64,000 bases of DNA, taken from assembly GCF_032268605.1 (NCBI RefSeq), contig NZ_CP130318.1:4935501-4999500 (forward strand), read 5' to 3'. This DNA comes from Paenibacillus aurantius. Its GTDB lineage: Bacteria; Bacillota; Bacilli; Paenibacillales; NBRC-103111. Below, one piece after another: positions 1 to 64,000 of this stretch. A program made the position numbers and the translations under genes. The notes under the pieces are model-generated. The model worked only from the letters and a program-made list of their open reading frames with translations, did no database searches and was not told where the DNA came from. The first letter of the stretch is position 1; every line of letters begins with the position of its first letter.

Positions 1-1
1 C

Positions 2-502
2 CATGCCACCACGGATGAATTGACCGGAGTGCTGAACCGCCGGCAGGGCATGCTTCTTCTGCAGAGGGAATTGGAGGAGTCGGAACGGACCCACCGCGGC
101 TTCGTGCTAGGCTTCGTGGACATTAATGGGTTAAAGCAGGTCAATGACCGGTACGGTCATGCCGAAGGCGATGACCTGATCGCCACGGCGAGCGGGGTTA
201 TGCAGCAGCATCTGCGTCCCGGCGAGTTTCTGTTCCGCTTTGGAGGGGATGAATTCGTAATGGTCCTTCGAGGCGGACTGAAAGAAGCCGGCCAAAGGTG
301 GGACCATATGCAGTACGGCCTTCTGGAGGCTAACCGCACCGCCGGCAAGCCCTACGAAACAAGGGCAAGCTGCGGGTTGACCCGCAGCCTGCCCGGAAGT
401 AAGCTCAGCCCCGAGGCGTTAATCGAACGGGCTGACGCCGAGATGTACCAGAACAAAAAAAGGCTCAAAGCCCCTTCCTCCGATAAGGTGCGGGAGGGTT
501 GA
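2..502 (+). CDS. GGDEF-domain diguanylate cyclase (C-terminal part)
   Basis: This is the C-terminal end of a protein that begins before the window; the frame is open from base 2, so the TTG at 20 is not a real start. The visible part opens with the classic GGDEF-domain entry TTDELTGVLNRR. It carries the substrate-binding D-x-N segment (FVDINGLKQVND) and the active-site motif RFGGDEF, so synthesis of cyclic di-GMP from GTP is likely. Only about 25 residues follow the domain. Any sensor domain lies upstream and cannot be seen. It converges with the histidine kinase that follows. Confidence 0.85.
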   Translation, partial: HATTDELTGVLNRRQGMLLLQRELEESERTHRGFVLGFVDINGLKQVNDRYGHAEGDDLIATASGVMQQHLRPGEFLFRFGGDEFVMVLRGGLKEAGQRWDHMQYGLLEANRTAGKPYETRASCGLTRSLPGSKLSPEALIERADAEMYQNKKRLKAPSSDKVREG

Positions 503-520
503 TAAGCCCGGCCTACGGGT

Positions 521-1774
521 CTACCGGTCGGACTTGGGGAAGGAAATGGCAAACCGCGTTCCTTTCCCCCTCTCGCTGGTCACCCTTACTTTGCCCCCCA
601 GGGAACGGATGATCTGAAAGCTGACCGTCATGCCGAGGCCCGTCCCGCTTTCCTTCAAGGAATAGAACGGCGACCCCAGCCGGTCCAGCTGCTCCCGGGT
701 CATGCCCACCCCCTGGTCTTCAATCGTCAAGAGGACCCGGGAATCCCCTTCGGCCGAGCAGGCGGCCCGAATGCTTCCTCCCTCCGGCATGGACTCCACC
801 GCATTTTTCAGGATATTGACGAGGCACTGGCTGAGCTTGCGGGGATTGGCCCGAATCCAGCAATCTGCATCTCTCTCGGTGTGGATTGTGACGCTGCGGA
901 GCTCCGCATACGAGTGCAGCAGATTGGCCACCCTCTGCAGCTGGAAGCCCGCCTCCACCTCTTCGTTGTCCCCGCCAGCCGGTTTGCCGAAATCGAGCAG
1001 CTCGTTGATGGTCTCGTTGGCCCGGTCCAGCTCCTCAATGGAAAGCTGGATGAATTCCTTCTTCCGGGGAGGAAGAGCGGGGTCGTCCAAGAGCTGCAGA
1101 AATCCCCGCACCACCTGCATCGGATTCCGGATCTCGTGGGCAAAAATCCCCGTCAAGTCGCGGATAGCCCGGAATTTCTCCGCTTCCAGCATCTCGCTGC
1201 GCAGCCGCCGGATCTCCCGCAAATGCTCATAAAAGGCCGTAAGGAGCCCTCCGACCACCGTAACAAAAAGCAGGTGGAGGCCTTGGACCGGTAGAGTTCC
1301 CAGCTCTCCCCCATTGAGCACCTGAAACCACAGCAGCCCGACGAAGGCGTAGAGCAGGGTCAGGCTGGCGCCAAGACGGATTCGCTTCGCCTTATCGGCC
1401 GCCTGAAAGCGGCGGACGTTCCCAAGCACAACCGGAAAGGCCGTCAGCAGAGCGCCGAGCGTATTATAGAACCCCGGATCGAACCCGCCGGCAAGCCGGT
1501 ACCCCACCGTGAAAACGGCGAGAAACAGACCGGTTGTGGGGCCTCCGTACAAGGTGCCGAGCACAAGAGGAACCACCCGGACATCGAGCCGGTAGCCCTC
1601 TCCGAAATGGGCCGGGAAGGTCATGCAAAGCATGACGGCCAAGCACCACAGGGCGGCCATGACGGCTTTTTCCCGCCAGCCCTGCTTCCCTCTCTCCTCG
1701 AAGAACGGCTGGTAGGTAAACATGGGGATGGCCGAAAGGGCCAGCTGCAGCAAGAAATCTTTGATCACATTCAT
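521..1774 (-). CDS. Membrane sensor histidine kinase, KinB/LytS-like
   Basis: Protein of 417 residues. The first 180 residues hold about five or six hydrophobic segments resembling the 5TM sensor region of LytS/KinB-type kinases. A HisKA domain follows, with H-box FAHEIRNPMQVV (His near residue 213), and then a HATPase_c domain with N-box NAVESMPEGG, G1 DQGVGMT and G2 GTGLGMTVSF. It probably autophosphorylates in response to a membrane signal. There is no receiver domain and no adjacent response regulator, as is usual for orphan sporulation-type kinases. A sporulation role is inference; the kinase identity is secure. Confidence 0.88.
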   Translation of the reverse strand: MNVIKDFLLQLALSAIPMFTYQPFFEERGKQGWREKAVMAALWCLAVMLCMTFPAHFGEGYRLDVRVVPLVLGTLYGGPTTGLFLAVFTVGYRLAGGFDPGFYNTLGALLTAFPVVLGNVRRFQAADKAKRIRLGASLTLLYAFVGLLWFQVLNGGELGTLPVQGLHLLFVTVVGGLLTAFYEHLREIRRLRSEMLEAEKFRAIRDLTGIFAHEIRNPMQVVRGFLQLLDDPALPPRKKEFIQLSIEELDRANETINELLDFGKPAGGDNEEVEAGFQLQRVANLLHSYAELRSVTIHTERDADCWIRANPRKLSQCLVNILKNAVESMPEGGSIRAACSAEGDSRVLLTIEDQGVGMTREQLDRLGSPFYSLKESGTGLGMTVSFQIIRSLGGKVRVTSERGKGTRFAISFPKSDR

Positions 1775-1835
1775 GAAGGTACCTTTTCCCTGGAATTATG
1801 CTTCTATCATAGCACGGAAAAGGACCGGTCAGTAG

Positions 1836-2309
1836 TCAACAGGAGACAAGACGGGCCCCCAATTTTTTGGCAAATCCCCGGGCCCCTTCGTCCATCACCT
1901 TGCGGTGGTTCCACCGGTAGAGCGGCCGCAGAAGCGGAGCAAGCCTGTTCATCCACGACTTGTTGGTGTTCACCTGCCAGCGGTATTCGATCCGGGTAAT
2001 GGTCCCGTGCTGGGTCAGCTTCCAGGCCCCTCTTCCCTCCAACTCCCCGTAGGCCTTGAATTCCAGAGCCCGCATCGGCTCACAGTGGACGAGCTCGGAC
2101 AAGAAGATAAGCCGGTAAGGAAGCTTCGTCCGAAAGATGGAGGCATACACGCTTCCGATTCCATTGCCCGGGCTGCCCTCCCTCACCTTATAGGCCGAGA
2201 CCCCTTTCCACCACTGCCCGTACTGGTAATCGCTGAGAAGCTCCCATACGCGGGGAAGATCCGCTTCCACCTCCCAAATGGTTCGGAAGGCATACTGATA
2301 GGCCGTCAA
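1836..2309 (-). CDS. SRPBCC-family (polyketide cyclase-like) protein
   Basis: Protein of 157 residues starting at TTG, preceded by GGAGGG about seven bases upstream; an ATG in that spacer is out of frame. It has the START/SRPBCC pattern: an N-terminal strand (AFRTIWEVEADLPRVWELLSD is typical of the fold entry), a central antiparallel sheet, and a long C-terminal helix including WNHRKVMDEGARG. Such proteins form a hydrophobic ligand pocket. The ligand is unknown. It lies just upstream of the histidine kinase on the same strand, about 60 bases away, and could be co-transcribed with it. Confidence 0.7.
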   Translation of the reverse strand: MTAYQYAFRTIWEVEADLPRVWELLSDYQYGQWWKGVSAYKVREGSPGNGIGSVYASIFRTKLPYRLIFLSELVHCEPMRALEFKAYGELEGRGAWKLTQHGTITRIEYRWQVNTNKSWMNRLAPLLRPLYRWNHRKVMDEGARGFAKKLGARLVSC

Positions 2310-2460
2310 CGTTCATCCCTCCGTCCTTACTCCGGTTTGTTCCCGGACACGGCCCGTCCCGTGTTCCGTTTTCTATCTTCTACCCGGTGCGGACCGGATT
2401 GAAAACCATCGCAGAACTTGGGGAGAGCGGAGGGGATGCAGGCGGATCCTTCCCGATAGA

Positions 2461-2487
2461 AAAAGACACCCGGCCGAGGCCGGGTGC
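2461..2487 (-). terminator. Terminator of the MFS permease gene
   Basis: Perfect 9-bp stem (CACCCGGCC/GGCCGGGTG) with a 2-base loop. On the minus strand it is followed by a run of T. It lies 45 bases past the permease stop. Confidence 0.85.
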
Positions 2488-2532
2488 CTTTGATGATAGT
2501 CAAGCCTATGAATCACGCGAGCCTGATCCGTC

Positions 2533-3909
2533 TTACGACCGGTCGGCCCAATACTGCTCGATTTCCTCCAGCGATTTGCCCTTCGTTTCGGGGACCGCCT
2601 TCGCGCAGAAGAAGACCCCGACAAGAGAAATAGCGCCGAACAACCAGAACGTGGCCGCGGTGCCGATGCCGTCGAGAAGCATGGGGAACGTCTGGGAAAC
2701 CAGGTAATCCGCCAGCCATAAGCATAACGCCGCGAAGGCCGTGGCCCGGCCTCTGACCCGGGTAGGGAAAATTTCCGAAATCATGACCCACACGACCGGC
2801 CCGAGGGAAACGGCAAACGCCGCTACATACAGCAGAATAAAGAAGAGGATCCAGGAGCCCGGCATATCCGGGGAATGGAAACCATACCCCACAACGGCCA
2901 AACAGACCGTCATCAGGGTAGAACCCACCAGAAGCAGCGCCTTCCGCCCCGCTTTATCAATAAGCCACAAGGCGACCAGAGTAAAGGCAAAATTCACGAG
3001 CCCGACCAGAATCGTCTGCGTCAGGGCGGCATTGGTACCGGCCCCCGTTTGTTTAAAGATTTCCGGGGCATAGTACATGATCGCGTTTATCCCGGTGATC
3101 TGCTGAAGAACGGCCAAAGCGACTCCCACCAGTAGCGGCTGCCGGAGAGCACGGCGAAACAGATCTCGGAAGGACCCTTCGTCGCTTTCCTTCAGGTTCA
3201 TGATTTCATGCAGGTCCGCCTTCGCCGCCTCCTTGCCGTTCATGCGTTCCAGAACCTCCAGGGCGCGCACTTCCTGTTTATTCTTCATAAGCCAGCGGGG
3301 GGTTTCCGGAATAAATAACAGCAGCAGCATATACAGAATTCCCGGCGCTATGCCGAAGCCTAACATCCACCGCCAGGCGGTGGAAACATCCCAGGCGTTG
3401 TCCCCGAAGCCGGCAATCTGGGCGTTGATGAAGAAGGTGACGAAGATGCCGGTCACGACCGCAAACTGATAAATGGAGACCAGGCGGCCCCGAATCCGGG
3501 CGGGGGCAATTTCCGAAATGTACAGAGGGGCCAGCGTCGAAGCCATCCCCACGCCGATCCCCCCGATAATCCGGGCGACAATAAGCCCGGTTACCGTGCT
3601 CGGAATGGCGGAGCCTATTGAACCGGCGACAAAGATAAGCGCTGAGGCGATCAGCATCTTTTTGCGGCCGAACTTATCGCTCAGCACTCCGGAGAAAGCG
3701 GCCCCGGCGGCGGCGCCCACGATCAGACTGGACACCATCCACCCGAGCATGCCCGGGTTCAGATCGAATCGTTCTTGAATAAAACCGACGGCGCCGGAAA
3801 TAACCGCGGTGTCGTACCCGAACAAAAAACCGCCAATGGCGGCAATGATGGAATAAACCGTCGAGAAGAGAGAGAACGCTTTGCGTTTTGGGGGACGTGG
3901 ATTTGTCAA
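2533..3909 (-). CDS. MFS sugar:H+ symporter (sugar porter family)
   Basis: Protein of 458 residues from a TTG start at 3909, chosen because TAAAGGAGT sits 7-8 bases upstream; longer readings lack a ribosome binding site. Twelve transmembrane segments are expected. Sugar-porter signatures are visible: GGFLFGYDTAVISGA in helix 1, DKFGRKK and the equivalent second-half loop DKAGRKA, PETPRWLM after helix 6, QQITGINAIMYYAP in helix 7, and PETKGKSLEEIEQ at the C terminus. These match XylE/AraE/IolT-type permeases importing a pentose, hexose or inositol. The sugar cannot be told from sequence. It stands alone with its own terminator. Confidence 0.92.
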   Translation of the reverse strand: MTNPRPPKRKAFSLFSTVYSIIAAIGGFLFGYDTAVISGAVGFIQERFDLNPGMLGWMVSSLIVGAAAGAAFSGVLSDKFGRKKMLIASALIFVAGSIGSAIPSTVTGLIVARIIGGIGVGMASTLAPLYISEIAPARIRGRLVSIYQFAVVTGIFVTFFINAQIAGFGDNAWDVSTAWRWMLGFGIAPGILYMLLLLFIPETPRWLMKNKQEVRALEVLERMNGKEAAKADLHEIMNLKESDEGSFRDLFRRALRQPLLVGVALAVLQQITGINAIMYYAPEIFKQTGAGTNAALTQTILVGLVNFAFTLVALWLIDKAGRKALLLVGSTLMTVCLAVVGYGFHSPDMPGSWILFFILLYVAAFAVSLGPVVWVMISEIFPTRVRGRATAFAALCLWLADYLVSQTFPMLLDGIGTAATFWLFGAISLVGVFFCAKAVPETKGKSLEEIEQYWADRS

Positions 3910-4101
3910 AATGATTACTCCTTTATGGGTGGTGGCCTCTAGATGATGGAGCCTGTCACAGGGGATTCCCCAAAATGACATGAACCCATCATAGACATTA
4001 TCCGGAACCCTGTCAAAAATCCGCATGCCGCCCGGCCGCAATCGGATTTATTTACTAGTTTCTCCTAAACCATCCACCGCATCCCCCTGTCGGGGTAAAA
4101 A

Positions 4102-4132
4102 GAAAAACCCCGCCGTTAGCCACGGCAGGGTT
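4102..4132 (-). terminator. Terminator after the YesM-like fragment
   Basis: The stem AACCCCGCCGT/ACGGCAGGGTT (4106-4132) is followed on the minus strand by T-rich sequence. It lies about 30 bases past the fragment's stop. Confidence 0.8.
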
Positions 4133-4163
4133 CTTGCCCAAATCCTTTATTATTCCCGCACCG

Positions 4164-4577
4164 TCAGCCTGCCGTCTCTCTCTTCTGATTCTCCCCGCTT
4201 ATGCGCAGTCCCCCCCGGCGGTATACGGTAATGGAGGAGAGTCCGGAATAATTATTCGTGGCCTGCGTGAGGAATTGGCTCATGGAGATATTCGCGAGCA
4301 TTTTTTCTCCGTCCGGCATGGCGGGGTCGGATAAGGTGAGGTCCCAGTTCTTCGTGGTGGGGCTGTTGAAAACGAGGGAGGAAGCATCGTACATCTGGCG
4401 GAGAGCCGAATCGATGAACGAGCCGTATTCGTCCATCTTCTCCAGCGCGGAGGATTCGATATAAGCCCGGATGATTTCCCGGGATTCTTTGAAAAGCAGG
4501 TAGCTCATCGACCCGAAGGATAGAGCGAGCAGGACGATGAAAAAGGCAATCAATCGGTTTCGCAGGGTGTAAAACAT
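4164..4577 (-). pseudogene. Truncated YesM-like sensor histidine kinase (N-terminal fragment)
   Basis: Only 137 residues remain. There is one N-terminal transmembrane helix (residues 8-28), then the start of an extracellular dCache-like sensor region that stops shortly after SSITVYRRGGLRISGEN, a stretch common in YesM-type kinases. Complete members are near 580-600 residues, with a second membrane helix, HAMP, His_kinase and HATPase domains. All of these are missing, and a terminator follows at once. It looks like a deletion remnant, although a short membrane protein could still be made. A cre-like sequence lies 27 bases upstream of the ATG. Confidence 0.7.
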
Positions 4578-4603
4578 ACCGTCTCTTCCTCTCCAGCTAA
4601 TCG

Positions 4604-4617
4604 TGAAACCGCTTACG
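4604..4617 (-). promoter_or_regulatory. cre-like CcpA site
   Basis: TGAAACCGCTTACG, read on the plus strand, matches the Bacillus cre consensus TGWAANCGNTNWCA at every position but the last. It lies upstream of the truncated sensor kinase. Confidence 0.45.
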
Positions 4618-4668
4618 GTCGGTATGGTCCATTATATCGATTGGGACCTGACCCGTCCAAAGAAAAAA

Positions 4669-4708
4669 ATGGATAGAGCATCAGAGACTTCCTGATTCCT
4701 CTATCCAT
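4669..4708 (-). terminator. Terminator of the molybdopterin-domain gene
   Basis: Perfect 10-bp stem ATGGATAGAG/CTCTATCCAT. On the minus strand the stem is followed by seven T. It begins about ten bases after the stop codon. Confidence 0.88.
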
Positions 4709-4717
4709 CTATCGGTT

Positions 4718-5308
4718 CTAATCCCAATCGTACCTCTGCTCTTTCCAGGGATCGCCGTACATGTGATACCCATTCCGCTCCCAGAAGCCCGGCTTGTCCT
4801 TTGCCATAAATTCAATCCCGCGCAGCCACTTGGCGCTCTTCCAGAAGTACAAATGAGGAACGACCATCCGGACGGGATACCCGTGCTCCGGGGTGAGCAG
4901 CTCTCCGTTATGCTTGATGCCGAAGAAGCTCGTTTCCTTCAGAAAATCTTCCAGCGGCAGGTTCGTCGACCAGCCGTGCTCGGCGTGCAGCATGACGAAT
5001 TTGGCCTCGGGCTTCAGCTTGACCCGATCCATGATCGTAGAGACCGCCACGCCTTCCCATGTATTGTCGAGCTTCGACCACGTGGTGACGCAGTGGATGT
5101 CGTTGCGGAATTCCTGCCGGGGAAGGGCCATGAATTCCTTGTAGGGAACGGTTAGCTCCTCCTCCACCAGTCCGAACACGCGAAAATCCCACTGGCTCAT
5201 GTCCCGGTAGTAAGGCACATCCCCGTAATGAAGCACCGGGAAGCCGTCCGTCAGCTTCTGGCCGGGAGGGACGCGTTCTGCGATGTCCTTGCCCTTGTCG
5301 ATTGACAT
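4718..5308 (-). CDS. Sulfite-oxidase-fold molybdopterin-dependent protein (YuiH-like)
   Basis: Protein of 196 residues with the oxidoreductase molybdopterin-binding fold. The ligand cysteine sits in DIHCVTTWSKLDN (about residue 73), and cofactor-contacting segments such as HAEHGWSTNLPLEDF and GYPVRMVVPHLYFWKSAKW follow. It is a stand-alone catalytic domain of normal length, with no Tat or Sec signal, so it is probably cytoplasmic. The substrate is unknown. The ATG is preceded by AGGAAGAG. The gene is monocistronic. Confidence 0.85.
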   Translation of the reverse strand: MSIDKGKDIAERVPPGQKLTDGFPVLHYGDVPYYRDMSQWDFRVFGLVEEELTVPYKEFMALPRQEFRNDIHCVTTWSKLDNTWEGVAVSTIMDRVKLKPEAKFVMLHAEHGWSTNLPLEDFLKETSFFGIKHNGELLTPEHGYPVRMVVPHLYFWKSAKWLRGIEFMAKDKPGFWERNGYHMYGDPWKEQRYDWD

Positions 5309-5502
5309 GGTTGTTCTCTTCCTCCTTGGGCACCGCCCGTTAGAATCTTCGGTTTACCCCCGATTATAACAAAGAGAACGCCGTTCCACCAAATGGATGC
5401 GTTCCTGGTAAAAAATACAGGACCCTATACCCAGAAACCGCACCCGTATGCTAGAATAGGGATGTTATGCGCTCATTTAATAGGTAAGGGGTACCGCCTT
5501 CT

Positions 5503-6054
5503 ATGAAAAACAAAAACGTATGGCTGCTCGTATGCGGCATTATCCTTTTCGGACTGCTGATTGCCGTGGCCATTCTCCAGCAATCCGCTTACCTGCTTTA
5601 CGCAGCCAGTGTCGTGCCGATCCTCATCGTGCCCTTGATGCCCGATATCCGCTCCAACCAATGGCTTAAGCAGGGGGCAAGCGGCGTTCAGGCGTATACC
5701 TCTATCCATGATTCGCCGGAGGCTGATCTGATGGTGGTCCGGTTTCCGAAGGGCTCCATCCGGTGGAAGCGTCATATTCTATACGTTCCCATACCGGCCG
5801 CTCATGAGCGCGAATCGGCCGAGGGCGGCGATGCGGACGCGACGACGATCACGGCGCTTGCCTACGATCTTGTGGTCCCCAAACGACGCAAGAATTACAT
5901 CGGCATCCGGCTGCCCAACGTGATTCAGCGGAGCGTCGGCTTTCCCTTTCCATTGACGGAGGTTAACCGGATCGTCATCCGGATGGAGGATGTCCGGCAT
6001 GCTCACGCTGCACCTTCCAGACCCGCCTCCAGCGGTCGAAACCTTCAGGCTTGA
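5503..6054 (+). CDS. Small membrane-anchored hypothetical protein
   Basis: Protein of 183 residues. Two hydrophobic helices occupy residues 6-24 and 30-47; the remainder is a soluble, probably cytoplasmic, domain containing VVRFPKGSIRWKRH and PNVIQRSVGFPFPL. I do not recognise a family. AAGGGG precedes the ATG. It converges with the aldo/keto reductase and shares a terminator with it. Confidence 0.6.
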   Translation: MKNKNVWLLVCGIILFGLLIAVAILQQSAYLLYAASVVPILIVPLMPDIRSNQWLKQGASGVQAYTSIHDSPEADLMVVRFPKGSIRWKRHILYVPIPAAHERESAEGGDADATTITALAYDLVVPKRRKNYIGIRLPNVIQRSVGFPFPLTEVNRIVIRMEDVRHAHAAPSRPASSGRNLQA

Positions 6055-6072
6055 ATTCCCTAATCAAACCAT

Positions 6073-6102
6073 AAAGGCCCCGGCGTTCCCGCCGGGGCCT
6101 TT
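6073..6102. terminator. Bidirectional terminator
   Basis: Perfect 12-bp stem AAAGGCCCCGGC/GCCGGGGCCTTT with a 6-base loop, lying between two convergent genes. Confidence 0.88.
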
Positions 6103-6152
6103 CTTGCCGATTTTCGTTTGGAGAAGGTTCTCGCCTGGCAAGGACCGGGTAG

Positions 6153-7169
6153 TTAGACAAGGGCGGCGGCCGACTCCATGATCACCCGGCGCATAGGAAG
6201 ATGATAAGGGCATTTTTGCTCGCAAAGCGGCTTTTCCCGGCACGGCTCGTAATCCGCACAGGACAGCAGCTTTTCCCGGTGCTTGTCGTAGAAGCCGTTT
6301 CCTTTCGGAAGAAGCCCGAATTTGTCGCGGACGACGCTTGAAATCATGACATCCGGAATAGGAATCTCGAGCGGGCAGGAGCAGTAGTTGCAGCGCCGGC
6401 AGCTGTGCGTTCCGAGCTCGAGGGCGAGTCCGTGCAGCTCCTGCCGTTCCTCCTCCCCAACTTCCCTTTCCTGCGCGGCGATATTTTCCCTCACCTCGTC
6501 CACGCTGACCATTCCGGAAATGGTCACGTGCACATCCTGGCTGTAAGGATAGCGCACCGCTTTCTCCACCGGCTGGATGAACCCGCCCGACAGCGGCTTC
6601 ATGGCCACCCGGCCCATATTCAGTTCGTTCAGGACGGGAATCAGCTCTTCCTTGGCAAACGGCTGGGCCAGGTTCAGGTGAAAAAGCACCTGATCGAACT
6701 TGCCGCTTCTTACCCACTTGGCGAGCAGCTCAGGCCTGTGTCCGGTTATGCCGATGTGGCGCACCTTCCCTTCCCGCTGGGCTTCGAGAGCCGCTTCATA
6801 AGCCCCGCCTTCGTCCATCGCCTTCTGGTATTCCGTCACGTAATTCACATAGTGAATCTGCAGCAGATCGACATGATCCGTTTTCATCCGCATCAGGCTG
6901 CGGTTGATTTCTTCCTTCGCCGTGGCATAATCGCGTTTGTTCGTCTTGGTGGCGAGGAAATATTCCTGCCGCCGATGCGAGATGCTTTCGCCGATAATTT
7001 CCTCGCTGTTGCGGTAGCCCGCCGCCGTATCGATATAATTAATTCCGTGATCCAGCGCATAGTTGAGGGCAGCCCGGGCTTGCTCCAGGGGCACGCCCGG
7101 CAAATTCATCGCCCCGAATCCTAGCGAAGACACCTCGTAACCGATTTTTCCAAATGGGGTGTAGCGCAT
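6153..7169 (-). CDS. Aldo/keto reductase with C-terminal cysteine clusters
   Basis: Protein of 338 residues. The AKR barrel shows the catalytic set: Asp/Tyr in YIDTAAGYRNSE, Lys in ATKTNKRD, and His in LLQIHYVN. After the barrel come CRRCNYCSCP and a second Cys-rich stretch containing CADYEPCREKPLCEQKCPYHL-type spacing, which suggests an iron-sulfur or zinc site. This matches the subgroup of predicted oxidoreductases with a ferredoxin-like tail. It probably acts on small carbonyls using NADPH, possibly exchanging electrons through the tail (inference). Single gene. Confidence 0.82.
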   Translation of the reverse strand: MRYTPFGKIGYEVSSLGFGAMNLPGVPLEQARAALNYALDHGINYIDTAAGYRNSEEIIGESISHRRQEYFLATKTNKRDYATAKEEINRSLMRMKTDHVDLLQIHYVNYVTEYQKAMDEGGAYEAALEAQREGKVRHIGITGHRPELLAKWVRSGKFDQVLFHLNLAQPFAKEELIPVLNELNMGRVAMKPLSGGFIQPVEKAVRYPYSQDVHVTISGMVSVDEVRENIAAQEREVGEEERQELHGLALELGTHSCRRCNYCSCPLEIPIPDVMISSVVRDKFGLLPKGNGFYDKHREKLLSCADYEPCREKPLCEQKCPYHLPMRRVIMESAAALV

Positions 7170-7292
7170 GGCATCTCTCTCCCGCTGTGTAATGGTCTCG
7201 CTTTTTTGATAGGTACGTTTTCATAGTAACACAACCGCTGGAACGTGTTAAAGCATAAATCTCCTTTATCCGATATTTATTCCCGGCAAAAG

Positions 7293-7322
7293 AAAAAAAT
7301 CCCACCCGGTCGGAGTGGAATT
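7293..7322 (-). terminator. Terminator of sigI-rsgI
   Basis: 7-bp hairpin (7299-7321, one G-U pair on the minus strand), followed on that strand by seven T. It lies about 40 bases past the rsgI stop. Confidence 0.75.
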
Positions 7323-7358
7323 TTATATGAGGGAAAGGCTGTTTTCCCGCCTGGTAAG

Positions 7359-8801
7359 TTAAGAGGCCTTGTCTTCCTTTGGGCCGCCGGCATCTTTGGA
7401 ATCTCCGTTCTTCTTATCATCCGGCTTGTCCCTCTGCTTGGCTTGTCCTGGATTTTCCGGATTGTCCTTGCCGCCGTTTCCCTTGTCGGGGTCATCCGGC
7501 TTCGGACTGACGGGAACAAGAGGACGATCAGTCGTCCCCTCGTCACTTCCCTTATTGGCGGTCGCGGCTGACTCGGCCTTCTTGCCGCCGTCTTCCTCGT
7601 CCTTTTTGCCTTTACCCTCTTGGTCCTTTTGCTCCTGCTCTTTCTTCCGGTCCTCCCCCTGTTTTTTATTCTCCTGCTGCTTTTTTTCGTTGTCTTCCTT
7701 CTTCTTCTCGTCCTGCCGGTTCTGGTTCTCGTCCTTATTGCCGCTGCCGGGCTTGTCCTTGTCTTCCTCTTTGGCTTTCCCCGGCTTGGATGGCTCGGGG
7801 GTGCGTCCCGGAGTCGTGGAGACGGCAGGCTTAAGCGACGGCTTGCCCGGCGTTACGGCCGGCTTGGAAGAAGGATCACTGGAGGGCTTCGCAGAAGGCG
7901 TATCGGATGGCTTGGCCGACGGTTTGCCGGATTCGTCCTTCTTGTTGTCCTTCTGTTCCTGAAGCTTGCGGTCCAGCTCTCCGCTTTTCTCCTGCTTCAA
8001 CAGCTCCTGGAGGGATTCCTTCGTCACCTTACCCGGCTGAATCCATTGGCGAATTCCGCCCTGCTCCCGGGCGATTTGGTGAACCGACTGCTCCTTGAAA
8101 TCCTCGATCCCCACTTCCGCTCCGCTGCTTTTGGCGTTCAGATAAACGATATATTTTCCGGTAGACAACCCGTTGTCGAGTGCGACGTCTCTTACTTCCT
8201 TAGGAGCGGCAAAGGCCGTGACCACATAGGCCTGGGCGTTCTCGGGATGCGTCTCTTGCACATGGCGGCTGACCAGCTCCTTCACTTCCTGGCTGAGCGA
8301 CGTATCGTTCAACCGGGCGGATGGGGAAACCAAGGTGCTGGAAATGACGATATCCGCTTCCCCTTTGTTCAAGTAGCGGGCTTCCGCCTGAGCGAGAAGA
8401 TCCTCCGTCACCTCGGAAAGAGGCTTCCCGGCGTAGGAAACTCCTTGAATCAGGGAAGCGGCGTCCGGATTCAAAGCCCGAAGCTCCCGCACCTTTTCCT
8501 TCGAATCAACGCCAAGCTCTACACTCGGGTTAATGTCGATCGAGACATAAGCGACAACTTTCTTATCGGCGAATACCCCCGTTAAGCCCCCCAATAGAAT
8601 AACCCCAAACACCACCGCGGCCACCAACGAAGAAGTGGCAGCCAGCCACCGGTTCCCTTTACGGGCACGCCCGGTATTGAATTCAATCTCTTCCCCTACC
8701 CGGCAATCCCGGCTTGGTTTTGGAATCTCCTCAAAAGAGCCTTGGGGTGTCAAAACAATAGCTGTTTTGGCGGTAAGCTCCATTACGATCCCTTTACTCA
8801 T
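7359..8801 (-). CDS. rsgI: Anti-sigma-I factor RsgI
   Basis: Protein of 480 residues. The N-terminal RsgI_N domain (about residues 1-50, beginning SKGIVMELTAKTAIVLTPQG) binds SigI in the cytoplasm. One transmembrane helix follows at about residues 55-77. An extracytoplasmic domain then contains VVAYVSIDINPSVELGVD, the conserved post-membrane motif of RsgI proteins. From about residue 285 the chain turns into S/P/K-rich repeats (SAKPS, SSDPS) and then a highly charged E/K/D/Q/N-rich tail, expected to be disordered and possibly cell-wall associated. No carbohydrate-binding module is seen, unlike clostridial RsgI. It overlaps sigI by 8 bases. Confidence 0.92.
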   Translation of the reverse strand: MSKGIVMELTAKTAIVLTPQGSFEEIPKPSRDCRVGEEIEFNTGRARKGNRWLAATSSLVAAVVFGVILLGGLTGVFADKKVVAYVSIDINPSVELGVDSKEKVRELRALNPDAASLIQGVSYAGKPLSEVTEDLLAQAEARYLNKGEADIVISSTLVSPSARLNDTSLSQEVKELVSRHVQETHPENAQAYVVTAFAAPKEVRDVALDNGLSTGKYIVYLNAKSSGAEVGIEDFKEQSVHQIAREQGGIRQWIQPGKVTKESLQELLKQEKSGELDRKLQEQKDNKKDESGKPSAKPSDTPSAKPSSDPSSKPAVTPGKPSLKPAVSTTPGRTPEPSKPGKAKEEDKDKPGSGNKDENQNRQDEKKKEDNEKKQQENKKQGEDRKKEQEQKDQEGKGKKDEEDGGKKAESAATANKGSDEGTTDRPLVPVSPKPDDPDKGNGGKDNPENPGQAKQRDKPDDKKNGDSKDAGGPKEDKAS

Positions 8802-9606
8802 CTATTTCACTCTTTTCTGTAGGGTGGTGAAGCACGGGCTTCAGAAAATCCCTTAAGTAGGGATAGGGCCCGTTGTATATCAAAGCTATGGAAATGATGT
8901 ATTTCCGGTTCCGTTCCAACGTTTTGCGCGAACAGCCCACCCGGTCCATCAGCTCCTTGATCGGAAGCAGCCGGCGCTCGAGCAGCGCCTTCATCAGCTG
9001 GGGATCCTGGGCCAGGAGGACGCCCACGGCGAGCATCGCTTCGCGGGAATCCGTATGCTTGGGCGCGGCCTTGACCAGATCGGCGAACGTGATTTCGAAA
9101 TCCTGCAGACACCGGTTCAGATCGATGATTTCGCTGCTCCGTTCCTCTGTATCCTTCTGCCTCTCATAGGCTTCCACCGCCTGATGGACCTCGACGGGGT
9201 TGACGATGTTCTCTTCCTCATCCTCCATTTCAAAAGAGCTGTACGGCACATGCTTCGTAAACCGCTGCTCCTTGCGTACGTAATCGATAAGCCTACGGCG
9301 GATAACGGTTTCGGCAAAGCCGAGGAACGACCTGCCCGCCGTCGGGGAAAACTGGTTGATCGCTTCATTGAAGGCGGTCAGCGCTATGCTGAACTCGTCA
9401 TCCTTGGAAGGATCGATGTATCGTTTGCTGAAGCGGCTGGTCACCTTGGCGATGTAGGGCTGGTAGTCCGTAATGAATTGGTTTCGCAGCCGCAGATCAC
9501 CTTGTTGAATCCGCTCCACAACCTCCTCCGGAGTGGAGTCCTGCTGGATGCGGGAACGGGGAGAGAGGCTTCTTCCTAAAAACTTTTTAAAAAGCACCAG
9601 TATCAA
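8794..9606 (-). CDS. sigI: RNA polymerase sigma factor SigI
   Basis: Protein of 270 residues, starting at TTG 9606 because GAGGTGG is correctly spaced before it; the in-frame GTG at 9615 lies inside that site. Region 2 includes DDEFSIALTAFNEAINQF and FLGFAETVIRRRLIDYVRKE, and the C-terminal helix-turn-helix is RVGCSRKTLERNRKYII, both typical of SigI. In Bacillus SigI directs heat and cell-wall stress genes and is held by RsgI, which is encoded immediately downstream here. A SigI-type promoter precedes it, suggesting positive autoregulation. Confidence 0.93.
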   Translation of the reverse strand: MILVLFKKFLGRSLSPRSRIQQDSTPEEVVERIQQGDLRLRNQFITDYQPYIAKVTSRFSKRYIDPSKDDEFSIALTAFNEAINQFSPTAGRSFLGFAETVIRRRLIDYVRKEQRFTKHVPYSSFEMEDEEENIVNPVEVHQAVEAYERQKDTEERSSEIIDLNRCLQDFEITFADLVKAAPKHTDSREAMLAVGVLLAQDPQLMKALLERRLLPIKELMDRVGCSRKTLERNRKYIISIALIYNGPYPYLRDFLKPVLHHPTEKSEIDE

Positions 9607-9629
9607 AGATTCCACCTCACGCTAAAGAT

Positions 9630-9658
9630 TTCGCCGCGCGGGCAGCGATTGCGGGGGT
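9630..9658 (-). promoter_or_regulatory. Putative SigI-dependent promoter of sigI
   Basis: On the minus strand ACCCCC (9658-9653) and CGAA (9633-9630) are separated by 19 bases. These match the -35 and -10 elements described for Bacillus SigI promoters. The site ends 24 bases before the sigI start. Confidence 0.55.
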
Positions 9659-9815
9659 ATTTATAGTCAAAACTAACAGATTTTCGGACCTTATGTACGA
9701 AGGCTGGTCTCCCGCAGAAAACTTCTAACAGTATACCACAGTTTTCCGTAGAGGAGGGTCCCGTAGAATGTGCTTCCAAAATCTCCATGTCTATCGTTCT
9801 TTCTGGTATTCCATT

Positions 9816-9840
9816 AAAAAACGCCTCCCGTTGGGAGGCG
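9816..9840 (-). terminator. Terminator of the Cys-motif gene
   Basis: 8-bp stem CGCCTCCC/GGGAGGCG. On the minus strand it is followed by six T. Confidence 0.85.
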
Positions 9841-9874
9841 CTAAAGGTTATGGTAAGGCATTTCAACCGCCGGA

Positions 9875-10297
9875 TCACCCGGCCGCCGTATTCCGCTGGC
9901 GAAGCTTGGCCCGCCTTTTGCTCAGCATTTGCAGCCTTTTCTTGAGCTGGCCTTCCCATTCGGAATCCTGCAGCTGCTTGGCTACCGTCATCAGGTCCAA
10001 GGCCATGTCGATCTGGCTCAGGACGATATCGAGCGGGTCCTCGTTCTCATGGTTGACGCAGTTCTCGAAGAGCTCATCTCCACTGCCGCTTTCCACGTAT
10101 TCCATAAAATCGATTTCCGGGGCTCCGTCCCCATGAGCATATTCCGCCAGAATTTCATATTCGTTCTGGGCCAGATGGTGTACCTCCACCCGATGGCATA
10201 CCGGGCAGAATAAGATAGGCACATTGTGTATGTGCGTCCGGATGTGCTTCAAGGTTCCCTTGGTTCCAATCATGCTGGCTCCGCAGCAAAAACTCAT
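9875..10297 (-). CDS. Hypothetical protein with CxxC zinc-ribbon-like N terminus
   Basis: Protein of 140 residues. The N terminus has FCCG and, about 25 residues later, CPVCHRVEVH, a spacing that could form a zinc ribbon of the YgiT type. The middle is acidic (about residues 50-90), and the C terminus is a basic helix containing KKRLQMLSKRRAKLRQR. The function is unknown. The ATG is preceded by AGGGAGG. Single gene with its own terminator. Confidence 0.65.
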   Translation of the reverse strand: MSFCCGASMIGTKGTLKHIRTHIHNVPILFCPVCHRVEVHHLAQNEYEILAEYAHGDGAPEIDFMEYVESGSGDELFENCVNHENEDPLDIVLSQIDMALDLMTVAKQLQDSEWEGQLKKRLQMLSKRRAKLRQRNTAAG

Positions 10298-10605
10298 GGT
10301 GATCCCTCCCTTGTTCCTTTTTCCTATTCGCCCCGAAGGCGGAAAATTCCTCTTTTTCCTCCTAATTTCCAGAGGACACTTCTTTAGGCAGACTTAAGAA
10401 TCTTCGAAGACCTTGTTCCATTTCAGGGGGTATGTTAGTTACTATTATCCAACTTCGGCCTTTTTGAAAACAAGCGGTAATTTTTATAGCAAAAGCTGCT
10501 TAGAGAAGAGGGAACTTGTCTAAGTAGTATATGAATGCAACCCGGAACGAGATTCTCTCATTGGCCCAGGCCCTCTGCCCAAACCCGATCAAAAGGAGTG
10601 AGGAT
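10298..10605. other. Intergenic region without a gene
   Basis: 308 bases between divergent genes. The best rightward promoter I can see is TTTTGA and TATAGC, 17 bases apart, near 10470-10500. No folded RNA or repeat is apparent, and an in-frame ATG at 10531 has no ribosome binding site. Confidence 0.4.
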
Positions 10606-11079
10606 ATGAACAGCAAGCTGTTTATCGCCATGCTTGCCGCCAAGTACGCCCAGATCCAAGTGCGGTTAAAGTCGGCCATCGAACCGTTGGATGAGATCAG
10701 CCTCAACTGGCGACCTAACGAGAACAGCAGCAGCATAGCGAACCTTATTCTGTATCTGGCGGGAACGATCCAATACCGTATCGAGAACGATTTTCACGGA
10801 GAGCCCGAGCCGGGCGCCTGGACAGGCTTCAACCCCATGCAGTGGAAAAGCAAGGAAGAGCTGCTCGAGATCATCGAGGACTCGTTCCAAAGGCTGGACG
10901 AAGCCGTCCGCCGCCTGGGAGAACGGGATTTCCTTACGGAGGCGGCCGGAACGGAAGAAGCCATCAACCCGGAAGTGCTTCACCAGTGTGCCTCCCATTT
11001 CTCCGAGCACTTGGGCCAGGTTCTTTACCTTTCACAGATGCGGACGCCCGCTGTTACGATGGAGCTCCAGCACGGATGA
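10606..11079 (+). CDS. DinB-like / DUF1572 protein
   Basis: Protein of 157 residues starting at 10606 behind AAAGGAGTGAGGAT. It resembles the four-helix DinB/DUF1572 family: an N-terminal helix pair with SSIANLILYLAGTIQYRIEND, where the usual metal-binding His is replaced by Leu/Ala-rich sequence, and a late HCASHFSEHLGQVLYL segment giving two histidines. Family members are thiol- or metal-dependent stress proteins of mostly unknown reaction. The gene is isolated. Confidence 0.7.
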   Translation: MNSKLFIAMLAAKYAQIQVRLKSAIEPLDEISLNWRPNENSSSIANLILYLAGTIQYRIENDFHGEPEPGAWTGFNPMQWKSKEELLEIIEDSFQRLDEAVRRLGERDFLTEAAGTEEAINPEVLHQCASHFSEHLGQVLYLSQMRTPAVTMELQHG

Positions 11080-11173
11080 TGGGGAAAGCCGCTGAGCCTT
11101 TCTCCTAACCCGCCTTGCAAACGGTTACATTGCATGGTCCAACCGGCTCCCTATGGCAACCCCTTTCCCTATG

Positions 11174-11220
11174 CAAAAAAGCACCGGCTGTCTGTCTGAT
11201 CGGACCAGACAACCCGGTGC
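11174..11220 (-). terminator. Terminator of gcvH
   Basis: Two-part stem (GCACCGG/CCGGTGC plus inner GTCTG/CAGAC). On the minus strand it is followed by six T, immediately after the gcvH stop. Confidence 0.88.
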
Positions 11221-11223
11221 TTT

Positions 11224-11610
11224 CTACTGTTCTTCCGTACCGAACGTTTCTTCGTACTTGGCCTTGCTCCACAGCTTGTCCAATTCCGACGGATCGGCCA
11301 GCTCGACCACGACCATCCAGCTGGCATAGGGCGTCAGGTTAACCTGCCCGGGCAGCTCCAGCAGCGCCCGGTTCGTCTCCACCACTTTGCCGGACACGGG
11401 AGAATAAAGCTCCGTCACGGATTTGATGGACTCCACGCTGCCGAACGGCTCCCCCGCCTTCAGCGCATCTCCCGTCTCCGGAAGCTCGACGAAGACGATG
11501 TCCCCCAGCTCATTCTGGGCAAAATCGGTCATCCCGAGCCGCACCCGCTTGCCTTCCTGGCGAACCCAGGTATGCTCTTCGCTGTAACGGATTTCCTCGC
11601 CTTGATTCAC
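11224..11610 (-). CDS. gcvH: Glycine cleavage system H protein
   Basis: Protein of 128 residues starting at GTG 11610 behind AGGAGGAAGGGAGGG. It shuttles the aminomethyl group between glycine-cleavage P, T and L proteins on a lipoyl arm, and in Bacillota it is also a lipoate relay. The lipoylated lysine is in [18 protein letters not shown], and the fold ends with the usual helix [12 protein letters not shown]. The length is normal. The other gcv genes are not in the window, which is common for gcvH in this group. Confidence 0.95.
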
Positions 11611-11651
11611 GGTAATCCCTCCCTTCCTCCTTAAATCGAGCCCTGATGGGC

Positions 11652-11690
11652 AAAAAGCCCTTCCGCCGGCCGGGGCCGACGGAAAGGCCT
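11652..11690 (-). terminator. Terminator of the peroxiredoxin gene
   Basis: Long stem (11656-11690) built on TTCCGNCGG/CCGNCGGAA. On the minus strand it ends in a T run. It lies just past the peroxiredoxin stop. Confidence 0.85.
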
Positions 11691-11705
11691 TCTTATTGGA
11701 GTGAA

Positions 11706-12251
<546 letters not shown>

Positions 12252-12355
12252 GAATAATATCCTCCTTTAGTAAAATAAAGCCCCCTGAAGCGCCGATGCC
12301 TTATGTACGCTGCTTTCTTCAGCAGGCCGTGGTTATTGTTGTGATCACATGATAA

Positions 12356-12384
12356 ATCCTAACATTCCAATATTTGATTGTCAA
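12356..12384 (-). promoter_or_regulatory. SigA promoter of the peroxiredoxin gene
   Basis: On the minus strand TTGACA (12384-12379) and TAGGAT (12361-12356) are spaced by 17 bases. Confidence 0.75.
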
Positions 12385-12403
12385 TATTAAAACAATTATT
12401 AAA

Positions 12404-12418
12404 TTAGAATTATTATAA
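12404..12418. promoter_or_regulatory. PerR-box-like operator
   Basis: TTAGAATTATTATAA matches the PerR consensus TTATAATNATTATAA at 14 of 15 positions. It lies 20 bases upstream of the -35 of the peroxiredoxin promoter, in a divergent, AT-rich region. Confidence 0.65.
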
Positions 12419-12558
12419 ATAAAATATTGGCAGACCCTTGGAAGCCCTTACCATAGCCTAAACCTATCATTCTTATAGAAAAAAGATCATTGTCAGTCCA
12501 AGGGAAAACCAATAAACTGGTTAAAATATAGTTGTTTTTTCAACCAGGAGGATGAACC

Positions 12559-13755
12559 ATGGACTATAGATTTGCAGATACGATGAAACATTTTCAATCG
12601 AGTGCCGTTCGGGAGATTTTGAAGCTGACCCAGGGCAAATCGGTCATCTCATTCGCCGGAGGGCTTCCGGCCGAGGAGCTGTTCCCGGCGGCGGCCATTC
12701 GCGAAGCGTTCAACCGCATCTTCGAGCAGGGGAATTCGGCTCTTCAGTACGGGCTGACCGAAGGCTTCCTTCCGCTTCGTGAAGCACTCTGCGCCCGTAT
12801 GGCGCGCAAGAACATGCGGGTCACCCCGCGGGACATGCTCGTCACCACCGGCTCCCAGCAGGCCATTGATCTTCTGGCGAAGGTCTACCTGGATCCGGGT
12901 GATACGGTGCTCGTTCAGGAGCCAACCTACCTGGCCGCCCTCCAGGTGTTCCAGTCCCACGGGGCCAAGGTCATCTCGGTAGCCGGGGACCCGAACGGAA
13001 TGGACCCCGAACAGCTCGAGGCCAAAATAGCGGAGCACCGGCCCAAGATGGTCTACGTAAGCCCGACCTTCTCGAACCCGACGGGCTATGTCTGGTCGTT
13101 GGAGCGCCGGCAAGCCCTTCTCGACAGCTGCCGCCGGAACAATGTCCTCATTCTCGAGGACGATCCCTACGGCGAGCTGCAGTACGGATCAGATGAAACT
13201 TACCCTTCCATCTTCTCGCTCGATCAGCACCCCGAAAGCAGCGCGGTGGTCTACACGAGCACCTTCTCGAAGATCGCGGCTCCGGGGCTCCGCACCGGCT
13301 GGGTAATCGGTGATCCGACCATCATCCGCAGCATGGCCCAGGCAAAGCAGGCAGCCGACCTCCAGTCGAGCACCATGGACCAGCAGGCGCTTTACTACCT
13401 GCTGCGCGACTTCGACCTGGACGGCCATATTGCGCTTATCCGGGCCAATTATGAAGAACGGATGCGGCTCATGGTTTCCCTGCTGGAAGGACTCGGCCGC
13501 AGCGATCTGCGCTGGAACGAGCCGAAGGGCGGCATGTTCCTCTGGCTGGAGCTGCCGGAAACGCTGCATGCCGAGCATCTTCTTCCCCTGGCCGTAGAGA
13601 AGGGCGTGGCCTTCGTGCCCGGCTCCTCTTTCTACGCGGAGCGGCCGAAGCATAACACGATCCGGCTGAACTTCACCCACTCCGACCGGGAAACCATGAT
13701 TACCGGCATGGAGCGGTTTGCCGCAGCCTTGGAAGAAATTAGCGTGCGGGTATAG
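12559..13755 (+). CDS. PLP-dependent aminotransferase (2-aminoadipate/MocR-like class I/II)
   Basis: Protein of 398 residues of fold-type I. The Schiff-base lysine is in YTSTFSKIAAPGLRTGWV (about residue 240) and the PLP-contacting Asp in EDDPYGELQY. The N terminus ISFAGGLPAEELFP and YGLTEGFLPLREA are hallmarks of the LysN/2-aminoadipate-transaminase group, which also accepts branched-chain and aromatic amino acids. It lacks the GntR head of MocR regulators. GGAGGATGAACC precedes the ATG, and a small inverted repeat (CTGGTT/AACCAG) lies just before it. Confidence 0.88.
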   Translation: MDYRFADTMKHFQSSAVREILKLTQGKSVISFAGGLPAEELFPAAAIREAFNRIFEQGNSALQYGLTEGFLPLREALCARMARKNMRVTPRDMLVTTGSQQAIDLLAKVYLDPGDTVLVQEPTYLAALQVFQSHGAKVISVAGDPNGMDPEQLEAKIAEHRPKMVYVSPTFSNPTGYVWSLERRQALLDSCRRNNVLILEDDPYGELQYGSDETYPSIFSLDQHPESSAVVYTSTFSKIAAPGLRTGWVIGDPTIIRSMAQAKQAADLQSSTMDQQALYYLLRDFDLDGHIALIRANYEERMRLMVSLLEGLGRSDLRWNEPKGGMFLWLELPETLHAEHLLPLAVEKGVAFVPGSSFYAERPKHNTIRLNFTHSDRETMITGMERFAAALEEISVRV

Positions 13756-13774
13756 CCCCTCCTCTACGCACAAA

Positions 13775-13814
13775 AAGCCCTCTCCTTTCCCGCACAGGGG
13801 AAAGGAGAGGGCTT
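13775..13814. terminator. Terminator of the aminotransferase gene
   Basis: Near-perfect 17-bp stem based on AGCCCTCTCCTTTCC, 5-base loop, T-rich exit. It is very stable. Confidence 0.92.
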
Positions 13815-13831
13815 CTTTGCATTTTGGCTTA

Positions 13832-13923
13832 GCGCCTTATCCGCAAAGAAAGGTCTTCTTTTCTCATTGATTTTCGTGCGCATACCGAGGCTTTCTCGCC
13901 AACAAAGTTACCGGATAAGGCAC
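13832..13923. repeat. Palindromic repeat, copy 1 (GCGCCTTATCCG ... CGGATAAGGCAC)
   Basis: The inverted arms at 13832-13843 and 13912-13923 differ at only one position and enclose 68 bases. The right arm abuts the leuA stop codon. Related arms occur near 50.15 kb and 62.77 kb. Confidence 0.6.
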
Positions 13924-15470
13924 TAGATCAGCGACAGGTTGTCGCGGCGGCTCGGGCCGGTCTTGCGCTTGTCGATCAGCCGGTTTACGGCATCGAGGTA
14001 GGCTTTGGCGCTCGCCTCCAGGATGTCGGTGGAGATGCCGCGTCCCTGAACGGAGAAATCCCCCTGCTTCAGAACGACGTGGACTTCTCCCAGGGCATCT
14101 TTGCCGTGGCTGACGGACTTGATCGAGTAATCGTCGAGCTCGACCTCTTCCTTCGTCGCCTTGTCTATCGCCTTGTAGATCGCATCCACCGAGCCGTTGC
14201 CGATGGCGGCTTCTTCGAGAACGCCGCCTTCGATCGTATGAAGGCGGATCGTGGCCGACGGCACCGACTGGTTGCCGTAGGCAACCTGAATCGTGTCGAG
14301 CACGAATACCTCCGGCGTCGTGATCAGCTTCTCCTCGATCAGCGCCATGAGATCCTCGTCGGACACGTCCTTCTTCTTATCCGCCAGCTCCTTGAACTTG
14401 CCGAAGGCCGTGTTCACCTGCTCCTCGGACAGCTCGTAGCCGAGGTCGGACAGCTTCTCGCGGAACGCATGGCGGCCGGAGTGCTTGCCGAGCACGAGCT
14501 TGCTCTCCTTCACCCCGATCATCTCGGGGGACATGATCTCGTACGTCGTCTTCTCCTTCAGCATGCCGTCCTGGTGAATGCCCGATTCGTGAGCGAACGC
14601 ATTCGCGCCCACAATCGCCTTGTTGCCCGGCACGACCATTCCGGTCAGCTTGCTAACGAGACGGCTCGTGCGGTAGATTTCCCCGTACGTGATCGTCGTC
14701 TTGGCTTGGAAGAGCTCTTTGCGGGTCTCGAGGGCCATGGCCACTTCTTCGAGCGAGGTGTTTCCGGCGCGTTCTCCGATGCCGTTGATCGTTCCCTCGA
14801 TCTGGTCCGCCCCGTTCGCGATGGCCGCTAGCGCATTGGCTGTAGCCAGGCCCAAGTCATCGTGGCAGTGCGCACTGAGCTGAATCTTCTCGATCCCGGG
14901 CACGTTCTCCTTTAGCGTCTTGAAAATGTTTCCGTACTCGAGCGGGGTCATGTATCCCACCGTGTCCGGAATGTTCACCACCGTGGCTCCGGTCCGGATG
15001 GCCAGCTCGGTGACCTCGCACAGGAAATCCAGTTCCGTACGGCCCGCATCTTCGGCGGAGAATTCAATCTTGCTGAAATACTTCTTCGCGTATTTGATCG
15101 CGGCTTCCGCGGCTTCGAGCACCTGATGCTTCTCCATGCGCAGCTTATGCTTGCGGTGAATCGGCGAGGTGGCGATGAAGACGTGCAGGCAAGGGTCCTG
15201 CGCATCCTTAACCGCTTCCCATACGGCGTCGATGTCCTTTTCTCGGGAGCGAGCCAGGCCGATAATGGTCGCATTCTTCACCGCGCGGGCGACGGCGTTG
15301 ACACCGGCCAGGTCGCCGGGCGATGCCGCCGGAAAGCCCGCTTCGATCCGGTCAATCCCGAGCTTCTCCAGCTGGAGGGCGATTTCCACCTTCTCCTGCG
15401 TATTGAGGTTGACGCCGGGGGACTGCTCTCCGTCGCGGAGAGTCGTATCAAACAAGTAAATTTTCCTCAT
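13923..15470 (-). CDS. leuA: 2-isopropylmalate synthase
   Basis: Protein of 515 residues from ATG 15470 (15476 is an alternative that sits too close to AGGAGG). It condenses 2-oxoisovalerate with acetyl-CoA, the first committed step to leucine. Signatures are [13 protein letters not shown] near the N terminus, [19 protein letters not shown] with the metal histidine in HCHDD, and [19 protein letters not shown]. The C-terminal LeuA dimer domain (about residues 385-505) provides leucine feedback. It is last in the ilvB-ilvN-ilvC-leuA operon; leuBCD are not in the window. Confidence 0.96.
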
Positions 15471-15577
15471 GTCCATTCACCTCCTGGTAAACTTCCGTCT
15501 TTCACGGCTTGTGATGCGGGATACGGCCTAACGAGCGGTCGGATTGAGAATCCTTTCCACTCAAGCCCTGTTATAAA

Positions 15578-15605
15578 CAGAAAAACTCCGGAGGGAGCTT
15601 TTCTG
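15578..15605 (-). terminator. ilvC-leuA intergenic hairpin
   Basis: CAGAAAA and TTTTCTG flank an inner CTCC/GGAG stem. On the minus strand the 3' arm is U-rich, so it could be a partial terminator or a processing barrier between ilvC and leuA. Confidence 0.55.
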
Positions 15606-15650
15606 TCGTCTAACTATATGGATAAAAACGTAAAGGAATGCGTGAAAAGC

Positions 15651-16726
<1,076 letters not shown>

Positions 16727-16766
16727 AACGGGCCGTACGGAATGAGCGAAGAAATAGAGCGTGTAA

Positions 16767-17258
16767 TTAACGGACGCTGCCGCGGATCATGGCGGTAACG
16801 CCGGTCCGGGACAGCTCCCGGATGCCGTACGGCTTCAGCAGCTCGACGATGGCGTCGATCTTGTCGGTATCGCCGACGGCTTGTACGATCAGGGAATTCG
16901 GGCCGATGTCGACAACCGAGGCGCGGAACGTCTCGACGATTCCCAGCACCTCAGGCCGGAGCGACGGCTCGGCGCTGATTTTAATCAGCGCCACCTCGCG
17001 GGCCACCATTGGATTCGAGCTCAAGTCGATGACCTTAATGACATCCACCAGCTTATAGAGCTGCTTGGAGACCTGCTCCAGCATGTTGTCGTCTCCGGTT
17101 GTGACAATGATCATCCGGGAAAGCCCCTGTTCCTCGGAAGCTCCTACGGTAATGCTTTCGATATTGAACCCGCGGCGTCCGAACAGGCCGGAAACCCGCT
17201 GCAGCACGCCGGGCTGGTTGTTCACCAAGACGGAAATCGTATGCCGCTGTGTTGTCAT
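16767..17258 (-). CDS. ilvN: Acetolactate synthase small (regulatory) subunit
   Basis: Protein of 163 residues, the normal length. The N-terminal ACT domain begins [25 protein letters not shown] and continues through [10 protein letters not shown], and a second ALS-type domain follows with [11 protein letters not shown]. It binds valine or leucine and confers feedback on IlvB. Its start overlaps the ilvB stop by four bases (ATGA), so the two are translationally coupled. Confidence 0.96.
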
Positions 17259-18997
17259 TCCGAATCCCCCATTATCATTTCGCCTATCGTATTGCCCTGC
17301 GTGACCATCGGATAGACGTTCTCGTGTTTACGGACCACGAACTCCACGAGAACCGGTCCCGGGGTGTCCAAGGCTTCCTTCCAAGCCTGCTGGGCCTCTT
17401 CCTTGTTCGTTGCCCGCAAGCCCTTCACTCCGTAGGCTTCGGCCAGCTTAACGAAATCCGGGCTGCCGGCCAGATCGATGTGGCTGTAGCGGTTATCGTA
17501 GATGATCTCCTGCCACTGGCGCACCATGCCGAGCACCTGGTTGTTGATGACCACGATCTTCACCGGAATGTTGTTAATCGCGCAGATCGCAAGCTCCTGC
17601 GAGCACATCTGCATCCCGCCGTCCCCGTTTACCGAGACAACCAGCTTATCCGGGTTCCCCATCTGGGCGCCGATCGCCGAAGGGAAGCCGAAGCCCATCG
17701 TTCCAAGTCCGCCGGAGGTGATCCAGGAACGCGGGTTCTTGAACTTGTAATACTGGGCCGTCCACATCTGATGCTGGCCTACGTCCGTCGTGACGATGGC
17801 TTCGCCGTCCGTGGTGTCGCTGATCATCTGGATAACATACTGCGGCTTCAGCTCGGTGTCGGAATCCTTGTACCGGAGCGGGTACTGCTCCTTCCAGGTT
17901 TGAACCTGGGCGATCCACTCCTCGGCCGGGGCCTGCTCCGCCTTCGTGTTGGCGTACTGGAGCACATTCTTAACGTTGCCGACAACCGGAATATCCGTCT
18001 TCACGTTCTTGCCGATCTCGGCGGGATCTACGTCGATGTGAACGATTTTGGCTTTCGGGGCAAAACCGTCCAGCTTCATCGTCACCCGGTCGTCGAAGCG
18101 CGCCCCGATGGCGATCAGCAGGTCGGCGTTCTGAATCGCCGTGTTCGCCGTGTAGGTTCCGTGCATCCCCGGCATGCCCATCCACAGCTCGTGGGCGCTC
18201 GGGAAGCCGCCAAGTCCGAGAAGTGTCGTCGTAACCGGAATTCTCGTCTTGCCCACGAATTCGATCAGCTCCGCCGAAGCATCGGCATAGACGATTCCGC
18301 CGCCCGCCAGAATGACCGGACGCTCCGCTTTCTTGATCGCCTTGATCATTTTGTCGACCTGAAGCTTGTTCGGATCCGTCGTAGGGTTGTAGCCCCGGAT
18401 GCTTACGGTTTCCACCGGCTTGAATTCCGTCAGCTGGGCCGAAACGTCCTTCGGAATATCGATCAGAACCGGCCCCTTGCGTCCGGTGTTGGCGATGTGG
18501 AACGCTTCGTGGATGATGCGGGACAGGTCTTCGACCTTCCGCACCAGGTAGCTGTGCTTCGTGATGGGCATCGTGATTCCCGTAATGTCCGCTTCCTGGA
18601 AAGCATCCGTTCCGATCGCCGAGGTGGCGACGTTCCCCGTGATGACGACCAGAGGGACCGAATCCATATAAGCCGTGGCAATGCCCGTTACGAGGTTCGT
18701 GGCCCCGGGACCCGAGGTGGCGATACAAACCCCCACCTTGCCGGTGGAGCGTGCATAACCGTCCGCGGCGTGGATGGCCCCCTGCTCATGGCGGGTCAGG
18801 AGATGGTGGAAATCGGGATTGCCGTGCATGGCATCATAAATATAGAGAACCGCACCGCCCGGGTAACCGAATACGCATTCGACACCCTCCAGAAGCAGGC
18901 TGCGAAGCAGAATTTCGGACCCCGAAATCGTGTCGGGTTTCACCAGCCGGGCCCTCAGCTCTTCCTTTAACACTTTGGTAGGACTTTGAATACTCAT
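17255..18997 (-). CDS. ilvB: Acetolactate synthase large (catalytic) subunit
   Basis: Protein of 580 residues. It is a thiamine-diphosphate enzyme joining two pyruvates, or pyruvate and 2-oxobutyrate. The ThDP glutamate lies in the N-terminal domain ([16 protein letters not shown], then [15 protein letters not shown]), the central domain binds FAD ([11 protein letters not shown]), and the ThDP/Mg motif is [17 protein letters not shown] to [15 protein letters not shown]. First gene of ilvB-ilvN-ilvC-leuA, controlled by the T-box leader upstream. Confidence 0.97.
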
Positions 18998-19023
18998 CCT
19001 AAACCCTCCCTTCGAATCTTCAA

Positions 19024-19385
19024 AGAAATCAAAAAACCCCTCTCATCCCAAACGCTCATTGCGAGAGCATTCGACGGGACGAAAGGGGTTATCTTCCGCG
19101 GTACCACCCAAATTTGTTATAGGCCTCACAGCCTGTAACCTTAACGGGTATCGCCAGGCAAGCCTGCTCGATACCTTCAGCACGGTAACGTGTGCCATTC
19201 CGATTCTCCCTACTAGCCAGGTTGGCCTGCTTTTCAGGAAAACAGCTCCGAGGTGAGCTCGTTAATAAGGGATTAAGGCATAGGTTTCAGCTAATCCTGT
19301 GCTCTCTGGTTCATAAGAGCCCTTATCACTTCGTCCTCTTCACAGCCGATCGCATTGTTCAACGGTAAACCTTGCAACTGATTTA
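19024..19385 (-). ncRNA. T-box riboswitch leader (leucine, CTC specifier)
   Basis: The diagnostic T-box TGGGTGGTACCGCGGAA lies at 19110-19094 (minus strand). It is followed by a terminator built from AACCCCT and AGGGGTT arms (19035-19090) with six T. In Stem I, ATAAGGG pairs with CCCTTAT, with AGTGA on the 5' side and GAG-CTC-A on the 3' side, making CTC at 19257-19255 the specifier, which is a leucine codon. Uncharged tRNA-Leu should stabilise the antiterminator and switch on ilvB-ilvN-ilvC-leuA. Confidence 0.92.
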
Positions 19386-19391
19386 AAGTTT

Positions 19392-19420
19392 ATTATAGGC
19401 ATCCCGCCGGAAATAGTCAA
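19392..19420 (-). promoter_or_regulatory. SigA promoter of the ilv-leu operon
   Basis: On the minus strand TTGACT (19420-19415) and TATAAT (19397-19392) are spaced by 17 bases, immediately upstream of the T-box leader. Confidence 0.88.
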
Positions 19421-19466
19421 CACTTTATTGCGTAAAAGACATAAAGCAGCGGATTGGCCTGCTCTT

Positions 19467-19988
19467 TTACTCGCTTAGCCGGGCGGCAAGAGCTTCGGCA
19501 CTGGCCCGGATCTGCTCGTCCGACAGAGTCCGAACCCCATGGAGCAGAAACGGGGGCAGGAAGGTCATCCCGGTCAGGTTGGCCATCGCCTGGAAGGGAC
19601 GAAGCAGCTCTCCGATCGGATACCGGTTGTAGCCGCCCTCTCCGTAGGCCTCCTCAGGCCCGCCTGTCGAGAGAGCCAGCATAAACTCTTTTCCATGCAG
19701 AGCCTTTCCTGCTGACCCGTAAGCCCATCCGTAGGTCAGTACGGCGTCCTGCCACTCCTTCAGAATCGCCGGGCTGCTGTACCAGTAGAACGGAAACTGA
19801 AATACGAGCCGCTCATGGGAGGCCGCCAACTCCTGTTCCTTTTCCACATGGATGCGGAAATCCGGATATTCGGCGTACAGGTCGTGTATCGTGACCTTCT
19901 CCTCCCCGGCCAGCCTCTCCAGCCAGGCTCTGTTGATTTTGGATTCCCGCAGGTTCGGATGAGCGGCCAGTACTAGGGTTCTTTTCAT
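19467..19988 (-). CDS. NAD(P)H:quinone oxidoreductase (flavodoxin fold, YwrO/KefF-like)
   Basis: Protein of 173 residues, the family length. The flavodoxin-like fold begins TLVLAAHPNLRESKINRAW, followed by the conserved VFQFPFYWYSSPAILKEWQD and LALSTGGPEEAYG, which form the FMN and substrate site. It probably reduces quinones or electrophiles with NAD(P)H. An imperfect palindrome TTTGTATATGCAAA lies 35 bases upstream of its start. This is the same motif found twice before the adjacent marR-type gene, so that regulator very likely represses it. Confidence 0.9.
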   Translation of the reverse strand: MKRTLVLAAHPNLRESKINRAWLERLAGEEKVTIHDLYAEYPDFRIHVEKEQELAASHERLVFQFPFYWYSSPAILKEWQDAVLTYGWAYGSAGKALHGKEFMLALSTGGPEEAYGEGGYNRYPIGELLRPFQAMANLTGMTFLPPFLLHGVRTLSDEQIRASAEALAARLSE

Positions 19989-20022
19989 TTTGGATACCTT
20001 CCATTCTCTAAAATTTATTTTA

Positions 20023-20036
20023 TTTGTATATGCAAA
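20023..20036. promoter_or_regulatory. MarR-type operator upstream of the quinone reductase
   Basis: TTTGTATATGCAAA is an imperfect palindrome matching the two sites upstream of the MarR gene. Confidence 0.65.
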
Positions 20037-20060
20037 TGAATACTAAAAAAAGAAAGCCAT

Positions 20061-20489
20061 CTATTTCTCCAGCTTCAAGCTAGCCTCGTGCAGCATTTCA
20101 CTGAGCTTCAGGCTGAACTCCCTGCCCAGCACCTCGGAGTAGTCGTCGAACAGCTTCTTAAGCGAAGAACGGAATGCCTGGTACGTCTTCTCCCCTTCCT
20201 CGGTTAGGGAGATGAAGCTCTCCTTGCCTTTCATCCGTCGGAGCACCAGACGCTCTTTCACCAGCTTGTCGATAAATCGGGTACTGGTTGACGGAGCGAT
20301 TGAGAGCTTATGGCAGATTTCTTTCTGGGTAATGTCCGGATTGAAATGGACGACCATGAGCAGGTACAGATAGGACGGGGAAAGGTCGCTGAATTCATAA
20401 TTCTTCTCCGCCAGCTTCGTGATATCCCGGGCAAATCGATTGGCTGTGAAATATAGACAGAACGTCAGGATGCTTTCTTCCTCCTGCAT
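20061..20489 (-). CDS. MarR-family transcriptional regulator
   Basis: Protein of 142 residues from ATG 20489 behind AGAGGGGGA; a longer in-frame start would run into the operators. The winged helix includes DITQKEICHKLSIAPSTSTRFIDKLV as recognition region and the wing MKGKESFISLTEEGE. There is a Cys at position 11 and another in the HTH, but no clear OhrR-type redox signature. It lies upstream of the quinone reductase on the same strand and probably represses both genes through TTTG-TATATA-CAAA palindromes. Confidence 0.88.
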   Translation of the reverse strand: MQEEESILTFCLYFTANRFARDITKLAEKNYEFSDLSPSYLYLLMVVHFNPDITQKEICHKLSIAPSTSTRFIDKLVKERLVLRRMKGKESFISLTEEGEKTYQAFRSSLKKLFDDYSEVLGREFSLKLSEMLHEASLKLEK

Positions 20490-20507
20490 GGCTTCCCCCT
20501 CTTTTCG

Positions 20508-20540
20508 TTTGTATATACAAATTATCATTTGCATATACAA
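20508..20540. promoter_or_regulatory. Tandem MarR-type operators
   Basis: TTTGTATATACAAA (20508-20521, perfect palindrome) and TTTGCATATACAA (20528-20540), spaced 20 bp centre to centre, so on the same helical face. Both lie just upstream of the MarR gene. Confidence 0.75.
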
Positions 20541-20591
20541 CTATGCCATGAAGAGTAGTGGAAGTCAATGATTGTTTGATTCCCCCTGCAA

Positions 20592-20620
20592 CAAAAAAAA
20601 GACCGGGAATCCCGGTCTTT
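20592..20620 (-). terminator. Terminator of infC-rpmI-rplT
   Basis: Stem AAAGACCGGGA/TCCCGGTCTTT. On the minus strand it is followed by eight T, seven bases past rplT. Confidence 0.9.
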
Positions 20621-20626
20621 CGAGCA

Positions 20627-20986
20627 TTACGCGTTGATCTTTTGCTTAGCGGCGTTGGCCAGGTCGGAGAAGGCCTTCGCATCGGAAACCGCCAGATCCG
20701 CGAGGATTTTGCGGTTTACGTTCACGCCGGCGAGCTTCAAGCCGTACATGAATTTGCTGTAGGACAAGCCGTTCACGCGTGCAGCCGCGTTGATGCGGGT
20801 AACCCACAGTCTGCGGAAGTCGCGCTTCTTCGTGCGGCGGTCGCGGTAAGCGTACAGCAGGGATTTCATCACTTGCTGCTTAGCGGTTCTAAACAGTCTG
20901 TGCTTCGATCCGAAATATCCTCTTGCCAGTTTCAATACTTTTTTATGACGACGACGAGTGACGAACCCGCCCTTAACTCTTGCCAT
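20627..20986 (-). CDS. rplT: 50S ribosomal protein L20
   Basis: Protein of 119 residues, the standard length. It is very basic, beginning [20 protein letters not shown] and containing [21 protein letters not shown], both invariant L20 stretches. It binds 23S rRNA early in 50S assembly and in Bacillus also binds the infC leader to repress its own operon. Last gene of infC-rpmI-rplT. Confidence 0.98.
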
Positions 20987-21029
20987 AGTGTTCTACCTCC
21001 TAGATTTGTTCAAAGATGGAAAGCTTGAA

Positions 21030-21230
21030 TTACTTCATGTAAACGAGCAGTTGGCTTACGCGCTTAACGTCTCCGGAGGCCATGAGAACGCCTCTGCGCT
21101 TGCTGCGTTTGCTTCCCGGGGATTTGCTTTCGAGCAGGTGGCGTCTGTTGGCACGGTTGATTTTCAGTTTACCGGTACCCGTCTTGCTGAAGCGCTTAGC
21201 GGCGCCACGGTGAGTTTTCATTTTAGGCAT
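21030..21230 (-). CDS. rpmI: 50S ribosomal protein L35
   Basis: Protein of 66 residues starting [20 protein letters not shown], the L35 signature. The C terminus (residues 54-66) is typical. It lies between infC and rplT in the conserved order, each with a good ribosome binding site. Confidence 0.98.
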
Positions 21231-21271
21231 CGTATTTATCCTCCTTGATTTCTACCTGATGGTATTCGGTG

Positions 21272-21784
21272 TTACGCCTTTGGAGAAAGGATCATGATCA
21301 TGCTGCGCCCTTCGAGCTTAGGCCGGCGCTCCACGTTGCAGATGGACTCCGCTTCCGCCGCTACACGCTCCAGAACCTTCTGCCCGATGGAGGCATGGGT
21401 GATCTCCCGTCCGCGGAAACGCACGGAGCATTTCACCTTGTCGCCTTCGTTCAGAAACTTGAGCACGTTACGCAGCTTCGTCTGAAAATCGTGTTCGTCA
21501 ATCGTCGCGCTGAAGCGGACTTCCTTGATCTCCACGATCTTCTGATTCTTGCGGGCTTCCTTCTCTTTCTTCTGCATCTCGTAACGGTACTTTCCGTAAT
21601 CCATAATCCGGCATACAGGCGGTTTGGCCGTCGGAGCTACATTCACCAAGTCGAGATTGGCATCGGCCGCCATCTGAAGCGCTTCGCGAATCGGTACGAT
21701 TCCATGCTGTTCACTGTCAGCCCCAATAAGCCTAACTTCCTTAGCGCGAATCTCGTCGTTGATCATATGATCTTTACTGATAAT
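21272..21784 (-). CDS. infC: Translation initiation factor IF-3
   Basis: Protein of 170 residues when started at the ATT codon at 21784, right behind GGAGGTGGAGG; ATG 21766 would be the fallback. An AUU start is a known infC feature that lets IF-3 autoregulate, and the extra N terminus (I/M-ISKDHMINDEI) matches Bacillus IF-3. The N domain carries NDEIRAKEVRLIG, the linker is Lys-rich (QKKEKEARKNQK), and the C domain includes VKCSVRFRGREITH. It keeps 30S subunits free and checks start codons. First gene of its operon. Confidence 0.95.
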   Translation of the reverse strand: MISKDHMINDEIRAKEVRLIGADSEQHGIVPIREALQMAADANLDLVNVAPTAKPPVCRIMDYGKYRYEMQKKEKEARKNQKIVEIKEVRFSATIDEHDFQTKLRNVLKFLNEGDKVKCSVRFRGREITHASIGQKVLERVAAEAESICNVERRPKLEGRSMIMILSPKA

Positions 21785-21964
21785 CCTCCACCTCCAAAAT
21801 AAGTTAAAGCCGCCCTACAAAATAAAAAAGATGCGGGCAAACGAATGCCCACATCTTCAATCTCAATCACAGGGTTAGTAGTATAACCGATGATCTGATA
21901 ACCAGCCAACAAGGGTGTCGGTCAGGTGAGAAGCGGGCGCTTCTTCTTTGCAGATAAAACATAC
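21785..21964 (-). ncRNA. L20-type autoregulatory leader of infC-rpmI-rplT
   Basis: About 180 bases of untranslated leader between a strong promoter and infC. It contains a region starting TTCTCACCTGACC followed by paired segments, and a factor-independent terminator (AAGATGCGGGCA/TGCCCACATCTT, 21829-21857, with a T run). This architecture matches the Bacillus L20 leader, in which L20 binding favours the terminator. Identification rests on position and terminator more than on a verified fold. Confidence 0.7.
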
Positions 21965-21970
21965 TGGTTT

Positions 21971-21999
21971 ACTATACCACGCGGGATATAACGTGTCAA
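21971..21999 (-). promoter_or_regulatory. SigA promoter of infC-rpmI-rplT
   Basis: On the minus strand TTGACA (21999-21994) and TATAGT (21976-21971) are spaced by 17 bases. Confidence 0.88.
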
Positions 22000-22006
22000 C
22001 TCCTGA

Positions 22007-23242
22007 TTAGCTGGCTTGTTTGCTCTGTACCTCTTCGAGGCGAATGACACGCGTATGCTCGGTATGGCTCCATTGCTTGTTGTTCTGGGTAAAGAACGCG
22101 TAAAGGGTAACCGGCCACCACGAAAGCATGAACACCGGGAAGGTAATAAGCGACTTCCAGATCCGGGCCGGTGCTTTCTCGATGATAAGCGCAATCGGGA
22201 ACTGGACCACACTCGCAATGGTCACGAAAATGAAAACCAGCGGCGCCATTTCGAACAGGGACTTGAACGGGGTAATCCCCGGAATCGATTTGTTGATCCA
22301 CAGCACAATGCTGCACAGGGAGCCGAGAAGGACGTTGTATACGTTCAAGGCATACACGGCCGTATCGATCTTGGACCAGTTGCGTTCTTTCAGGCCCTGC
22401 CAGAACAGCGGGAAGAAGTAGCGGCGGGCCACATCGAAGTGCCCCTGCATCCAGCGCAGACGCTGCTTGGCGGATGCCTTGAAGGACAGCGGCTTCTCGT
22501 CGTACACTTTGGCCTCGTAGTTGAAGGTCGGCTTCACACCCCTCATAACACAGCGCATGGTGAACTCCAAGTCCTCGACGAGGCTTGTCGCCCCCCAGCC
22601 CATTTCCTTCAGGAGCTGCGTATCGAAGCACATGCCGGTTCCGCCCAGGTAGTTGGCCAGCCCGAGATTGGTACGGGGCAGCTGCCAAAGACGGTTGCAG
22701 TACCAGTAAGTAATCGCGTAAGCGGAAGTGATCCAGGAATCATGCGGGTTCTTGGTATCGAGGTAAGCCTGGATAACCTTGGAGCCCGAACAGAGATCAT
22801 TGTTCATGTGGCGAAGATAATCGACGTCCACCAGGTTGTCGGCATCGAACATCACGACGGCGTCATAGGATTTCGGAAGCTTCCAGAGCTCCTTCAGCAT
22901 CCATTCGATGGCGTAGCCCTTCCCGCGAAGGCTCGCGTTATGACGTTCAAAGGCATACACCCCGTGCTGCCTTACAATATCGGCGGTGTTGTCGGTGCAG
23001 TTATCGCAAATCACGAATACATCGTAAAGTTCTTTCGGATAATCCAGGTTTTTGAGGTTCTCAATCAGCGCCCCTACGACCTGTTCCTCGTTATGCGCGG
23101 CTACCAGGACGGCAAAAGTCTTTTGCGGAGCGTGCTGTACATTCGTTTTGCGTCGGTACCAGCCGAAAAAGCTGAGAAGAAGCTGGTAGCCTCCGATCAA
23201 CGCCAGTACAACCTGCAAAACCAGTAAAAAATTGTCCAGCAT
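22007..23242 (-). CDS. Membrane glycosyltransferase family 2
   Basis: Protein of 411 residues from ATG 23242 behind AAAGGGGG; a TTG three bases earlier is less well placed. One N-terminal membrane helix (about residues 5-28) is followed by a GT-A domain with VLVAAHNEEQVVGALIENL, the metal motif VMFDADN, a catalytic-type LVEDLEFTMR and the QRLRW motif of processive enzymes. Three or four further helices lie near the C terminus. It probably polymerises or transfers a sugar at the membrane. The product is unknown, and no partner genes flank it. Confidence 0.88.
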   Translation of the reverse strand: MLDNFLLVLQVVLALIGGYQLLLSFFGWYRRKTNVQHAPQKTFAVLVAAHNEEQVVGALIENLKNLDYPKELYDVFVICDNCTDNTADIVRQHGVYAFERHNASLRGKGYAIEWMLKELWKLPKSYDAVVMFDADNLVDVDYLRHMNNDLCSGSKVIQAYLDTKNPHDSWITSAYAITYWYCNRLWQLPRTNLGLANYLGGTGMCFDTQLLKEMGWGATSLVEDLEFTMRCVMRGVKPTFNYEAKVYDEKPLSFKASAKQRLRWMQGHFDVARRYFFPLFWQGLKERNWSKIDTAVYALNVYNVLLGSLCSIVLWINKSIPGITPFKSLFEMAPLVFIFVTIASVVQFPIALIIEKAPARIWKSLITFPVFMLSWWPVTLYAFFTQNNKQWSHTEHTRVIRLEEVQSKQAS

Positions 23243-23822
23243 CAATTAACCCCCTTTTTTTAGTTGTCGCCTTTTTTAATATTTTTCTCTCTGTGTGTAT
23301 GTGCTTGGCGTAAGCCCTTTAAGCAAAGCATCGATTCTGATTTTCTCCCGCCGAGGGGGGATTTGTCAAAAGCTCCTAATCTCCCGCTCGCGTTCAATTC
23401 CAGAATATAAAGGGAATTCGCCGGTAAATCCAATCCGCCTCTTCGCCGCAGCTGCGATTTTCACCGTTTTGCACCCGATTTGCGCCGCATTCCAGCACTG
23501 GAGCCGATAAAATCCGGGTCAAAAAGGCTTGTTCCCTTTTCTGACCGTTCCATTATAAGCGACCCCATCGGGCAAAAACAACTTAAGAAAATCTGAACGG
23601 CATTTTGCGATGCATCCCTAAAGGAATGCAGACTTCTAAAACTATCTAACCCTTTCCGACGGTCTTGAAACAGGAAATAATTGGTTAGCCTCCGGATGGC
23701 TGGGTCAGGGCCGCCTTCGCCGGGTAATAATTGTTCAACGTTTAACACCGCCTTGACACGGCCTTAACACCCAACCCTTACCCTGTTTTTATTCCGACAT
23801 TCGGCAAGGAGGTACAGACGCC
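23243..23822. other. Long intergenic region without a gene
   Basis: 580 bases between a leftward glycosyltransferase and a rightward PAP2 gene. I found no convincing coding frame. A TTGACA at about 23,752 has no good -10 at 17 bases. A GC-rich stem-rich stretch occurs around 23,690-23,735, but it matches no riboswitch class I know. Confidence 0.4.
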
Positions 23823-24347
23823 ATGGGTCGTATGCTGCAATGGCTTCTAGGACAGGAACAGGCTGTCTTCCGCTGGGTCAACCGGCGCCGGCAGGTCCCG
23901 TTCATCGACATCTTTTTTAATAAGATCACCCACTTGGGCGGGGCGACCGCCACGATATCGGTTACGCTGGCTCTCGTCCTATTCGCGGAGCAGCCTTGGC
24001 GCAAGGCCGGTCTGATCAGCTTGATCGCGCTAGCCGTCAGCCATCTGCCCGTCGCCGCCATTAAGAAGAAATACCCGCGTCTCCGGCCCTACCTGGTCCT
24101 GCCGGGGACGGCCACCGGAGAGAACCCGCTGACCGACCATTCCTTCCCCTCCGGGCATTCCACCGCCATTTTCGCGGCCGTCATCCCTTTCGTGCTGGTC
24201 AGCCCGGCGCTTGGCTTCCTGCTGATCCCGCTCGCCCTTCTTGTGGCCTATTCCCGCATGTACCTGGGCCTTCATTACCCGTCGGACTGCCTCGCGGGGG
24301 CGCTGCTCGGCACCATGACCGCCGTCATTGTTTATATTTTGTCATAG
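23823..24347 (+). CDS. PAP2-family phosphatase (BcrC-like undecaprenyl pyrophosphatase)
   Basis: Protein of 174 residues with five or six membrane helices. All three phosphatase motifs are present: K-x6-RP in KKKYPRLRPY, PSGHSTAIFA, and SR-x5-H-x3-D in SRMYLGLHYPSD. In Bacillus, BcrC recycles undecaprenyl pyrophosphate to the monophosphate at the outer face of the membrane, which gives bacitracin tolerance, and is a SigI/SigM/SigX target. That function is likely but not certain here. AAGGAGG precedes the ATG. Confidence 0.85.
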   Translation: MGRMLQWLLGQEQAVFRWVNRRRQVPFIDIFFNKITHLGGATATISVTLALVLFAEQPWRKAGLISLIALAVSHLPVAAIKKKYPRLRPYLVLPGTATGENPLTDHSFPSGHSTAIFAAVIPFVLVSPALGFLLIPLALLVAYSRMYLGLHYPSDCLAGALLGTMTAVIVYILS

Positions 24348-24450
24348 TAGGCCCGGTTTCAAACGGTAATTCTTCCATGGAATGATAAGAAGCCAGAAGG
24401 CCGGACCCGACATGCGGCTTGCGGCCGGCCGGCTTATCCAAAAGCCTGGC

Positions 24451-24480
24451 AAAAAAAACAGCCCGTTCTAGACGGACTGT
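24451..24480 (-). terminator. Terminator of trmB
   Basis: 9-bp stem ACAGCCCGT/ACGGACTGT (one mismatch on +, a G-U pair on minus) with eight T on the minus strand. It overlaps the trmB stop. Confidence 0.85.
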
Positions 24481-25181
24481 TCCTGCAGGCTGCGGCGGTG
24501 TTCCTCCAAGGCACGGTCTCCTATCAGCACTTCGCACCGGTGAATGTTGATGCCCTGCTCGACAAATTTAGATTCGTATTCCGTAAGCACCAGATCCTCC
24601 CTAAGACCCTCCCCGTGCAGATCGAGCGAAATATTCCGCATCCAAAGACCCATATCCGCAAAAGAGTTCAAGGAAAACTCAAAAAGCGACCGGGAATCGG
24701 TTTTGAGGTGAATCTGCCCCCACTCGTTCAAAAAGCCCTTGTATTTCAACAGAAAGCCTCTGTGGGTCAGCCGGCGGCGGGCATGCTTCTTCTTCGGCCA
24801 CGGGTCGCTGAAGTTCAAATAGATGCGCTCCACTTCCCCTTCGGCGAATACCTCGCTGATGTGCTCTATATTAAGTAGAGCCAAAGCCAGGTTCTCCGGC
24901 TCCTCCGGCTGCCCGTTCTCCACGCGGAATTTGCGTGCTTTCTCGGCTCCCCGGCGGATAAGCTCATCATACATGTCCACTCCGATATAATTCACTTCCG
25001 GGTTGCGGAAGCTAAGCTCGCTGATGAATTTGCCCTTCCCCATCCCAAGCTCCACATGAATCGGATGGTCGTTGCCGAAAAATTCGCTCCAGCGTCCTTT
25101 GTACTGCTTCGGATCCAGGATCACCAGATCGCTCTGCCGTTCCAGTTCCTCCCGGATCCCCTTCCTGCCTCTTAAACGCAT
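24468..25181 (-). CDS. trmB: tRNA (guanine-46-N7)-methyltransferase
   Basis: Protein of 237 residues from ATG 25181 behind TGGAGGAACGG. It places m7G at position 46 of tRNA using S-adenosylmethionine. Family signatures are VELGMGKGKFISELSFRNPEVN (motif I), IGVDMYDELIRRGAEKA, and NFSDPWPKKKHARRRLTHRGF, the catalytic and tRNA-binding segment. The length is normal. Single gene. Confidence 0.94.
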   Translation of the reverse strand: MRLRGRKGIREELERQSDLVILDPKQYKGRWSEFFGNDHPIHVELGMGKGKFISELSFRNPEVNYIGVDMYDELIRRGAEKARKFRVENGQPEEPENLALALLNIEHISEVFAEGEVERIYLNFSDPWPKKKHARRRLTHRGFLLKYKGFLNEWGQIHLKTDSRSLFEFSLNSFADMGLWMRNISLDLHGEGLREDLVLTEYESKFVEQGINIHRCEVLIGDRALEEHRRSLQEQSV

Positions 25182-25314
25182 TTCCGTTCCTCCATACACC
25201 ATGATTGTCATATAAAGAATAGACGATCCCCCGCCAAAAATCAAAGGCGAACGCCATTAAAAAAGAGGCCTCCCCCGCCCCAGCGGAATCAGCCTCCGTA
25301 CCTATTGGACTATC

Positions 25315-25521
25315 TTACAAATTCAGCTCGTGATAATGAACCTTGTTGTTGTCGGAGTGGAGAAGCGTGCGTTCCAGTGACTTCTTCAGCTGCCTGCGGG
25401 CATCTGCCGCAAGATCCGGGTTCTGGTTGAACCTTAGCCCTGTTAAAGCCATCGCCTGTTTAACCGTCAGTTCCACTGTGACCTTCTGCTCGCCTTGAGG
25501 GATGGTAACTTGAGAATTCAT
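25315..25521 (-). CDS. Small conserved hypothetical protein
   Basis: Protein of 68 residues, beginning MNSQVTIPQGEQKVTVELTV and ending in a helix with DARRQLKKSLERTLL. There are no membrane segments or cysteines. A good AAGGAGTGA site precedes the ATG. It resembles other unnamed small Paenibacillus proteins, but I cannot assign a function. A weak GAGGC/GCCTC terminator lies at 25265-25296. Confidence 0.6.
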   Translation of the reverse strand: MNSQVTIPQGEQKVTVELTVKQAMALTGLRFNQNPDLAADARRQLKKSLERTLLHSDNNKVHYHELNL

Positions 25522-25760
25522 GTGGGCTCACTCCTTAGACTAATAATATCGTTTCCTGAACGGCCTGCGTCTATGCGGTGGAAGCAGAAAAAGCATTGAT
25601 TTTGCTTACTTTTAATATAACACATGGTGTAAGGTATTGCAATGGGAACGCTTAAGTTTTTGTCTGTTTTGTGAATATTTCCGCTCCCGTCCAGGAAGGA
25701 AAGAGCAGACGGAAGCCCTGTTTCGGTCTCCCCGTGCGAACAGAATCTTCCCGGCGGCAC

Positions 25761-25789
25761 AAAAAAGCCCTCCGATTAAGAAGGGCTTT
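25761..25789 (-). terminator. Terminator of the WGxxGxxG-like gene
   Basis: AAAGCCCT and AAGGGCTTT arms. On the minus strand they are followed by six T, just past the stop. Confidence 0.82.
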
Positions 25790-25801
25790 CCTTGGTTCCG
25801 C

Positions 25802-26272
25802 TTAGAGGTTGTCTCTCGACTCGGTCCGGTTCTGGTTTCTCAGACCCGCCAGACCGAGAAGGCCGAGAAGGCCGAGCCATCCCCAGTTGCTGCCGCGGTT
25901 CGTATCAACGGCGCGTGTCCGGTACGTGTTCATGTTGTAGTTCCCAGTCGTTCCGTTTCCATACGTTCCGTAGTTGCCGCGGGCTCCATAGGTGCCGGTT
26001 CCCGTCGTGCCCATACCGGTCGTTCCGTAGTTGCCATAAGTTCCCGTGTTGCCGATGGCGCTTGGGCTTGGCGAATTGGCCAGCGTTCCGAGGCCCGTCG
26101 TGTTCCCCGTCGTGGTGCCGGTGCCGGTCATGGTGCCCGTCGTAGTGCCCGTAGAAGCCGCACCGCCCGTACCCGCGTTGTTCGTGCTCATTACGCCTGC
26201 AGCGGAAGCTCCGCTTGCGCCAAAAACGATAGCCGTCGTCATAACCATGGAGATAATACCGCTCTTTTTCAA
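25802..26272 (-). CDS. Secreted Gly/Thr-rich protein with WGxxGxxG-like C terminus
   Basis: Protein of 156 residues from a TTG start with AAAGGGG before it. A signal peptide (residues 1-25, ending GASAAG) is followed by about 90 residues of low-complexity G/T/N repeats (TGTTTGTMTG, YGNYGTTGMG). A short C-terminal hydrophobic stretch WGWLGLLGLLGLAGL is followed by RNQNR and an acidic tail, resembling the WGxxGxxG anchors of small exported proteins. The role is unknown; a surface or spore-associated protein is plausible. Confidence 0.68.
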   Translation of the reverse strand: MKKSGIISMVMTTAIVFGASGASAAGVMSTNNAGTGGAASTGTTTGTMTGTGTTTGNTTGLGTLANSPSPSAIGNTGTYGNYGTTGMGTTGTGTYGARGNYGTYGNGTTGNYNMNTYRTRAVDTNRGSNWGWLGLLGLLGLAGLRNQNRTESRDNL

Positions 26273-26438
26273 GATGATGCCCCTTTCTTGGTGTAGGATG
26301 GGATGATGGGTGACTTCGTTAGTTTGGTCCTGAGGGCCGCTGATTATGCTCCTTCCTCCAATCCCCTTTCCGGGTCGCTTTTCCGCGTTTTTTGGGCTAA
26401 AATAAGGACTAATGCCTTCAACAAAAGGAGTATTCGCG

Positions 26439-27395
26439 ATGAATCAGCTTTCTATAGATAAGCCCCTTCTCTGGGGCGATAAACGGTTTCATACCTGGAA
26501 TCACGAAATGCGCGGTCAGTTCGGCACCAAGGTCTTCAAGGTCATGCTTGACGCCGGCTTTACGTGCCCGAACCGGGACGGGAAGATCGCCACGGGCGGA
26601 TGCACGTTCTGCAGCGCAAGGGGCTCGGGCGACTTCGCCGGAAGCCGCCGGGACGATCTCGTCACGCAGTTCAACAAAGTCCGGGACCGGCAGCACCTCA
26701 AATGGCCCGAAGCCAAGTACATCGGATATTTTCAGGCGTACACCAATACGTATGCTCCCGTCGAGGAGCTCCGGGAATATTTCGAGGTGATCCTGCAGCA
26801 GCCCGGAGTCGTCGGCCTCTCGATTGCCACAAGACCCGACTGCCTGCCCGACGATGTCGTCGAGTATCTCGCCGAATTGAACCAAAGGACCTACCTGTGG
26901 GTGGAAATGGGCCTTCAGACCGTCCACGAGTCGACCTCCACGCTCATCAACCGGGCTCATGATACCCAGTGTTACCTCGACGCCGTAGCGAAGCTGCGCA
27001 GGCACAACATCCGGACCTGCGCCCACATCATCTACGGCCTTCCCGGGGAGACGCACGACATGATGCTCGAAACCGGGCGGGCCGTCTCCAAGATGGACGT
27101 CCAGGGCATCAAAATTCACCTTCTCCATCTCATGCGCAAGACCCCGATGGTAAAGCAGTATGAGGCGGGGCTCCTCCGCTTCCTGGAGAAGGACGAGTAC
27201 GTGAACCTGGTGGTCGATACGCTGGAGCTTCTGCCGCCGGAGATGATCGTTCACCGTCTGACGGGGGACGCGCCGCGCGATCTTCTGATCGGCCCCATGT
27301 GGAGCCTGAAGAAATGGGAAGTGCTGAATGCCTTCGATGCCGAGCTCACCAGACGGAACACCTGGCAGGGCAAAAAATGGCGGGAGGATGCCTGA
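26439..27395 (+). CDS. ytqA: Radical SAM protein YtqA (TIGR01212 family)
   Basis: Protein of 318 residues from ATG 26439 behind AAAAGGAG. The radical SAM cluster is C-x7-C-x2-C in TCPNRDGKIATGGCTFC, and the family-specific N terminus is KRFHTWNHEMRGQFGTKVFKV. Later motifs QAYTNTYAPVEELREYF and GLPGETHDMMLETGR match the TIGR01212 proteins. The reaction is unproven. The ytqB-like methyltransferase follows two bases after the stop, as in Bacillus subtilis, where the pair is conserved. Confidence 0.92.
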   Translation: MNQLSIDKPLLWGDKRFHTWNHEMRGQFGTKVFKVMLDAGFTCPNRDGKIATGGCTFCSARGSGDFAGSRRDDLVTQFNKVRDRQHLKWPEAKYIGYFQAYTNTYAPVEELREYFEVILQQPGVVGLSIATRPDCLPDDVVEYLAELNQRTYLWVEMGLQTVHESTSTLINRAHDTQCYLDAVAKLRRHNIRTCAHIIYGLPGETHDMMLETGRAVSKMDVQGIKIHLLHLMRKTPMVKQYEAGLLRFLEKDEYVNLVVDTLELLPPEMIVHRLTGDAPRDLLIGPMWSLKKWEVLNAFDAELTRRNTWQGKKWREDA

Positions 27396-27397
27396 CG

Positions 27398-27976
27398 ATG
27401 GGATTCTTGTCCGTGCTGAGCTTCGCCCACAAGCTCGTCTCCGAACGGATGCGTCCGGGAGAACCGGCCGTCGATGCCACGACGGGCAATGGGGTGGATA
27501 CTCTCTTCCTCGCCCGCCTGAGCGGGCCTAAGGGCTGCGTATACGGCTTTGATGTGCAGGAGCAGGCGCTCTCCAACACGCGGCAGAGGCTCGCCGCCGA
27601 GCCGGAAGGACAGGCTCCGGTGCACCTGTTCAAGCTGTCCCATGCCCGTCTGGCGGAGGTCATCCCCGACGAGCATGCCGGACGTCTCGCCGCCGTCATG
27701 TTCAACCTGGGCTACCTTCCCGGATCGGGAGACGAACGCATCATCACCCGCCCGGATTCGACCCTGCCCGCCCTGAACGGAGCTCTCTCCCTTCTGCGCC
27801 CCGGCGGGATCGTGACGGTGCTCCTGTACCCCGGACATGAAGGTGGAGCGGAGGAGTGCCGGGAGGTGGAACGGTGGGCCGCTGCGCTGCCCCAGGAAGA
27901 ATGGCAGGCCGTCAGCTATCGCTTCCTCAATCGGGCGGAGACGTCCCCGTACGCCATGGCCGTCGTTCGAAAATGA
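27398..27976 (+). CDS. ytqB: Class I SAM-dependent methyltransferase YtqB
   Basis: Protein of 192 residues starting two bases after ytqA, with GGGAGG overlapping the ytqA end. The SAM motif is AVDATTGNGVDTLFLARL, and the catalytic-type segment AAVMFNLGYLPG replaces the NPPY motif with NLGYLPG, as in the rRNA-methylase-like YtqB group. YtqB-like enzymes have been linked to tRNA wobble-modification methylation; here the assignment rests on sequence and on linkage to ytqA. Confidence 0.9.
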   Translation: MGFLSVLSFAHKLVSERMRPGEPAVDATTGNGVDTLFLARLSGPKGCVYGFDVQEQALSNTRQRLAAEPEGQAPVHLFKLSHARLAEVIPDEHAGRLAAVMFNLGYLPGSGDERIITRPDSTLPALNGALSLLRPGGIVTVLLYPGHEGGAEECREVERWAAALPQEEWQAVSYRFLNRAETSPYAMAVVRK

Positions 27977-27996
27977 TTCTTTCCGCCCTTGGCATT

Positions 27997-28005
27997 TGCT
28001 ATAAT
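27997..28005 (+). promoter_or_regulatory. Extended -10 promoter of manA
   Basis: TGCTATAAT is an extended -10 (TGn plus TATAAT) 64 bases before the manA start. The -35 is poor (TTCTTT). Confidence 0.55.
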
Positions 28006-28069
28006 CTTATAGATAATAGTGCCCGGCACTAGGGAACCTTATATTATATAGAAGGAAGTGGAGAATTCC

Positions 28070-29032
28070 TTGAATCTGTATCCTCTGCAATTCAAACCGG
28101 AAATGAAGGAACGCGTCTGGGGAGGACGGGCGCTGGAGCGCTTCGGCCTGGAGCTGCCGGACGGCCACATCGGGGAAGGCTGGATGATCGGCGACCACCC
28201 GAACGGAACGACCAAAGCGATGAACGGGGAGCTGGCCGGCCTCGGCCTGGATGAAATCCGTGAGAAATACGGCCAGGAGCTGTTCGGAACGAAGGGGCAG
28301 ACGAACGGGGGACGCTTCCCGCTCCTCATCAAGCTGTTGGACTGCCAGGACGACCTGTCCGTCCAGGTTCATCCCAATGACTCCTATGAGAAACTGCCGG
28401 CCGGAGAGCTTGGCAAGACGGAGATGTGGTACATTCTCAACGCCAAGCCGGGAGCCCGCATCCTGTACGGCTTGAAACCAGGAGTAACACGGGAAAGCCT
28501 CGAGGAGGCGATCCAAGGCGGCCGGATTATGGACAGCCTCCAGGAGGTGCCGGTGAAGGCCGGGGATTCCTTCTACATCCCCGCCGGAACGGTCCACGCT
28601 CTATGCGCGGGCGTCCTTGCCGCCGAGATTCAGCAGAACTCGGATACCACCTACCGGCTGTACGATTACGACCGTCCGGGCTTGGACGGGAAGCCGCGTG
28701 AGCTGCATATCGAGGACTCGCTGAATGTCATCGCCTACGAAGGCGCCGGGGCCACCCGGATGACAACGGAGCTCGAAGAGCCTAACCGCTGGCTTACGTT
28801 GGCCCAATCTCCTTATTTCGTCGTGGAGAAGGGCCGGGTGGAGCAAAGCTGGGCGCTCCAGACTTCCCCGGAGAGCTTCGTCATTCACATCGTCTGCGAA
28901 GGCGCCGGGCAGCTCGTCTGGACGGACGGCTCGCTCGATCTCAAGCCGGGCGATGCCTTCCTGCTTCCCGCCGGCCTCGGGTCCTATTCCCTCGAGGGCG
29001 AGGTAACCGTTCTTCGCAGCTACCTGCCGTAA
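28070..29032 (+). CDS. manA: Mannose-6-phosphate isomerase, class I
   Basis: Protein of 320 residues from TTG 28070, spaced 6-7 bases from AGTGGAG; the in-frame GTG 28058 falls in the ribosome binding site. It interconverts mannose-6-P and fructose-6-P with zinc. Family motifs are KERVWGGRALERFG, the zinc-site LSVQVHPNDSYE and KTEMWYILNAKPGA, AGTVHALCAGVLAAEIQQNSD, and a C-terminal cupin. The length fits the Bacillus ManA/Pmi group. Single gene with a strong terminator. Confidence 0.95.
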   Translation: MNLYPLQFKPEMKERVWGGRALERFGLELPDGHIGEGWMIGDHPNGTTKAMNGELAGLGLDEIREKYGQELFGTKGQTNGGRFPLLIKLLDCQDDLSVQVHPNDSYEKLPAGELGKTEMWYILNAKPGARILYGLKPGVTRESLEEAIQGGRIMDSLQEVPVKAGDSFYIPAGTVHALCAGVLAAEIQQNSDTTYRLYDYDRPGLDGKPRELHIEDSLNVIAYEGAGATRMTTELEEPNRWLTLAQSPYFVVEKGRVEQSWALQTSPESFVIHIVCEGAGQLVWTDGSLDLKPGDAFLLPAGLGSYSLEGEVTVLRSYLP

Positions 29033-29094
29033 GGCGGGCGGTCGCGGGAACCTAACCCTTAACGCTTCGCCTCCTCACCCAAGAGAATCCCAAA

Positions 29095-29133
29095 AAGCCT
29101 CAGCCGCTTACTTGCCGGCTGAGGCTTTGTTTT
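29095..29133 (+). terminator. Terminator of manA
   Basis: Perfect 12-bp stem AAGCCTCAGCCG/CGGCTGAGGCTT followed by TTTGTTTTT. Confidence 0.9.
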
Positions 29134-29198
29134 TGCTGTTTGCTCCAAGAAGGCATCCCGAGATGAAGTCCCCCGTCAACCGGCCTGCCGGCCGGAAA

Positions 29199-29435
29199 TC
29201 ACCGGTCCGGTTCGTCCGGGGAATCGGGCTGACCGCGGGTGACCGAGCGGGCCCGTGCGGCTCCGGTGATAATACCCACGACCACGCCGAGCGTAACGCC
29301 GATGATGATGCCGATCGAGGCCTGTCCGGCGATGTAGCCGATCACCGATCCGAGAACGATCCCGGCCACCAGGCTAAGCCCCAAATATTTATTTCGGATC
29401 CTTACATCCAAAGGGATATCCGAATCTCTGCGCAT
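29199..29435 (-). CDS. Small glycine-zipper membrane protein
   Basis: Protein of 78 residues with a basic N terminus and two hydrophobic segments rich in Gly (about residues 18-36, GLSLVAGIVLGSVIGYIAG, and 42-60, IGIIIGVTLGVVVGIITG) joined by a short turn, with a charged tail. This is a hairpin glycine-zipper architecture. The function is unknown. It follows the radical SAM gene on the same strand by 19 bases and may be its operon partner. Confidence 0.65.
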   Translation of the reverse strand: MRRDSDIPLDVRIRNKYLGLSLVAGIVLGSVIGYIAGQASIGIIIGVTLGVVVGIITGAARARSVTRGQPDSPDEPDR

Positions 29436-29454
29436 GACAACCTCCTACCTCCTG

Positions 29455-31227
29455 TTATGGGGTAACGCGTGGTATGGCGAGCCGGTCGGCACCGGCGGTA
29501 TAAACGTCCGGCCGCCCTTCGCCGTCCGGCGGGTAATAAACCAGTAAAAGCGTATCGGCGGCTTCCACCCTTCCGTCCTGCAGATAAGCCTGCAGGTCAT
29601 AAGGAAGCAGCTCGACCACCGCATGCTTGTGGAGCTCCTTCTCGCTCAGGCCGCGGGAGGCAAGCCCGGCTGAGAAGACCTCCGGCTGGTCGGCGGCCAG
29701 TCGCAGGATGGAGGCCTGCCGCGTTTTGTCGAGGGTGAACTCCCACCAGATTTTGCGCGGCTTGTACTTATGGTTGAGGAAATAGTCGAGTTTCATCAGC
29801 CCTTCCGCCACCTCCAAGCGCGCCGTTCCCCTATGCAGGAGAAAGGCGTGCAGGCGGGTAAACAGGTCCTCGAGCTGGTGGCCGATCTTCTGCCAGCCCC
29901 GTTCCTCCCAGTAATCCCCAAACTCCTGAAAGAAATCGAACGCCGAAGCAAATTCCTCCCGGATGAGGTAGGAGACGGTGTGGTCCATCCGGTGGGCATT
30001 CCAGTATTTCTCTAGGACGTCCTCCACCCGTTTGATGCGGATCAGGTCGGAGAACGGCAGGATGTCGTTGCCCAGGATTTCGTAAGGGGCGTTATCCATA
30101 TACACATACCCGTATTGGCCGGCATCCTGCCTCATGCCCGTCCCTCTAAGCATCTTGAGAAACCCGAGCTGAAGCTCTTCCGGGCCGAGGGCGAAGACAT
30201 CGTTGAACGTCTTGCGGAAGGACGAGTAGTCCTCCTGCGGAAGGCCCGCAATGAGATCGAGATGCTGATCGATCTTCCCGCTGTTCTTGACCGTCGTCAC
30301 CGTCCGGGACAGCTTCGCAAAGTTCTGACGGCGCTTGACCAGGTCGTTCGTCAGATCATTGGTGGACTGCACGCCGATCTCGAAGCGGAAGATGCCGGGA
30401 GGGGCATTCTCGGAGAGATACTGCAGCACTTCGGGACGCATGATGTCCGCCGTAATCTCGAACTGAAAGACGCAGCCCCCGTGATTCTTGATGAGAAACT
30501 CGAAGATCTCGAGGGCATAGTCCCTCTTGATATTGAACGTGCGGTCCACGAACTTGATCAGCTTCGCCCCCGCCCCGATCAGATAGAGAAGATCGGACTT
30601 CGTCCGTTCCATGTCGAAATAACGTACGCCTACTTCTATACTGGACAGGCAAAATTGGCAGGAGAACGGGCAGCCGCGGCTCGTTTCGAAATAGACGACC
30701 CGGTTCGCAAGCGCCGCCTCATCCTCCGGAAACCGGTAAGGCGTCGGGAGCTCGTTCAGATCGAGCTTGGGGCGTCCCGGATTTAGCACCGCCTCGCCGT
30801 TCTTGCGGTAAGCCAGCCCGTAAACGAAATGATATTTCCGGTCCCCGGTGATGGTTCGCAGAAGATGAAGGAATGTCTCCTCCCCTTCCCCCATGACGAT
30901 GAAATCGACCTCCGGCAGGCGGTTCATCCAATAATCGGTATCGTAGGAAACCTCCGGTCCTCCGAGGACGATGACCGTTTCGGGCATGATTTTCTTAACC
31001 ATCCGGATGATCGTGATCGTCTCTTCGATATTCCAGATGTAGCAGGAGAACCCCAGGACGGAAGGCTTCCTCTGAAAGAGATCGGCCACTACGTTCATGA
31101 CCGGATCCTTGATGGTATATTCCGCCATCTCCACCTCGTACTCGTCCCGGCAGAAGGCCTTCAGGCATCGGAGCGCGAGAGAAGTATGGATGTATTTGGC
31201 GTTAAGCGTCGACAGGACGACTTTCAT
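29455..31227 (-). CDS. B12-binding-domain radical SAM protein with DUF4080
   Basis: Protein of 590 residues. An N-terminal cobalamin-binding-type domain (about residues 1-140) includes VIVLGGPEVSYD and VDFIVMGEGEETF. The radical SAM domain has SRGCPFSCQFCLSSIE with the C-x3-C-x2-C cluster and FVDRTFN. The C-terminal third is a DUF4080 module. Such enzymes may carry out radical methylation or ring rearrangement, but the cobalamin DxHxxG motif is not evident, so B12 may not bind. The substrate is unknown. Confidence 0.9.
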   Translation of the reverse strand: MKVVLSTLNAKYIHTSLALRCLKAFCRDEYEVEMAEYTIKDPVMNVVADLFQRKPSVLGFSCYIWNIEETITIIRMVKKIMPETVIVLGGPEVSYDTDYWMNRLPEVDFIVMGEGEETFLHLLRTITGDRKYHFVYGLAYRKNGEAVLNPGRPKLDLNELPTPYRFPEDEAALANRVVYFETSRGCPFSCQFCLSSIEVGVRYFDMERTKSDLLYLIGAGAKLIKFVDRTFNIKRDYALEIFEFLIKNHGGCVFQFEITADIMRPEVLQYLSENAPPGIFRFEIGVQSTNDLTNDLVKRRQNFAKLSRTVTTVKNSGKIDQHLDLIAGLPQEDYSSFRKTFNDVFALGPEELQLGFLKMLRGTGMRQDAGQYGYVYMDNAPYEILGNDILPFSDLIRIKRVEDVLEKYWNAHRMDHTVSYLIREEFASAFDFFQEFGDYWEERGWQKIGHQLEDLFTRLHAFLLHRGTARLEVAEGLMKLDYFLNHKYKPRKIWWEFTLDKTRQASILRLAADQPEVFSAGLASRGLSEKELHKHAVVELLPYDLQAYLQDGRVEAADTLLLVYYPPDGEGRPDVYTAGADRLAIPRVTP

Positions 31228-31402
31228 ATCATAACCTCTTTTGCATGTTTAGTTCGGGCCTGTCTATATTCTACAGAGGCCCCGCGGAAATATCAAAAAA
31301 AACAAGCAGGAAAGGCTTACCGCCTGGATCAAATCCGCTTCATCAAGAAAACGCTCCTGCTGCCCCCGGCTTCAGGAATCCATCTTTTTCTCCCGCATAG
31401 GC

Positions 31403-31440
31403 AAAAACCCCGAGGGCCTTCTCAAGGCCTCGGGGTTTTT
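31403..31440. terminator. Strong bidirectional terminator
   Basis: AAAAACCCCGAGG and CCTCGGGGTTTTT arms with inner GGCCTT-like pairing. T runs occur in both directions. It lies just after the 87-residue protein gene. Confidence 0.9.
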
Positions 31441-31455
31441 GGAGTTGGGCATTGG

Positions 31456-31719
31456 TTAGACCAGGGGCGGGGACATCTGCTCTTCGTAACGCTCGGCGGC
31501 CTCGCCCTCCCATTCCGGAAGGGAAACCGGTTCCAGGCTGCCTTCGAGCCACCGGTTCGCCTGCCGCATCATCGTTTCTTCCACCTGTTCTTTTCTATGT
31601 AACAAATCGCTTGCATCTCCTGATGTCTCCAGAATGCGCTTCCTAAGCCGCGTCCGCTCTTCCATCCATTTCGACAATTGATACAGGATCACCGATTTGT
31701 CCTCCTTATGTGATTTCAT
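31456..31719 (-). CDS. Small hypothetical protein
   Basis: Protein of 87 residues, mostly helical and charged, containing SKWMEERTRLRKRILE and LLHRKEQVEETMMRQANRWL. There is no membrane segment. AAGGAGGA precedes the ATG and a terminator follows at once, supporting a real gene. I do not recognise a family. Confidence 0.62.
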   Translation of the reverse strand: MKSHKEDKSVILYQLSKWMEERTRLRKRILETSGDASDLLHRKEQVEETMMRQANRWLEGSLEPVSLPEWEGEAAERYEEQMSPPLV

Positions 31720-31924
31720 TACCAGTATAACGGGTTTGCATTAAACCGGGATTAGGAAAAGATTAACCGAAGATGAAAATTTCGTTACGGTTCTGTGACG
31801 CACCCGCATAGCCCCGGTTACCATCAGCATGATCGTTTGGGCTCTTATTCATACCTGCCGGGAGGAATCCGATGGGGCTCCTGTGGTATAGTATAGAGAC
31901 CATTCTCACTCAGGAGTGAACCTA

Positions 31925-32899
31925 TTGAAACGCGACCCCAGACCCAAAAACCAGACAACGGGCCATTCCCGTAATAAACCCGCCGCCAAAACCGGACAGG
32001 CCGGCAAGACCGCACCGAAAGCCAGAACCTATCCGGTGGCTCAGGAAGGCGAGCTTCTGGCGTTCCTGCTCGAGCACGTAACCGGTTCCGGCCGCAACGC
32101 CATCAAGGCGATGCTCGCCCGGGGGCAGGTTTCCGTCGACGGCCGGGCCCAAACCGCCTACAACCATCCGCTGACCCCCGGTCAAACGGTAACGGTCAGC
32201 AAGGAGCGAATCGATGACGCTCCGCCGTTCATGGGCCTTGCCATCCTCCATGAGGACGAGCATTTGATCGTCATCCGGAAGGAAGCCGGCCTGCTCTCGA
32301 TCGCCGCCCGCCATGAAGAGAACGAGATCACGGCGTACAACCAGCTCATGGAGCACGTGAAGCGCGCGCACCCGAAGAACCGCATCTTCGTCGTCCACCG
32401 GCTGGACCGGGACACATCCGGGGTGATGATGTTCGCCAAAAGCGAGGAGGTTCAACAGGCGCTGCAGACGGCGTGGAGGGAATCCGTGGAGGAGCGGGTG
32501 TACACGGCCCTTGTGGAAGGAATCGTCCGGAAGCCGGAAGGAACGGTCTCTTCGTGGCTCAAGGAGAGCAAGACGCTCCGCATGTACTCCAGTCCTTACG
32601 CCGGAGACGGCCAGCATGCCGTTACCCATTACAAGGTGCTTCAATCGGGAAACGGCTTCTCCCTGCTCGAGGTCCGGCTCGAGACCGGCCGCAAGAACCA
32701 GATCCGCGTTCATATGCAGGATATCGGGCATCCCATTGTCGGAGATAAGAAGTACGGAGCCCGCTCGTCGGCCATCGGCCGGCTGGGGCTGCACGCACGT
32801 GTCCTTGCATTCCTGCATCCGGTTACCGGGGAAAGGCTCCGTTTCCGTACGGACATCCCCAAGCCTTTTCTGAAGGTCTTCCAGGAAGGAAATGGCTGA
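31925..32899 (+). CDS. RluA-family 23S rRNA/tRNA pseudouridine synthase
   Basis: Protein of 324 residues from TTG 31925, nine bases after AGGAG; GTG 31916 lies in that site. A basic, disordered N terminus (residues 1-35) is followed by an S4 domain (LLAFLLEHVTGSGRNAIKAM) and the catalytic domain with the active-site Asp in VHRLDRDTSGVMMFAK (about residue 160). GRKNQIRVHMQDIGHPIVGD completes the RluA signature. It is an RluD/YlyB-type enzyme; its RNA target is not deducible. Confidence 0.93.
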   Translation: MKRDPRPKNQTTGHSRNKPAAKTGQAGKTAPKARTYPVAQEGELLAFLLEHVTGSGRNAIKAMLARGQVSVDGRAQTAYNHPLTPGQTVTVSKERIDDAPPFMGLAILHEDEHLIVIRKEAGLLSIAARHEENEITAYNQLMEHVKRAHPKNRIFVVHRLDRDTSGVMMFAKSEEVQQALQTAWRESVEERVYTALVEGIVRKPEGTVSSWLKESKTLRMYSSPYAGDGQHAVTHYKVLQSGNGFSLLEVRLETGRKNQIRVHMQDIGHPIVGDKKYGARSSAIGRLGLHARVLAFLHPVTGERLRFRTDIPKPFLKVFQEGNG

Positions 32900-33002
32900 G
32901 CCAAGCCTTAAGAGATAAAATGGCGCTGTCCGGGCCGCCGCCCATCCTTTCTGGACTCCCGCCTCATATACTGTGGGCAATCGGGATAAGAAGGAAAGGA
33001 TG

Positions 33003-33416
33003 ATGAGCGTGTACAGACAGCTGCCATACCAGCCAGGCGCCTACGGCCCCGGCATGTTCCCCGGCGGGGGCTTTGGACCGGGAGGAGGGTTCGGACCCGG
33101 TGGAGGCTTTGGGCCGGGAGGGGTTCCCGGGCAGCCTTTCCCGGGGGGACCACAGGCGGGAGGGCCTCCCGCGGCTCCGCCTCCGGCTTTCATTCCGCCG
33201 AAGCCGCTCGGCGGTCCCTCGGCCCTCGCGGTAGACCCGGGAGCCATCTCGCGCTGCCTTTTCCGTTACACCTACATTTGGCAGCGCAACGGCTTCTCGT
33301 ACTGGGCCTACCTTACGTTCGTCGGGAGGAGATCCGTGGCCGGCTTCCGCTGGGTCGGATTCTGGCAGTATTTCGGCATCGATACCCGGCAGATCGAGCA
33401 GTTTACCTGCTTCTGA
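33003..33416 (+). CDS. Gly/Pro-rich small protein with conserved aromatic C terminus
   Basis: Protein of 137 residues (ATG 33000 or 33003 behind AAGGAAAGG). Residues 10-65 are Gly/Pro-rich, with three tandem GGGFGPG units encoded by recent-looking DNA repeats. The last 55 residues, including CLFRYTYIWQRNGFSYW and FVGRRSVAGFRW and ending in FTCF, resemble a conserved module in small Bacillus and Paenibacillus proteins of unknown role, often Gly/Pro-rich in front. Two cysteines remain. A surface or spore-layer role is only a guess. Confidence 0.65.
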   Translation: MSVYRQLPYQPGAYGPGMFPGGGFGPGGGFGPGGGFGPGGVPGQPFPGGPQAGGPPAAPPPAFIPPKPLGGPSALAVDPGAISRCLFRYTYIWQRNGFSYWAYLTFVGRRSVAGFRWVGFWQYFGIDTRQIEQFTCF

Positions 33417-33497
33417 CAAACGGGGGAAGGCAGGCGGGGCTCCCCTGCCCGGGTTCCCCCGGCGGAACAGGAACCCGTTCGGCCACGGCCGCAAGAA

Positions 33498-33531
33498 GAA
33501 GAACCCGGACCGAGAAAGGTCCGGGTTCTTC
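33498..33531. terminator. Bidirectional terminator
   Basis: Perfect 14-bp stem GAAGAACCCGGACC/GGTCCGGGTTCTTC between convergent genes. Confidence 0.9.
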
Positions 33532-33577
33532 TCTGTTGTCGTGAGGTGCCCCTAGGCAGGATGCGCTTCTATAGGCT

Positions 33578-34603
33578 CTAGCGGCTGCTCAGTTCGATCC
33601 AGGCTCCTTGCCGGTCTGCCGATGCGATCTCCGCCTCGGCGATCTCAATGCTGCCTTTGGTGCTGAGAGGAGGAGCCTTATCGACCGGCGTTCCATTAGT
33701 GATGGCCTCCAGGAAGTACTTCATTTCATAATAGTAGCCGAAATTCTCGGACAGCTCCGCCTCGAAGCCGGGGCCATCGGAAGGGTTGACCTTCACCGTC
33801 CCGTTCTGGAAGACAATGTTTCCTTTTTCAAAGTTGACCCGGTAGGTCATGTCGAAGCCAAAATCCCCTTGAAGGGTCCAGTCCACTTGGGCGTTGATTA
33901 CCTTGCCGTCCTCGTAGGCATAGTGAGTGGAGACGATGTCATACCCGCTTCCCTCCACTGCGTTAAGGGCAAGGCAGGAGACGGCCTTCGGCATGCCGAA
34001 CAGCCAGTTCACCGTGTCGATGTCGTGAACGTGCATGTCGAGCAGAGCGCCCCCGCTCTTGTCCTTCTGCGTCAGCCATTCGGCCCAGTCGGGAGTACCG
34101 CCCCCGCGGAAGAAGTAGGCTCCCCGCACCTTGCCCAGCTTGCCGCTGTCCACCTGCTCCTTCAGGTATACATAAGCGGGCCAGAAGCGGAGGCATTGGC
34201 CGATCATAAGCAGCTTGCCGTTCTGGTCCGCCGCCTCCACCATTTCGGAGCATTCCGCCGCATTCATCGCCATCGGCTTCTCGCACATAACATGCTTGCC
34301 GCGGTTCAGGGCGAGAACGGACATGTCCTTGTGAAGGTAAGTGGGGAGGCAGAGGTCAACCGCATCCAGCTCTTCCTTCTCCAGCATTTCCGCCATGTCC
34401 GTATACTTGGCAAACCGGCTGAAGTCGATACTCTCGCTCTTCGTATCGAAGTTGCCTGCGGTGGCCTGTCCTTCCCATTTGGCAGGGTTAATATCACAAA
34501 TGGCCACAACCTGGATGGGCTGCCCTTCCTTCTCGAGGCGTAGATACGTCTCCAGGTGCGTCCTTCCCATAAAACCTAATCCGACCAATCCTATTCTGAT
34601 CAT
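33578..34603 (-). CDS. Gfo/Idh/MocA-family oxidoreductase
   Basis: Protein of 341 residues. The N-terminal Rossmann domain starts IRIGLVGLGFMGRTHLETYL, and the family EKP motif is CEKPMAMN (Lys about residue 97). The C-terminal alpha/beta domain contains DMHVHDIDTVNWLFG, with the usual His/Asp catalytic region. It is an NAD(P)-dependent sugar or inositol dehydrogenase of unknown substrate. It overlaps the TIM-barrel isomerase gene upstream by one base, so the two act together. Confidence 0.92.
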   Translation of the reverse strand: MIRIGLVGLGFMGRTHLETYLRLEKEGQPIQVVAICDINPAKWEGQATAGNFDTKSESIDFSRFAKYTDMAEMLEKEELDAVDLCLPTYLHKDMSVLALNRGKHVMCEKPMAMNAAECSEMVEAADQNGKLLMIGQCLRFWPAYVYLKEQVDSGKLGKVRGAYFFRGGGTPDWAEWLTQKDKSGGALLDMHVHDIDTVNWLFGMPKAVSCLALNAVEGSGYDIVSTHYAYEDGKVINAQVDWTLQGDFGFDMTYRVNFEKGNIVFQNGTVKVNPSDGPGFEAELSENFGYYYEMKYFLEAITNGTPVDKAPPLSTKGSIEIAEAEIASADRQGAWIELSSR

Positions 34604-35454
34604 TAGCGGATCTCCTTTCGGCCCAGAATGGCATCCATAGAGGCGGAAGTGTTGAAGACGATTTGGGTCGTGTGGTGAGTGTAAGGCGGGATCATCTCAG
34701 CCGTCACATAATCCGAGTATCCGGCCGCCTCGAGAGCCTTCATCACAGCCGGGTAATCCACGTCGCCTGCGAGCAGGTCCACGAACCCGTTAATCCCGCC
34801 GGGCTGCCGCCGGTAATCCTTGAAATGCACCTTCTTGATCCGGCTGCCGAGAATCGAAATCCAGTGCTCGGGGTAGCCGGAATACAAGACGTTGCCCACA
34901 TCAAAGTAAGATCCGACATAATCCGAGCCGACCGCATCGATGAAGCCTTTCATCTCAAGCGGGGACAGCAGGAACTTGTTCCAAACGTTCTCGATCCCGA
35001 TGTTCACCTTCCGGGCTTCGGCGTCAGCCGCGAGCTCTTTAAACGCTTCCAACGAATAATCGTAAGCCTGGTCGTAGGGAACCACTTCGGCATCCGGAAT
35101 GAAATCCACGCCTACCGCACCCGGGACGACGAGAATCGTATCCACTCCGAGAATCGAGGCAACTTCGAGCTGCTTGCGCACGATGCCCTTTGCCTTCTCC
35201 CGCGTCTCGGCATTCGAGCTCGTCAGTGAGTAAGACCAGAACAAGCCTGTAGCGAAGCTGGAGAGCTCGATGCCGATGTCATCGGCTGTTTGCCTGATTT
35301 GGCGGATGTCCGCCTCCGTGCTTTCGAGGCTGAGCTCTCCTGTTTCGTTCAGCGCCAGCTCGATTCCGTCGAAGCCGGCCTCCTTGGCCAAAGCCATGCA
35401 GTCGGCCGCCTTCATCCCGGCCGGAAAGGACCAGACGTTAATTCCTTTCTTCAT
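34603..35454 (-). CDS. Sugar phosphate isomerase/epimerase (AP endonuclease 2 TIM barrel)
   Basis: Protein of 283 residues, beginning MKKGINVWSFP. The xylose-isomerase-like barrel has metal ligands visible in order: Glu of GIENVWNKF, Asp of SYFDVGNVL, His of KVHFKDYRR, and Glu of VTAEMIPPY. Homologs include IolE/UlaE and ketohexose 3-epimerases. With the overlapping Gfo/Idh gene it probably forms a two-step sugar interconversion, controlled by the divergent AraC regulator (inference). Confidence 0.9.
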   Translation of the reverse strand: MKKGINVWSFPAGMKAADCMALAKEAGFDGIELALNETGELSLESTEADIRQIRQTADDIGIELSSFATGLFWSYSLTSSNAETREKAKGIVRKQLEVASILGVDTILVVPGAVGVDFIPDAEVVPYDQAYDYSLEAFKELAADAEARKVNIGIENVWNKFLLSPLEMKGFIDAVGSDYVGSYFDVGNVLYSGYPEHWISILGSRIKKVHFKDYRRQPGGINGFVDLLAGDVDYPAVMKALEAAGYSDYVTAEMIPPYTHHTTQIVFNTSASMDAILGRKEIR

Positions 35455-35690
35455 GGAAGCACCCTCTTTCTTCGTTTGAGTCCATTATAGCTCCCTCCGG
35501 AAGAAGCGAATTTATCCAAAAAGCCGTTTTTTTTGCACGGGAGACAAGCCCTGTCCCGGTTTCGCCAAAAGCTTATGCTTCCCGGCGGGTCGGGAGAGCT
35601 GCGTAACGTGTCCCTGCCGCCGAGGTTAACGGAAGGACCTCCCTTGTGGTAAAATAAAGGTTCGAAACGGGTTCAAAGGATGGCGGGTCA

Positions 35691-36581
35691 ATGAATTTCT
35701 CAAGATACTCCCTGCAGGAAACCATCACCGTCAAGCACTTGATTTCCTTCCATTATTTTGAATATGCCAAAGGCTTTGTCTTTGAAGGGGAGCAGCATGA
35801 CTTCTGGGAATTTCTCTATGTGGACAAAGGTGAAGTCGAGGTCCGGGCGGACGAACGGACGCTGGAGCTCAAGCAGGGAAGTCTCATCGTGCACAAGCCG
35901 AACGAGTTCCACACCGTCCGTGTCCGCCAGGAGCACAAGCCACCCAACCTGATCGTCATTTCCTTCGAATGCGCCTCCCCCGCCCTAACGGCGTTGGGCG
36001 GGCGCGTAATGAACGTCGGGGACCGGGAGAGGAATTGGCTTTCCCTGCTGCTCCAGGAAGGCTTCCAGGCATTCAAGGCCCCGTTCGACAAGCCCAATGA
36101 CCACACCTTGGTGCGGCGGAAGGAAGCGGCGTTCGGGAGCGAGCATCTGATCAAGCTGTACCTGGAAGCGCTGCTCATTCACCTGTGCCGCAGCGAAGCA
36201 TCCGCCGACAGCCGGGAACCGAAGCTGAGTCTCCTTCCGAAGGAACGGAGTGAGGAACAGCTCGTCCAGCAGATCACAGACTTTATGCGGCGTGATTTGT
36301 CCCGCCCCCTTACGCTGGAGCAGCTCGCCAAAGAATTTCATCTCGGCAAAACGCGGCTCAAGGAGCTCTTCCAGTCGCAGACGGGCACCGGCGTCCTGGA
36401 ATATTACCGGGGGCTGCGGATCGAGCAGGCCAAGCTACTTATCCGCGAGAGGCAGTCCAATTTCACGGAAATCGCCCAGGAGCTGGGCTACGGCAGCATC
36501 CACTACTTCTCGCGGGATTTCCGCAAGCTGACCGGCATGTCTCCATCGGAATATGCCAAATCCGTTATGGCCCGCATATGA
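35691..36581 (+). CDS. AraC-family transcriptional regulator with cupin sensor
   Basis: Protein of 296 residues. The N-terminal cupin ligand domain (about residues 15-100, including HDFWEFLYVDKGEVEV) is followed by two AraC HTH motifs near residues 205-290: FHLGKTRLKELFQSQTGTG and GYGSIHYFSRDFRKLTGMSPSEY. It is divergently transcribed from the Gfo/Idh-isomerase pair across 236 bases, so it likely activates that operon in response to its sugar. The start follows GGATGGCGGGTCA. Confidence 0.9.
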   Translation: MNFSRYSLQETITVKHLISFHYFEYAKGFVFEGEQHDFWEFLYVDKGEVEVRADERTLELKQGSLIVHKPNEFHTVRVRQEHKPPNLIVISFECASPALTALGGRVMNVGDRERNWLSLLLQEGFQAFKAPFDKPNDHTLVRRKEAAFGSEHLIKLYLEALLIHLCRSEASADSREPKLSLLPKERSEEQLVQQITDFMRRDLSRPLTLEQLAKEFHLGKTRLKELFQSQTGTGVLEYYRGLRIEQAKLLIRERQSNFTEIAQELGYGSIHYFSRDFRKLTGMSPSEYAKSVMARI

Positions 36582-36584
36582 TCG

Positions 36585-36620
36585 AAAGCCGTCCTCCGCC
36601 CGCTGGCAGAAGACGGCTTT
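36585..36620. terminator. Bidirectional terminator
   Basis: AAAGCCGTC and GACGGCTTT arms. The right arm overlaps the stop codon of the convergent acyl-CoA synthetase gene. Confidence 0.75.
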
Positions 36621-38160
36621 ATTGTTGGGTAAGGCGCTTTCGGTCGAGCTTTCCGAGCGGGGTGTAAGGCAGCCGCCGGACGAAGACGATTTCTTTCGGC
36701 TGCTGGTAGCGGGCCAGCCGGGAACGCAGCCATTCCTTCAGCTCCTCGGCGGACAGCCGCCCGCCGGGGACAAGCTGGACATACGCCTTCAGCCGCTGGC
36801 CGTACAGCTCATCCATCATGCCGGCGACGGCCGCATCCTCAACCTGGGGGTGGGCCAGAAGCACCTGCTCCACCTCGAACGGATAAACATTCTCTCCCCC
36901 GGAGACGATCATGCTGTCTGTCCGGCCGGACAGAAAATAACGGCCCTCCTCATCCCGCCAGCCCCAATCGCCGGTTTCGATCCACCGAGGCTCCCCTCTT
37001 CTTCCGGACCTCGGGCTGCGGACGCACAGCCGGCCCGCCGCGCCTGGAGCCGCCTCGGTCGAGGCATCTGTAAGCACCGTCAAGCCGACCCCTTCCATGG
37101 CTCTTCCTATGGTACCGGGAGAGCGCTCCAAATCCTGCGGCGTGGCGATCACAGCCAGCCCGGCCTCGGACGTGCCGTACAGGTTGTAGAGCACGTTCCC
37201 GAGCCGTCTTCGGGTCTCCTCCGCCAGCTTGGGGCTGAGCTCGGCTCCGCCCGAGGCCACACAGCGCAGAGACTTCAACGCCTCGGGATCGGCCTGCAGC
37301 ATCCGCCGCAGCATCAAGGGGACCACCGACACGGCATCCGCCTGGTGATCCCGGATGAGCCGGCAGGCCGCCTCCGCCTCGAACCCGCGGCGCAGGAGCA
37401 CCTTTTTGCCCAAGGCGCAGAAGAGCAGCAGCACGGCAAGCCCATACCCGTGATATAACGGTGTCGCGACATAGGCCGTATGCCGGTCGGCCAGCTTTAA
37501 ACGGGACAACAGGGCCTCGAAGGGCGCGAGATAAGCAAACAAAGAAGGCCGATGCGGCGCCTCCTTCGCTTTTCCGGTCGTTCCGCCGGTCAGCAGAATC
37601 AGCTTGCCGGTGGAAGACTTGAAGCTTTTCGTTCTCATAGGAGAAGCGGCCGCCGCCAGCCGGTTGACCGCCGGTAAGGTTTCGTGATAGTTGAGCAGCC
37701 GGGATCCCCGGTAAGAGGACAGCCCGATGAGGGCTTCCTGCTCTTCATCATGGATAAGCAGGTCCAGTTCCCGGCTCCCGAGCAGGTCCGTCAGCTGCCT
37801 TGGACTCATCTCCGCGTTAAGCAGATAGAGGTCCGCCCCCGTCGAGGAAACGGCAAAAAGGGCCTTTGCCAAGGAAGCGTGATTCTTCCCCATAAGCCCC
37901 ACTTTGCTGCCCTTTCCCAGTCCATACCTGGCTCTCAGCTCCTGCGACAGCTGCTCCGACTGCCGGTACCACTCGTCATAAGTAAGCGTTTCCCTTTCGT
38001 CCGTTAAGGCAGTCCTCTCCCCGTAGGTCCGGGCCGAGAAATTCAGCAGCGTCATCAGGTTGACGCCATGAGTAAGAAGAGCCGCGGCCAGCCGGAGCAG
38101 GGCCCGCGGAGTAAGCAGGCCGATCGCGGCCATCACCCTAAGCAGCCTAATGGCCTTCAT
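36619..38160 (-). CDS. AMP-forming acyl-CoA synthetase/ligase
   Basis: Protein of 513 residues from ATG 38160 behind GAAAGGGGGG. Adenylation motifs are LILLTGGTTGKAKEA (A3, with GG replacing SG), YNLYGTSEAGLAV (A5), ETGDWGWRDEEGRYFLSGR (A7/A8), NVYPFEVEQVL, and the catalytic lysine in LPYTPLGKLDRKRL. A hydrophobic N terminus suggests membrane association. It probably activates a fatty or other carboxylic acid. It overlaps the SDR gene by 14 bases, suggesting a shared lipid-type pathway. Confidence 0.88.
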   Translation of the reverse strand: MKAIRLLRVMAAIGLLTPRALLRLAAALLTHGVNLMTLLNFSARTYGERTALTDERETLTYDEWYRQSEQLSQELRARYGLGKGSKVGLMGKNHASLAKALFAVSSTGADLYLLNAEMSPRQLTDLLGSRELDLLIHDEEQEALIGLSSYRGSRLLNYHETLPAVNRLAAAASPMRTKSFKSSTGKLILLTGGTTGKAKEAPHRPSLFAYLAPFEALLSRLKLADRHTAYVATPLYHGYGLAVLLLFCALGKKVLLRRGFEAEAACRLIRDHQADAVSVVPLMLRRMLQADPEALKSLRCVASGGAELSPKLAEETRRRLGNVLYNLYGTSEAGLAVIATPQDLERSPGTIGRAMEGVGLTVLTDASTEAAPGAAGRLCVRSPRSGRRGEPRWIETGDWGWRDEEGRYFLSGRTDSMIVSGGENVYPFEVEQVLLAHPQVEDAAVAGMMDELYGQRLKAYVQLVPGGRLSAEELKEWLRSRLARYQQPKEIVFVRRLPYTPLGKLDRKRLTQQ

Positions 38161-39085
38161 GGCGGTCCCCCCTTTCCTTCCGCTTGCGGGCGGCGAAGGC
38201 TTCCCACGCCCAGCGGAGCAGCACGGAGGCCAGCTGTCCCGGAAACAACCACCACGGCTTCCAGACCCGCCTCCGCGTATAAAGACACCGTCCAATGAGC
38301 CGGGCCGCCTGCCGGGAAGACATCGCCGGCCATCTCCGGTAGGCCTCCGTAGGCAGGATCATCGGCGTCCGTACCAGCGGAAAATAGAGCGAGGTGGCGG
38401 CCACTCCTATCCGGGCGAGCTCCGGACCTGCCGACCGCAGCCAAGTGTCAAAAGCCGCCTTCGATGCCTGGTAAGCCGCCCAATGGGGAACGGGAAGCAG
38501 CAGGACGTTAACCGTCGAGACGCTGACGACCTGCCCCCCGTTCCTCTCAAGCAGCGGAAGAACCGAGAGAAGGAGCCGGACCGGCGCCAGGTAATGAAGG
38601 GCCATCGTGCGGGTGAAATCATGGTAGCGGTCGAGCGACTCCCGGATCGGCCGGCGGATGGAATGACCGGCGTTGCTCACGACGATATCCAGTCCTCCCG
38701 GCAGCTCGTGAAGGTAGGCGAGGAGGCCGGCAAGCGCAGCGGGATCCCGGAGATCCGCCGGGTACACGCTTATGGGGGAGGAGTCGGTCCCGAGCTCCTG
38801 CTGCAGAGCCAGAAGGGCACCCTCCCGCCGGGCGGCCAGAATCAGATGAGCCCCTCTGCCGGCGAGCAGACGGGTCAGGGCTTCACCGATTCCGGAGCTG
38901 GCGCCGGTGATCAGCACCCTTTTGCCATGCAGGGCGCTGGAAAGCCTGTCGCTGTTCAAGGGTGCCGGTGGAAACAAGAGGCGCTCCAACAGCGTTCCAC
39001 CCCAGGAAGCCGGCCTTCGGCCGGGACGCTTTTCCCCTGAAGACCGGTGGTCTTCCTTCCCGGAGGATCCGTTTCGGTCCGTCAT
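38147..39085 (-). CDS. Short-chain dehydrogenase/reductase
   Basis: Protein of 312 residues. After a basic 50-residue leader, the Rossmann motif is RVLITGASSGIGEALTRLLAG, with NAG in VVSNAGHSIRRP and the Ser-Tyr-Lys catalytic set in VSTVNVLLLPVPHWAAYQASKAAF. The C-terminal 40 residues are hydrophobic and then very basic (PWWLFPGQLASVLLRW, ARKRKE), as in membrane-bound lipid reductases. It is translationally coupled to the acyl-CoA synthetase. Together they could reduce or process an acyl-CoA derived lipid (inference). Confidence 0.86.
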   Translation of the reverse strand: MTDRNGSSGKEDHRSSGEKRPGRRPASWGGTLLERLLFPPAPLNSDRLSSALHGKRVLITGASSGIGEALTRLLAGRGAHLILAARREGALLALQQELGTDSSPISVYPADLRDPAALAGLLAYLHELPGGLDIVVSNAGHSIRRPIRESLDRYHDFTRTMALHYLAPVRLLLSVLPLLERNGGQVVSVSTVNVLLLPVPHWAAYQASKAAFDTWLRSAGPELARIGVAATSLYFPLVRTPMILPTEAYRRWPAMSSRQAARLIGRCLYTRRRVWKPWWLFPGQLASVLLRWAWEAFAARKRKERGDRHEGH

Positions 39086-39133
39086 CGGAATCCCTTCCCT
39101 TCCCTTCCCGGCATTCGCGGCTACTGATTCCCC

Positions 39134-39250
39134 TCATTCATCGGACTCCTCCCATTTTTTGGAATACGCCTTGTTCGTCACCCAGATCGTGATCGCGAGA
39201 ATAATCCCAGCCAGAAATAACCCCCAGAATAATGCCATACCAGAAGACAT
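39134..39250 (-). CDS. 38-residue single-pass membrane protein (YtzI-like)
   Basis: Short gene with an excellent AGGAGGTG ribosome binding site six bases before ATG 39250. The protein has one transmembrane helix (MALFWGLFLAGIILAITIW) followed by VTNKAYSKKWEESDE. The TNKAYS-K junction resembles the small Bacillus protein YtzI, whose function is unknown. It lies upstream of, and on the same strand as, the SDR/acyl-CoA synthetase pair, 49 bases away. Confidence 0.7.
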   Translation of the reverse strand: MSSGMALFWGLFLAGIILAITIWVTNKAYSKKWEESDE

Positions 39251-39479
39251 GTGCCCACCTCCTCTAAAGTCAATAAGGGATGCCGAACGCTACCCCTCTC
39301 TATGAATATCTTCTCCGTTTCGGGAGAAGCCGATCAGCCTATAAACCAAAACGGCGTGTTCCCTTTTATGTTACTATAAAACTCCCCCTCTCTAAAGAAA
39401 AAGACAGCCCGCGGGGGCTGCCTTCTTGTCAATTATGGCTAATTTGTGCAGAGGAACGGAGCGGTCTTCAAAGCGGGGG

Positions 39480-40688
39480 TTAGCCGTCCGCACGGCCGGA
39501 CAACCGGTCCAGCGCAATGGCGGCGAGAGCGGCGGCTCCGACCGACAGGCATTCCTCGTGCAGCCGGAATTTCGGATGATGCAGGCCGTAGGCTTCCTTC
39601 GCGTTCTCCTGCGGGCCGGAGCCGAGCCAGAAGAAGCAGCCGGGCACCTGCTCCAGGAAGAGCGAGAAATCCTCGCCCGCCATGGTCGGGTCGGCTTCCA
39701 CGCGCCGCTCCGGTCCGAGCAGCCGGTCCAGTGACGCCTCCGCATGCCCGAGGCAGCGGTCGTCACTCACGAGCACCGGCGTCTGCCGGATATACCGCAG
39801 CTCGGCGCGGCACCGGTAAGCCTCCGCCGTGCCGGCCACTAGCCGCCGCAAGCGCTCTTCCATGCCGGCCTGAACGTCCGGCGAGAACGTCCTCACCGTC
39901 CCGGTCAGCCGGGCCCGGTGAGGGATGACGTTGTTAGCCTCGCCGGCCTGGAAGCTGCCGATGGTGACGACCGCGGGCGCGAAGGGCGAGATCTCCCGGC
40001 TCACCGCCGTCTGGAGGGACATCACGATGGCCGAGGCGGCCACCAGCGGATCAATGCTTTGATCCGGAATGGCGCCGTGGCCCCCGCGTCCCTCCAGCTC
40101 GATCTCGAGCCGGTCGACCGAGCCCATGAGCGCCCCGCGGCGGGTAGCCGTCAGGCCGGCCGCCAGCGTCGGCAGGTTGTGCAGGCCGTAAATCTCATCG
40201 ACGCCGTCCAAGGCGCCGTCGCGGATCATCGCCTTGGCCCCGGCGTTGATTTCCTCCGCCGCCTGGAACAGGAAGCGCACCCGTCCCGCCAAGCGATCCC
40301 GCCGGCTGACGAGCAGGCGGACCGCGCCAAGCAGCATGGACGTGTGAGCGTCATGGCCGCAGGCGTGCATTTTCCCGGAGACACGGGAAGCGAAGGGCAG
40401 GTCCGTTTCCTCCTGGATCGGAAGGGCATCCATGTCGGCCCGGAGGGCGACGGTAGGTCCCGGAAGGGACCCTTCCAGGTCCGCGATCATCCCGTGCCCG
40501 CCGACGCCCGTCCGTACGGTTAACCCTAAGGCGCGCAGCCGCTCCGCCACCTTCGCCGCCGTTTCCGATTCCTCCAGGCTGAGCTCCGGATTCTCATGAA
40601 GCTCCCGGCGGAAAGCCGTCAGCTCTCCGCTTAGAGCTTCCGCTTCCTCCAGGAGCTCCGCCCGAAGCTTATCCTCCACTGTGTTCAT
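39480..40688 (-). CDS. M20-family amidohydrolase (hippurate hydrolase/IAA-amino-acid hydrolase type)
   Basis: Protein of 402 residues from ATG 40688 behind GGGGAGGAACC. Metal-binding motifs are ALRADMDALPIQE, KMHACGHDAHTSMLLG and the EE of LFQAAEEINAGAKAM; MAGEDFSLFLEQVPG closes the site. It removes acyl groups from N-acyl amino acids or related amides. It overlaps the end of sdaAA by 20 bases, so it is part of a serine/amino-acid catabolic operon. Confidence 0.92.
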   Translation of the reverse strand: MNTVEDKLRAELLEEAEALSGELTAFRRELHENPELSLEESETAAKVAERLRALGLTVRTGVGGHGMIADLEGSLPGPTVALRADMDALPIQEETDLPFASRVSGKMHACGHDAHTSMLLGAVRLLVSRRDRLAGRVRFLFQAAEEINAGAKAMIRDGALDGVDEIYGLHNLPTLAAGLTATRRGALMGSVDRLEIELEGRGGHGAIPDQSIDPLVAASAIVMSLQTAVSREISPFAPAVVTIGSFQAGEANNVIPHRARLTGTVRTFSPDVQAGMEERLRRLVAGTAEAYRCRAELRYIRQTPVLVSDDRCLGHAEASLDRLLGPERRVEADPTMAGEDFSLFLEQVPGCFFWLGSGPQENAKEAYGLHHPKFRLHEECLSVGAAALAAIALDRLSGRADG

Positions 40689-41589
40689 CGTTTGGTTCCT
40701 CCCCGGGTTTCTTTGGTTTCCCGTACAGGTCCGACATGATGCGCTGGCCGGTCGGCGTAGCGGCAAGCCCGCCCTTGGCCGTTTCACGGTAGCGCTCTGG
40801 CATGTTGGCGCCAACCTCCAGCATCACCCCGATCACCTCGTCGGACGGGATGGCGCTGCGGATGCCGGCTAAAGCCATGTCGGAAGCGGCAAGCGCCGTC
40901 ACCGAGCCGAAGCCGTTGCGGACGATGCACGGGATCTCGACCAGCCCTCCGACGGGATCGCAGATCAAGCCGAGGGAATTCTTCAGGGCAAGCCCGACGG
41001 CGTGCAGGGCCTGCCGGGGCGTGCCTCCGCGCAGCTCGACGAGAGCGCCGGCCGCCATGGCGATGGCCGAGCCGATCTCGGCCTGGCAGCCTCCCTCCGC
41101 TCCCGAAACGAAGGAGCGGTTGGCGATGACGTAGCCCAGGGCGCCTGCGGTAAACAGCCCTTCCGTCATATGCGTGTCGTCCCAGCCGTACTGCTCCTGC
41201 ATGCTGACGAACACACCCGGAATCACTCCGCAGGAGCCGGCCGTCGGGGTCGCGACGATTCTCCCCATGCTGGCGTTGACCTCCGAAACGGATAGGGCAT
41301 ACGCCATCGCTTTCCCGGCCGGTCCTCCCAGGGAGGAGGCATCGCCCTCGACCAGGGAACGCACCTTCTTGGCGTCATTGCCCGTCAATCCGCTTCGGGA
41401 GGATGTGTCCTGCGTCAGCCCCCGGCTTACGGCTTCCTTCATGACGGCATAGTAGCTGGCCATTTTCGCAAACTCTTCGTCCTCCGACCGGCCGCTCTCC
41501 TTGGCCTGCTCCTCGAGCATAAGGCGGTGAATCGGCTTGCCCTCCTGCTCGCAGAGCCCGATCAGCTCCTCCAGGCTTGTAAACCTCAT
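40669..41589 (-). CDS. sdaAA: L-serine dehydratase, iron-sulfur-dependent, alpha subunit
   Basis: Protein of 306 residues, the normal length. It deaminates serine to pyruvate with SdaAB. The cysteines expected to hold the 4Fe-4S cluster are in TAGSCGVIPGVF, AEGGCQAEIGSA and GLICDPVGGLVEIPCIVRN. It follows sdaAB by 50 bases and overlaps the amidohydrolase, forming a three-gene operon. Confidence 0.95.
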   Translation of the reverse strand: MRFTSLEELIGLCEQEGKPIHRLMLEEQAKESGRSEDEEFAKMASYYAVMKEAVSRGLTQDTSSRSGLTGNDAKKVRSLVEGDASSLGGPAGKAMAYALSVSEVNASMGRIVATPTAGSCGVIPGVFVSMQEQYGWDDTHMTEGLFTAGALGYVIANRSFVSGAEGGCQAEIGSAIAMAAGALVELRGGTPRQALHAVGLALKNSLGLICDPVGGLVEIPCIVRNGFGSVTALAASDMALAGIRSAIPSDEVIGVMLEVGANMPERYRETAKGGLAATPTGQRIMSDLYGKPKKPGEEPNDEHSGG

Positions 41590-41639
41590 TCGTCATCCCC
41601 CGTTTGTTCTTTCGTCTTACCGCCGGCCGTCCGAGAGGG

Positions 41640-42317
41640 TCATCCGGTCAGGTCGACGGTTCTTATCGATGTCACGCCCGGCAGAGCCCGCAGGGCTTCC
41701 ACCAGCTCCTTCTCAAATCGCCCGTCGGCCTCGATAAGCGTCAGCGCCTTGCCGCTCCGGGAGGCGCGGTCCACATCCATGTGCCCAATGTTGAGCGAGC
41801 ATTGGGAGATCAGCCGGGTGATGTCGGCAAGCATCCCGACCCGGTCGTCGTGATAAATGGCAAGCGTGGGATAAGAACAGGAGCAGCGGACGTCGAAGCC
41901 GTCCACTCCCACGATCTCAATGTTCCCGCCTCCGATCGACGTTCCCGTTACGGTCATCGTCCGGTCCCCCGCCGTCATCCGAAGCCGGGCGGTATTCGGA
42001 TGCGGAGCCTCAGCGAAGTCGCCGTGGGCAGGGAAGAATTCAATGTTCACCCCAAGCCCGGCGGCATGCTGCAACGCCTCCGGGATCCGTTCGTCCTGCG
42101 TATCCCAGTCCAGCAGCCCGGCCGCTAGAGCGACATCCGTTCCGTGTCCCCGGTAGGTCTCGGCAAACGAGCGAAAGAGGGTGATTTCCACCCTCTCCGG
42201 CAGCGGCCCGAAAAACTGCCGGGCCGCTCTTCCGATCCGGACGGCGCCGGCCGTATGCGAGCTGGAAGGGCCGACCATATCCGGCCCTATAATCGAGAAC
42301 ACATCTTTAAACCGCAT
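41640..42317 (-). CDS. sdaAB: L-serine dehydratase, iron-sulfur-dependent, beta subunit
   Basis: Protein of 225 residues from ATG 42317 (GTG 42326 is an alternative; the ribosome binding site is weak). It opens with the family signature FKDVFSIIGPDMVGPSSSHTAGAVR, and an ACT domain occupies about residues 145-220 (TLAIYHDDRVGMLADITRLI), where serine binds in related enzymes. First gene of the sdaAB-sdaAA-amidohydrolase operon. Confidence 0.95.
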   Translation of the reverse strand: MRFKDVFSIIGPDMVGPSSSHTAGAVRIGRAARQFFGPLPERVEITLFRSFAETYRGHGTDVALAAGLLDWDTQDERIPEALQHAAGLGVNIEFFPAHGDFAEAPHPNTARLRMTAGDRTMTVTGTSIGGGNIEIVGVDGFDVRCSCSYPTLAIYHDDRVGMLADITRLISQCSLNIGHMDVDRASRSGKALTLIEADGRFEKELVEALRALPGVTSIRTVDLTG

Positions 42318-42343
42318 ACGAACCACCGGTCTTTCTTATCGAA

Positions 42344-43411
42344 TTAAGCCAGCCACTCGGCCAAGCCCGCTTTCACAAACTCGTCGTCGTTCAAATGAGG
42401 ATAATCGCGGTACATCCGGTCGATTTCTTCCTTCTGGCCCGGCGACAGCTCCTCATGAGGATTCAGGCACCAGGTTCCCTTCATGAGACCCTGACGGCGC
42501 AGCACTTCATGAATGCCCGGGATACAGCCGGCGAAACCGTGGGCCGGATCGAAGAAGGCCGCATTCGTGTCCGTCACTTCCACATTCCGCGTCAGCCATT
42601 CGGGATCCAGCTTGCCAGCGCTGCGGGCGGTCTTGATCTCCTCAAGTAGCTCGACCGCTTTGCGGGTCCAAACGGCCCAGTGGCCGAGCAGACCGCCGAC
42701 AATCCGCTTCTCAACCGGCTCCCCGTTTACCTGGAAGCGGTATACGGTCAGCAGATCGTTCACGATGTTATCGTCATTGCCCGTATAGAGGGCGATTTCG
42801 TCGCGCCGGTCGGAATAGCAAACGGCACGTACGACATCGATCGTCTGGTACCGGTTGAACGGCGCCATCTTGATCGCCACGATTCCCGGAATATTCGCGA
42901 ATTCCTTCCAGAAATCGAAGCTGAAAATCTTCCCGCCGACCGACGGCTGCAGGTAGAAGCCAATGACCGGGATCTGTTCGGCGATCCGGGCCGTCCGCTC
43001 CAGAATCTGCGCTTCGGTCCAATCGCCGAGGCCGCCCATGCTGAGCAGCCCTGCATCGTAGCCAAGGCCTGAAGCCGTTTCGGTTTCGGCAAGAGCCTGC
43101 TCCGTTGGACCGCAGATACCCGCTACTTTAAGGAAAGGGCGGTCGATCTGCGCCTTGTCGACTTCCTCCGCCGCAAGGCGGAGAACCTTCTCGAACAGGT
43201 TGATCTTCGGATCGCGGATTTCAAACTGGGTGGAGTGCACGCCGACGGCTACGCCGCCTGCGCCGGAAGCGATATAATAACGGGAGAGCGCCCGCTGGCT
43301 CCGTTCATCCAGCGTGCGGTCCTCGTTAAGAGCGAGAGGATGCGCAGGAATCACGACTCCGTCGTGCAGCGCCCGAAGCTGAGCTTCACTAAGGTTGCGT
43401 TTGGCTGCCAT
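42344..43411 (-). CDS. Dihydrodipicolinate synthase-family aldolase
   Basis: Protein of 355 residues, longer than DapA (about 290). The barrel contains the likely Schiff-base lysine in GIVAIKMAPFNRYQT (about residue 180), and the GTTGE-like motif is replaced by GGVAVGVHSTQFE, so it is not lysine-biosynthetic DapA. It probably cleaves or dehydrates a keto sugar acid. It follows the epimerase gene by three bases, so the two form one catabolic unit. Confidence 0.82.
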   Translation of the reverse strand: MAAKRNLSEAQLRALHDGVVIPAHPLALNEDRTLDERSQRALSRYYIASGAGGVAVGVHSTQFEIRDPKINLFEKVLRLAAEEVDKAQIDRPFLKVAGICGPTEQALAETETASGLGYDAGLLSMGGLGDWTEAQILERTARIAEQIPVIGFYLQPSVGGKIFSFDFWKEFANIPGIVAIKMAPFNRYQTIDVVRAVCYSDRRDEIALYTGNDDNIVNDLLTVYRFQVNGEPVEKRIVGGLLGHWAVWTRKAVELLEEIKTARSAGKLDPEWLTRNVEVTDTNAAFFDPAHGFAGCIPGIHEVLRRQGLMKGTWCLNPHEELSPGQKEEIDRMYRDYPHLNDDEFVKAGLAEWLA

Positions 43412-43414
43412 GAT

Positions 43415-44431
43415 TTAGTATTTCCCCTCTCTTTGCTGGAAATGAGTCGGCTTGTTGATCGTCACGCCTTCATGCTCCACCCATTCCGCCATCCAATCGA
43501 TCATCTGCAGAAGCGATACCGACGGGTAGCCGAACAGCTGCATGCATTTCGAGGCGTTGCTGAGAAGAGCCGTTTCGGCTTCCTGGCCGGTGAACTTCGG
43601 CTCGATGCCAAGGCGTTTGCCTAGCTCCGTTGCCGCATAGCGGACCGAAATGGTCTCCGGACCGGTTACGTTCAGCTTGTTCGCCGGGCTCTCGCAGTGA
43701 AGCAGGGAACGGATCGCAATCTCGTTGGCGTCGCCCTGCCAGATGCAGTTGAAATGACCCATAGCGAGCTCAATCGGCTTGCCTTCTTTAACGGATTTGG
43801 CGAGCTCGAGAAGAACCCCGTAGCGCATGTCGATCGCGTAGTTCAAACGATAGATGAGGACCGGCGTTTCGTAACGGTGGCTGAAGTATTCGAAAACCCG
43901 CTCGCGGCCAAGACAGGATTGCCCGTACTCTCCGACAGGGTTCGGGGTAACCGCCTCCGACGTCCCGCCAAGCGCGACCGGGGAATGAGGATAAACATTG
44001 CCCGAGGAGAAGACCACGATGCGGGAGTTCTTGAACTTCTCCGCTACCCGGCCGGGAAGATAAGCATTCATCGCCCATGTGAAATATTCGCGTCCGGTCG
44101 TTCCGAATTTCGTTCCCGCCATGTAAATGACGTTCTTAACTTCCGGCAGAGCCTGCAGAGAAGCTTCGTCGAGCAGGTCGCAGGCGATCGTCTTCAGCCC
44201 GTAGGCTTCCAGCTCGTCCTTCAGTCCCGCTTCGGAGAAACGGGATACCCCGTAGACCGTCTTCTCGACACCGGCTTCCTTAAGCGCGTTCATGATCAGC
44301 TTCGCGAGGCTCGGCCCCATTTTGCCGCCGACCCCAAGGAGCATGATATCCCCTTCCAGGTTCTTCATATCTTCGATCAAGCGGGCCGACGGCTTCGCCA
44401 TGACCTGTTCCAGCTGCTCCAATGTTCTCAT
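43415..44431 (-). CDS. NAD-dependent epimerase/dehydratase
   Basis: Protein of 338 residues from ATG 44431; the ribosome binding site is 13 bases away, so an upstream non-ATG start is possible. The extended SDR fold opens with DIMLLGVGGKMGPSLAKLIMN, a Rossmann motif, with NVIYMAGTKFGT and VVFSSGNVYPHS later. The usual YxxxK may be YGQSCLGRE, with Lys replaced, so catalysis may differ. Operon partner of the DapA-like gene; a promoter overlapping a 12-bp inverted repeat lies upstream. Confidence 0.8.
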   Translation of the reverse strand: MRTLEQLEQVMAKPSARLIEDMKNLEGDIMLLGVGGKMGPSLAKLIMNALKEAGVEKTVYGVSRFSEAGLKDELEAYGLKTIACDLLDEASLQALPEVKNVIYMAGTKFGTTGREYFTWAMNAYLPGRVAEKFKNSRIVVFSSGNVYPHSPVALGGTSEAVTPNPVGEYGQSCLGRERVFEYFSHRYETPVLIYRLNYAIDMRYGVLLELAKSVKEGKPIELAMGHFNCIWQGDANEIAIRSLLHCESPANKLNVTGPETISVRYAATELGKRLGIEPKFTGQEAETALLSNASKCMQLFGYPSVSLLQMIDWMAEWVEHEGVTINKPTHFQQREGKY

Positions 44432-44566
44432 TTCGCAAATCCAGCTCCCTTCGGTGGTTACAACGATTACGGCCTGCAGCGGCTTTCCGGGCCCCTTTCG
44501 GGCAACGCCGGGATCCTTCATGCGTTTTCGTTCCGGCAGGACCGGGGAACGAATGGCCGTTCTATA

Positions 44567-44620
44567 TCTCCATTCTACTCTGCCCCCGTCATTAAAGACA
44601 AATCTTTAATTTGTCTTTAA
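44567..44620. promoter_or_regulatory. Promoter with overlapping 12-bp inverted repeat
   Basis: The arms TTAAAGACAAAT (44592-44603) and ATTTGTCTTTAA (44609-44620) are perfect complements with a 5-base spacer. On the minus strand TTGTCT from the repeat, 18 bases and TAGAAT form a promoter for the epimerase gene, so a repressor here would block it and could also affect the divergent gene. Confidence 0.65.
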
Positions 44621-44687
44621 ATCGACAATTCAGCTCTGTCTTTATATGCTTCCGTTATCCATCCGACCCGTAAAGGAGGTCTTATTT

Positions 44688-45629
44688 ATGAATCGCTCCT
44701 CTTCTCCGATTGAACGTATAGCCGAACGGCTGGGTATCCCCGGTCTTCTCGACCGGTTAACCGATTCCCTTTCGCCCTCCGATTTAAACACCCTGCTGCT
44801 GGAGCTGTTCCGCAGGAAAACCCGCCGCTCCTCACCCGGTGACCTGCTAAAGCGTTACGACGCCAACCGCTTCGTCCAACCGGCCGGCGCCGATCCGATT
44901 GCTCTGAGGAGGCTGGAGCTGGACTGCCTGGAGCTTGCCGCCCGATACGACTACCTTCCGGTCGAGCTCTCCCCTGTGACCCCTCTCGGCACCTGCTCCC
45001 TTGTAGCGTCGGCCGATCAGAACAAGGTGCTCTCGGCTTTAAGGGGAACGGAAGTCGTGGCGGATGCCACCAACACGCTCGCCCTTCACATCAGCAGCCT
45101 GCTCAAATCCGGCAGGATCGACAACCGGGAAGCCTTCGTCCGCTTCTCGGCCGTCCACCGGCATGTAAGGACCCAGTTCTGGAATAACGCCGCCGGCATG
45201 CTGCCTCACTTCCCCTTATTCGCCATGGTCACTTCCGGAAAAGACAAAGGCTCCTGCTCCTTCGAGACCGAAGCCTTCCAAGAACATATAGACCTATACC
45301 GGGAGCTCTTTCAGGCTTTAGGGGCCGACCATTTCCAAATCGTTCTGATTCCCCGCGGGGGCTATAAGGAATCCGATGGCCTGATGCCTAAGCTGATCGC
45401 CTCGCAGGAGGGCAGACCCTATGACCTATCCGTCCGGGAGGATCCGGAACCCAACTCCTATTACCGGGGCATCCAGTTTAAAGTGGAGGTCCGCCTTCAC
45501 GGCGAAGTGCTTACGATCGGAGACGGCGGTCTGGTGGATTGGAGCCAGCAGCTGCTATCCAACCGCAAGGAACGCATGCTCATCAGCGGAATCGGTTTGG
45601 AACCGCTGATTCCGAAGCCCCCGGCCTGA
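44688..45629 (+). CDS. Orphan protein resembling the HisRS/HisZ class II catalytic core
   Basis: Protein of 313 residues from ATG 44688 behind AAAGGAGG. I recognise no named family. Several stretches parallel histidyl-tRNA synthetase/HisZ: VELSPVTPLGTCS and VVADATNTLAL in the first half, VRFSAVHRHVRTQ where motif 2 would be, and YYRGIQFKVEV then GDGGLVDWSQQLL where HisRS has YYTGIVFE and GGGRYDNL. Motif 3 is weak (ISGIGLEPL), and there is no anticodon-binding domain. A repurposed aminoacyl-adenylating or ligand-binding paralog is possible. It stands alone and diverges from the epimerase operon. Confidence 0.6.
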   Translation: MNRSSSPIERIAERLGIPGLLDRLTDSLSPSDLNTLLLELFRRKTRRSSPGDLLKRYDANRFVQPAGADPIALRRLELDCLELAARYDYLPVELSPVTPLGTCSLVASADQNKVLSALRGTEVVADATNTLALHISSLLKSGRIDNREAFVRFSAVHRHVRTQFWNNAAGMLPHFPLFAMVTSGKDKGSCSFETEAFQEHIDLYRELFQALGADHFQIVLIPRGGYKESDGLMPKLIASQEGRPYDLSVREDPEPNSYYRGIQFKVEVRLHGEVLTIGDGGLVDWSQQLLSNRKERMLISGIGLEPLIPKPPA

Positions 45630-45675
45630 AGCACTGAGCCGGAACGCCTGCCAATTCCCCCTCGCCGTTAAAACC

Positions 45676-45725
45676 AAAAGCCCTGCACCCGGCCGGAATT
45701 CCGGCTTGGACGCAGGGCTTTTTCT
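45676..45725 (+). terminator. Terminator of the HisRS-like gene
   Basis: AAAAGCCCTGC and GCAGGGCTTTTT arms with an inner CCGG stem, followed by a T run. Confidence 0.88.
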
Positions 45726-45793
45726 TAGCGGATCACTTGATAAGGCGGTAACTCGGCAGCACGGCAACTCTGTCTAGGGAGTTGTAGACCGGT

Positions 45794-47152
45794 CTACCGG
45801 AAGGATTCCTCCAGCCGGGCCGCCGCATGATCCTCCAAAAACCGGAGCCGGAACGTCTGCTTGGGACGGCCCTTCGGCACCTTCACATAACCGGACACCT
45901 CCACCAAGCCGTGGTCGATCCACTGGGTCAGCAGGCGGTGGGTGGACCGGACCGTGATATCGAGCACCGCGGCCAGCTCCTGGACCTCGTACTCCAGCTT
46001 GCCGGTGCGGGCGACGCTTGCCATCAGCCGGCTTAAATAAGCCGAGGTCATCCCCGCCTCTTCGGCCGCCTTCAACAGGGCCCCGTCCGTGACGGACAGG
46101 TCATGGTTAAGGGGATCGGCCATTTCGAGCGGACCGATGAGTGTCCGGTCCTCGCGGACGATGAAGCAGGAGCTGCCTCCCGCTTCCTTCGCCTTGCGGA
46201 GGGCCGTGCGGGCATGCGTCCCCGCCTCATTGGCCGAGCGGCCGAAGCCGATGCCCATGCTGAGCGAGAGGCCCAGCGCCTTGCCGACCTCCCGGGCCAG
46301 CGGGATCGTTTTGTAGCCCCCCGTTTCCCGTTCGAAGATGCCCCGCGTCGTAAAAAACAGGTACTCGTCGCCGCCTACGTGGGTCAGGTAGCCCTCCAAC
46401 GACTCGGCATAATCGATAAGCATGCGGTGAATGTCGAGCTTAAACCGCTGGATGTCGTGCTCGGAGCTGCGCAGGCGGATCTGCTTGCTGAAGTCGTCGA
46501 CATTGACCATGCCAACGACGATCTGGGCCTCCTTGCTGCGGCGGGTTTCGGTGGAGAGCAGGGCCCGCTCCAGGGCGACCACGATGTTGGAATCGGTCGG
46601 GACGACCCATTCATGAGGGACGCCCTGCTCCCGGAGCGCCCGCGCCACCTCCGGCTCGGTCGTCAAGGCGGCATGGGCCCCCCCGGACCGGCAGGCCTCC
46701 GCATGGAAGCCCGCCAGTTCGGAGGCCGAAGGATGCGCCTCTCCTTCGAAGAGAACGAAGCGCAGCTCCTTCTCTCCGATCTCCCCCTTCAGCCGGGATA
46801 TCGCCTGCGGCGTGAAGGAGTCCACGGAGAGCAGCAGTTCCCCGGCCGGCAGACGGGACCTTACCCGGTACAGGGCCCGGTAAAGCGCCGTATCCGTCAA
46901 CGGCAGGTATTGAATCGGCTTCGCCGGAGGAAGCTCCTCCTTCAGCCGGCGGTACAGCCCCGGATTGGTAAGCAGAAGCACTTCAATGTCCGGAAGGGCT
47001 TCCTGGGCAATTCGGGTAGCCTCCTCTTCTGAGGAGTAAGGCAGGGCCAGCGGACGGAAGGAAGGAAACGAGGCCGAAATGACCTTCAGCACCTTGCTTA
47101 CCATGGGCTCGGGACCTAGGACGCCGATAGGAATCAAATTATCGGGCGGCAT
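45794..47152 (-). CDS. Transcriptional regulator with GGDEF-like domain and C-terminal winged helix
   Basis: Protein of 452 residues from ATG 47152 behind AGGAGGT. Residues 1-195 look like a periplasmic-sensor/receiver-like alpha-beta region without a signal peptide. Residues 205-345 form a GGDEF-like module: VGMVNVDDFSKQI, then THVGGDEYLFF, resembling degenerate GGDEF or GTP-cyclohydrolase-III folds. The C terminus contains a winged helix (LAAVLDITVRSTHRLLTQWIDHGLVEV). It may couple a nucleotide signal to DNA binding. It has its own promoter and lies downstream of the propeller cluster. Confidence 0.7.
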   Translation of the reverse strand: MPPDNLIPIGVLGPEPMVSKVLKVISASFPSFRPLALPYSSEEEATRIAQEALPDIEVLLLTNPGLYRRLKEELPPAKPIQYLPLTDTALYRALYRVRSRLPAGELLLSVDSFTPQAISRLKGEIGEKELRFVLFEGEAHPSASELAGFHAEACRSGGAHAALTTEPEVARALREQGVPHEWVVPTDSNIVVALERALLSTETRRSKEAQIVVGMVNVDDFSKQIRLRSSEHDIQRFKLDIHRMLIDYAESLEGYLTHVGGDEYLFFTTRGIFERETGGYKTIPLAREVGKALGLSLSMGIGFGRSANEAGTHARTALRKAKEAGGSSCFIVREDRTLIGPLEMADPLNHDLSVTDGALLKAAEEAGMTSAYLSRLMASVARTGKLEYEVQELAAVLDITVRSTHRLLTQWIDHGLVEVSGYVKVPKGRPKQTFRLRFLEDHAAARLEESFR

Positions 47153-47228
47153 GGATAAACCTCCTGGGGTCAGTAGAGAAATCCTTTCCCGATTTAGAGA
47201 CAGGGACTTTAAACCGACTTTTTCCCCC

Positions 47229-47257
47229 ATTATAGCCGCTATGCCCCGGGCCGACAA
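47229..47257 (-). promoter_or_regulatory. SigA promoter of the GGDEF-like regulator
   Basis: On the minus strand TTGTCG (47257-47252) and TATAAT (47234-47229) are spaced by 17 bases. Confidence 0.8.
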
Positions 47258-47281
47258 CCCCGCTTTCCTTCCCCTTCTCTT

Positions 47282-50128
47282 TTAGAAGGGGCCCGTCACG
47301 AGAAAGGCAACGGGAGCCGACTCCACGGTCACTCCGTTCAAGGTAACCCGGACGAAGATTTCCGTCCTTCCCGGATGCTTGGCTATGACCTTTCCGTCCG
47401 GCGTCACCTCGGCCGATTTGGGACGCGAGCTTACGTACTCGATTTTTGCCCCGGACAGCTCGTTCGTGGTGCGCCCTTTTTGCAGCAGGACGTCAAAGCT
47501 CACCTTGGCCTCATCCCCCGGATGAAGAAGGGAAGGAGCATCCGTGGAGAGGGTCACCTTCTCGAGCCCCACCACCAGGCTCGGGTCGCTGTATTTCATC
47601 AGCTCGCTGCCGTATTTGAAGTAGAAGTTGCCGAAGTCATCCTGAGCGAGCTTCTCGGCGTTGCTTTCAAGCAGCACGGTCATTTCCTTGGTCACGGCGT
47701 CGATTTTGATCATTTTGGAAGTGTACGTTTTGTCGGCGACATAGCCGGTATAGATGGTTCCGTACACATTCCCGTCCGTGCCGGTCATCAGCCTCGGGTT
47801 GCTGTGCGAGTAGTCGGCCGTCGGGAACAAGTCTTCGCTGTAGATGATTCGGTCTGCTGCCGGGTCATAGACGAACAGGGCTCCTAGAGCCATGCCCCAC
47901 AGGTTGCCGTCCGGTCCCCAGAACAGGGACGTGACCGCTTTCTTGCCGCTGACCGGAACCCGTTCCGAAAGGATCTGCCCCGTGGACGGATCATACGTTA
48001 CCAGCTTGCCTTCTCCCCCGTTCATCGCCCCCGTGCCCATGTAAAGCAAGCCGTCCCGGTAAACCAGGCTGTTGATGGAATGGTCGGGGACGAGGTTGCG
48101 CTTCACGTCGAAGGTTTTCGTAACCGGGTCGTAGACCGATAAGGCCCCGCCGATTTTGCCCGCAATGGGATAAGAGGCGATGAACAGCTTATTCAGCTCT
48201 TCCACCCCTACCATGGAGACGGGACGATCCTGCTCGTCGCCCAGCTGGCCCAGCCTAAGCGGATTTTGGGGAGCCGACGGGTCGGTCCGGTTCCAGGGCT
48301 CTTTCGGATCGTATTCAAAAATCGTGGCGCGGGGATAAACGCCTAAGTACATTTTGCCGTTCAGGGAGCCGAAGCCTTCCACCTGGCCGATCGAGGGATA
48401 CAGCTTGGTCTCGTCCTTGGTCGGGGAATAGATCCCCATCCCGCCGCCCGAAATAAAGCCGGAGGAGAGCATCTGGCCGTCCACGCTTTTGGCGATGTTG
48501 AACAGCTCTACGAATTGAGGAGGCAGCGGCAGTTCCGGCGTCTCGAGCTTTCCGGTCTCCAGGTTGTAGTAGAAGGCCCGGCCGCCGTTGCCGGCGAGTC
48601 CCACCAGCGTCACGCCCGGATAGTCCGGCGTGTTCAGCTTAACGTATCCGAAGGCGACTCCTGCGCCTTTGACATCAAGGCCAAGAGAGGAATACGTGTC
48701 GGTGGCTGTATTATACGCATGGAGCGACCACTGCTGGCGCCCGTCGGGTAGCGTTTCGTAATACGTGTAGAACACCCTTCCGTCCGGCGAAACCGGGGAG
48801 AAGCCGCGCGTGTTGTATTGCGCGTTGTTCTTGACAATCCAGCTGTTCGCAGCGGGATCATAGACGAACATGACCGGACCCGGGTCGACCCGGACGAACA
48901 GCTTGCCCGCCGTAAATTGAAGATCGTAGACGGACGTTTTGCCGGCAAACTCGGGAGGAGTCAGAGCCGTCTTCTTGCCGGTGGCCAGGTCATAGCGGTA
49001 CAGCTTCGCCACATCCGCCCCGCCGGCGTACAGCACCTTGTGGTCCGGGTCATAAGCGAGACTCCGGAGATGACTTTCCTTCGAGGACGATTTAAAAGAG
49101 GTCAGAATTCTAGATTTGTCCGTCGCGGGATCGTATTCGAACAGCGTCTGCGAATAGCCCGTTCCTCCGTACACCTTGCCGTTCTCGCCGGGCACCAGCA
49201 CCCAGATGACCGTATCGGTCGGCACCGGCTTGCCGATCGTTCGCATGGTGTCCTTCACCGGATCGTACTGGAACAGCGTGCCGTTCGGGGTGCTGCCGAT
49301 ATACACCTTTCCGTCCGATGCCGTGGTAATCGCCCATGCGGCTGTGACGGGACTGCCGTCCAGCGCCACGAGAGGATGCTGGGCCTTCACTTCCTTCGTC
49401 ACGACATCCGAAACGACGAATTGGGCCGGATCTCCCTGGATTACCGTATACATGCTCGCCCGTCCGTCCTTATCGGTGCCGTAGGCCCCGGTCATAAGTG
49501 TCAGGGAGGTGGACTGCGGCCCGAGATTCGTTATGTAGGACTGCTCCTTGCCCACCTTCAGCGAGGCCGCATCCGCATAGTAAACCCCGGTCTTCTCATT
49601 CGGATAATAAAAGGATACCGTTACACGGGCGCCATCCTTCGGAGCGGAAGCGGCCACCCGGAGATCGGTCCACTCGCCCGTTCCGCCCGGAACAAGCCCG
49701 CTGACCACGGAGACCAGCTTGCCCTCCCCGTTATAGAACCGGAGGTCCGCCTTGCCGCCCTCCCCGCTTTCACTCTTGACCTTGGCCGTCAGCTCGACGT
49801 TCACAAACGGAGTCACCGCTACCGCGTCGCTGACCGCGCCGTAGCTGACCGCAGGAGATGGATCCTCCACCCGCAGGCTTCGTTTGCCCTCGGCATAAAC
49901 GGAGGTGCTTACCGTGACCGACGATGCCCCGCCTTCCGGTATCCAGCCGGCCGCTTGCCCGTTCGCTCCGTCCGCCTCGAACCCTCCGTTTACGAGGGAA
50001 TCCAGGGCGGCGGCCTTCGCCGCCGGAAGGCCCGCATTCATCGGCAAGGCCCCAGCCAGCAGAACCGCCGCCAATGAGGCCGACCTCAGCACGGACTTCC
50101 AGCTTCCTCTTCTTCCTTTCATGTCCAT
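47282..50128 (-). CDS. Secreted beta-propeller protein with CBM-like and Big2-like domains
   Basis: Protein of 948 residues from ATG 50128 (50122 also possible). A signal peptide (about residues 8-35, ending AKAAA) is followed by a carbohydrate-binding-like sandwich at about 40-185 (LVNGGFEADGANG, GEWTDLRV). A long propeller region of repeated blades runs from about 195 to 860 (YDPATDKSRI, YDPSTGQILSE, GPDGNLWGMALG), and a Big2-like domain ends the chain (EVTPDGKVIAKHPGRTE). It is exported, probably bound to the wall or substrate. Its propeller aligns with the cytosolic protein encoded upstream. It has its own promoter plus a cre-like site. Confidence 0.82.
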   Translation of the reverse strand: MDMKGRRGSWKSVLRSASLAAVLLAGALPMNAGLPAAKAAALDSLVNGGFEADGANGQAAGWIPEGGASSVTVSTSVYAEGKRSLRVEDPSPAVSYGAVSDAVAVTPFVNVELTAKVKSESGEGGKADLRFYNGEGKLVSVVSGLVPGGTGEWTDLRVAASAPKDGARVTVSFYYPNEKTGVYYADAASLKVGKEQSYITNLGPQSTSLTLMTGAYGTDKDGRASMYTVIQGDPAQFVVSDVVTKEVKAQHPLVALDGSPVTAAWAITTASDGKVYIGSTPNGTLFQYDPVKDTMRTIGKPVPTDTVIWVLVPGENGKVYGGTGYSQTLFEYDPATDKSRILTSFKSSSKESHLRSLAYDPDHKVLYAGGADVAKLYRYDLATGKKTALTPPEFAGKTSVYDLQFTAGKLFVRVDPGPVMFVYDPAANSWIVKNNAQYNTRGFSPVSPDGRVFYTYYETLPDGRQQWSLHAYNTATDTYSSLGLDVKGAGVAFGYVKLNTPDYPGVTLVGLAGNGGRAFYYNLETGKLETPELPLPPQFVELFNIAKSVDGQMLSSGFISGGGMGIYSPTKDETKLYPSIGQVEGFGSLNGKMYLGVYPRATIFEYDPKEPWNRTDPSAPQNPLRLGQLGDEQDRPVSMVGVEELNKLFIASYPIAGKIGGALSVYDPVTKTFDVKRNLVPDHSINSLVYRDGLLYMGTGAMNGGEGKLVTYDPSTGQILSERVPVSGKKAVTSLFWGPDGNLWGMALGALFVYDPAADRIIYSEDLFPTADYSHSNPRLMTGTDGNVYGTIYTGYVADKTYTSKMIKIDAVTKEMTVLLESNAEKLAQDDFGNFYFKYGSELMKYSDPSLVVGLEKVTLSTDAPSLLHPGDEAKVSFDVLLQKGRTTNELSGAKIEYVSSRPKSAEVTPDGKVIAKHPGRTEIFVRVTLNGVTVESAPVAFLVTGPF

Positions 50129-50147
50129 CTCTCCTCCCATGTAGGTG

Positions 50148-50234
50148 GTGCCTTATCCGCGAGGCTGCTCCACTTCTCCTGGTCCTTACAGGTCTGTGCA
50201 GCCTTTCCCGCGAACAAGACGGCCGGGTAAGTCA
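50148..50234. repeat. Palindromic repeat, copy 2 (degenerate right arm)
   Basis: GTGCCTTATCCG at 50148-50159 is identical to the arm consensus of the other copies; the partner CGGGTAAGTC at 50224-50233 is degenerate. It lies in the leader of the secreted propeller gene. Confidence 0.5.
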
Positions 50235-50236
50235 TA

Positions 50237-50250
50237 AGACAGCGCTTACA
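50237..50250 (-). promoter_or_regulatory. cre-like CcpA site
   Basis: TGTAAGCGCTGTCT on the minus strand matches TGWAANCGNTNWCA at 13 of 14 positions. It is about 50 bases downstream of the -10, a roadblock position. Confidence 0.55.
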
Positions 50251-50303
50251 TTTCGCGCGGATGCACGACCGGGGGCTTTCTTGCGCCATTCCGGTCGATT
50301 AGG

Positions 50304-50342
50304 ATTGTAGCACAGGGGGACGAAATAGACAAGTTGTATACA
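50304..50342 (-). promoter_or_regulatory. SigA promoter of the secreted propeller gene with TGTATACA palindrome
   Basis: On the minus strand TTGTCT (50332-50327) and TACAAT (50309-50304) are spaced by 17 bases. The 8-bp palindrome TGTATACA (50335-50342) abuts the -35. Confidence 0.75.
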
Positions 50343-50347
50343 GGTAT

Positions 50348-51388
50348 TTATTGATGGCCTAGCCAGCGGTCCAGGAACGTATAAGCGAGCTCGCGGGCCT
50401 GTCCGGGAAAGTCATGCCCCGCCGCCCCCAGCCAGAATTGGAACGCTTCCGATGCTCCCGCCCGCTTATACAGCGTACCCAGATCCTTCATTCCGGAAAC
50501 GATCGCTTCCGCGTTAGGAAAGATGCGGTCGTCCATTCCGCTCCACATGAACAGCGGAACGGGGGCCGCCAGTGCCGCAATTTCGTGCCATTCGAAGGGA
50601 ACCGTGTCCTTCTGAAGCCCCTTGGTGACAGCCGGAAAATGGGAAAACCACTCCCGCTGCCCCCAGCGGTTCGGCTCCGGGTCGCCTGCGAACATAGCGA
50701 ACCCGCAGGAGGAAACAACCGCCCGGACCCTCTCATCAAGTCCGGCGAGGAACCACCCGTTGTAGCCGCCAAGGGAATGTCCGATGACTCCGATCCGGGC
50801 GGGATCGGCCTCCTCCACCGCCCCGAGCACATCCAGCGCCCGCCGGTGATCGGACAGCATTTTGCCGACGGCCGTCCACTTGGGATACCGCTCATAAAAG
50901 GGAGCCGTCTGGAAAGGCACGGCTCCCGGGTAAATCCGGCTGCCGAAGCCGATGGAATCGGGAGCGAGTACCACGTAGCCCCGCGATACGAGCTCCAGGC
51001 CGTAACGCCGGTTGTCTCTCCCTTCCTTCGTCGCCGTATCGCGGCGCCCGGATTCGGCCGTCGGGTGAAGTGCCAGAATGGCCGGCCGCTTCGTCTTTTC
51101 TCCCGATGAATCCCGAGGGAGCAGAAGATAAGCGCCTATGGTATCTCCGTCGTTCGCCGGATACCGGATGTCCAAGCGGGTATGGTCGGCCTCCTCGACC
51201 TTCCCGATCACTTCGTAGGGCTTTGGACTGGTGCCGGCAGAGGGGGCAATTTCCGGTTCCTCCCCCAACAGCTCCAGCCAGGCCCGCTTAATCCTTTCCC
51301 TCTTCGCGGCCCACTGCTCGTCCGTTTCGATGCCTTGCAGCAGCTGAGGGGGCTGATCCACCTTCAGCTCCGATAACCGGTAGCTCAT
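50348..51388 (-). CDS. Alpha/beta hydrolase (acetyl xylan esterase/dienelactone hydrolase-like)
   Basis: Protein of 346 residues from ATG 51388 behind AAGGAGG. The nucleophile elbow is GVIGHSLGGYNG (Ser about residue 215), the acid is probably the Asp of MWSGMDDRIFPNA, and the His is in LGAAGHDFPGQ. An N-terminal helical region precedes the fold. There is no signal peptide, so it is cytosolic. The ATGA overlap with the upstream propeller gene shows translational coupling; it may de-esterify an imported oligosaccharide or other ester (inference). Confidence 0.85.
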   Translation of the reverse strand: MSYRLSELKVDQPPQLLQGIETDEQWAAKRERIKRAWLELLGEEPEIAPSAGTSPKPYEVIGKVEEADHTRLDIRYPANDGDTIGAYLLLPRDSSGEKTKRPAILALHPTAESGRRDTATKEGRDNRRYGLELVSRGYVVLAPDSIGFGSRIYPGAVPFQTAPFYERYPKWTAVGKMLSDHRRALDVLGAVEEADPARIGVIGHSLGGYNGWFLAGLDERVRAVVSSCGFAMFAGDPEPNRWGQREWFSHFPAVTKGLQKDTVPFEWHEIAALAAPVPLFMWSGMDDRIFPNAEAIVSGMKDLGTLYKRAGASEAFQFWLGAAGHDFPGQARELAYTFLDRWLGHQ

Positions 51389-53244
51389 CTCTCTGTTCCT
51401 CCTTGTTCCAATCGGTATCTCCAAAGCTCGCTTCCCGAGCCGTAATACACATAGCCGTTATGAACGGCCATTCCGCAGGTGGCCGGAGCCGGCAAAGACG
51501 CCAGAAGCTTAACCATCCCGGTTTCGGGCTCCGCCGCAAAGATCCCCCCGCTGAGAAGGCCCAGAATAACCGGACGCCCGGAAAGCTCAGCCGCCACAAG
51601 GCCCTGTCTCACGACCCCTCCCCATGCGGAAAGATCGGTCTGCTGCCGAACCTGTCCCGTATCCGCTTCCATCACGAAATAGACGGAGTCCGAGGTGAGC
51701 CCATGAACAAGGTCGCAGGAATCCGTAACCAGCTGGGAAACCTCCCTTGCCCCCGGCACGGGGTACCAGACGGCAGCCGTCTTCCGGCTTCTCCAATCGA
51801 GCCGGTAAACGGCTCCCTGCCGGGCGGCCGGGACCCCGCCGCCGGGCGTCTCGATGCTGGTCCCCCCGATCACATCCCCGTTCGACAGGGCGGCCAGCGC
51901 GACGGTGCTTTGATGGGGAACCAGGTCCGTATGCGGCAGAAGCTCCACCCTCTCCTCCTCCACCTGGACGATCCCAAGCGATCCGCCTACCGCTCCATAT
52001 CCGGGAAATCCGCCGTAAAGAACATGCCGGCCGTCCGGATGGGTAAGCGCCGCCCGGGGGCGGTGAATAGCATCATTCTCATAGAAAAGGCGCGGGCTTT
52101 CTCCCCGCCCTCTCCCCGGCTCCGGGCCGACCGGCAGGCGGGTATCCAGCTTATACAGCTTCCCGCCCGCATAGGCGGCCCCGAGGAGGACAGGACCTTG
52201 GGCGGCATAGGCGCAAATGTTGCCCCCGCCCCCCTTCTCCAGCACCCGGCCGCCGAAGGATTCCAGAAGGCCCTCCTCGGGTCGATACCGAAAGAGATGC
52301 ATCGGATGGTTGGAGGTGCCGTACAGGCAGCCATCCGGTCCCAGGGCAAGAGGGGAGAGAGCCGTGCCGTTCCCTTCGTAGACAAGGGTAACCGTCCGAG
52401 CCTCTCCCTCCCCTTCGATCACCAGCCGGCTGTCGGCCAGCTGCCAGTCAAGAATCCGGCGGCCGCCGGTCCGCGGGCGGTGCAGCTTGTTGTAGCCCGT
52501 TCCGCCATAGGCGGACGGGGAAACCTCCGCTTCGCTCACCGGGACCGCCTTTCCTTCGGCCAGCCGGAACCATCGCTTCGGCTCTGAGGCCGCCTCCATC
52601 TCCGCTTCGCCTGCGGGCAGGGAGCCATAGACCGCGCCGTCCGCTCCCAGGTGAACCTGGCCGCTTCCCCGGCACGGCGTCCCGCCCCGGAATGTGGACC
52701 GGGCTCCATCTGCGGGCCTATAAGCCGCCAATCCGGCGGCTTCGGTTCCCAGTCCCGCATAAAGCCAGCCATCCGCCCCCGCCGCCAACGTCATGGCATA
52801 CCGGGAACGGTCATCCAGCCGCCCCACCCGAAGACAAGTTCCCGTCTTCGGGTTCCAGCCGATCAGCCGGCAGCCCGGGTAAGTCGTGGCGTACACGGTG
52901 CCATCCGGTCCCTCGGCAAAGGCGAAGCCAACGATTTCCTCTTCCGGCTCCGGCCGGAACCAGGCTAGAAACTCTCCCTGCCAAGGATCGAGAATCATCA
53001 GCAGGGGCCCCGCTCCCGTCAGGAAGAGCCCGGATTCCGTGCTGTGAGAAGCAAAAGGATAATCGCAAAGTCCTTCCGGGAAAGGAACCTGCCGGCATTC
53101 CCCCGTCTCCGGATTCACGATCAGCACGTAACCGCGGGCCGCCAGCACTACCCTTTCTTCCCCGCTGCCGTTCCGGCAGACAGCGCCCGAGCGGGTTTCA
53201 TCGGCCCGCACCGGGATTCCCAAGCATTCCAATCGTTCCGTCAT
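51385..53244 (-). CDS. Cytosolic beta-propeller-like protein, paralog of the secreted one
   Basis: Protein of 619 residues without signal peptide. It consists of repeated propeller-blade units such as GPDGTVYATTYPGCRLIGWNP, LGADGAVYGSLPAGE, LGPDGCLYGTSNHPMHLFRY and HNGYVYYGSGSELWRYRL. The last 230 residues align in order with the secreted propeller protein: GGSLGIV, PHQSTVALAAL, GAVYRLD, GSELWRY versus GGALSVY, DHSINSLVY, GKLVTYD, GSELMKY. A promoter TTGACA-17-TACCAT and a possible folded leader precede it. The substrate is unknown. Confidence 0.8.
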   Translation of the reverse strand: MTERLECLGIPVRADETRSGAVCRNGSGEERVVLAARGYVLIVNPETGECRQVPFPEGLCDYPFASHSTESGLFLTGAGPLLMILDPWQGEFLAWFRPEPEEEIVGFAFAEGPDGTVYATTYPGCRLIGWNPKTGTCLRVGRLDDRSRYAMTLAAGADGWLYAGLGTEAAGLAAYRPADGARSTFRGGTPCRGSGQVHLGADGAVYGSLPAGEAEMEAASEPKRWFRLAEGKAVPVSEAEVSPSAYGGTGYNKLHRPRTGGRRILDWQLADSRLVIEGEGEARTVTLVYEGNGTALSPLALGPDGCLYGTSNHPMHLFRYRPEEGLLESFGGRVLEKGGGGNICAYAAQGPVLLGAAYAGGKLYKLDTRLPVGPEPGRGRGESPRLFYENDAIHRPRAALTHPDGRHVLYGGFPGYGAVGGSLGIVQVEEERVELLPHTDLVPHQSTVALAALSNGDVIGGTSIETPGGGVPAARQGAVYRLDWRSRKTAAVWYPVPGAREVSQLVTDSCDLVHGLTSDSVYFVMEADTGQVRQQTDLSAWGGVVRQGLVAAELSGRPVILGLLSGGIFAAEPETGMVKLLASLPAPATCGMAVHNGYVYYGSGSELWRYRLEQGGTER

Positions 53245-53277
53245 ACCCCATCTCCTTTCCGCCCCAACCGCACGGCG

Positions 53278-53356
53278 TTACACCCGTATGGTACCTGTCC
53301 CGCTAAGGACTGTCAATGGAACAGGCAGGGCCCCCGCCCGGCCTTTCCGGGTGTAA
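53278..53356 (-). ncRNA. Candidate structured leader of the cytosolic propeller operon
   Basis: TTACACCCG and CGGGTGTAA (9 bp, perfect) close a 61-base interior that holds an 8-bp stem (CCTGTTCC/GGGACAGG, 53325-53294) and a GGGC/GCCC hairpin, giving a three-way junction on the minus strand. It lies between an upstream TATAAT and the gene. The alternative is that the interior TTGACA-TACCAT promoter is used and the arms are an operator. Confidence 0.4.
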
Positions 53357-53385
53357 TCGTGTGGAACCATTTTTCTGTTTTCGTT

Positions 53386-53430
53386 ATTATAAAAATTCCT
53401 TTACAGGTATATTCCATTAATGGTATATTC
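53386..53430. promoter_or_regulatory. Promoter with CCATTAATGG palindrome between divergent genes
   Basis: On the minus strand TATAAT at 53391-53386 has a poor -35 that overlaps the palindrome CCATTAATGG (53414-53423, with partly symmetric AT flanks). This is a layout typical of activator-dependent promoters. Confidence 0.5.
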
Positions 53431-53570
53431 AAATCAGGATAACGTTACCAGCTATGGAAGTTACGGGATGGCGCGGCCGTCCTGCCCTTCCCCAGATTCA
53501 CTCCTATGACAACACGTTTGCTCTCATCCTGCTCCACCCATTCTACGATCCCTTTAAGGAGGAATTATCC

Positions 53571-54068
53571 ATGTCCGTAACTTATGCTCTTGAGATTACC
53601 CGCGAATTCGCTGCCCCCCGTGACCTTGTTTTCAAAGCCTGGACCGAGCCGGAGCGTCTGGCCAAATGGTGGGGCCCGAAAGGCTTTACCCTGGAAGTGA
53701 AGCAGCTCGATCTTCGCCCCGGCGGGATGTTCTTGGGCAGCCAGCGCTCCCCCGAAGGCCATGTCATGTGGGGCAAATTCGTCTATCAGGAAATTACGCC
53801 GCCCGAGAAGCTGGTCTATATCCAATCCTTCTCCGATGAAGAAGGCAACACGATCCGCGCCCCGTTCAGTCCCGTTTGGCCGCTTGAAATCCTGAACGAC
53901 CTGACGCTGATCGAGCACGAAGGGAAGACCACCGTTACGTTCAAAGGCGGCCCCGTCAACGCCAGCCCGGAAGAGCTGCAAGCCTTCGAAGGCATGAAGC
54001 CGATGGTGCAGGAGGGCTTCAAGGGAACCTTCGATCAGCTGGACGCTTACTTGGCCGAGCAGCGCTAA
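53571..54068 (+). CDS. AHSA1/SRPBCC-domain protein
   Basis: Protein of 165 residues from ATG 53571 behind AAGGAGGAATT. The START-like fold of the activator-of-Hsp90 family is evident from ITREFAAPRDLVFKAWTEPERLAKWWGPKGFT at the N terminus and the C-terminal EGFKGTFDQLDAYLAE. Members bind small hydrophobic ligands and include stress and glyoxalase-linked proteins. The ligand is unknown. It diverges from the propeller operon. Confidence 0.88.
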   Translation: MSVTYALEITREFAAPRDLVFKAWTEPERLAKWWGPKGFTLEVKQLDLRPGGMFLGSQRSPEGHVMWGKFVYQEITPPEKLVYIQSFSDEEGNTIRAPFSPVWPLEILNDLTLIEHEGKTTVTFKGGPVNASPEELQAFEGMKPMVQEGFKGTFDQLDAYLAEQR

Positions 54069-54105
54069 GGAAGCCGGATAACCGTTTCGGCCGTAACCTC
54101 AACCA

Positions 54106-54135
54106 TAAAAAACACCGGGCGCTGCCGCCCGGTGT
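54106..54135. terminator. Terminator, likely bidirectional
   Basis: Perfect 10-bp stem ACACCGGGCG/CGCCCGGTGT with a 4-base loop and a T run on the minus strand. Confidence 0.85.
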
Positions 54136-54204
54136 CCGTTCTTTCGCCCGTCCCTTCCCGGACGGGCTTATTTGCTGCCTACATCTGGCAATCACCGCGA
54201 AGGC

Positions 54205-54429
54205 TCAGCCTTTTCTCAAGCGGCCCAGCTCGACCACCAAAGCGTCCATCTCGCTTACGCTGAATTGGTTTTTGCTTTGGACGTGCTCGTAGATGTCCAG
54301 GAGGTCTTCGTATTTCTCATAATCGAAATGCTCGGCTTTGATGGCGGCGCCGGACGCGACGCGAAGCTTTGTTTTGATCGCCTCTATCATATAGTCTACG
54401 TTCTCCAAAGATTTAACGGACAGGTCCAT
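54205..54429 (-). CDS. DUF1128 family protein
   Basis: Protein of 74 residues from ATG 54429 behind AAAGGGG. It is helical, containing [19 protein letters not shown] and [17 protein letters not shown], which match the small DUF1128/YfkK family of Bacillota. The function is unknown. Single gene. Confidence 0.82.
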
Positions 54430-54563
54430 CCTTGTACCCCTTTCCCCACTTGTTCTGGGTTCCATTGTAGCACTCCCGCCGCTCCGCCGAAAGCCCGACC
54501 GTTTGGGTCCCCCGTTTCCGCCTGGTATAATAGGGGAAAACCGATGACCAGGAGGGAATGTTC

Positions 54564-54962
54564 ATGCCAACCTTTACTCTGCGCACCACCCGGCGGGACG
54601 AAATGATCGACATCACCGCCAAGGCGGCCGCCGCCGTCCGGGAGTCCGGCATCGCGGAAGGGCTTGCGGTCGTTTACTGCCCCCACACGACGGCCGGCAT
54701 CTGCATCAACGAGAACGCGGACCCGGACGTTAAGCATGACGTGCTCATGCGGCTCGATGAAATCTATCCGTGGGAGCATCCGCAGTACCGGCACGCCGAG
54801 GGCAATTCGGCTTCCCACCTGAAAGCCATTACGACCGGCACCTCCCAAACCGTCCTCATCCAAGGGGGCCGGCTCGTTCTGGGAAGATGGCAGGGGATTT
54901 ATTTCTGCGAGTTTGACGGCCCCCGGGACCGCACCTTCCATGTGAAGCTGCTGGAGGGATAG
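54564..54962 (+). CDS. YjbQ/UPF0047 family protein
   Basis: Protein of 132 residues from ATG 54564 behind AGGAGGG. Signature stretches are [18 protein letters not shown], with histidine and Asp expected in the metal site, [14 protein letters not shown], and [18 protein letters not shown]. The family has weak thiamine-phosphate synthase activity in E. coli YjbQ; the real reaction is uncertain. The DUF1835 gene follows five bases after its stop. Confidence 0.92.
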
Positions 54963-54967
54963 GAAGG

Positions 54968-55984
54968 ATGAACCCAAGGGTCCTTCATATCGTCAACGGT
55001 GATTCGGTCGGAGATAAGCTCAAGAACGTATATCCGGAAGAAACGGTCCTCGTCTGGAGGGAAATGCTGACCGACGGCCCCGTCGCCCTCCGGTTGGAGG
55101 ATCCGGCCTTCCTCCAGGACCGAGCCCGGTATTTGGAGGAAGCCTTCGGCATTCCCGTCTCCACCTTCCTCGCCGGATGGGAGGAGCAGGAGACCGGGCT
55201 TGGACGGGCCGAGGCCTATGACGAAACGGTGCTCTGGTTCGAGCATGACCTGTTCGACCAAGCCATCCTCGTCTACCTGCTGGCCCGCCTGGCCGCCCGC
55301 CCGGCCTTGTCCGGAAAGCTGACCCTGGTGACGCTGAACGCGTACCCGGGTCTCACTCCTTTCCTCGGCATGGGCCAGCTGGGCGCAGGCCAGCTCGCCG
55401 GCCTGCGGCCGAACGGCTTCGCGGTCACGGCCGCTCAGCTCGACGCCGCCCGCCGGGCATGGGCGGCCTTCGCGGCGCCGGACCCGCGCGGCCTGGCCAG
55501 CCTGCTGCGGCAGGACGCCTTGGGCGCGCTGCCCTACACGGCCGAGGCGATGCGGCTGCACCTGCAGCGCTTCCCGGCCGTGCGGGACGGGCTCGGGCTC
55601 GCCGAACGGCTTACGCTCGAAGCACTGGAGCCCGGTCCGGCGGCGCCGGCGGAGCTGTTCCGGCGCGTGACGGAAGCCGAGCCCGGCTATGGGCTCGGCG
55701 ATCTGTCCTATGGGGCGTACCTGGAAAGGATGAGCGGCGGCCCGGCTCCGCTCCTTTCCTGGGACCGCCCCATCGCGCCGCTGCGCTTCGGCAGCCCGCC
55801 GCCGGCGGCCTTCCGCGAGGCGAAGCTCGCGCTGACGCCGCGGGCGCGCCGGGTGCTCGCTGGCGTTGCCGATGCGGCGGAGACGCTCGCCCGCGGGCAC
55901 TGGCTGGGCGGCGTCCGCCAGCCGGCCTCCGGGCCGCTGTGGCGCTGGGACGCCGACGCGGAAGCGCCGGTGCTCCGTCCCTAA
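54968..55984 (+). CDS. DUF1835/DUF3658 domain protein
   Basis: Protein of 338 residues starting VLHIVNGDSVGDKLKN, the DUF1835 signature, then VLVWREMLTDGPV and VLWFEHDLFDQAILVYLLARL. The C-terminal half carries a DUF3658-like region. The function is unknown. GGAAGG precedes the ATG. Its second half (about 55,450-55,960) is markedly GC- and Ala/Arg-rich compared with its neighbours. Probably co-transcribed with the YjbQ gene. Confidence 0.85.
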   Translation: MNPRVLHIVNGDSVGDKLKNVYPEETVLVWREMLTDGPVALRLEDPAFLQDRARYLEEAFGIPVSTFLAGWEEQETGLGRAEAYDETVLWFEHDLFDQAILVYLLARLAARPALSGKLTLVTLNAYPGLTPFLGMGQLGAGQLAGLRPNGFAVTAAQLDAARRAWAAFAAPDPRGLASLLRQDALGALPYTAEAMRLHLQRFPAVRDGLGLAERLTLEALEPGPAAPAELFRRVTEAEPGYGLGDLSYGAYLERMSGGPAPLLSWDRPIAPLRFGSPPPAAFREAKLALTPRARRVLAGVADAAETLARGHWLGGVRQPASGPLWRWDADAEAPVLRP

Positions 55985-56012
55985 GCTTCTGTTCCCCGCC
56001 CCACGTAACCTC

Positions 56013-59000
56013 TTACGATGAAAGAGGCAGCACAATTTGAACCGTCGTTCCTTTACCCAGTTCGCTGGTGATCTGCATTTGGCCCTGATGGTTCTCGATG
56101 ATTTTGAAACTGACCATGAGGCCGAGGCCCGTTCCTTTTTCCTTCGTGGAGTAGAAGGGCTCCCCCAGCTTGGGGATCTTCTCTTCGGGGATCCCCATTC
56201 CCTCGTCGATGAAGAGAATCCTAAGCCGGTTCCCGTCCGCCCGCTCTACCTTGACCTGCAGGCGTCCCCCTTCCGGCATGGCCTCAATTCCGTTCTTGAG
56301 GAGGTTGATGAACACCTGCTTCAGCTGGTTCTCCACGCATTGAATGGGTGGAATATCCGGCGCAAACGAGACGTCGATCTCCACCTTGTTCATGATGGCC
56401 TGCGTATCCAGGAGCATGATGACATCCTGCAGAATGAGAACGACGTCCTTGCGATGGAAATTCCAGACCTGGGGCTTGGCCAGAACCAGCAGCTCGCTGA
56501 TAATGGACTCGATCCGGTCCAGCTCGGCCGTCATGATCTGCGTGTAGGTTTTGTTATTCGTACCCGCGTCCAGCAGCTTGGTGAACCCTTTAAGCGCTGT
56601 CAGCGGATTGCGGATTTCGTGGGCTATGCCCGCGGCCAGCTGCCCGACAGCCGACAGCATTTCGGATTTGCGCAGAAGCTCCTCGGTGTTCTTGCGCTCC
56701 GTAATATCCTGCGACACCCGGAGAACGTGAATGATCTCTCCTTCCGGGTTCGTGATCGGCAGAATGGAGACCCCTTCCCAGAAAGTGTCCCCGTTCTTGC
56801 GCACGGTTTCCATCTCTCCGGTCCATTTGCTGCCGCTGTTCACGACCTCCCAGATTTCCTCGTACAGCTGCCGGCTCCCCCCGGGGGCATGCAAATCCCG
56901 CAGGCTGCGGCCGATCACCTCATGAGGCGGGTAACCCGTCTGCTCGGTAAAGCGGAGGTTCACATACTCGATGGCGCCGGTCGTATCCGCAATGACGACA
57001 ATGCTTGGGCTTTGTTCAATGGCATAGGACAGCGTCCGGAGCTCTTCGGCAGCGGATTTGATTTCCGAGATGTCAACAAACGTAAGAATAATGCCCTTGA
57101 TTACCTGATCCTTCGTGCGGTAAGGCAGAATGTTCATGCTGTACCAGCTGCCGCTTCGGCTCTGAACCTCCCTTTCGAGAGGAATCAGCGTTCGGAACAC
57201 CTCCTGCGCGTCTCTTACCAGCCCGTCGTATTTCAGATTGTGGGAGATGTGTCCCAAGGGGCGTCCGATGTCCACGGCCATCAGGTTGATTTCCTTGGTA
57301 ATCACCGGCGTAAACCGTTTGATGCACATGTCGTTATCGAGAAAAATCGTCCCGATTTTCGTGCTGCTCAGCAGATTGTCCATATCGTTGGTGAGATCGG
57401 ACAACTCCGCTATTTTCAGCTGGTACTCGGTATTGACCGTCACGAGCTCTTCGTTCGCGGACTGGAGCTCTTCGTTCGTGCATTGCAGCTCCTCATTGGA
57501 TATAACGAGCTCTTCGTTGGCCGCCAGCAGCTCTTCGTTAGAAGCCTCGAGCTTCTCTACCGTATCCTCCAGGCTGTCCTGTGCCATCTGAAGCTCGTGC
57601 CCGAGCTCGACGATCCGGTGGTTCATGTCGGCCTGTCCCTCGCTGACGAACCCTTCCGGCTCGGCTGCGTTCTCCAAGCCCTTGGTCGCTTCTTCGAAAA
57701 GAAGGAGGAACAGGTCACCGGACGGCTTGTCCATAAAGGGCTTGATGACCAGGCTCACCACCTGCTCCTCCTCTCCGGCTGGAAGGAGGATGCCCGTCAA
57801 GCGGACCTCCCTTTTTTCCCGGCGGGCTTTATGAAGCCCCGTTGCCATCAGCGCCGAGAGCCGGGAAGAAGTCAGCTGGTAGAGAAAGCTGCCGGTTCGG
57901 GCCCGGCCGGGAAGCAGAAACCGGTTAACCGGCCCGCCCAGGTGGACGACCTGGTTGTTCTCGTTCACCACGAGGCAAGGAGGCAGGTATTGCTCCATAA
58001 GCGTTTCGGCCACCCCGTTGGAGGGCTGTACCGGATGGCCCTCCGGCAGGCGGGGGAAAGGTCTCTCCCCCTTCGAACGGATCGGCAGGGGAGTAGGAAG
58101 AGGGCCTGGACGTCCGTTGACCCGGGAGAGAGGACCCGCCGGCTTCCGCCGGTAAACGTTCCACCGCCGGTCCTGCACCGTGAAGTGCTCGGCCAGCTTG
58201 CCGAGCGATTCACTCGGACCCAGGAACAGGAACCCGTTCGGCTTAAGGGAAAAATGAAACATGGAGAGTACCTTATGCTGCATGGCCGGCTGCAGGTAGA
58301 TAAGCATGTTTCGGCAGCTGACCAGGTCCAGGTTGATGAAGGGGGGATCCTTGATCAAGTTATGTACGGCAAAAACGACCATCCGGCGAATTTCCTTGCC
58401 GATCTGATACGACGAGCCCTTCCGGACGAAAAACCGGTCCAGCTCCCGGCGGGGCAAATACCGGCTGATGTCTTCCCGGTAAATCCCCTGACCGGCAAAA
58501 TCAATCGATCCTTTGTCCAAATCCGTGGCGAAAATTTTGACACTAAGGTCCCTTCCTTGCTCGTCCAGATAGCTTTTGAACAGGATGGCGAGGGAATAGG
58601 CTTCCTCTCCTGTCGAGCAGCCGGCGACCCAGACACGCAGCTCCCTGTGATCGGGCAGCGCGTCCACCAGCTCGGGAATCACCGTAGACCGTATCACCTC
58701 GAAGGCTTGCGGATCCCGGTAGAACTTGGTCACTCCGATAAGCAGGTCCTTCTGAAGAGCGGCTGCCTCGTCTGGAAAGGCTTCCAAAAAAGCCATGTAA
58801 TCCGCCGTGTTCCCTATTCCATGAAGCTTCATGCGGCGTTCCAGCCGCCGGCTCACTCCGTTCCTTTTATAAGAGGAAAAGTCGATGCCGGTCTCGAGCT
58901 CGAGCTTCTTCAGCACCTTCTCCTTCTGCCTTTCCTCAGCGTCCATTTCGGATTCCGGGGCGGCTTGGTCCTGGGCTTCCCGTTCCCCGGCGTCTAGTCG

Positions 59001-59579
59001 CTTCCCGAGAAACGAGGCCATTTCGGCCGGGGGGAGCACGGCATCCACTGATCCCTCCGAAAGATTAATCGACAAACCGGCGTTCCCGTCACCCGGCGCT
59101 TCTCCGGCCGGTACCAAAACGAGCCCTCCGGCTTTCTTCACCGCAGCGGCTCCCGCTTTCCCGTCCTCTCCCGCCTCTGAAAGCAGAATGGCCGCCGCCT
59201 TCGGCCCGCATTCCTGGGCCAGGCTCGTCAAGAAAAGGTCCACCGGTCGGCGCGGTCCCGGTAAGGGGTGCTCCTCGAGCCATAGGCGGCCTCCCGACAG
59301 AGTCATGTCCTTTCCCGTCAGGTTCAAGTAAAGCCGGTTTGGCTCCACCTGGGTCCCGTTCCGGACGGGAAGGGCTTCCCTAGGCGAATGCCCGGCCCAT
59401 CCGTCCGGCTCCAAGCTCCGGGAATCGGCGGGCAGGCAAGGAACGGCCACGAACGCCATTTCGCTTTCCGTCGGAACCCGGTTCATGAATGCCTCCAGGG
59501 CATTCCTCCCGTCTGCCGATACTGAGATGCCCACAATCCCGGAGAGCTGCCGGCTCCTCCGTGGTTCTGCAGTAGACAT
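56013..59579 (-). CDS. CheB-CheR-PAS hybrid sensor histidine kinase
   Basis: Protein of 1188 residues, apparently cytosolic. Domains in order: a CheB-like domain (1-195) that keeps the Ser region (GISVSADG) and Asp (LSEAGEDG) but lacks the catalytic His (VAVPCLP instead of VVQHL); a CheR methyltransferase (about 225-490) with GVTKFYRDPQAFE, VAGCSTGEEAYSLA and DLVSCRNMLIYL; a coiled coil of NEEL repeats (about 680-720); two PAS regions; HisKA with AGIAHEIRNPLTAL (His about 988); and HATPase with NGIEAMPEGG and EKGTGLGLMVS. No receiver domain. It probably senses an internal signal and phosphorylates an unlinked regulator. Confidence 0.92.
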   Translation of the reverse strand: MSTAEPRRSRQLSGIVGISVSADGRNALEAFMNRVPTESEMAFVAVPCLPADSRSLEPDGWAGHSPREALPVRNGTQVEPNRLYLNLTGKDMTLSGGRLWLEEHPLPGPRRPVDLFLTSLAQECGPKAAAILLSEAGEDGKAGAAAVKKAGGLVLVPAGEAPGDGNAGLSINLSEGSVDAVLPPAEMASFLGKRLDAGEREAQDQAAPESEMDAEERQKEKVLKKLELETGIDFSSYKRNGVSRRLERRMKLHGIGNTADYMAFLEAFPDEAAALQKDLLIGVTKFYRDPQAFEVIRSTVIPELVDALPDHRELRVWVAGCSTGEEAYSLAILFKSYLDEQGRDLSVKIFATDLDKGSIDFAGQGIYREDISRYLPRRELDRFFVRKGSSYQIGKEIRRMVVFAVHNLIKDPPFINLDLVSCRNMLIYLQPAMQHKVLSMFHFSLKPNGFLFLGPSESLGKLAEHFTVQDRRWNVYRRKPAGPLSRVNGRPGPLPTPLPIRSKGERPFPRLPEGHPVQPSNGVAETLMEQYLPPCLVVNENNQVVHLGGPVNRFLLPGRARTGSFLYQLTSSRLSALMATGLHKARREKREVRLTGILLPAGEEEQVVSLVIKPFMDKPSGDLFLLLFEEATKGLENAAEPEGFVSEGQADMNHRIVELGHELQMAQDSLEDTVEKLEASNEELLAANEELVISNEELQCTNEELQSANEELVTVNTEYQLKIAELSDLTNDMDNLLSSTKIGTIFLDNDMCIKRFTPVITKEINLMAVDIGRPLGHISHNLKYDGLVRDAQEVFRTLIPLEREVQSRSGSWYSMNILPYRTKDQVIKGIILTFVDISEIKSAAEELRTLSYAIEQSPSIVVIADTTGAIEYVNLRFTEQTGYPPHEVIGRSLRDLHAPGGSRQLYEEIWEVVNSGSKWTGEMETVRKNGDTFWEGVSILPITNPEGEIIHVLRVSQDITERKNTEELLRKSEMLSAVGQLAAGIAHEIRNPLTALKGFTKLLDAGTNNKTYTQIMTAELDRIESIISELLVLAKPQVWNFHRKDVVLILQDVIMLLDTQAIMNKVEIDVSFAPDIPPIQCVENQLKQVFINLLKNGIEAMPEGGRLQVKVERADGNRLRILFIDEGMGIPEEKIPKLGEPFYSTKEKGTGLGLMVSFKIIENHQGQMQITSELGKGTTVQIVLPLSS

Positions 59580-59732
59580 AGACTCCTACCCCTTTTCGCT
59601 TTCGAATTGGGCTTCACCATTATCTTCATGATACACGAAGCGGCCGGCTTCATCTATCCTTCTTACGATGGAACAGAGGAGGCCGGCCCGTCTCGCAGGA
59701 GTCGAATCTTGCGGCTGGCAAGAGAAGCTCCA

Positions 59733-60320
59733 TTAAAGAATTCCGCGGCATAAATATCGGACGTGATCCTGGGCAAGCTTCTCCGCATCTTCAAAGGTTT
59801 GGCCGAAGGAGATGCAGTAGGTAATGAATCCGTGCATGGACATAAACAGGCTCCAGGGCAGCGAGAATGCCTTCTGCTTCTCATCCGGCCGGCCCGCCAG
59901 AACGGAATGGACCGCCTCGGCAAACAGATCGAGACACTCGGCCTGCTCGGTCCGCGAATACTTGCGGAGCTCGGGATCGGTAATCACGAACATGATTTCG
60001 TAATGATGGGGATGCTCCAGGCCGAAGCGGATAAATTCCAGCATCATCTGCTCCAGATTGGCCAAGTCCCCCGGCGGGGCCTGGACGACCCACGCCCTTT
60101 GCATCTCCAGGAGCAGGTTGAAGTTCTCTTTGACGAGCGTATAGAACAATTCCCCTTTGTCCTTGAAATGGTAATAGAGCGCCCCATGGCTGTACCCCAT
60201 TCCTTTCGCGATGCTCCTCATCGTCAAATTCCGGTATCCCTGCGTAGCGAACAGCTCTTGGGCCTCGGCTAAAATTCTCTCTCTGCTCAACTCATGGACA
60301 ACCGCTTTTCTAGGTGACAT
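59733..60320 (-). CDS. TetR-family transcriptional regulator
   Basis: Protein of 195 residues. The HTH is LTMRSIAKGMGYSHGALYYHFKDKGELFYTLV, residues 36-68, a canonical TetR head, preceded by RERILAEAQELFATQGYRN. The C-terminal ligand domain has GFITYCISFGQTFED. The likely target is unknown; the neighbours are YigZ and the hybrid kinase, neither an obvious efflux gene. It is upstream of the kinase on the same strand. Confidence 0.9.
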   Translation of the reverse strand: MSPRKAVVHELSRERILAEAQELFATQGYRNLTMRSIAKGMGYSHGALYYHFKDKGELFYTLVKENFNLLLEMQRAWVVQAPPGDLANLEQMMLEFIRFGLEHPHHYEIMFVITDPELRKYSRTEQAECLDLFAEAVHSVLAGRPDEKQKAFSLPWSLFMSMHGFITYCISFGQTFEDAEKLAQDHVRYLCRGIL

Positions 60321-60396
60321 CGCCCAGCCCCCCGCTCCCTTTACGTTTTCGGTCCTCCGCTGTCATGAACGGCCGGCTTCCTGCTATAACCGGATT

Positions 60397-61035
60397 TCAA
60401 GGAAAGGTCTTATGCCCGATATACTCCGCCTTCCCGGCCGCGATGGTTCCCTGCCCCTGGGTGACCTCCGTCATCCAGGAGACGAACTCTTCCGCTTCCG
60501 AGTTAAGAGGAAGGCATCTCAAGGTAACCTTATCCGTGAACTGGGTTTCTCCCAAGAGGGTCCCCCGGAGGCGAAGCTCATGCTCCACTTTGCCAAGCCA
60601 GGTATAGTCCAGCTCCACCATCACTTCCCGGTGAAGCACCTGGTTGATGGGCTCCGCCGCCGCAATCCCCGCTGCCGCCCCGTCCGTGTAAGCCCGGATC
60701 AATCCCCCCGCTCCCAGCATGATGCCCCCAAAGTAACGGGTCACCACCACGACCGTGTTCTTCAAGCCCTGGTTCTTGATCACTTCCAGAATCGGCTTTC
60801 CTGCCGTTCCGCTCGGCTCCCCGTCATCCGACTGCTTCTGGCATTCGTCCCGTTCCCCGATCCGGTAGGCCGAGCAGTTGTGGGTCGCCGCGCTATGCTC
60901 CTTCTTGATCTCCGCAATAAACCGGACGGCTTCCTCTTCGGTGGATACCGGCTTGGCGAAGCCGATAAACCGCGACTTCTTGATGACGAGCTCGGCCGCC
61001 CCCCGGCGGCTTACCGTTTTGTAATATTCTAGCAT
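60397..61035 (-). CDS. YigZ/IMPACT family protein (YvyE-like)
   Basis: Protein of 212 residues from ATG 61035 behind TGGAGGAGG. The IMPACT N domain shows KKSRFIGFAKPVSTEEEA, ATHNCSAYRIG, DDGEPSGTAGKPILEV and VVVTRYFGGIMLGAGGLIRAY, all family hallmarks, followed by a DUF1949 C domain. Related proteins bind RNA or inhibit GCN2-like kinases; the bacterial function is unclear. Single gene, facing pgi on the same strand. Confidence 0.93.
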   Translation of the reverse strand: MLEYYKTVSRRGAAELVIKKSRFIGFAKPVSTEEEAVRFIAEIKKEHSAATHNCSAYRIGERDECQKQSDDGEPSGTAGKPILEVIKNQGLKNTVVVVTRYFGGIMLGAGGLIRAYTDGAAAGIAAAEPINQVLHREVMVELDYTWLGKVEHELRLRGTLLGETQFTDKVTLRCLPLNSEAEEFVSWMTEVTQGQGTIAAGKAEYIGHKTFP

Positions 61036-61094
61036 TATTCCTCCTCCATCGCTATAGCGAACAGCAGCCAACTGGCTCACTTAAGATAAAAGAA

Positions 61095-61126
61095 AGCGAT
61101 CCATCGGGAAGATGAATCGCTGATTT
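61095..61126 (-). terminator. Terminator of pgi
   Basis: AGCGAT and ATCGCT arms with an inner CATC/GATG stem. On the minus strand a T-rich exit (TTCTTTTA) follows. Confidence 0.72.
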
Positions 61127-61148
61127 ATTCTGTGGATGGGTGACACGC

Positions 61149-62504
61149 TTACGAATTCAAGCGGGCTTCCAGACGGGCCTTCTCTTCTTCATAGCCCGGC
61201 TTGCCCAGCAGGGCGAACATGTTCTTCTTGTAGGCTTCCACGCCCGGCTGGTCGAACGGGTTGACCCCAAGCAGGTAGCCGCTCAAGCCGCACGCCTTCT
61301 CGAAGAAATAGACGAGATAACCGAAGGTGTAAGGAGACAGATCGGGAATGGTGACGATCAGGTTAGGCACTCCCCCGTCGGTGTGGGCCAGCATCGTACC
61401 CTGGAACGCTTTTTTGTTGACGAAGTCCATCGTTTGGCCGCTCAGGAAATTCAAGCCGTCCAGGTCGTCCGGATCGGTACCGATGACAATCTCTTCCGCC
61501 ACCTTCTCCACTTGAATAACCGTTTCAAACAAGTTGCGGGTGCCTTCTTGAATGAACTGCCCCATGGAGTGCAGATCGGTGGAGAAATCGACGGAGGCCG
61601 GGTAAATCCCTTTGTTGTCCTTGCCCTCGCTCTCGCCGAACAGCTGCTTCCACCACTCCGAAACGAAATGAAGGGACGGCTCGTAGTTGACCAGAATTTC
61701 GGTCGTCTTCCCTTTCCGGTACAGGGCGTTGCGGACCGCCGCATATTGGTAGGCCTGGTTGTCGGCCAGATTAGGATTGGCGTATTCCATCATCGCGTCG
61801 GACGCCCCCTGCATCATCGCGTCGATATCGACTCCCGCCGCCGCGATCGGAAGCAGCCCTACCGCGGTCAGCACGGAATAACGTCCTCCCACATCATCGG
61901 GGATAACGAAGGTTTCATAGCCTTCTTCCGAGGCCAGCTTCTTGAGAGCGCCTTTTTCCTTGTCGGTGGTGGCATAGATGCGCTTGCGGGCGCCCTCCTT
62001 GCCGTATTTCTTCTCCAGCAGCTCGCGGAAAATGCGGAAGGCGATGGCCGGCTCCGTGGTGGTTCCGGACTTCGAGATGACATTGACGGAAACGTCCTTG
62101 CCTTCGAGCAATTGCAGCAGGTGGGAAACGTACGTCGAGCTGATGTTGTTGCCGACGAAGTAGACTTCCGGCGTCTTCCGGGAGCCTTTCGGCAGCAGAT
62201 TGTAGAACGAGTGCGTGAGCATTTCGATCGCCGCGCGTGCGCCCAGATAGGAGCCGCCGATCCCGATGACGACGAGCGCGTCGGAATCCGACTGAATGCG
62301 CTTGGCTGCTTCCTGAATGCGGCCGAATTCTTCCTTGTCATAGTTCAAGGGCAAGTTGATCCAGCCGAGGTAATCCGAGCCCGCTCCTGTCCGGTTGTGC
62401 AGCTGCTCGTGCGCCAGGCGCACGGCTCCTTCGAAATACTCGATTTCATGACGGTTTACGAACGAAAGCGCCTTGCTGTAATCGAAATTCAGCTTCTTGT
62501 TCAT
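61149..62504 (-). CDS. pgi: Glucose-6-phosphate isomerase
   Basis: Protein of 451 residues, matching the Bacillus short form. It interconverts glucose-6-P and fructose-6-P. Signatures include [36 protein letters not shown] (phosphate loop), the catalytic Glu region [15 protein letters not shown], and the C-terminal [16 protein letters not shown] with the catalytic Lys. AAGGAGG precedes the ATG. Single gene. Confidence 0.97.
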
Positions 62505-62755
62505 TGCTTGTCCTCCTTACGGAAATGGATGATAACGGCGGCCGTTACCGGTGCGGGATCCCAGCGGACCGGGGCTCCGGCTCCTTGTGAAAGTTGTTAC
62601 TTTCCGATCTTTAAGTAAAGCCTATGCTAAGGATACTGATCTCCGGCAAGAAAATCAAGCGGCCGGTTTCCCCCTTTGCCGGCCTAATGCTAGAATAGAA
62701 CCTGGAGCTCTAGTAAGACAGAGGCCGTCCTCCGGCGGGTGTGACAGCAGGCCTG

Positions 62756-62797
62756 GTGCCTTACCCGGTGACCAAACCCTATTCTCGGATAAGGCAC
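62756..62797. repeat. Palindromic repeat, copy 3
   Basis: GTGCCTTACCCG (62756-62767) and CGGATAAGGCAC (62786-62797) pair over 12 bases with one mismatch (a G-U pair in RNA) and an 18-base loop. It ends 33 bases before the dehydrogenase start. Confidence 0.6.
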
Positions 62798-62829
62798 TAA
62801 GAGACTTAAATCAAATGGAGGCGAACGAC

Positions 62830-63756
62830 GTGAAATCCGTAGGATTTATCGGACTGGGCACGATGGGCTTTCCCATGGCACGCAACTTGATCAAGAAAGG
62901 CTACCCGCTGACGGTCTACAACCGGACACCGGAGAAAGCCGCCGAGCTGGTGGCCTTGGGAGCCGTACAGGTGGACACCCCGGCTGAAGCCGCAAGGGCG
63001 GCCGAGGTGCTGTTCACCAACGTTAGCGACGATGCCGCCCTGCTTGAGCTTCTGCAGCGGGAGGGCGGCATTCTGGAAGGCGCCCACACCGGACTGACGG
63101 TGGTGGACTGCAGCACCGTAGCGCCTGAAACGAGCCGTACCGCAGCGCAGGAGCTGGCCAAGCGGGGAGCGGGGTTTCTCGATGCTCCCGTGACGGGAAG
63201 CCGCCCCGGTGCGGAGAACGGAACGCTCGTCTTCATGGTAGGCGGCAGCGAGGAGCTCCTGAACCGGCATATGGACCTGTTCGAGACGCTCGGCAGCCGG
63301 ATTCTGCACATGGGCCCGAGCGGAGCCGGCTCCTACACGAAGCTGGCCCATAACACCATCGTCGGGATCAACGCCGCCGCGCTTGTGGAAGGGATGTCCT
63401 TCGCCGCCAAGGCGGGGGTCGACCCGGACAAGCTGCTCACGATCATTCTGAACGGTGGAGCGGGCAGCAAGCAGGCCGAGCTGAAGGGCCGCAAGATCAT
63501 CGAGCATGACTTCAGCGTTCAGTTCTCGCTAGGGCTTATGCTAAAGGACATGCTGCTTGCCGCCCGGGATACCGCCCGCTTCCAGATGCCTTCCCCTATG
63601 CTCCACAGCGCGACCAGCCTGTACCAGATGGGCTTGGCCAAGGGCCTGGGCCAACAGGACCTGTGTTCCATTGTAGAGTGCTACGAGGAATGGCTGGATC
63701 TGAAGATTTCCTCCGGCGGTACCCCGTCTGCCCAATCGGACGGCCGGTCCTCCTGA
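62830..63756 (+). CDS. 3-hydroxyisobutyrate dehydrogenase-like NAD(P)-dependent oxidoreductase
   Basis: Protein of 308 residues from GTG 62830, eight bases after ATGGAGG. The beta-hydroxyacid dehydrogenase signature is VGFIGLGTMGFPMARNLIKKGY. DAPVTGSRPGAENGTL holds the substrate-binding motif, the catalytic Lys is in GSYTKLAHNTIVGIN, and the C-terminal helical domain includes KDMLLAARDTARFQMP. It may act on 3-hydroxyisobutyrate, tartronate semialdehyde or a related acid. Single gene with a palindromic repeat just upstream. Confidence 0.92.
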   Translation: MKSVGFIGLGTMGFPMARNLIKKGYPLTVYNRTPEKAAELVALGAVQVDTPAEAARAAEVLFTNVSDDAALLELLQREGGILEGAHTGLTVVDCSTVAPETSRTAAQELAKRGAGFLDAPVTGSRPGAENGTLVFMVGGSEELLNRHMDLFETLGSRILHMGPSGAGSYTKLAHNTIVGINAAALVEGMSFAAKAGVDPDKLLTIILNGGAGSKQAELKGRKIIEHDFSVQFSLGLMLKDMLLAARDTARFQMPSPMLHSATSLYQMGLAKGLGQQDLCSIVECYEEWLDLKISSGGTPSAQSDGRSS

Positions 63757-63786
63757 CGGAGCAGGCCCTCATGGAAAAGAAGCAAA

Positions 63787-63826
63787 ACGTTAAAAGAGCG
63801 CCCGGGAGACCGGGCGCTCTTTAACG
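63787..63826. terminator. Bidirectional terminator
   Basis: Arms of 18-19 bases (ACGTTAAAAGAGCGCCCGG and CCGGGCGCTCTTTAACGT) differ by one inserted A, with a GAGA loop. It lies between convergent genes. Confidence 0.92.
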
Positions 63827-63835
63827 TGCTCTTGT

Positions 63836-64000
63836 TTATTCGTGGATATACGAGCAGCAATAATCCGTCACGCTGCTCACCTGGAGCTTGAACTTGGCGT
63901 TGGCCGGTACGGTAAATTCCCCGGATCCGCTAATTTCAAGCCACTCGGTTTCCCCGGGAAGCAGCACCTTGAGCTCGCCTGCAAGGATTTCCATAATCTC
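63836..64000 (-). CDS. ppnP: Pyrimidine/purine nucleoside phosphorylase PpnP (C-terminal part)
   Basis: The last 54 residues of a gene that starts beyond the window. MEILAGELKVLLPGETEWLE and FTVPANAKFKLQV match the cupin of PpnP (formerly DUF1255/YaiE), which phosphorolyses diverse nucleosides; the end SVTDYCCSYIHE corresponds to the family C terminus. It converges with the dehydrogenase gene. Confidence 0.85.
   Translation of the reverse strand, partial: EIMEILAGELKVLLPGETEWLEISGSGEFTVPANAKFKLQVSSVTDYCCSYIHE

Follow-up and report, generated by a model that had tools for sequence, protein, structure and literature searches.

What is the function of a protein that has the core of a histidyl-tRNA synthetase (HisRS), ends where the anticodon-binding domain should begin, and is encoded away from any histidine gene? 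This question is raised by a gene of Paenibacillus aurantius located on the forward strand at 44688-45629 of the window, that is, of the whole stretch of 64,000 nucleotides that was analysed (contig NZ_CP130318.1, positions 4,935,501 to 4,999,500). An earlier note, made from the sequence of this stretch, had described the product as an orphan class II paralog and proposed that it may be an undescribed enzyme or sensor. Among the functional synthetase paralogs tabulated in a review of the subject, HisZ is the only one that derives from HisRS, and the same review states that most duplicated synthetase genes have yet to be characterised (PMC9437257). The predicted structures and alignments described below show that the protein belongs to an unnamed family, formed by a class II core of the HisRS/HisZ type preceded by an N-terminal helical stretch and without an anticodon domain. 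A description of this family was not found in the titles and abstract starts of the open-access literature searched.

The gene and the predicted fold of its product

The reading frame of 313 codons, supported by the family alignment and the AlphaFold2 model, starts with the ATG at 44688, preceded by AAAGGAGG, and its stop codon ends at 45629, both as read from the sequence. A strong ribosome-binding site, AAAGGAGGT, is located at 44672-44680 on the same strand. The gene is solitary: it diverges from 43415-44521 and converges with 45794-47257. In the interval that separates it from the latter, an inverted repeat read by eye (AAAGCCCTGC...GCAGGGCTTT, 45676-45723, strand not assigned) is a probable terminator shared by the two convergent genes; the automated repeat scan, with a loop limit of 8, did not list it. 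None of the three window neighbours tested with Pfam is a his gene, and together with the wider neighbourhood survey this bears out the description of the gene as an orphan outside the his operon.

The neighbours themselves have some features of their own. On the minus strand, 42344-44521 comprises an aldolase of the DHDPS family (PF00701) and the gene just upstream of it; the tested part of the latter, 43415-44431, had no Pfam match, and we take it to read like an NAD-dependent epimerase. The convergent gene (45794-47257, minus strand) encodes a degenerate GGDEF-like domain (30.1 bits against a cut-off of 30 for a GdpP-type model) followed by a weak match to a Crp-type winged helix (20.8 bits against 27), an unusual architecture for a regulator.

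The family was assembled from a scan of genome contigs that gave 146 relatives, 80 of them among the matches listed. Seventy of these 80 and the window protein make up the alignment of 71 rows. The same-species copy (L032) and the truncated or stop-bearing members L039, L065, L090, L095 and L103 were left out of it, as were, without a strict rule, L059 (a long C-terminus) and L066, L071 and L084 (taken as near-duplicates); L068, whose sole stop is at the end of the match, was kept. A larger alignment of 78 rows adds L031, L186, L189-L192 and L194.

With the 71 rows as input, the AlphaFold2 model of the window protein reached a pLDDT of 89.8 and a pTM of 0.87, and the top 20 rows of a Foldseek search of the PDB with this model were all HisRS (best E 6e-14). 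Structural alignment with VIA-align gave a Z of 23.2 with HisRS (4e51_A, 2.8 Å over 236 residues), 21.9 with HisZ (6fua_A, 3.3 Å over 229 residues) and 21.7 with ThrRS (8h9c, 2.8 Å over 245 residues). The model of a second member, L099 (pLDDT 91.5, pTM 0.89), gave 23.4 with HisRS (5e3i_B, 3.0 Å, 240 residues), 22.7 with HisZ (6fua_A, 3.1 Å, 230 residues) and 22.4 with ThrRS (7cbg_A, 2.7 Å, 243 residues); in its structure list HisZ and HisRS are tied, with ThrRS one unit behind. A confident different fold, or a model without the class II sheet, was looked for, and both predicted models contain the antiparallel sheet characteristic of class II. The models thus confirm the window protein, at the level of predicted structure, as the core of a class II aminoacyl-tRNA synthetase.

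Two features set this core apart at its ends. The protein finishes 7 residues after the position of the motif-3 arginine, and for this reason it has no C-terminal anticodon-binding domain; at 313 residues, against 416 for the HisRS of the same genome, it is indeed the short, domainless form that had been proposed. At the other end, residues 1-50 (44688-44837) form a helical stretch, according to the DSSP assignment of the model and the VIA alignments, that is outside the HisRS match and is a further difference from HisRS: the best VIA alignments begin at about model residue 51 and leave out the N-terminal helices (residues 7-46). Within this stretch Leu36, Leu37, Leu38 and Phe41 are at least 90% conserved in the 71-member alignment.

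Kinship with HisRS and HisZ and the remodelled active site

The relationship is much less evident in the sequence. Comparison of profiles matched the family with HisZ from motif 1 to motif 2 (E 1e-4) and with HisRS from the tyrosine pair to motif 3 (E 0.011), and found no match with ThrRS, SerRS or ProRS (E 0.24-0.66). Measured against 11 decoy families (lowest E 0.014) and a reversed query (E 0.069), the HisZ match is clear of the decoys, whereas that with HisRS is barely better than the best of them. In local mode a combined HisRS and HisZ profile gave E 0.0039 with a probability of 8.6%; in global mode the alignment was not sensible. Given this weak signal, the main support for the kinship with HisRS and HisZ is the predicted structure. 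The ThrRS catalytic core has a similar fold, but no profile match above the decoys and an identity of about 11%.

Database models add little. The window protein alone is not near the cut-off of any Pfam family, has no NCBIfam or PHROG match and does not match PF13393 (tRNA-synt_His); a sequence search of the PDB found nothing for it or for a 22-member profile. At E ≤ 0.01, PF13393 picks up 2 of the 71 members, the better of them at 1.2e-4. The HisZ model TIGR00443 does not match the window protein, and its best match among the 71, L111 (E 1.9e-4, 20.6 bits), is far below the cut-off of 271.65. The model of SrmL, a mystery ligase related to PheS (NF051887, cut-off 300 bits), matches 3 of the 71 at E ≤ 0.01; L107, the one of the 71 with the lowest E, has the best score, 22.9 bits at residues 233-312. 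The likeness is weak and local, confined to the final quarter of the sequence, and the window protein itself does not match. DUF6718, GerPE, DUF5748, thrC, GntI and small_SR7P gave weak matches, below the cut-off wherever one was shown, and were discarded. In these profile searches the family is without any Pfam or NCBIfam model that reaches its cut-off.

The genome of the window has three PF13393 genes elsewhere, which we read as encoding HisRS, HisZ and, in the case of L114, a paralog that resembles HisRS. Since the genome has its own HisRS and its own HisZ, the housekeeping roles are already covered, and the window protein is neither of the two. L114 (C1:5592831-5593769, minus strand; 435 residues, 125.8 bits) is itself unusual: Asp takes the place of both E83 and E131, Gly that of the motif-2 Glu, Phe that of Y263 and Ser that of the motif-3 Arg; three PF13393 genes are also present in three other genomes of 20.

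The positions of the site were placed by profile alignment to HisRS and HisZ and compared with 18 HisZ and with a HisRS set of 12, composed of 11 HisRS and the HisRS-like L114. All the deviations in that set come from L114, apart from one in the HisRS of the window genome, which has Leu in place of Phe. The names HisRS and HisZ were assigned according to whether R259 is kept or lost and to a neighbouring hisD, a gene that we take to be present beside one of the HisZ sequences. The three stretches on which the first description was based, HRHVRTQ, YYRGIQF and GDGGLVDW, were all found as quoted, and the motif order that they imply is upheld by the structure search and the profile comparison.

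Thirteen residues are invariant in the 78 members: P96, R119, E122, D126, N129, R161, F175, E193, Y258, Y259, D279, G281 and W285. In ADATN (residues 125-129, 45060-45074), the counterpart of the LRPEGT of HisRS with its E83 and T85, D126 occupies the site of E83, where 17 of the 18 HisZ also have Asp, and T128 that of T85 (Thr in 68 members, Ser in 10). Motif 2 is HRHVRTQ (residues 157-163, 45156-45176), in which R158, the tweezer arginine at HisRS R113, is Arg in 76 of the 78, R161 is one of the invariant residues, and the motif-2 Glu is replaced by Val, as it is by Val, Ile, Leu, Thr or Ala throughout the family. The second strand of the motif, HFPLFAMV (residues 174-181, 45207-45230), is set in register by F175, which the profile alignment places at the Phe of the same strand in HisRS. 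In YYRGIQF (residues 258-264, 45459-45479), Y258 and Y259 correspond to Y263 and Y264 of HisRS, and R259 has no counterpart. GDGGLVDW (residues 278-285, 45519-45542) stands in the place of the HisRS GGGRYD and contains the invariant D279, G281 and W285.

What is kept from HisRS is therefore the class II fold, the order of the motifs, the motif-2 Arg and the Phe that follows it, the Thr of LRPEGT and the Tyr-Tyr pair, whereas Q127, E131, R259, E270, R287 and, in the window protein, the motif-3 Arg are replaced. Nine charged residues, E83, R113, E131, R259, E270, R287, D13, E47 and D141, are named as conserved in HisRS (PMC8558854); of the six of these that could be placed, the family keeps R113 and an acid at E83, and has other residues at E131, R259, E270 and R287, the last two being located by the combined HisRS and HisZ profile alignment only. 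The counterparts of Q127 and E131 are L177 and V181, positions at which Gln and Glu are present in all 18 HisZ and all 11 HisRS. By this alignment, the histidine-reading positions Q127, E131 and R259 (E. coli HisRS numbering) are gone. HisZ resembles the family in its fold, in the Asp at the E83 site, in having neither the motif-2 Glu nor R259, and in being the best profile match, but differs in that it keeps Q127, E131 and the motif-3 Arg (18 of 18 each).

Motif 3 is the most altered element. The motif-2 and motif-3 arginines are described as absolutely conserved in class II synthetases (PMC8821087). The window protein has KERMLISGIGLEPLI in this place (residues 294-308, 45567-45611) and reads GLEP instead of GLDR or GLER, with Pro306 at the position of the arginine, which is present in 56 of the 78 members, L099 among them, and absent from 22. 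The loss is not unique to the family, as Ser stands at this position in the HisRS-like L114, while the 11 HisRS and the 18 HisZ keep the Arg. On a tree built without the columns concerned, it changed at least seven times. Lys265 was considered as a compensation, since it is found in 17 of the 22 members without the Arg against 14 of the 56 with it, and was not supported by an independent-pairs test on the tree, which was underpowered; basic residues at 139 and 217 fared likewise, with the same lack of power. The absence of this Arg from 22 members and of the motif-2 Glu from all 78 makes canonical ATP-dependent activation doubtful, at least in those 22 copies, and nothing else argues as strongly as the loss in motif 3 against activation of the ordinary kind, at least in the copies without the Arg. 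The motifs of the first description, motif 2, the Tyr pair and GDGG, stand; it had missed the loss of the motif-3 Arg, and has to be corrected in that the ATP-side motif 3 is degenerate here and the residues that read histidine are absent.

Distribution, selection and gene neighbours

The original description is right as to the HisRS/HisZ-type core of a class II paralog; this is not, however, a single odd gene, but an apparently mobile family present in several phyla. The relatives among the 80 listed belong to Paenibacillus, Cohnella, Neobacillus, Metabacillus, Fictibacillus and Clostridia, as well as to Larkinella, Spirosoma, Pedobacter, Limnobaculum, Brucepastera, Peterkaempfera, a metagenome-assembled genome (MAG) of Methanosarcina and others, and one more member, L031, is carried by a conjugative plasmid of Chroococcidiopsis. 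The phyla are Bacillota, Bacteroidota and at least four more: Pseudomonadota, Spirochaetota, Actinomycetota and, on the plasmid, Cyanobacteriota. Even samples gave 6 of 395 genomes for Bacteroidota (the Larkinella genome G119 counted) and 2 of 398 for Bacillota (the window genome counted). Within the bacterial family of the window organism, matches including fragments were found in 26 of 104 whole genomes and were full length in 23, a tally that includes the window genome, one genome of the same species and G088, which has an in-frame TGA. Each of the eight genomes or records searched for copy number had one match. A viral origin was considered and rejected: the viral-contig scan matched 55 stretches, none of them a relative, and no phage record matched L099.

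A quick tree, with SH-aLRT support only and a long-branch warning, places Limnobaculum (Pseudomonadota), Brucepastera (Spirochaetota), Geosporobacter, Clostridia MAGs and Paenibacillus together in one starred clade of short branches, and pairs the Methanosarcina MAG with Paenibacillus lautus. The MAG rows may be binning errors; the records of Geosporobacter and Brucepastera are titled complete chromosomes. Such clades across phyla indicate, on the basis of this tree, horizontal transfer of the family between phyla, and the family is patchy, rare in the even samples and apparently mobile. The plasmid copy (pCHRO.01, 218978-239895) is situated among GFA, VOC, YciI and DUF1579 genes, in a stretch that also contains an IscB gene and a transposase, a cargo-like setting.

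The gene is under strong purifying selection. Between the window gene and its same-species copy dN is 0.012 and dS 0.086 (19 synonymous and 7 non-synonymous codon differences), and of ten further pairs nine have a dN/dS of about 0.08-0.16, dS not being estimable in the tenth. Intact members have some 305-345 residues. In Cohnella and Paenibacillus there are also broken or truncated ones (L090, L095, L103, the pieces on contig 46 of G045 and the G088 copy with its TGA), and an intact and a broken copy occur together in G045 and in Cohnella luojiensis (L056 intact, L090 broken). The broken sequences suggest that the gene is dispensable and sometimes decays.

The neighbourhood survey covered 81 loci with a simple ORF caller, and ten proteins encoded beside the window gene or beside relatives were annotated by Pfam. 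The flanking genes differ from locus to locus and the contexts are mostly those of a single gene; what departs from this pattern is a GNAT acetyltransferase (Acetyltransf_3 of Pfam, about 90 bits with a cut-off of 25.4). It is directly upstream in six Larkinella loci, with 4-bp overlaps, in one Pedobacter locus and in L189, and in these three groups an AraC-type gene follows the family gene (that of L081 has HTH_18 above and DUF6597 below the cut-off). In Limnobaculum, Geosporobacter and UBA945 it is directly downstream, and a Crp-like gene is close by. Tight adjacency on the same strand with one GNAT cluster was found in 10 of the 81 loci and also in L189; in 69 of the 81, including the window, the GNAT of that cluster is not the immediate neighbour. 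When the Larkinella knui GNAT was compared with 10 genomes, the adjacent gene was the best match in all 5 that have the adjacency, and in the other 5 the best match was elsewhere. In the window genome the Geosporobacter GNAT has only weaker relatives (best E 1.2e-15), and all of these are away from the gene. These data suggest that the GNAT-family gene is functionally linked in some lineages; it cannot be a requirement in all.

As for regulators, a Crp-like protein with a cyclic-nucleotide-binding domain is encoded near the gene at four loci (L098 9507-10121, L099 9509-10147, L102 9109-9732 and L104 242-886), and its presence in two phyla, Pseudomonadota and Bacillota, suggests that the regulator moves along with the cassette. 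Neither a T-box, which could have pointed to the amino acid, nor any other RNA leader was found at the gene in 17 loci or in the window at 38000-52000, and the window has no tRNA gene. The leader scans detected three riboswitches and one Trp leader, none at the family gene; the riboswitches are in the flanks of L052 (531-627) and L053 (6369-6571 and 9383-9533) and are of the guanidine-I, cobalamin and c-di-AMP types. The PADLOC defence library gave nothing relevant among the 71 members; its sole match, to a helicase model in 3 of them with E 0.0013 at best, was taken as chance.

Possible functions of the family

A charged set that is new and strictly conserved favours chemistry or tight recognition over decay. 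The invariant D126, F175, Y258 and Y259 fall by alignment on site positions of HisRS, as does R158, and the conserved residues would suit an amino-acid-like ligand beside a nucleotide or adenylate. On these grounds we favour, with a probability of somewhat under one half (about 0.45), an enzyme independent of tRNA that acts on an amino-acid-like acid other than histidine. The ancestral pocket would still hold the amino-acid-like ligand, with its amino group at D126 and T128 and beside the Tyr pair 258/259, while a nucleotide or adenylate would be held by R158, F175 and perhaps R161. The protein would work without tRNA to activate or process the acid, which it would then pass to a small-molecule or protein acceptor, and the gene would be carried as a self-contained accessory trait, probably with the GNAT-family N-acetyltransferase in the same pathway in some lineages. 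Synthetase cores outside tRNA charging are also found in the aa:CP ligases, AS-A and PoxA, which derive, according to the review cited above, from other synthetases (PMC9437257).

The enzyme is ranked ahead of a catalytically dead receptor similar to HisZ, which would bind an amino-acid-like molecule and regulate a partner protein or enzyme. This is a possible, less probable reading: the three changes in common with HisZ (the lost motif-2 Glu, the lost R259 and the Asp at the E83 site), the 22 members without the motif-3 Arg, the profile match with HisZ and the AraC-type genes that follow the family gene in Larkinella, Pedobacter and L189 all argue for it, but no partner gene recurs throughout the family, HisZ itself retains the motif-3 Arg, and a lone gene that apparently moves between phyla fits poorly with the subunit of one host enzyme. 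Next in the ranking, and unlikely, is detoxification of, or immunity to, aminoacyl-nucleotide or synthetase-targeting antibiotics, in which the core would bind or break the adenylate and the GNAT would block the amino group. RimL and MccE are GNATs concerned in microcin C resistance. Acetylation is named as one way in which resistance to microcin C analogues arises (PMC3817062), and the GNAT neighbour in two arrangements and the rare, apparently mobile distribution, conjugative plasmid included, are consistent with this role; against it, none of the ten annotated neighbour proteins was recognised as serving the biosynthesis or transport of an antibiotic, most loci, that of the window included, do not have that GNAT adjoining, and PADLOC offered no relevant match. 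A broader proposal appears doubtful as a whole: that these are HisRS-derived enzymes which have lost the histidine pocket in all members and one arm of the arginine tweezers in many, have built a new invariant site (R119, E122, D126, N129, R161, E193, D279, W285), spread between phyla as a cassette of one gene or of two with the GNAT, and would have an amino-acid conjugate as substrate, whether aminoacyl-adenylate-like or of another type, for instance so as to confer resistance to synthetase-targeting natural products.

An enzyme that modifies or charges tRNA and recognises it in some other way, like Glu-Q-RS among the class I proteins, is improbable. The predicted core is intact as a fold, and the N-terminal helices could, speculatively, contact RNA; on the other side, there is no anticodon domain, no RNA leader at the loci scanned and no tRNA gene in the window, and the charged residues E131, R259, E270 and R287 of HisRS are not kept. 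That the family is a decaying, non-functional remnant of a synthetase is very improbable, despite the lost motif-3 Arg and the truncated or stop-bearing members (L090, the G045 pieces, G088): it is largely refuted by the selection test, with dN/dS at about 0.08-0.16, and runs counter to the 13 residues invariant over several phyla and to the window gene itself, whose frame and ribosome-binding site are intact. Taken together, the structure search, the profile comparison and the neighbourhood survey leave the initial idea of an undescribed enzyme or sensor standing, with the tRNA-independent enzyme as the favoured form of it.

The family would be a second one of HisRS-type paralogs, beside HisZ (compare the table in PMC9437257). 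Its conserved residues provide a short list of mutants, the small size of the core should facilitate ligand screening and crystallography, and the family as a whole is a test case for how much of motif 3 a class II core can give up while it stays under selection.
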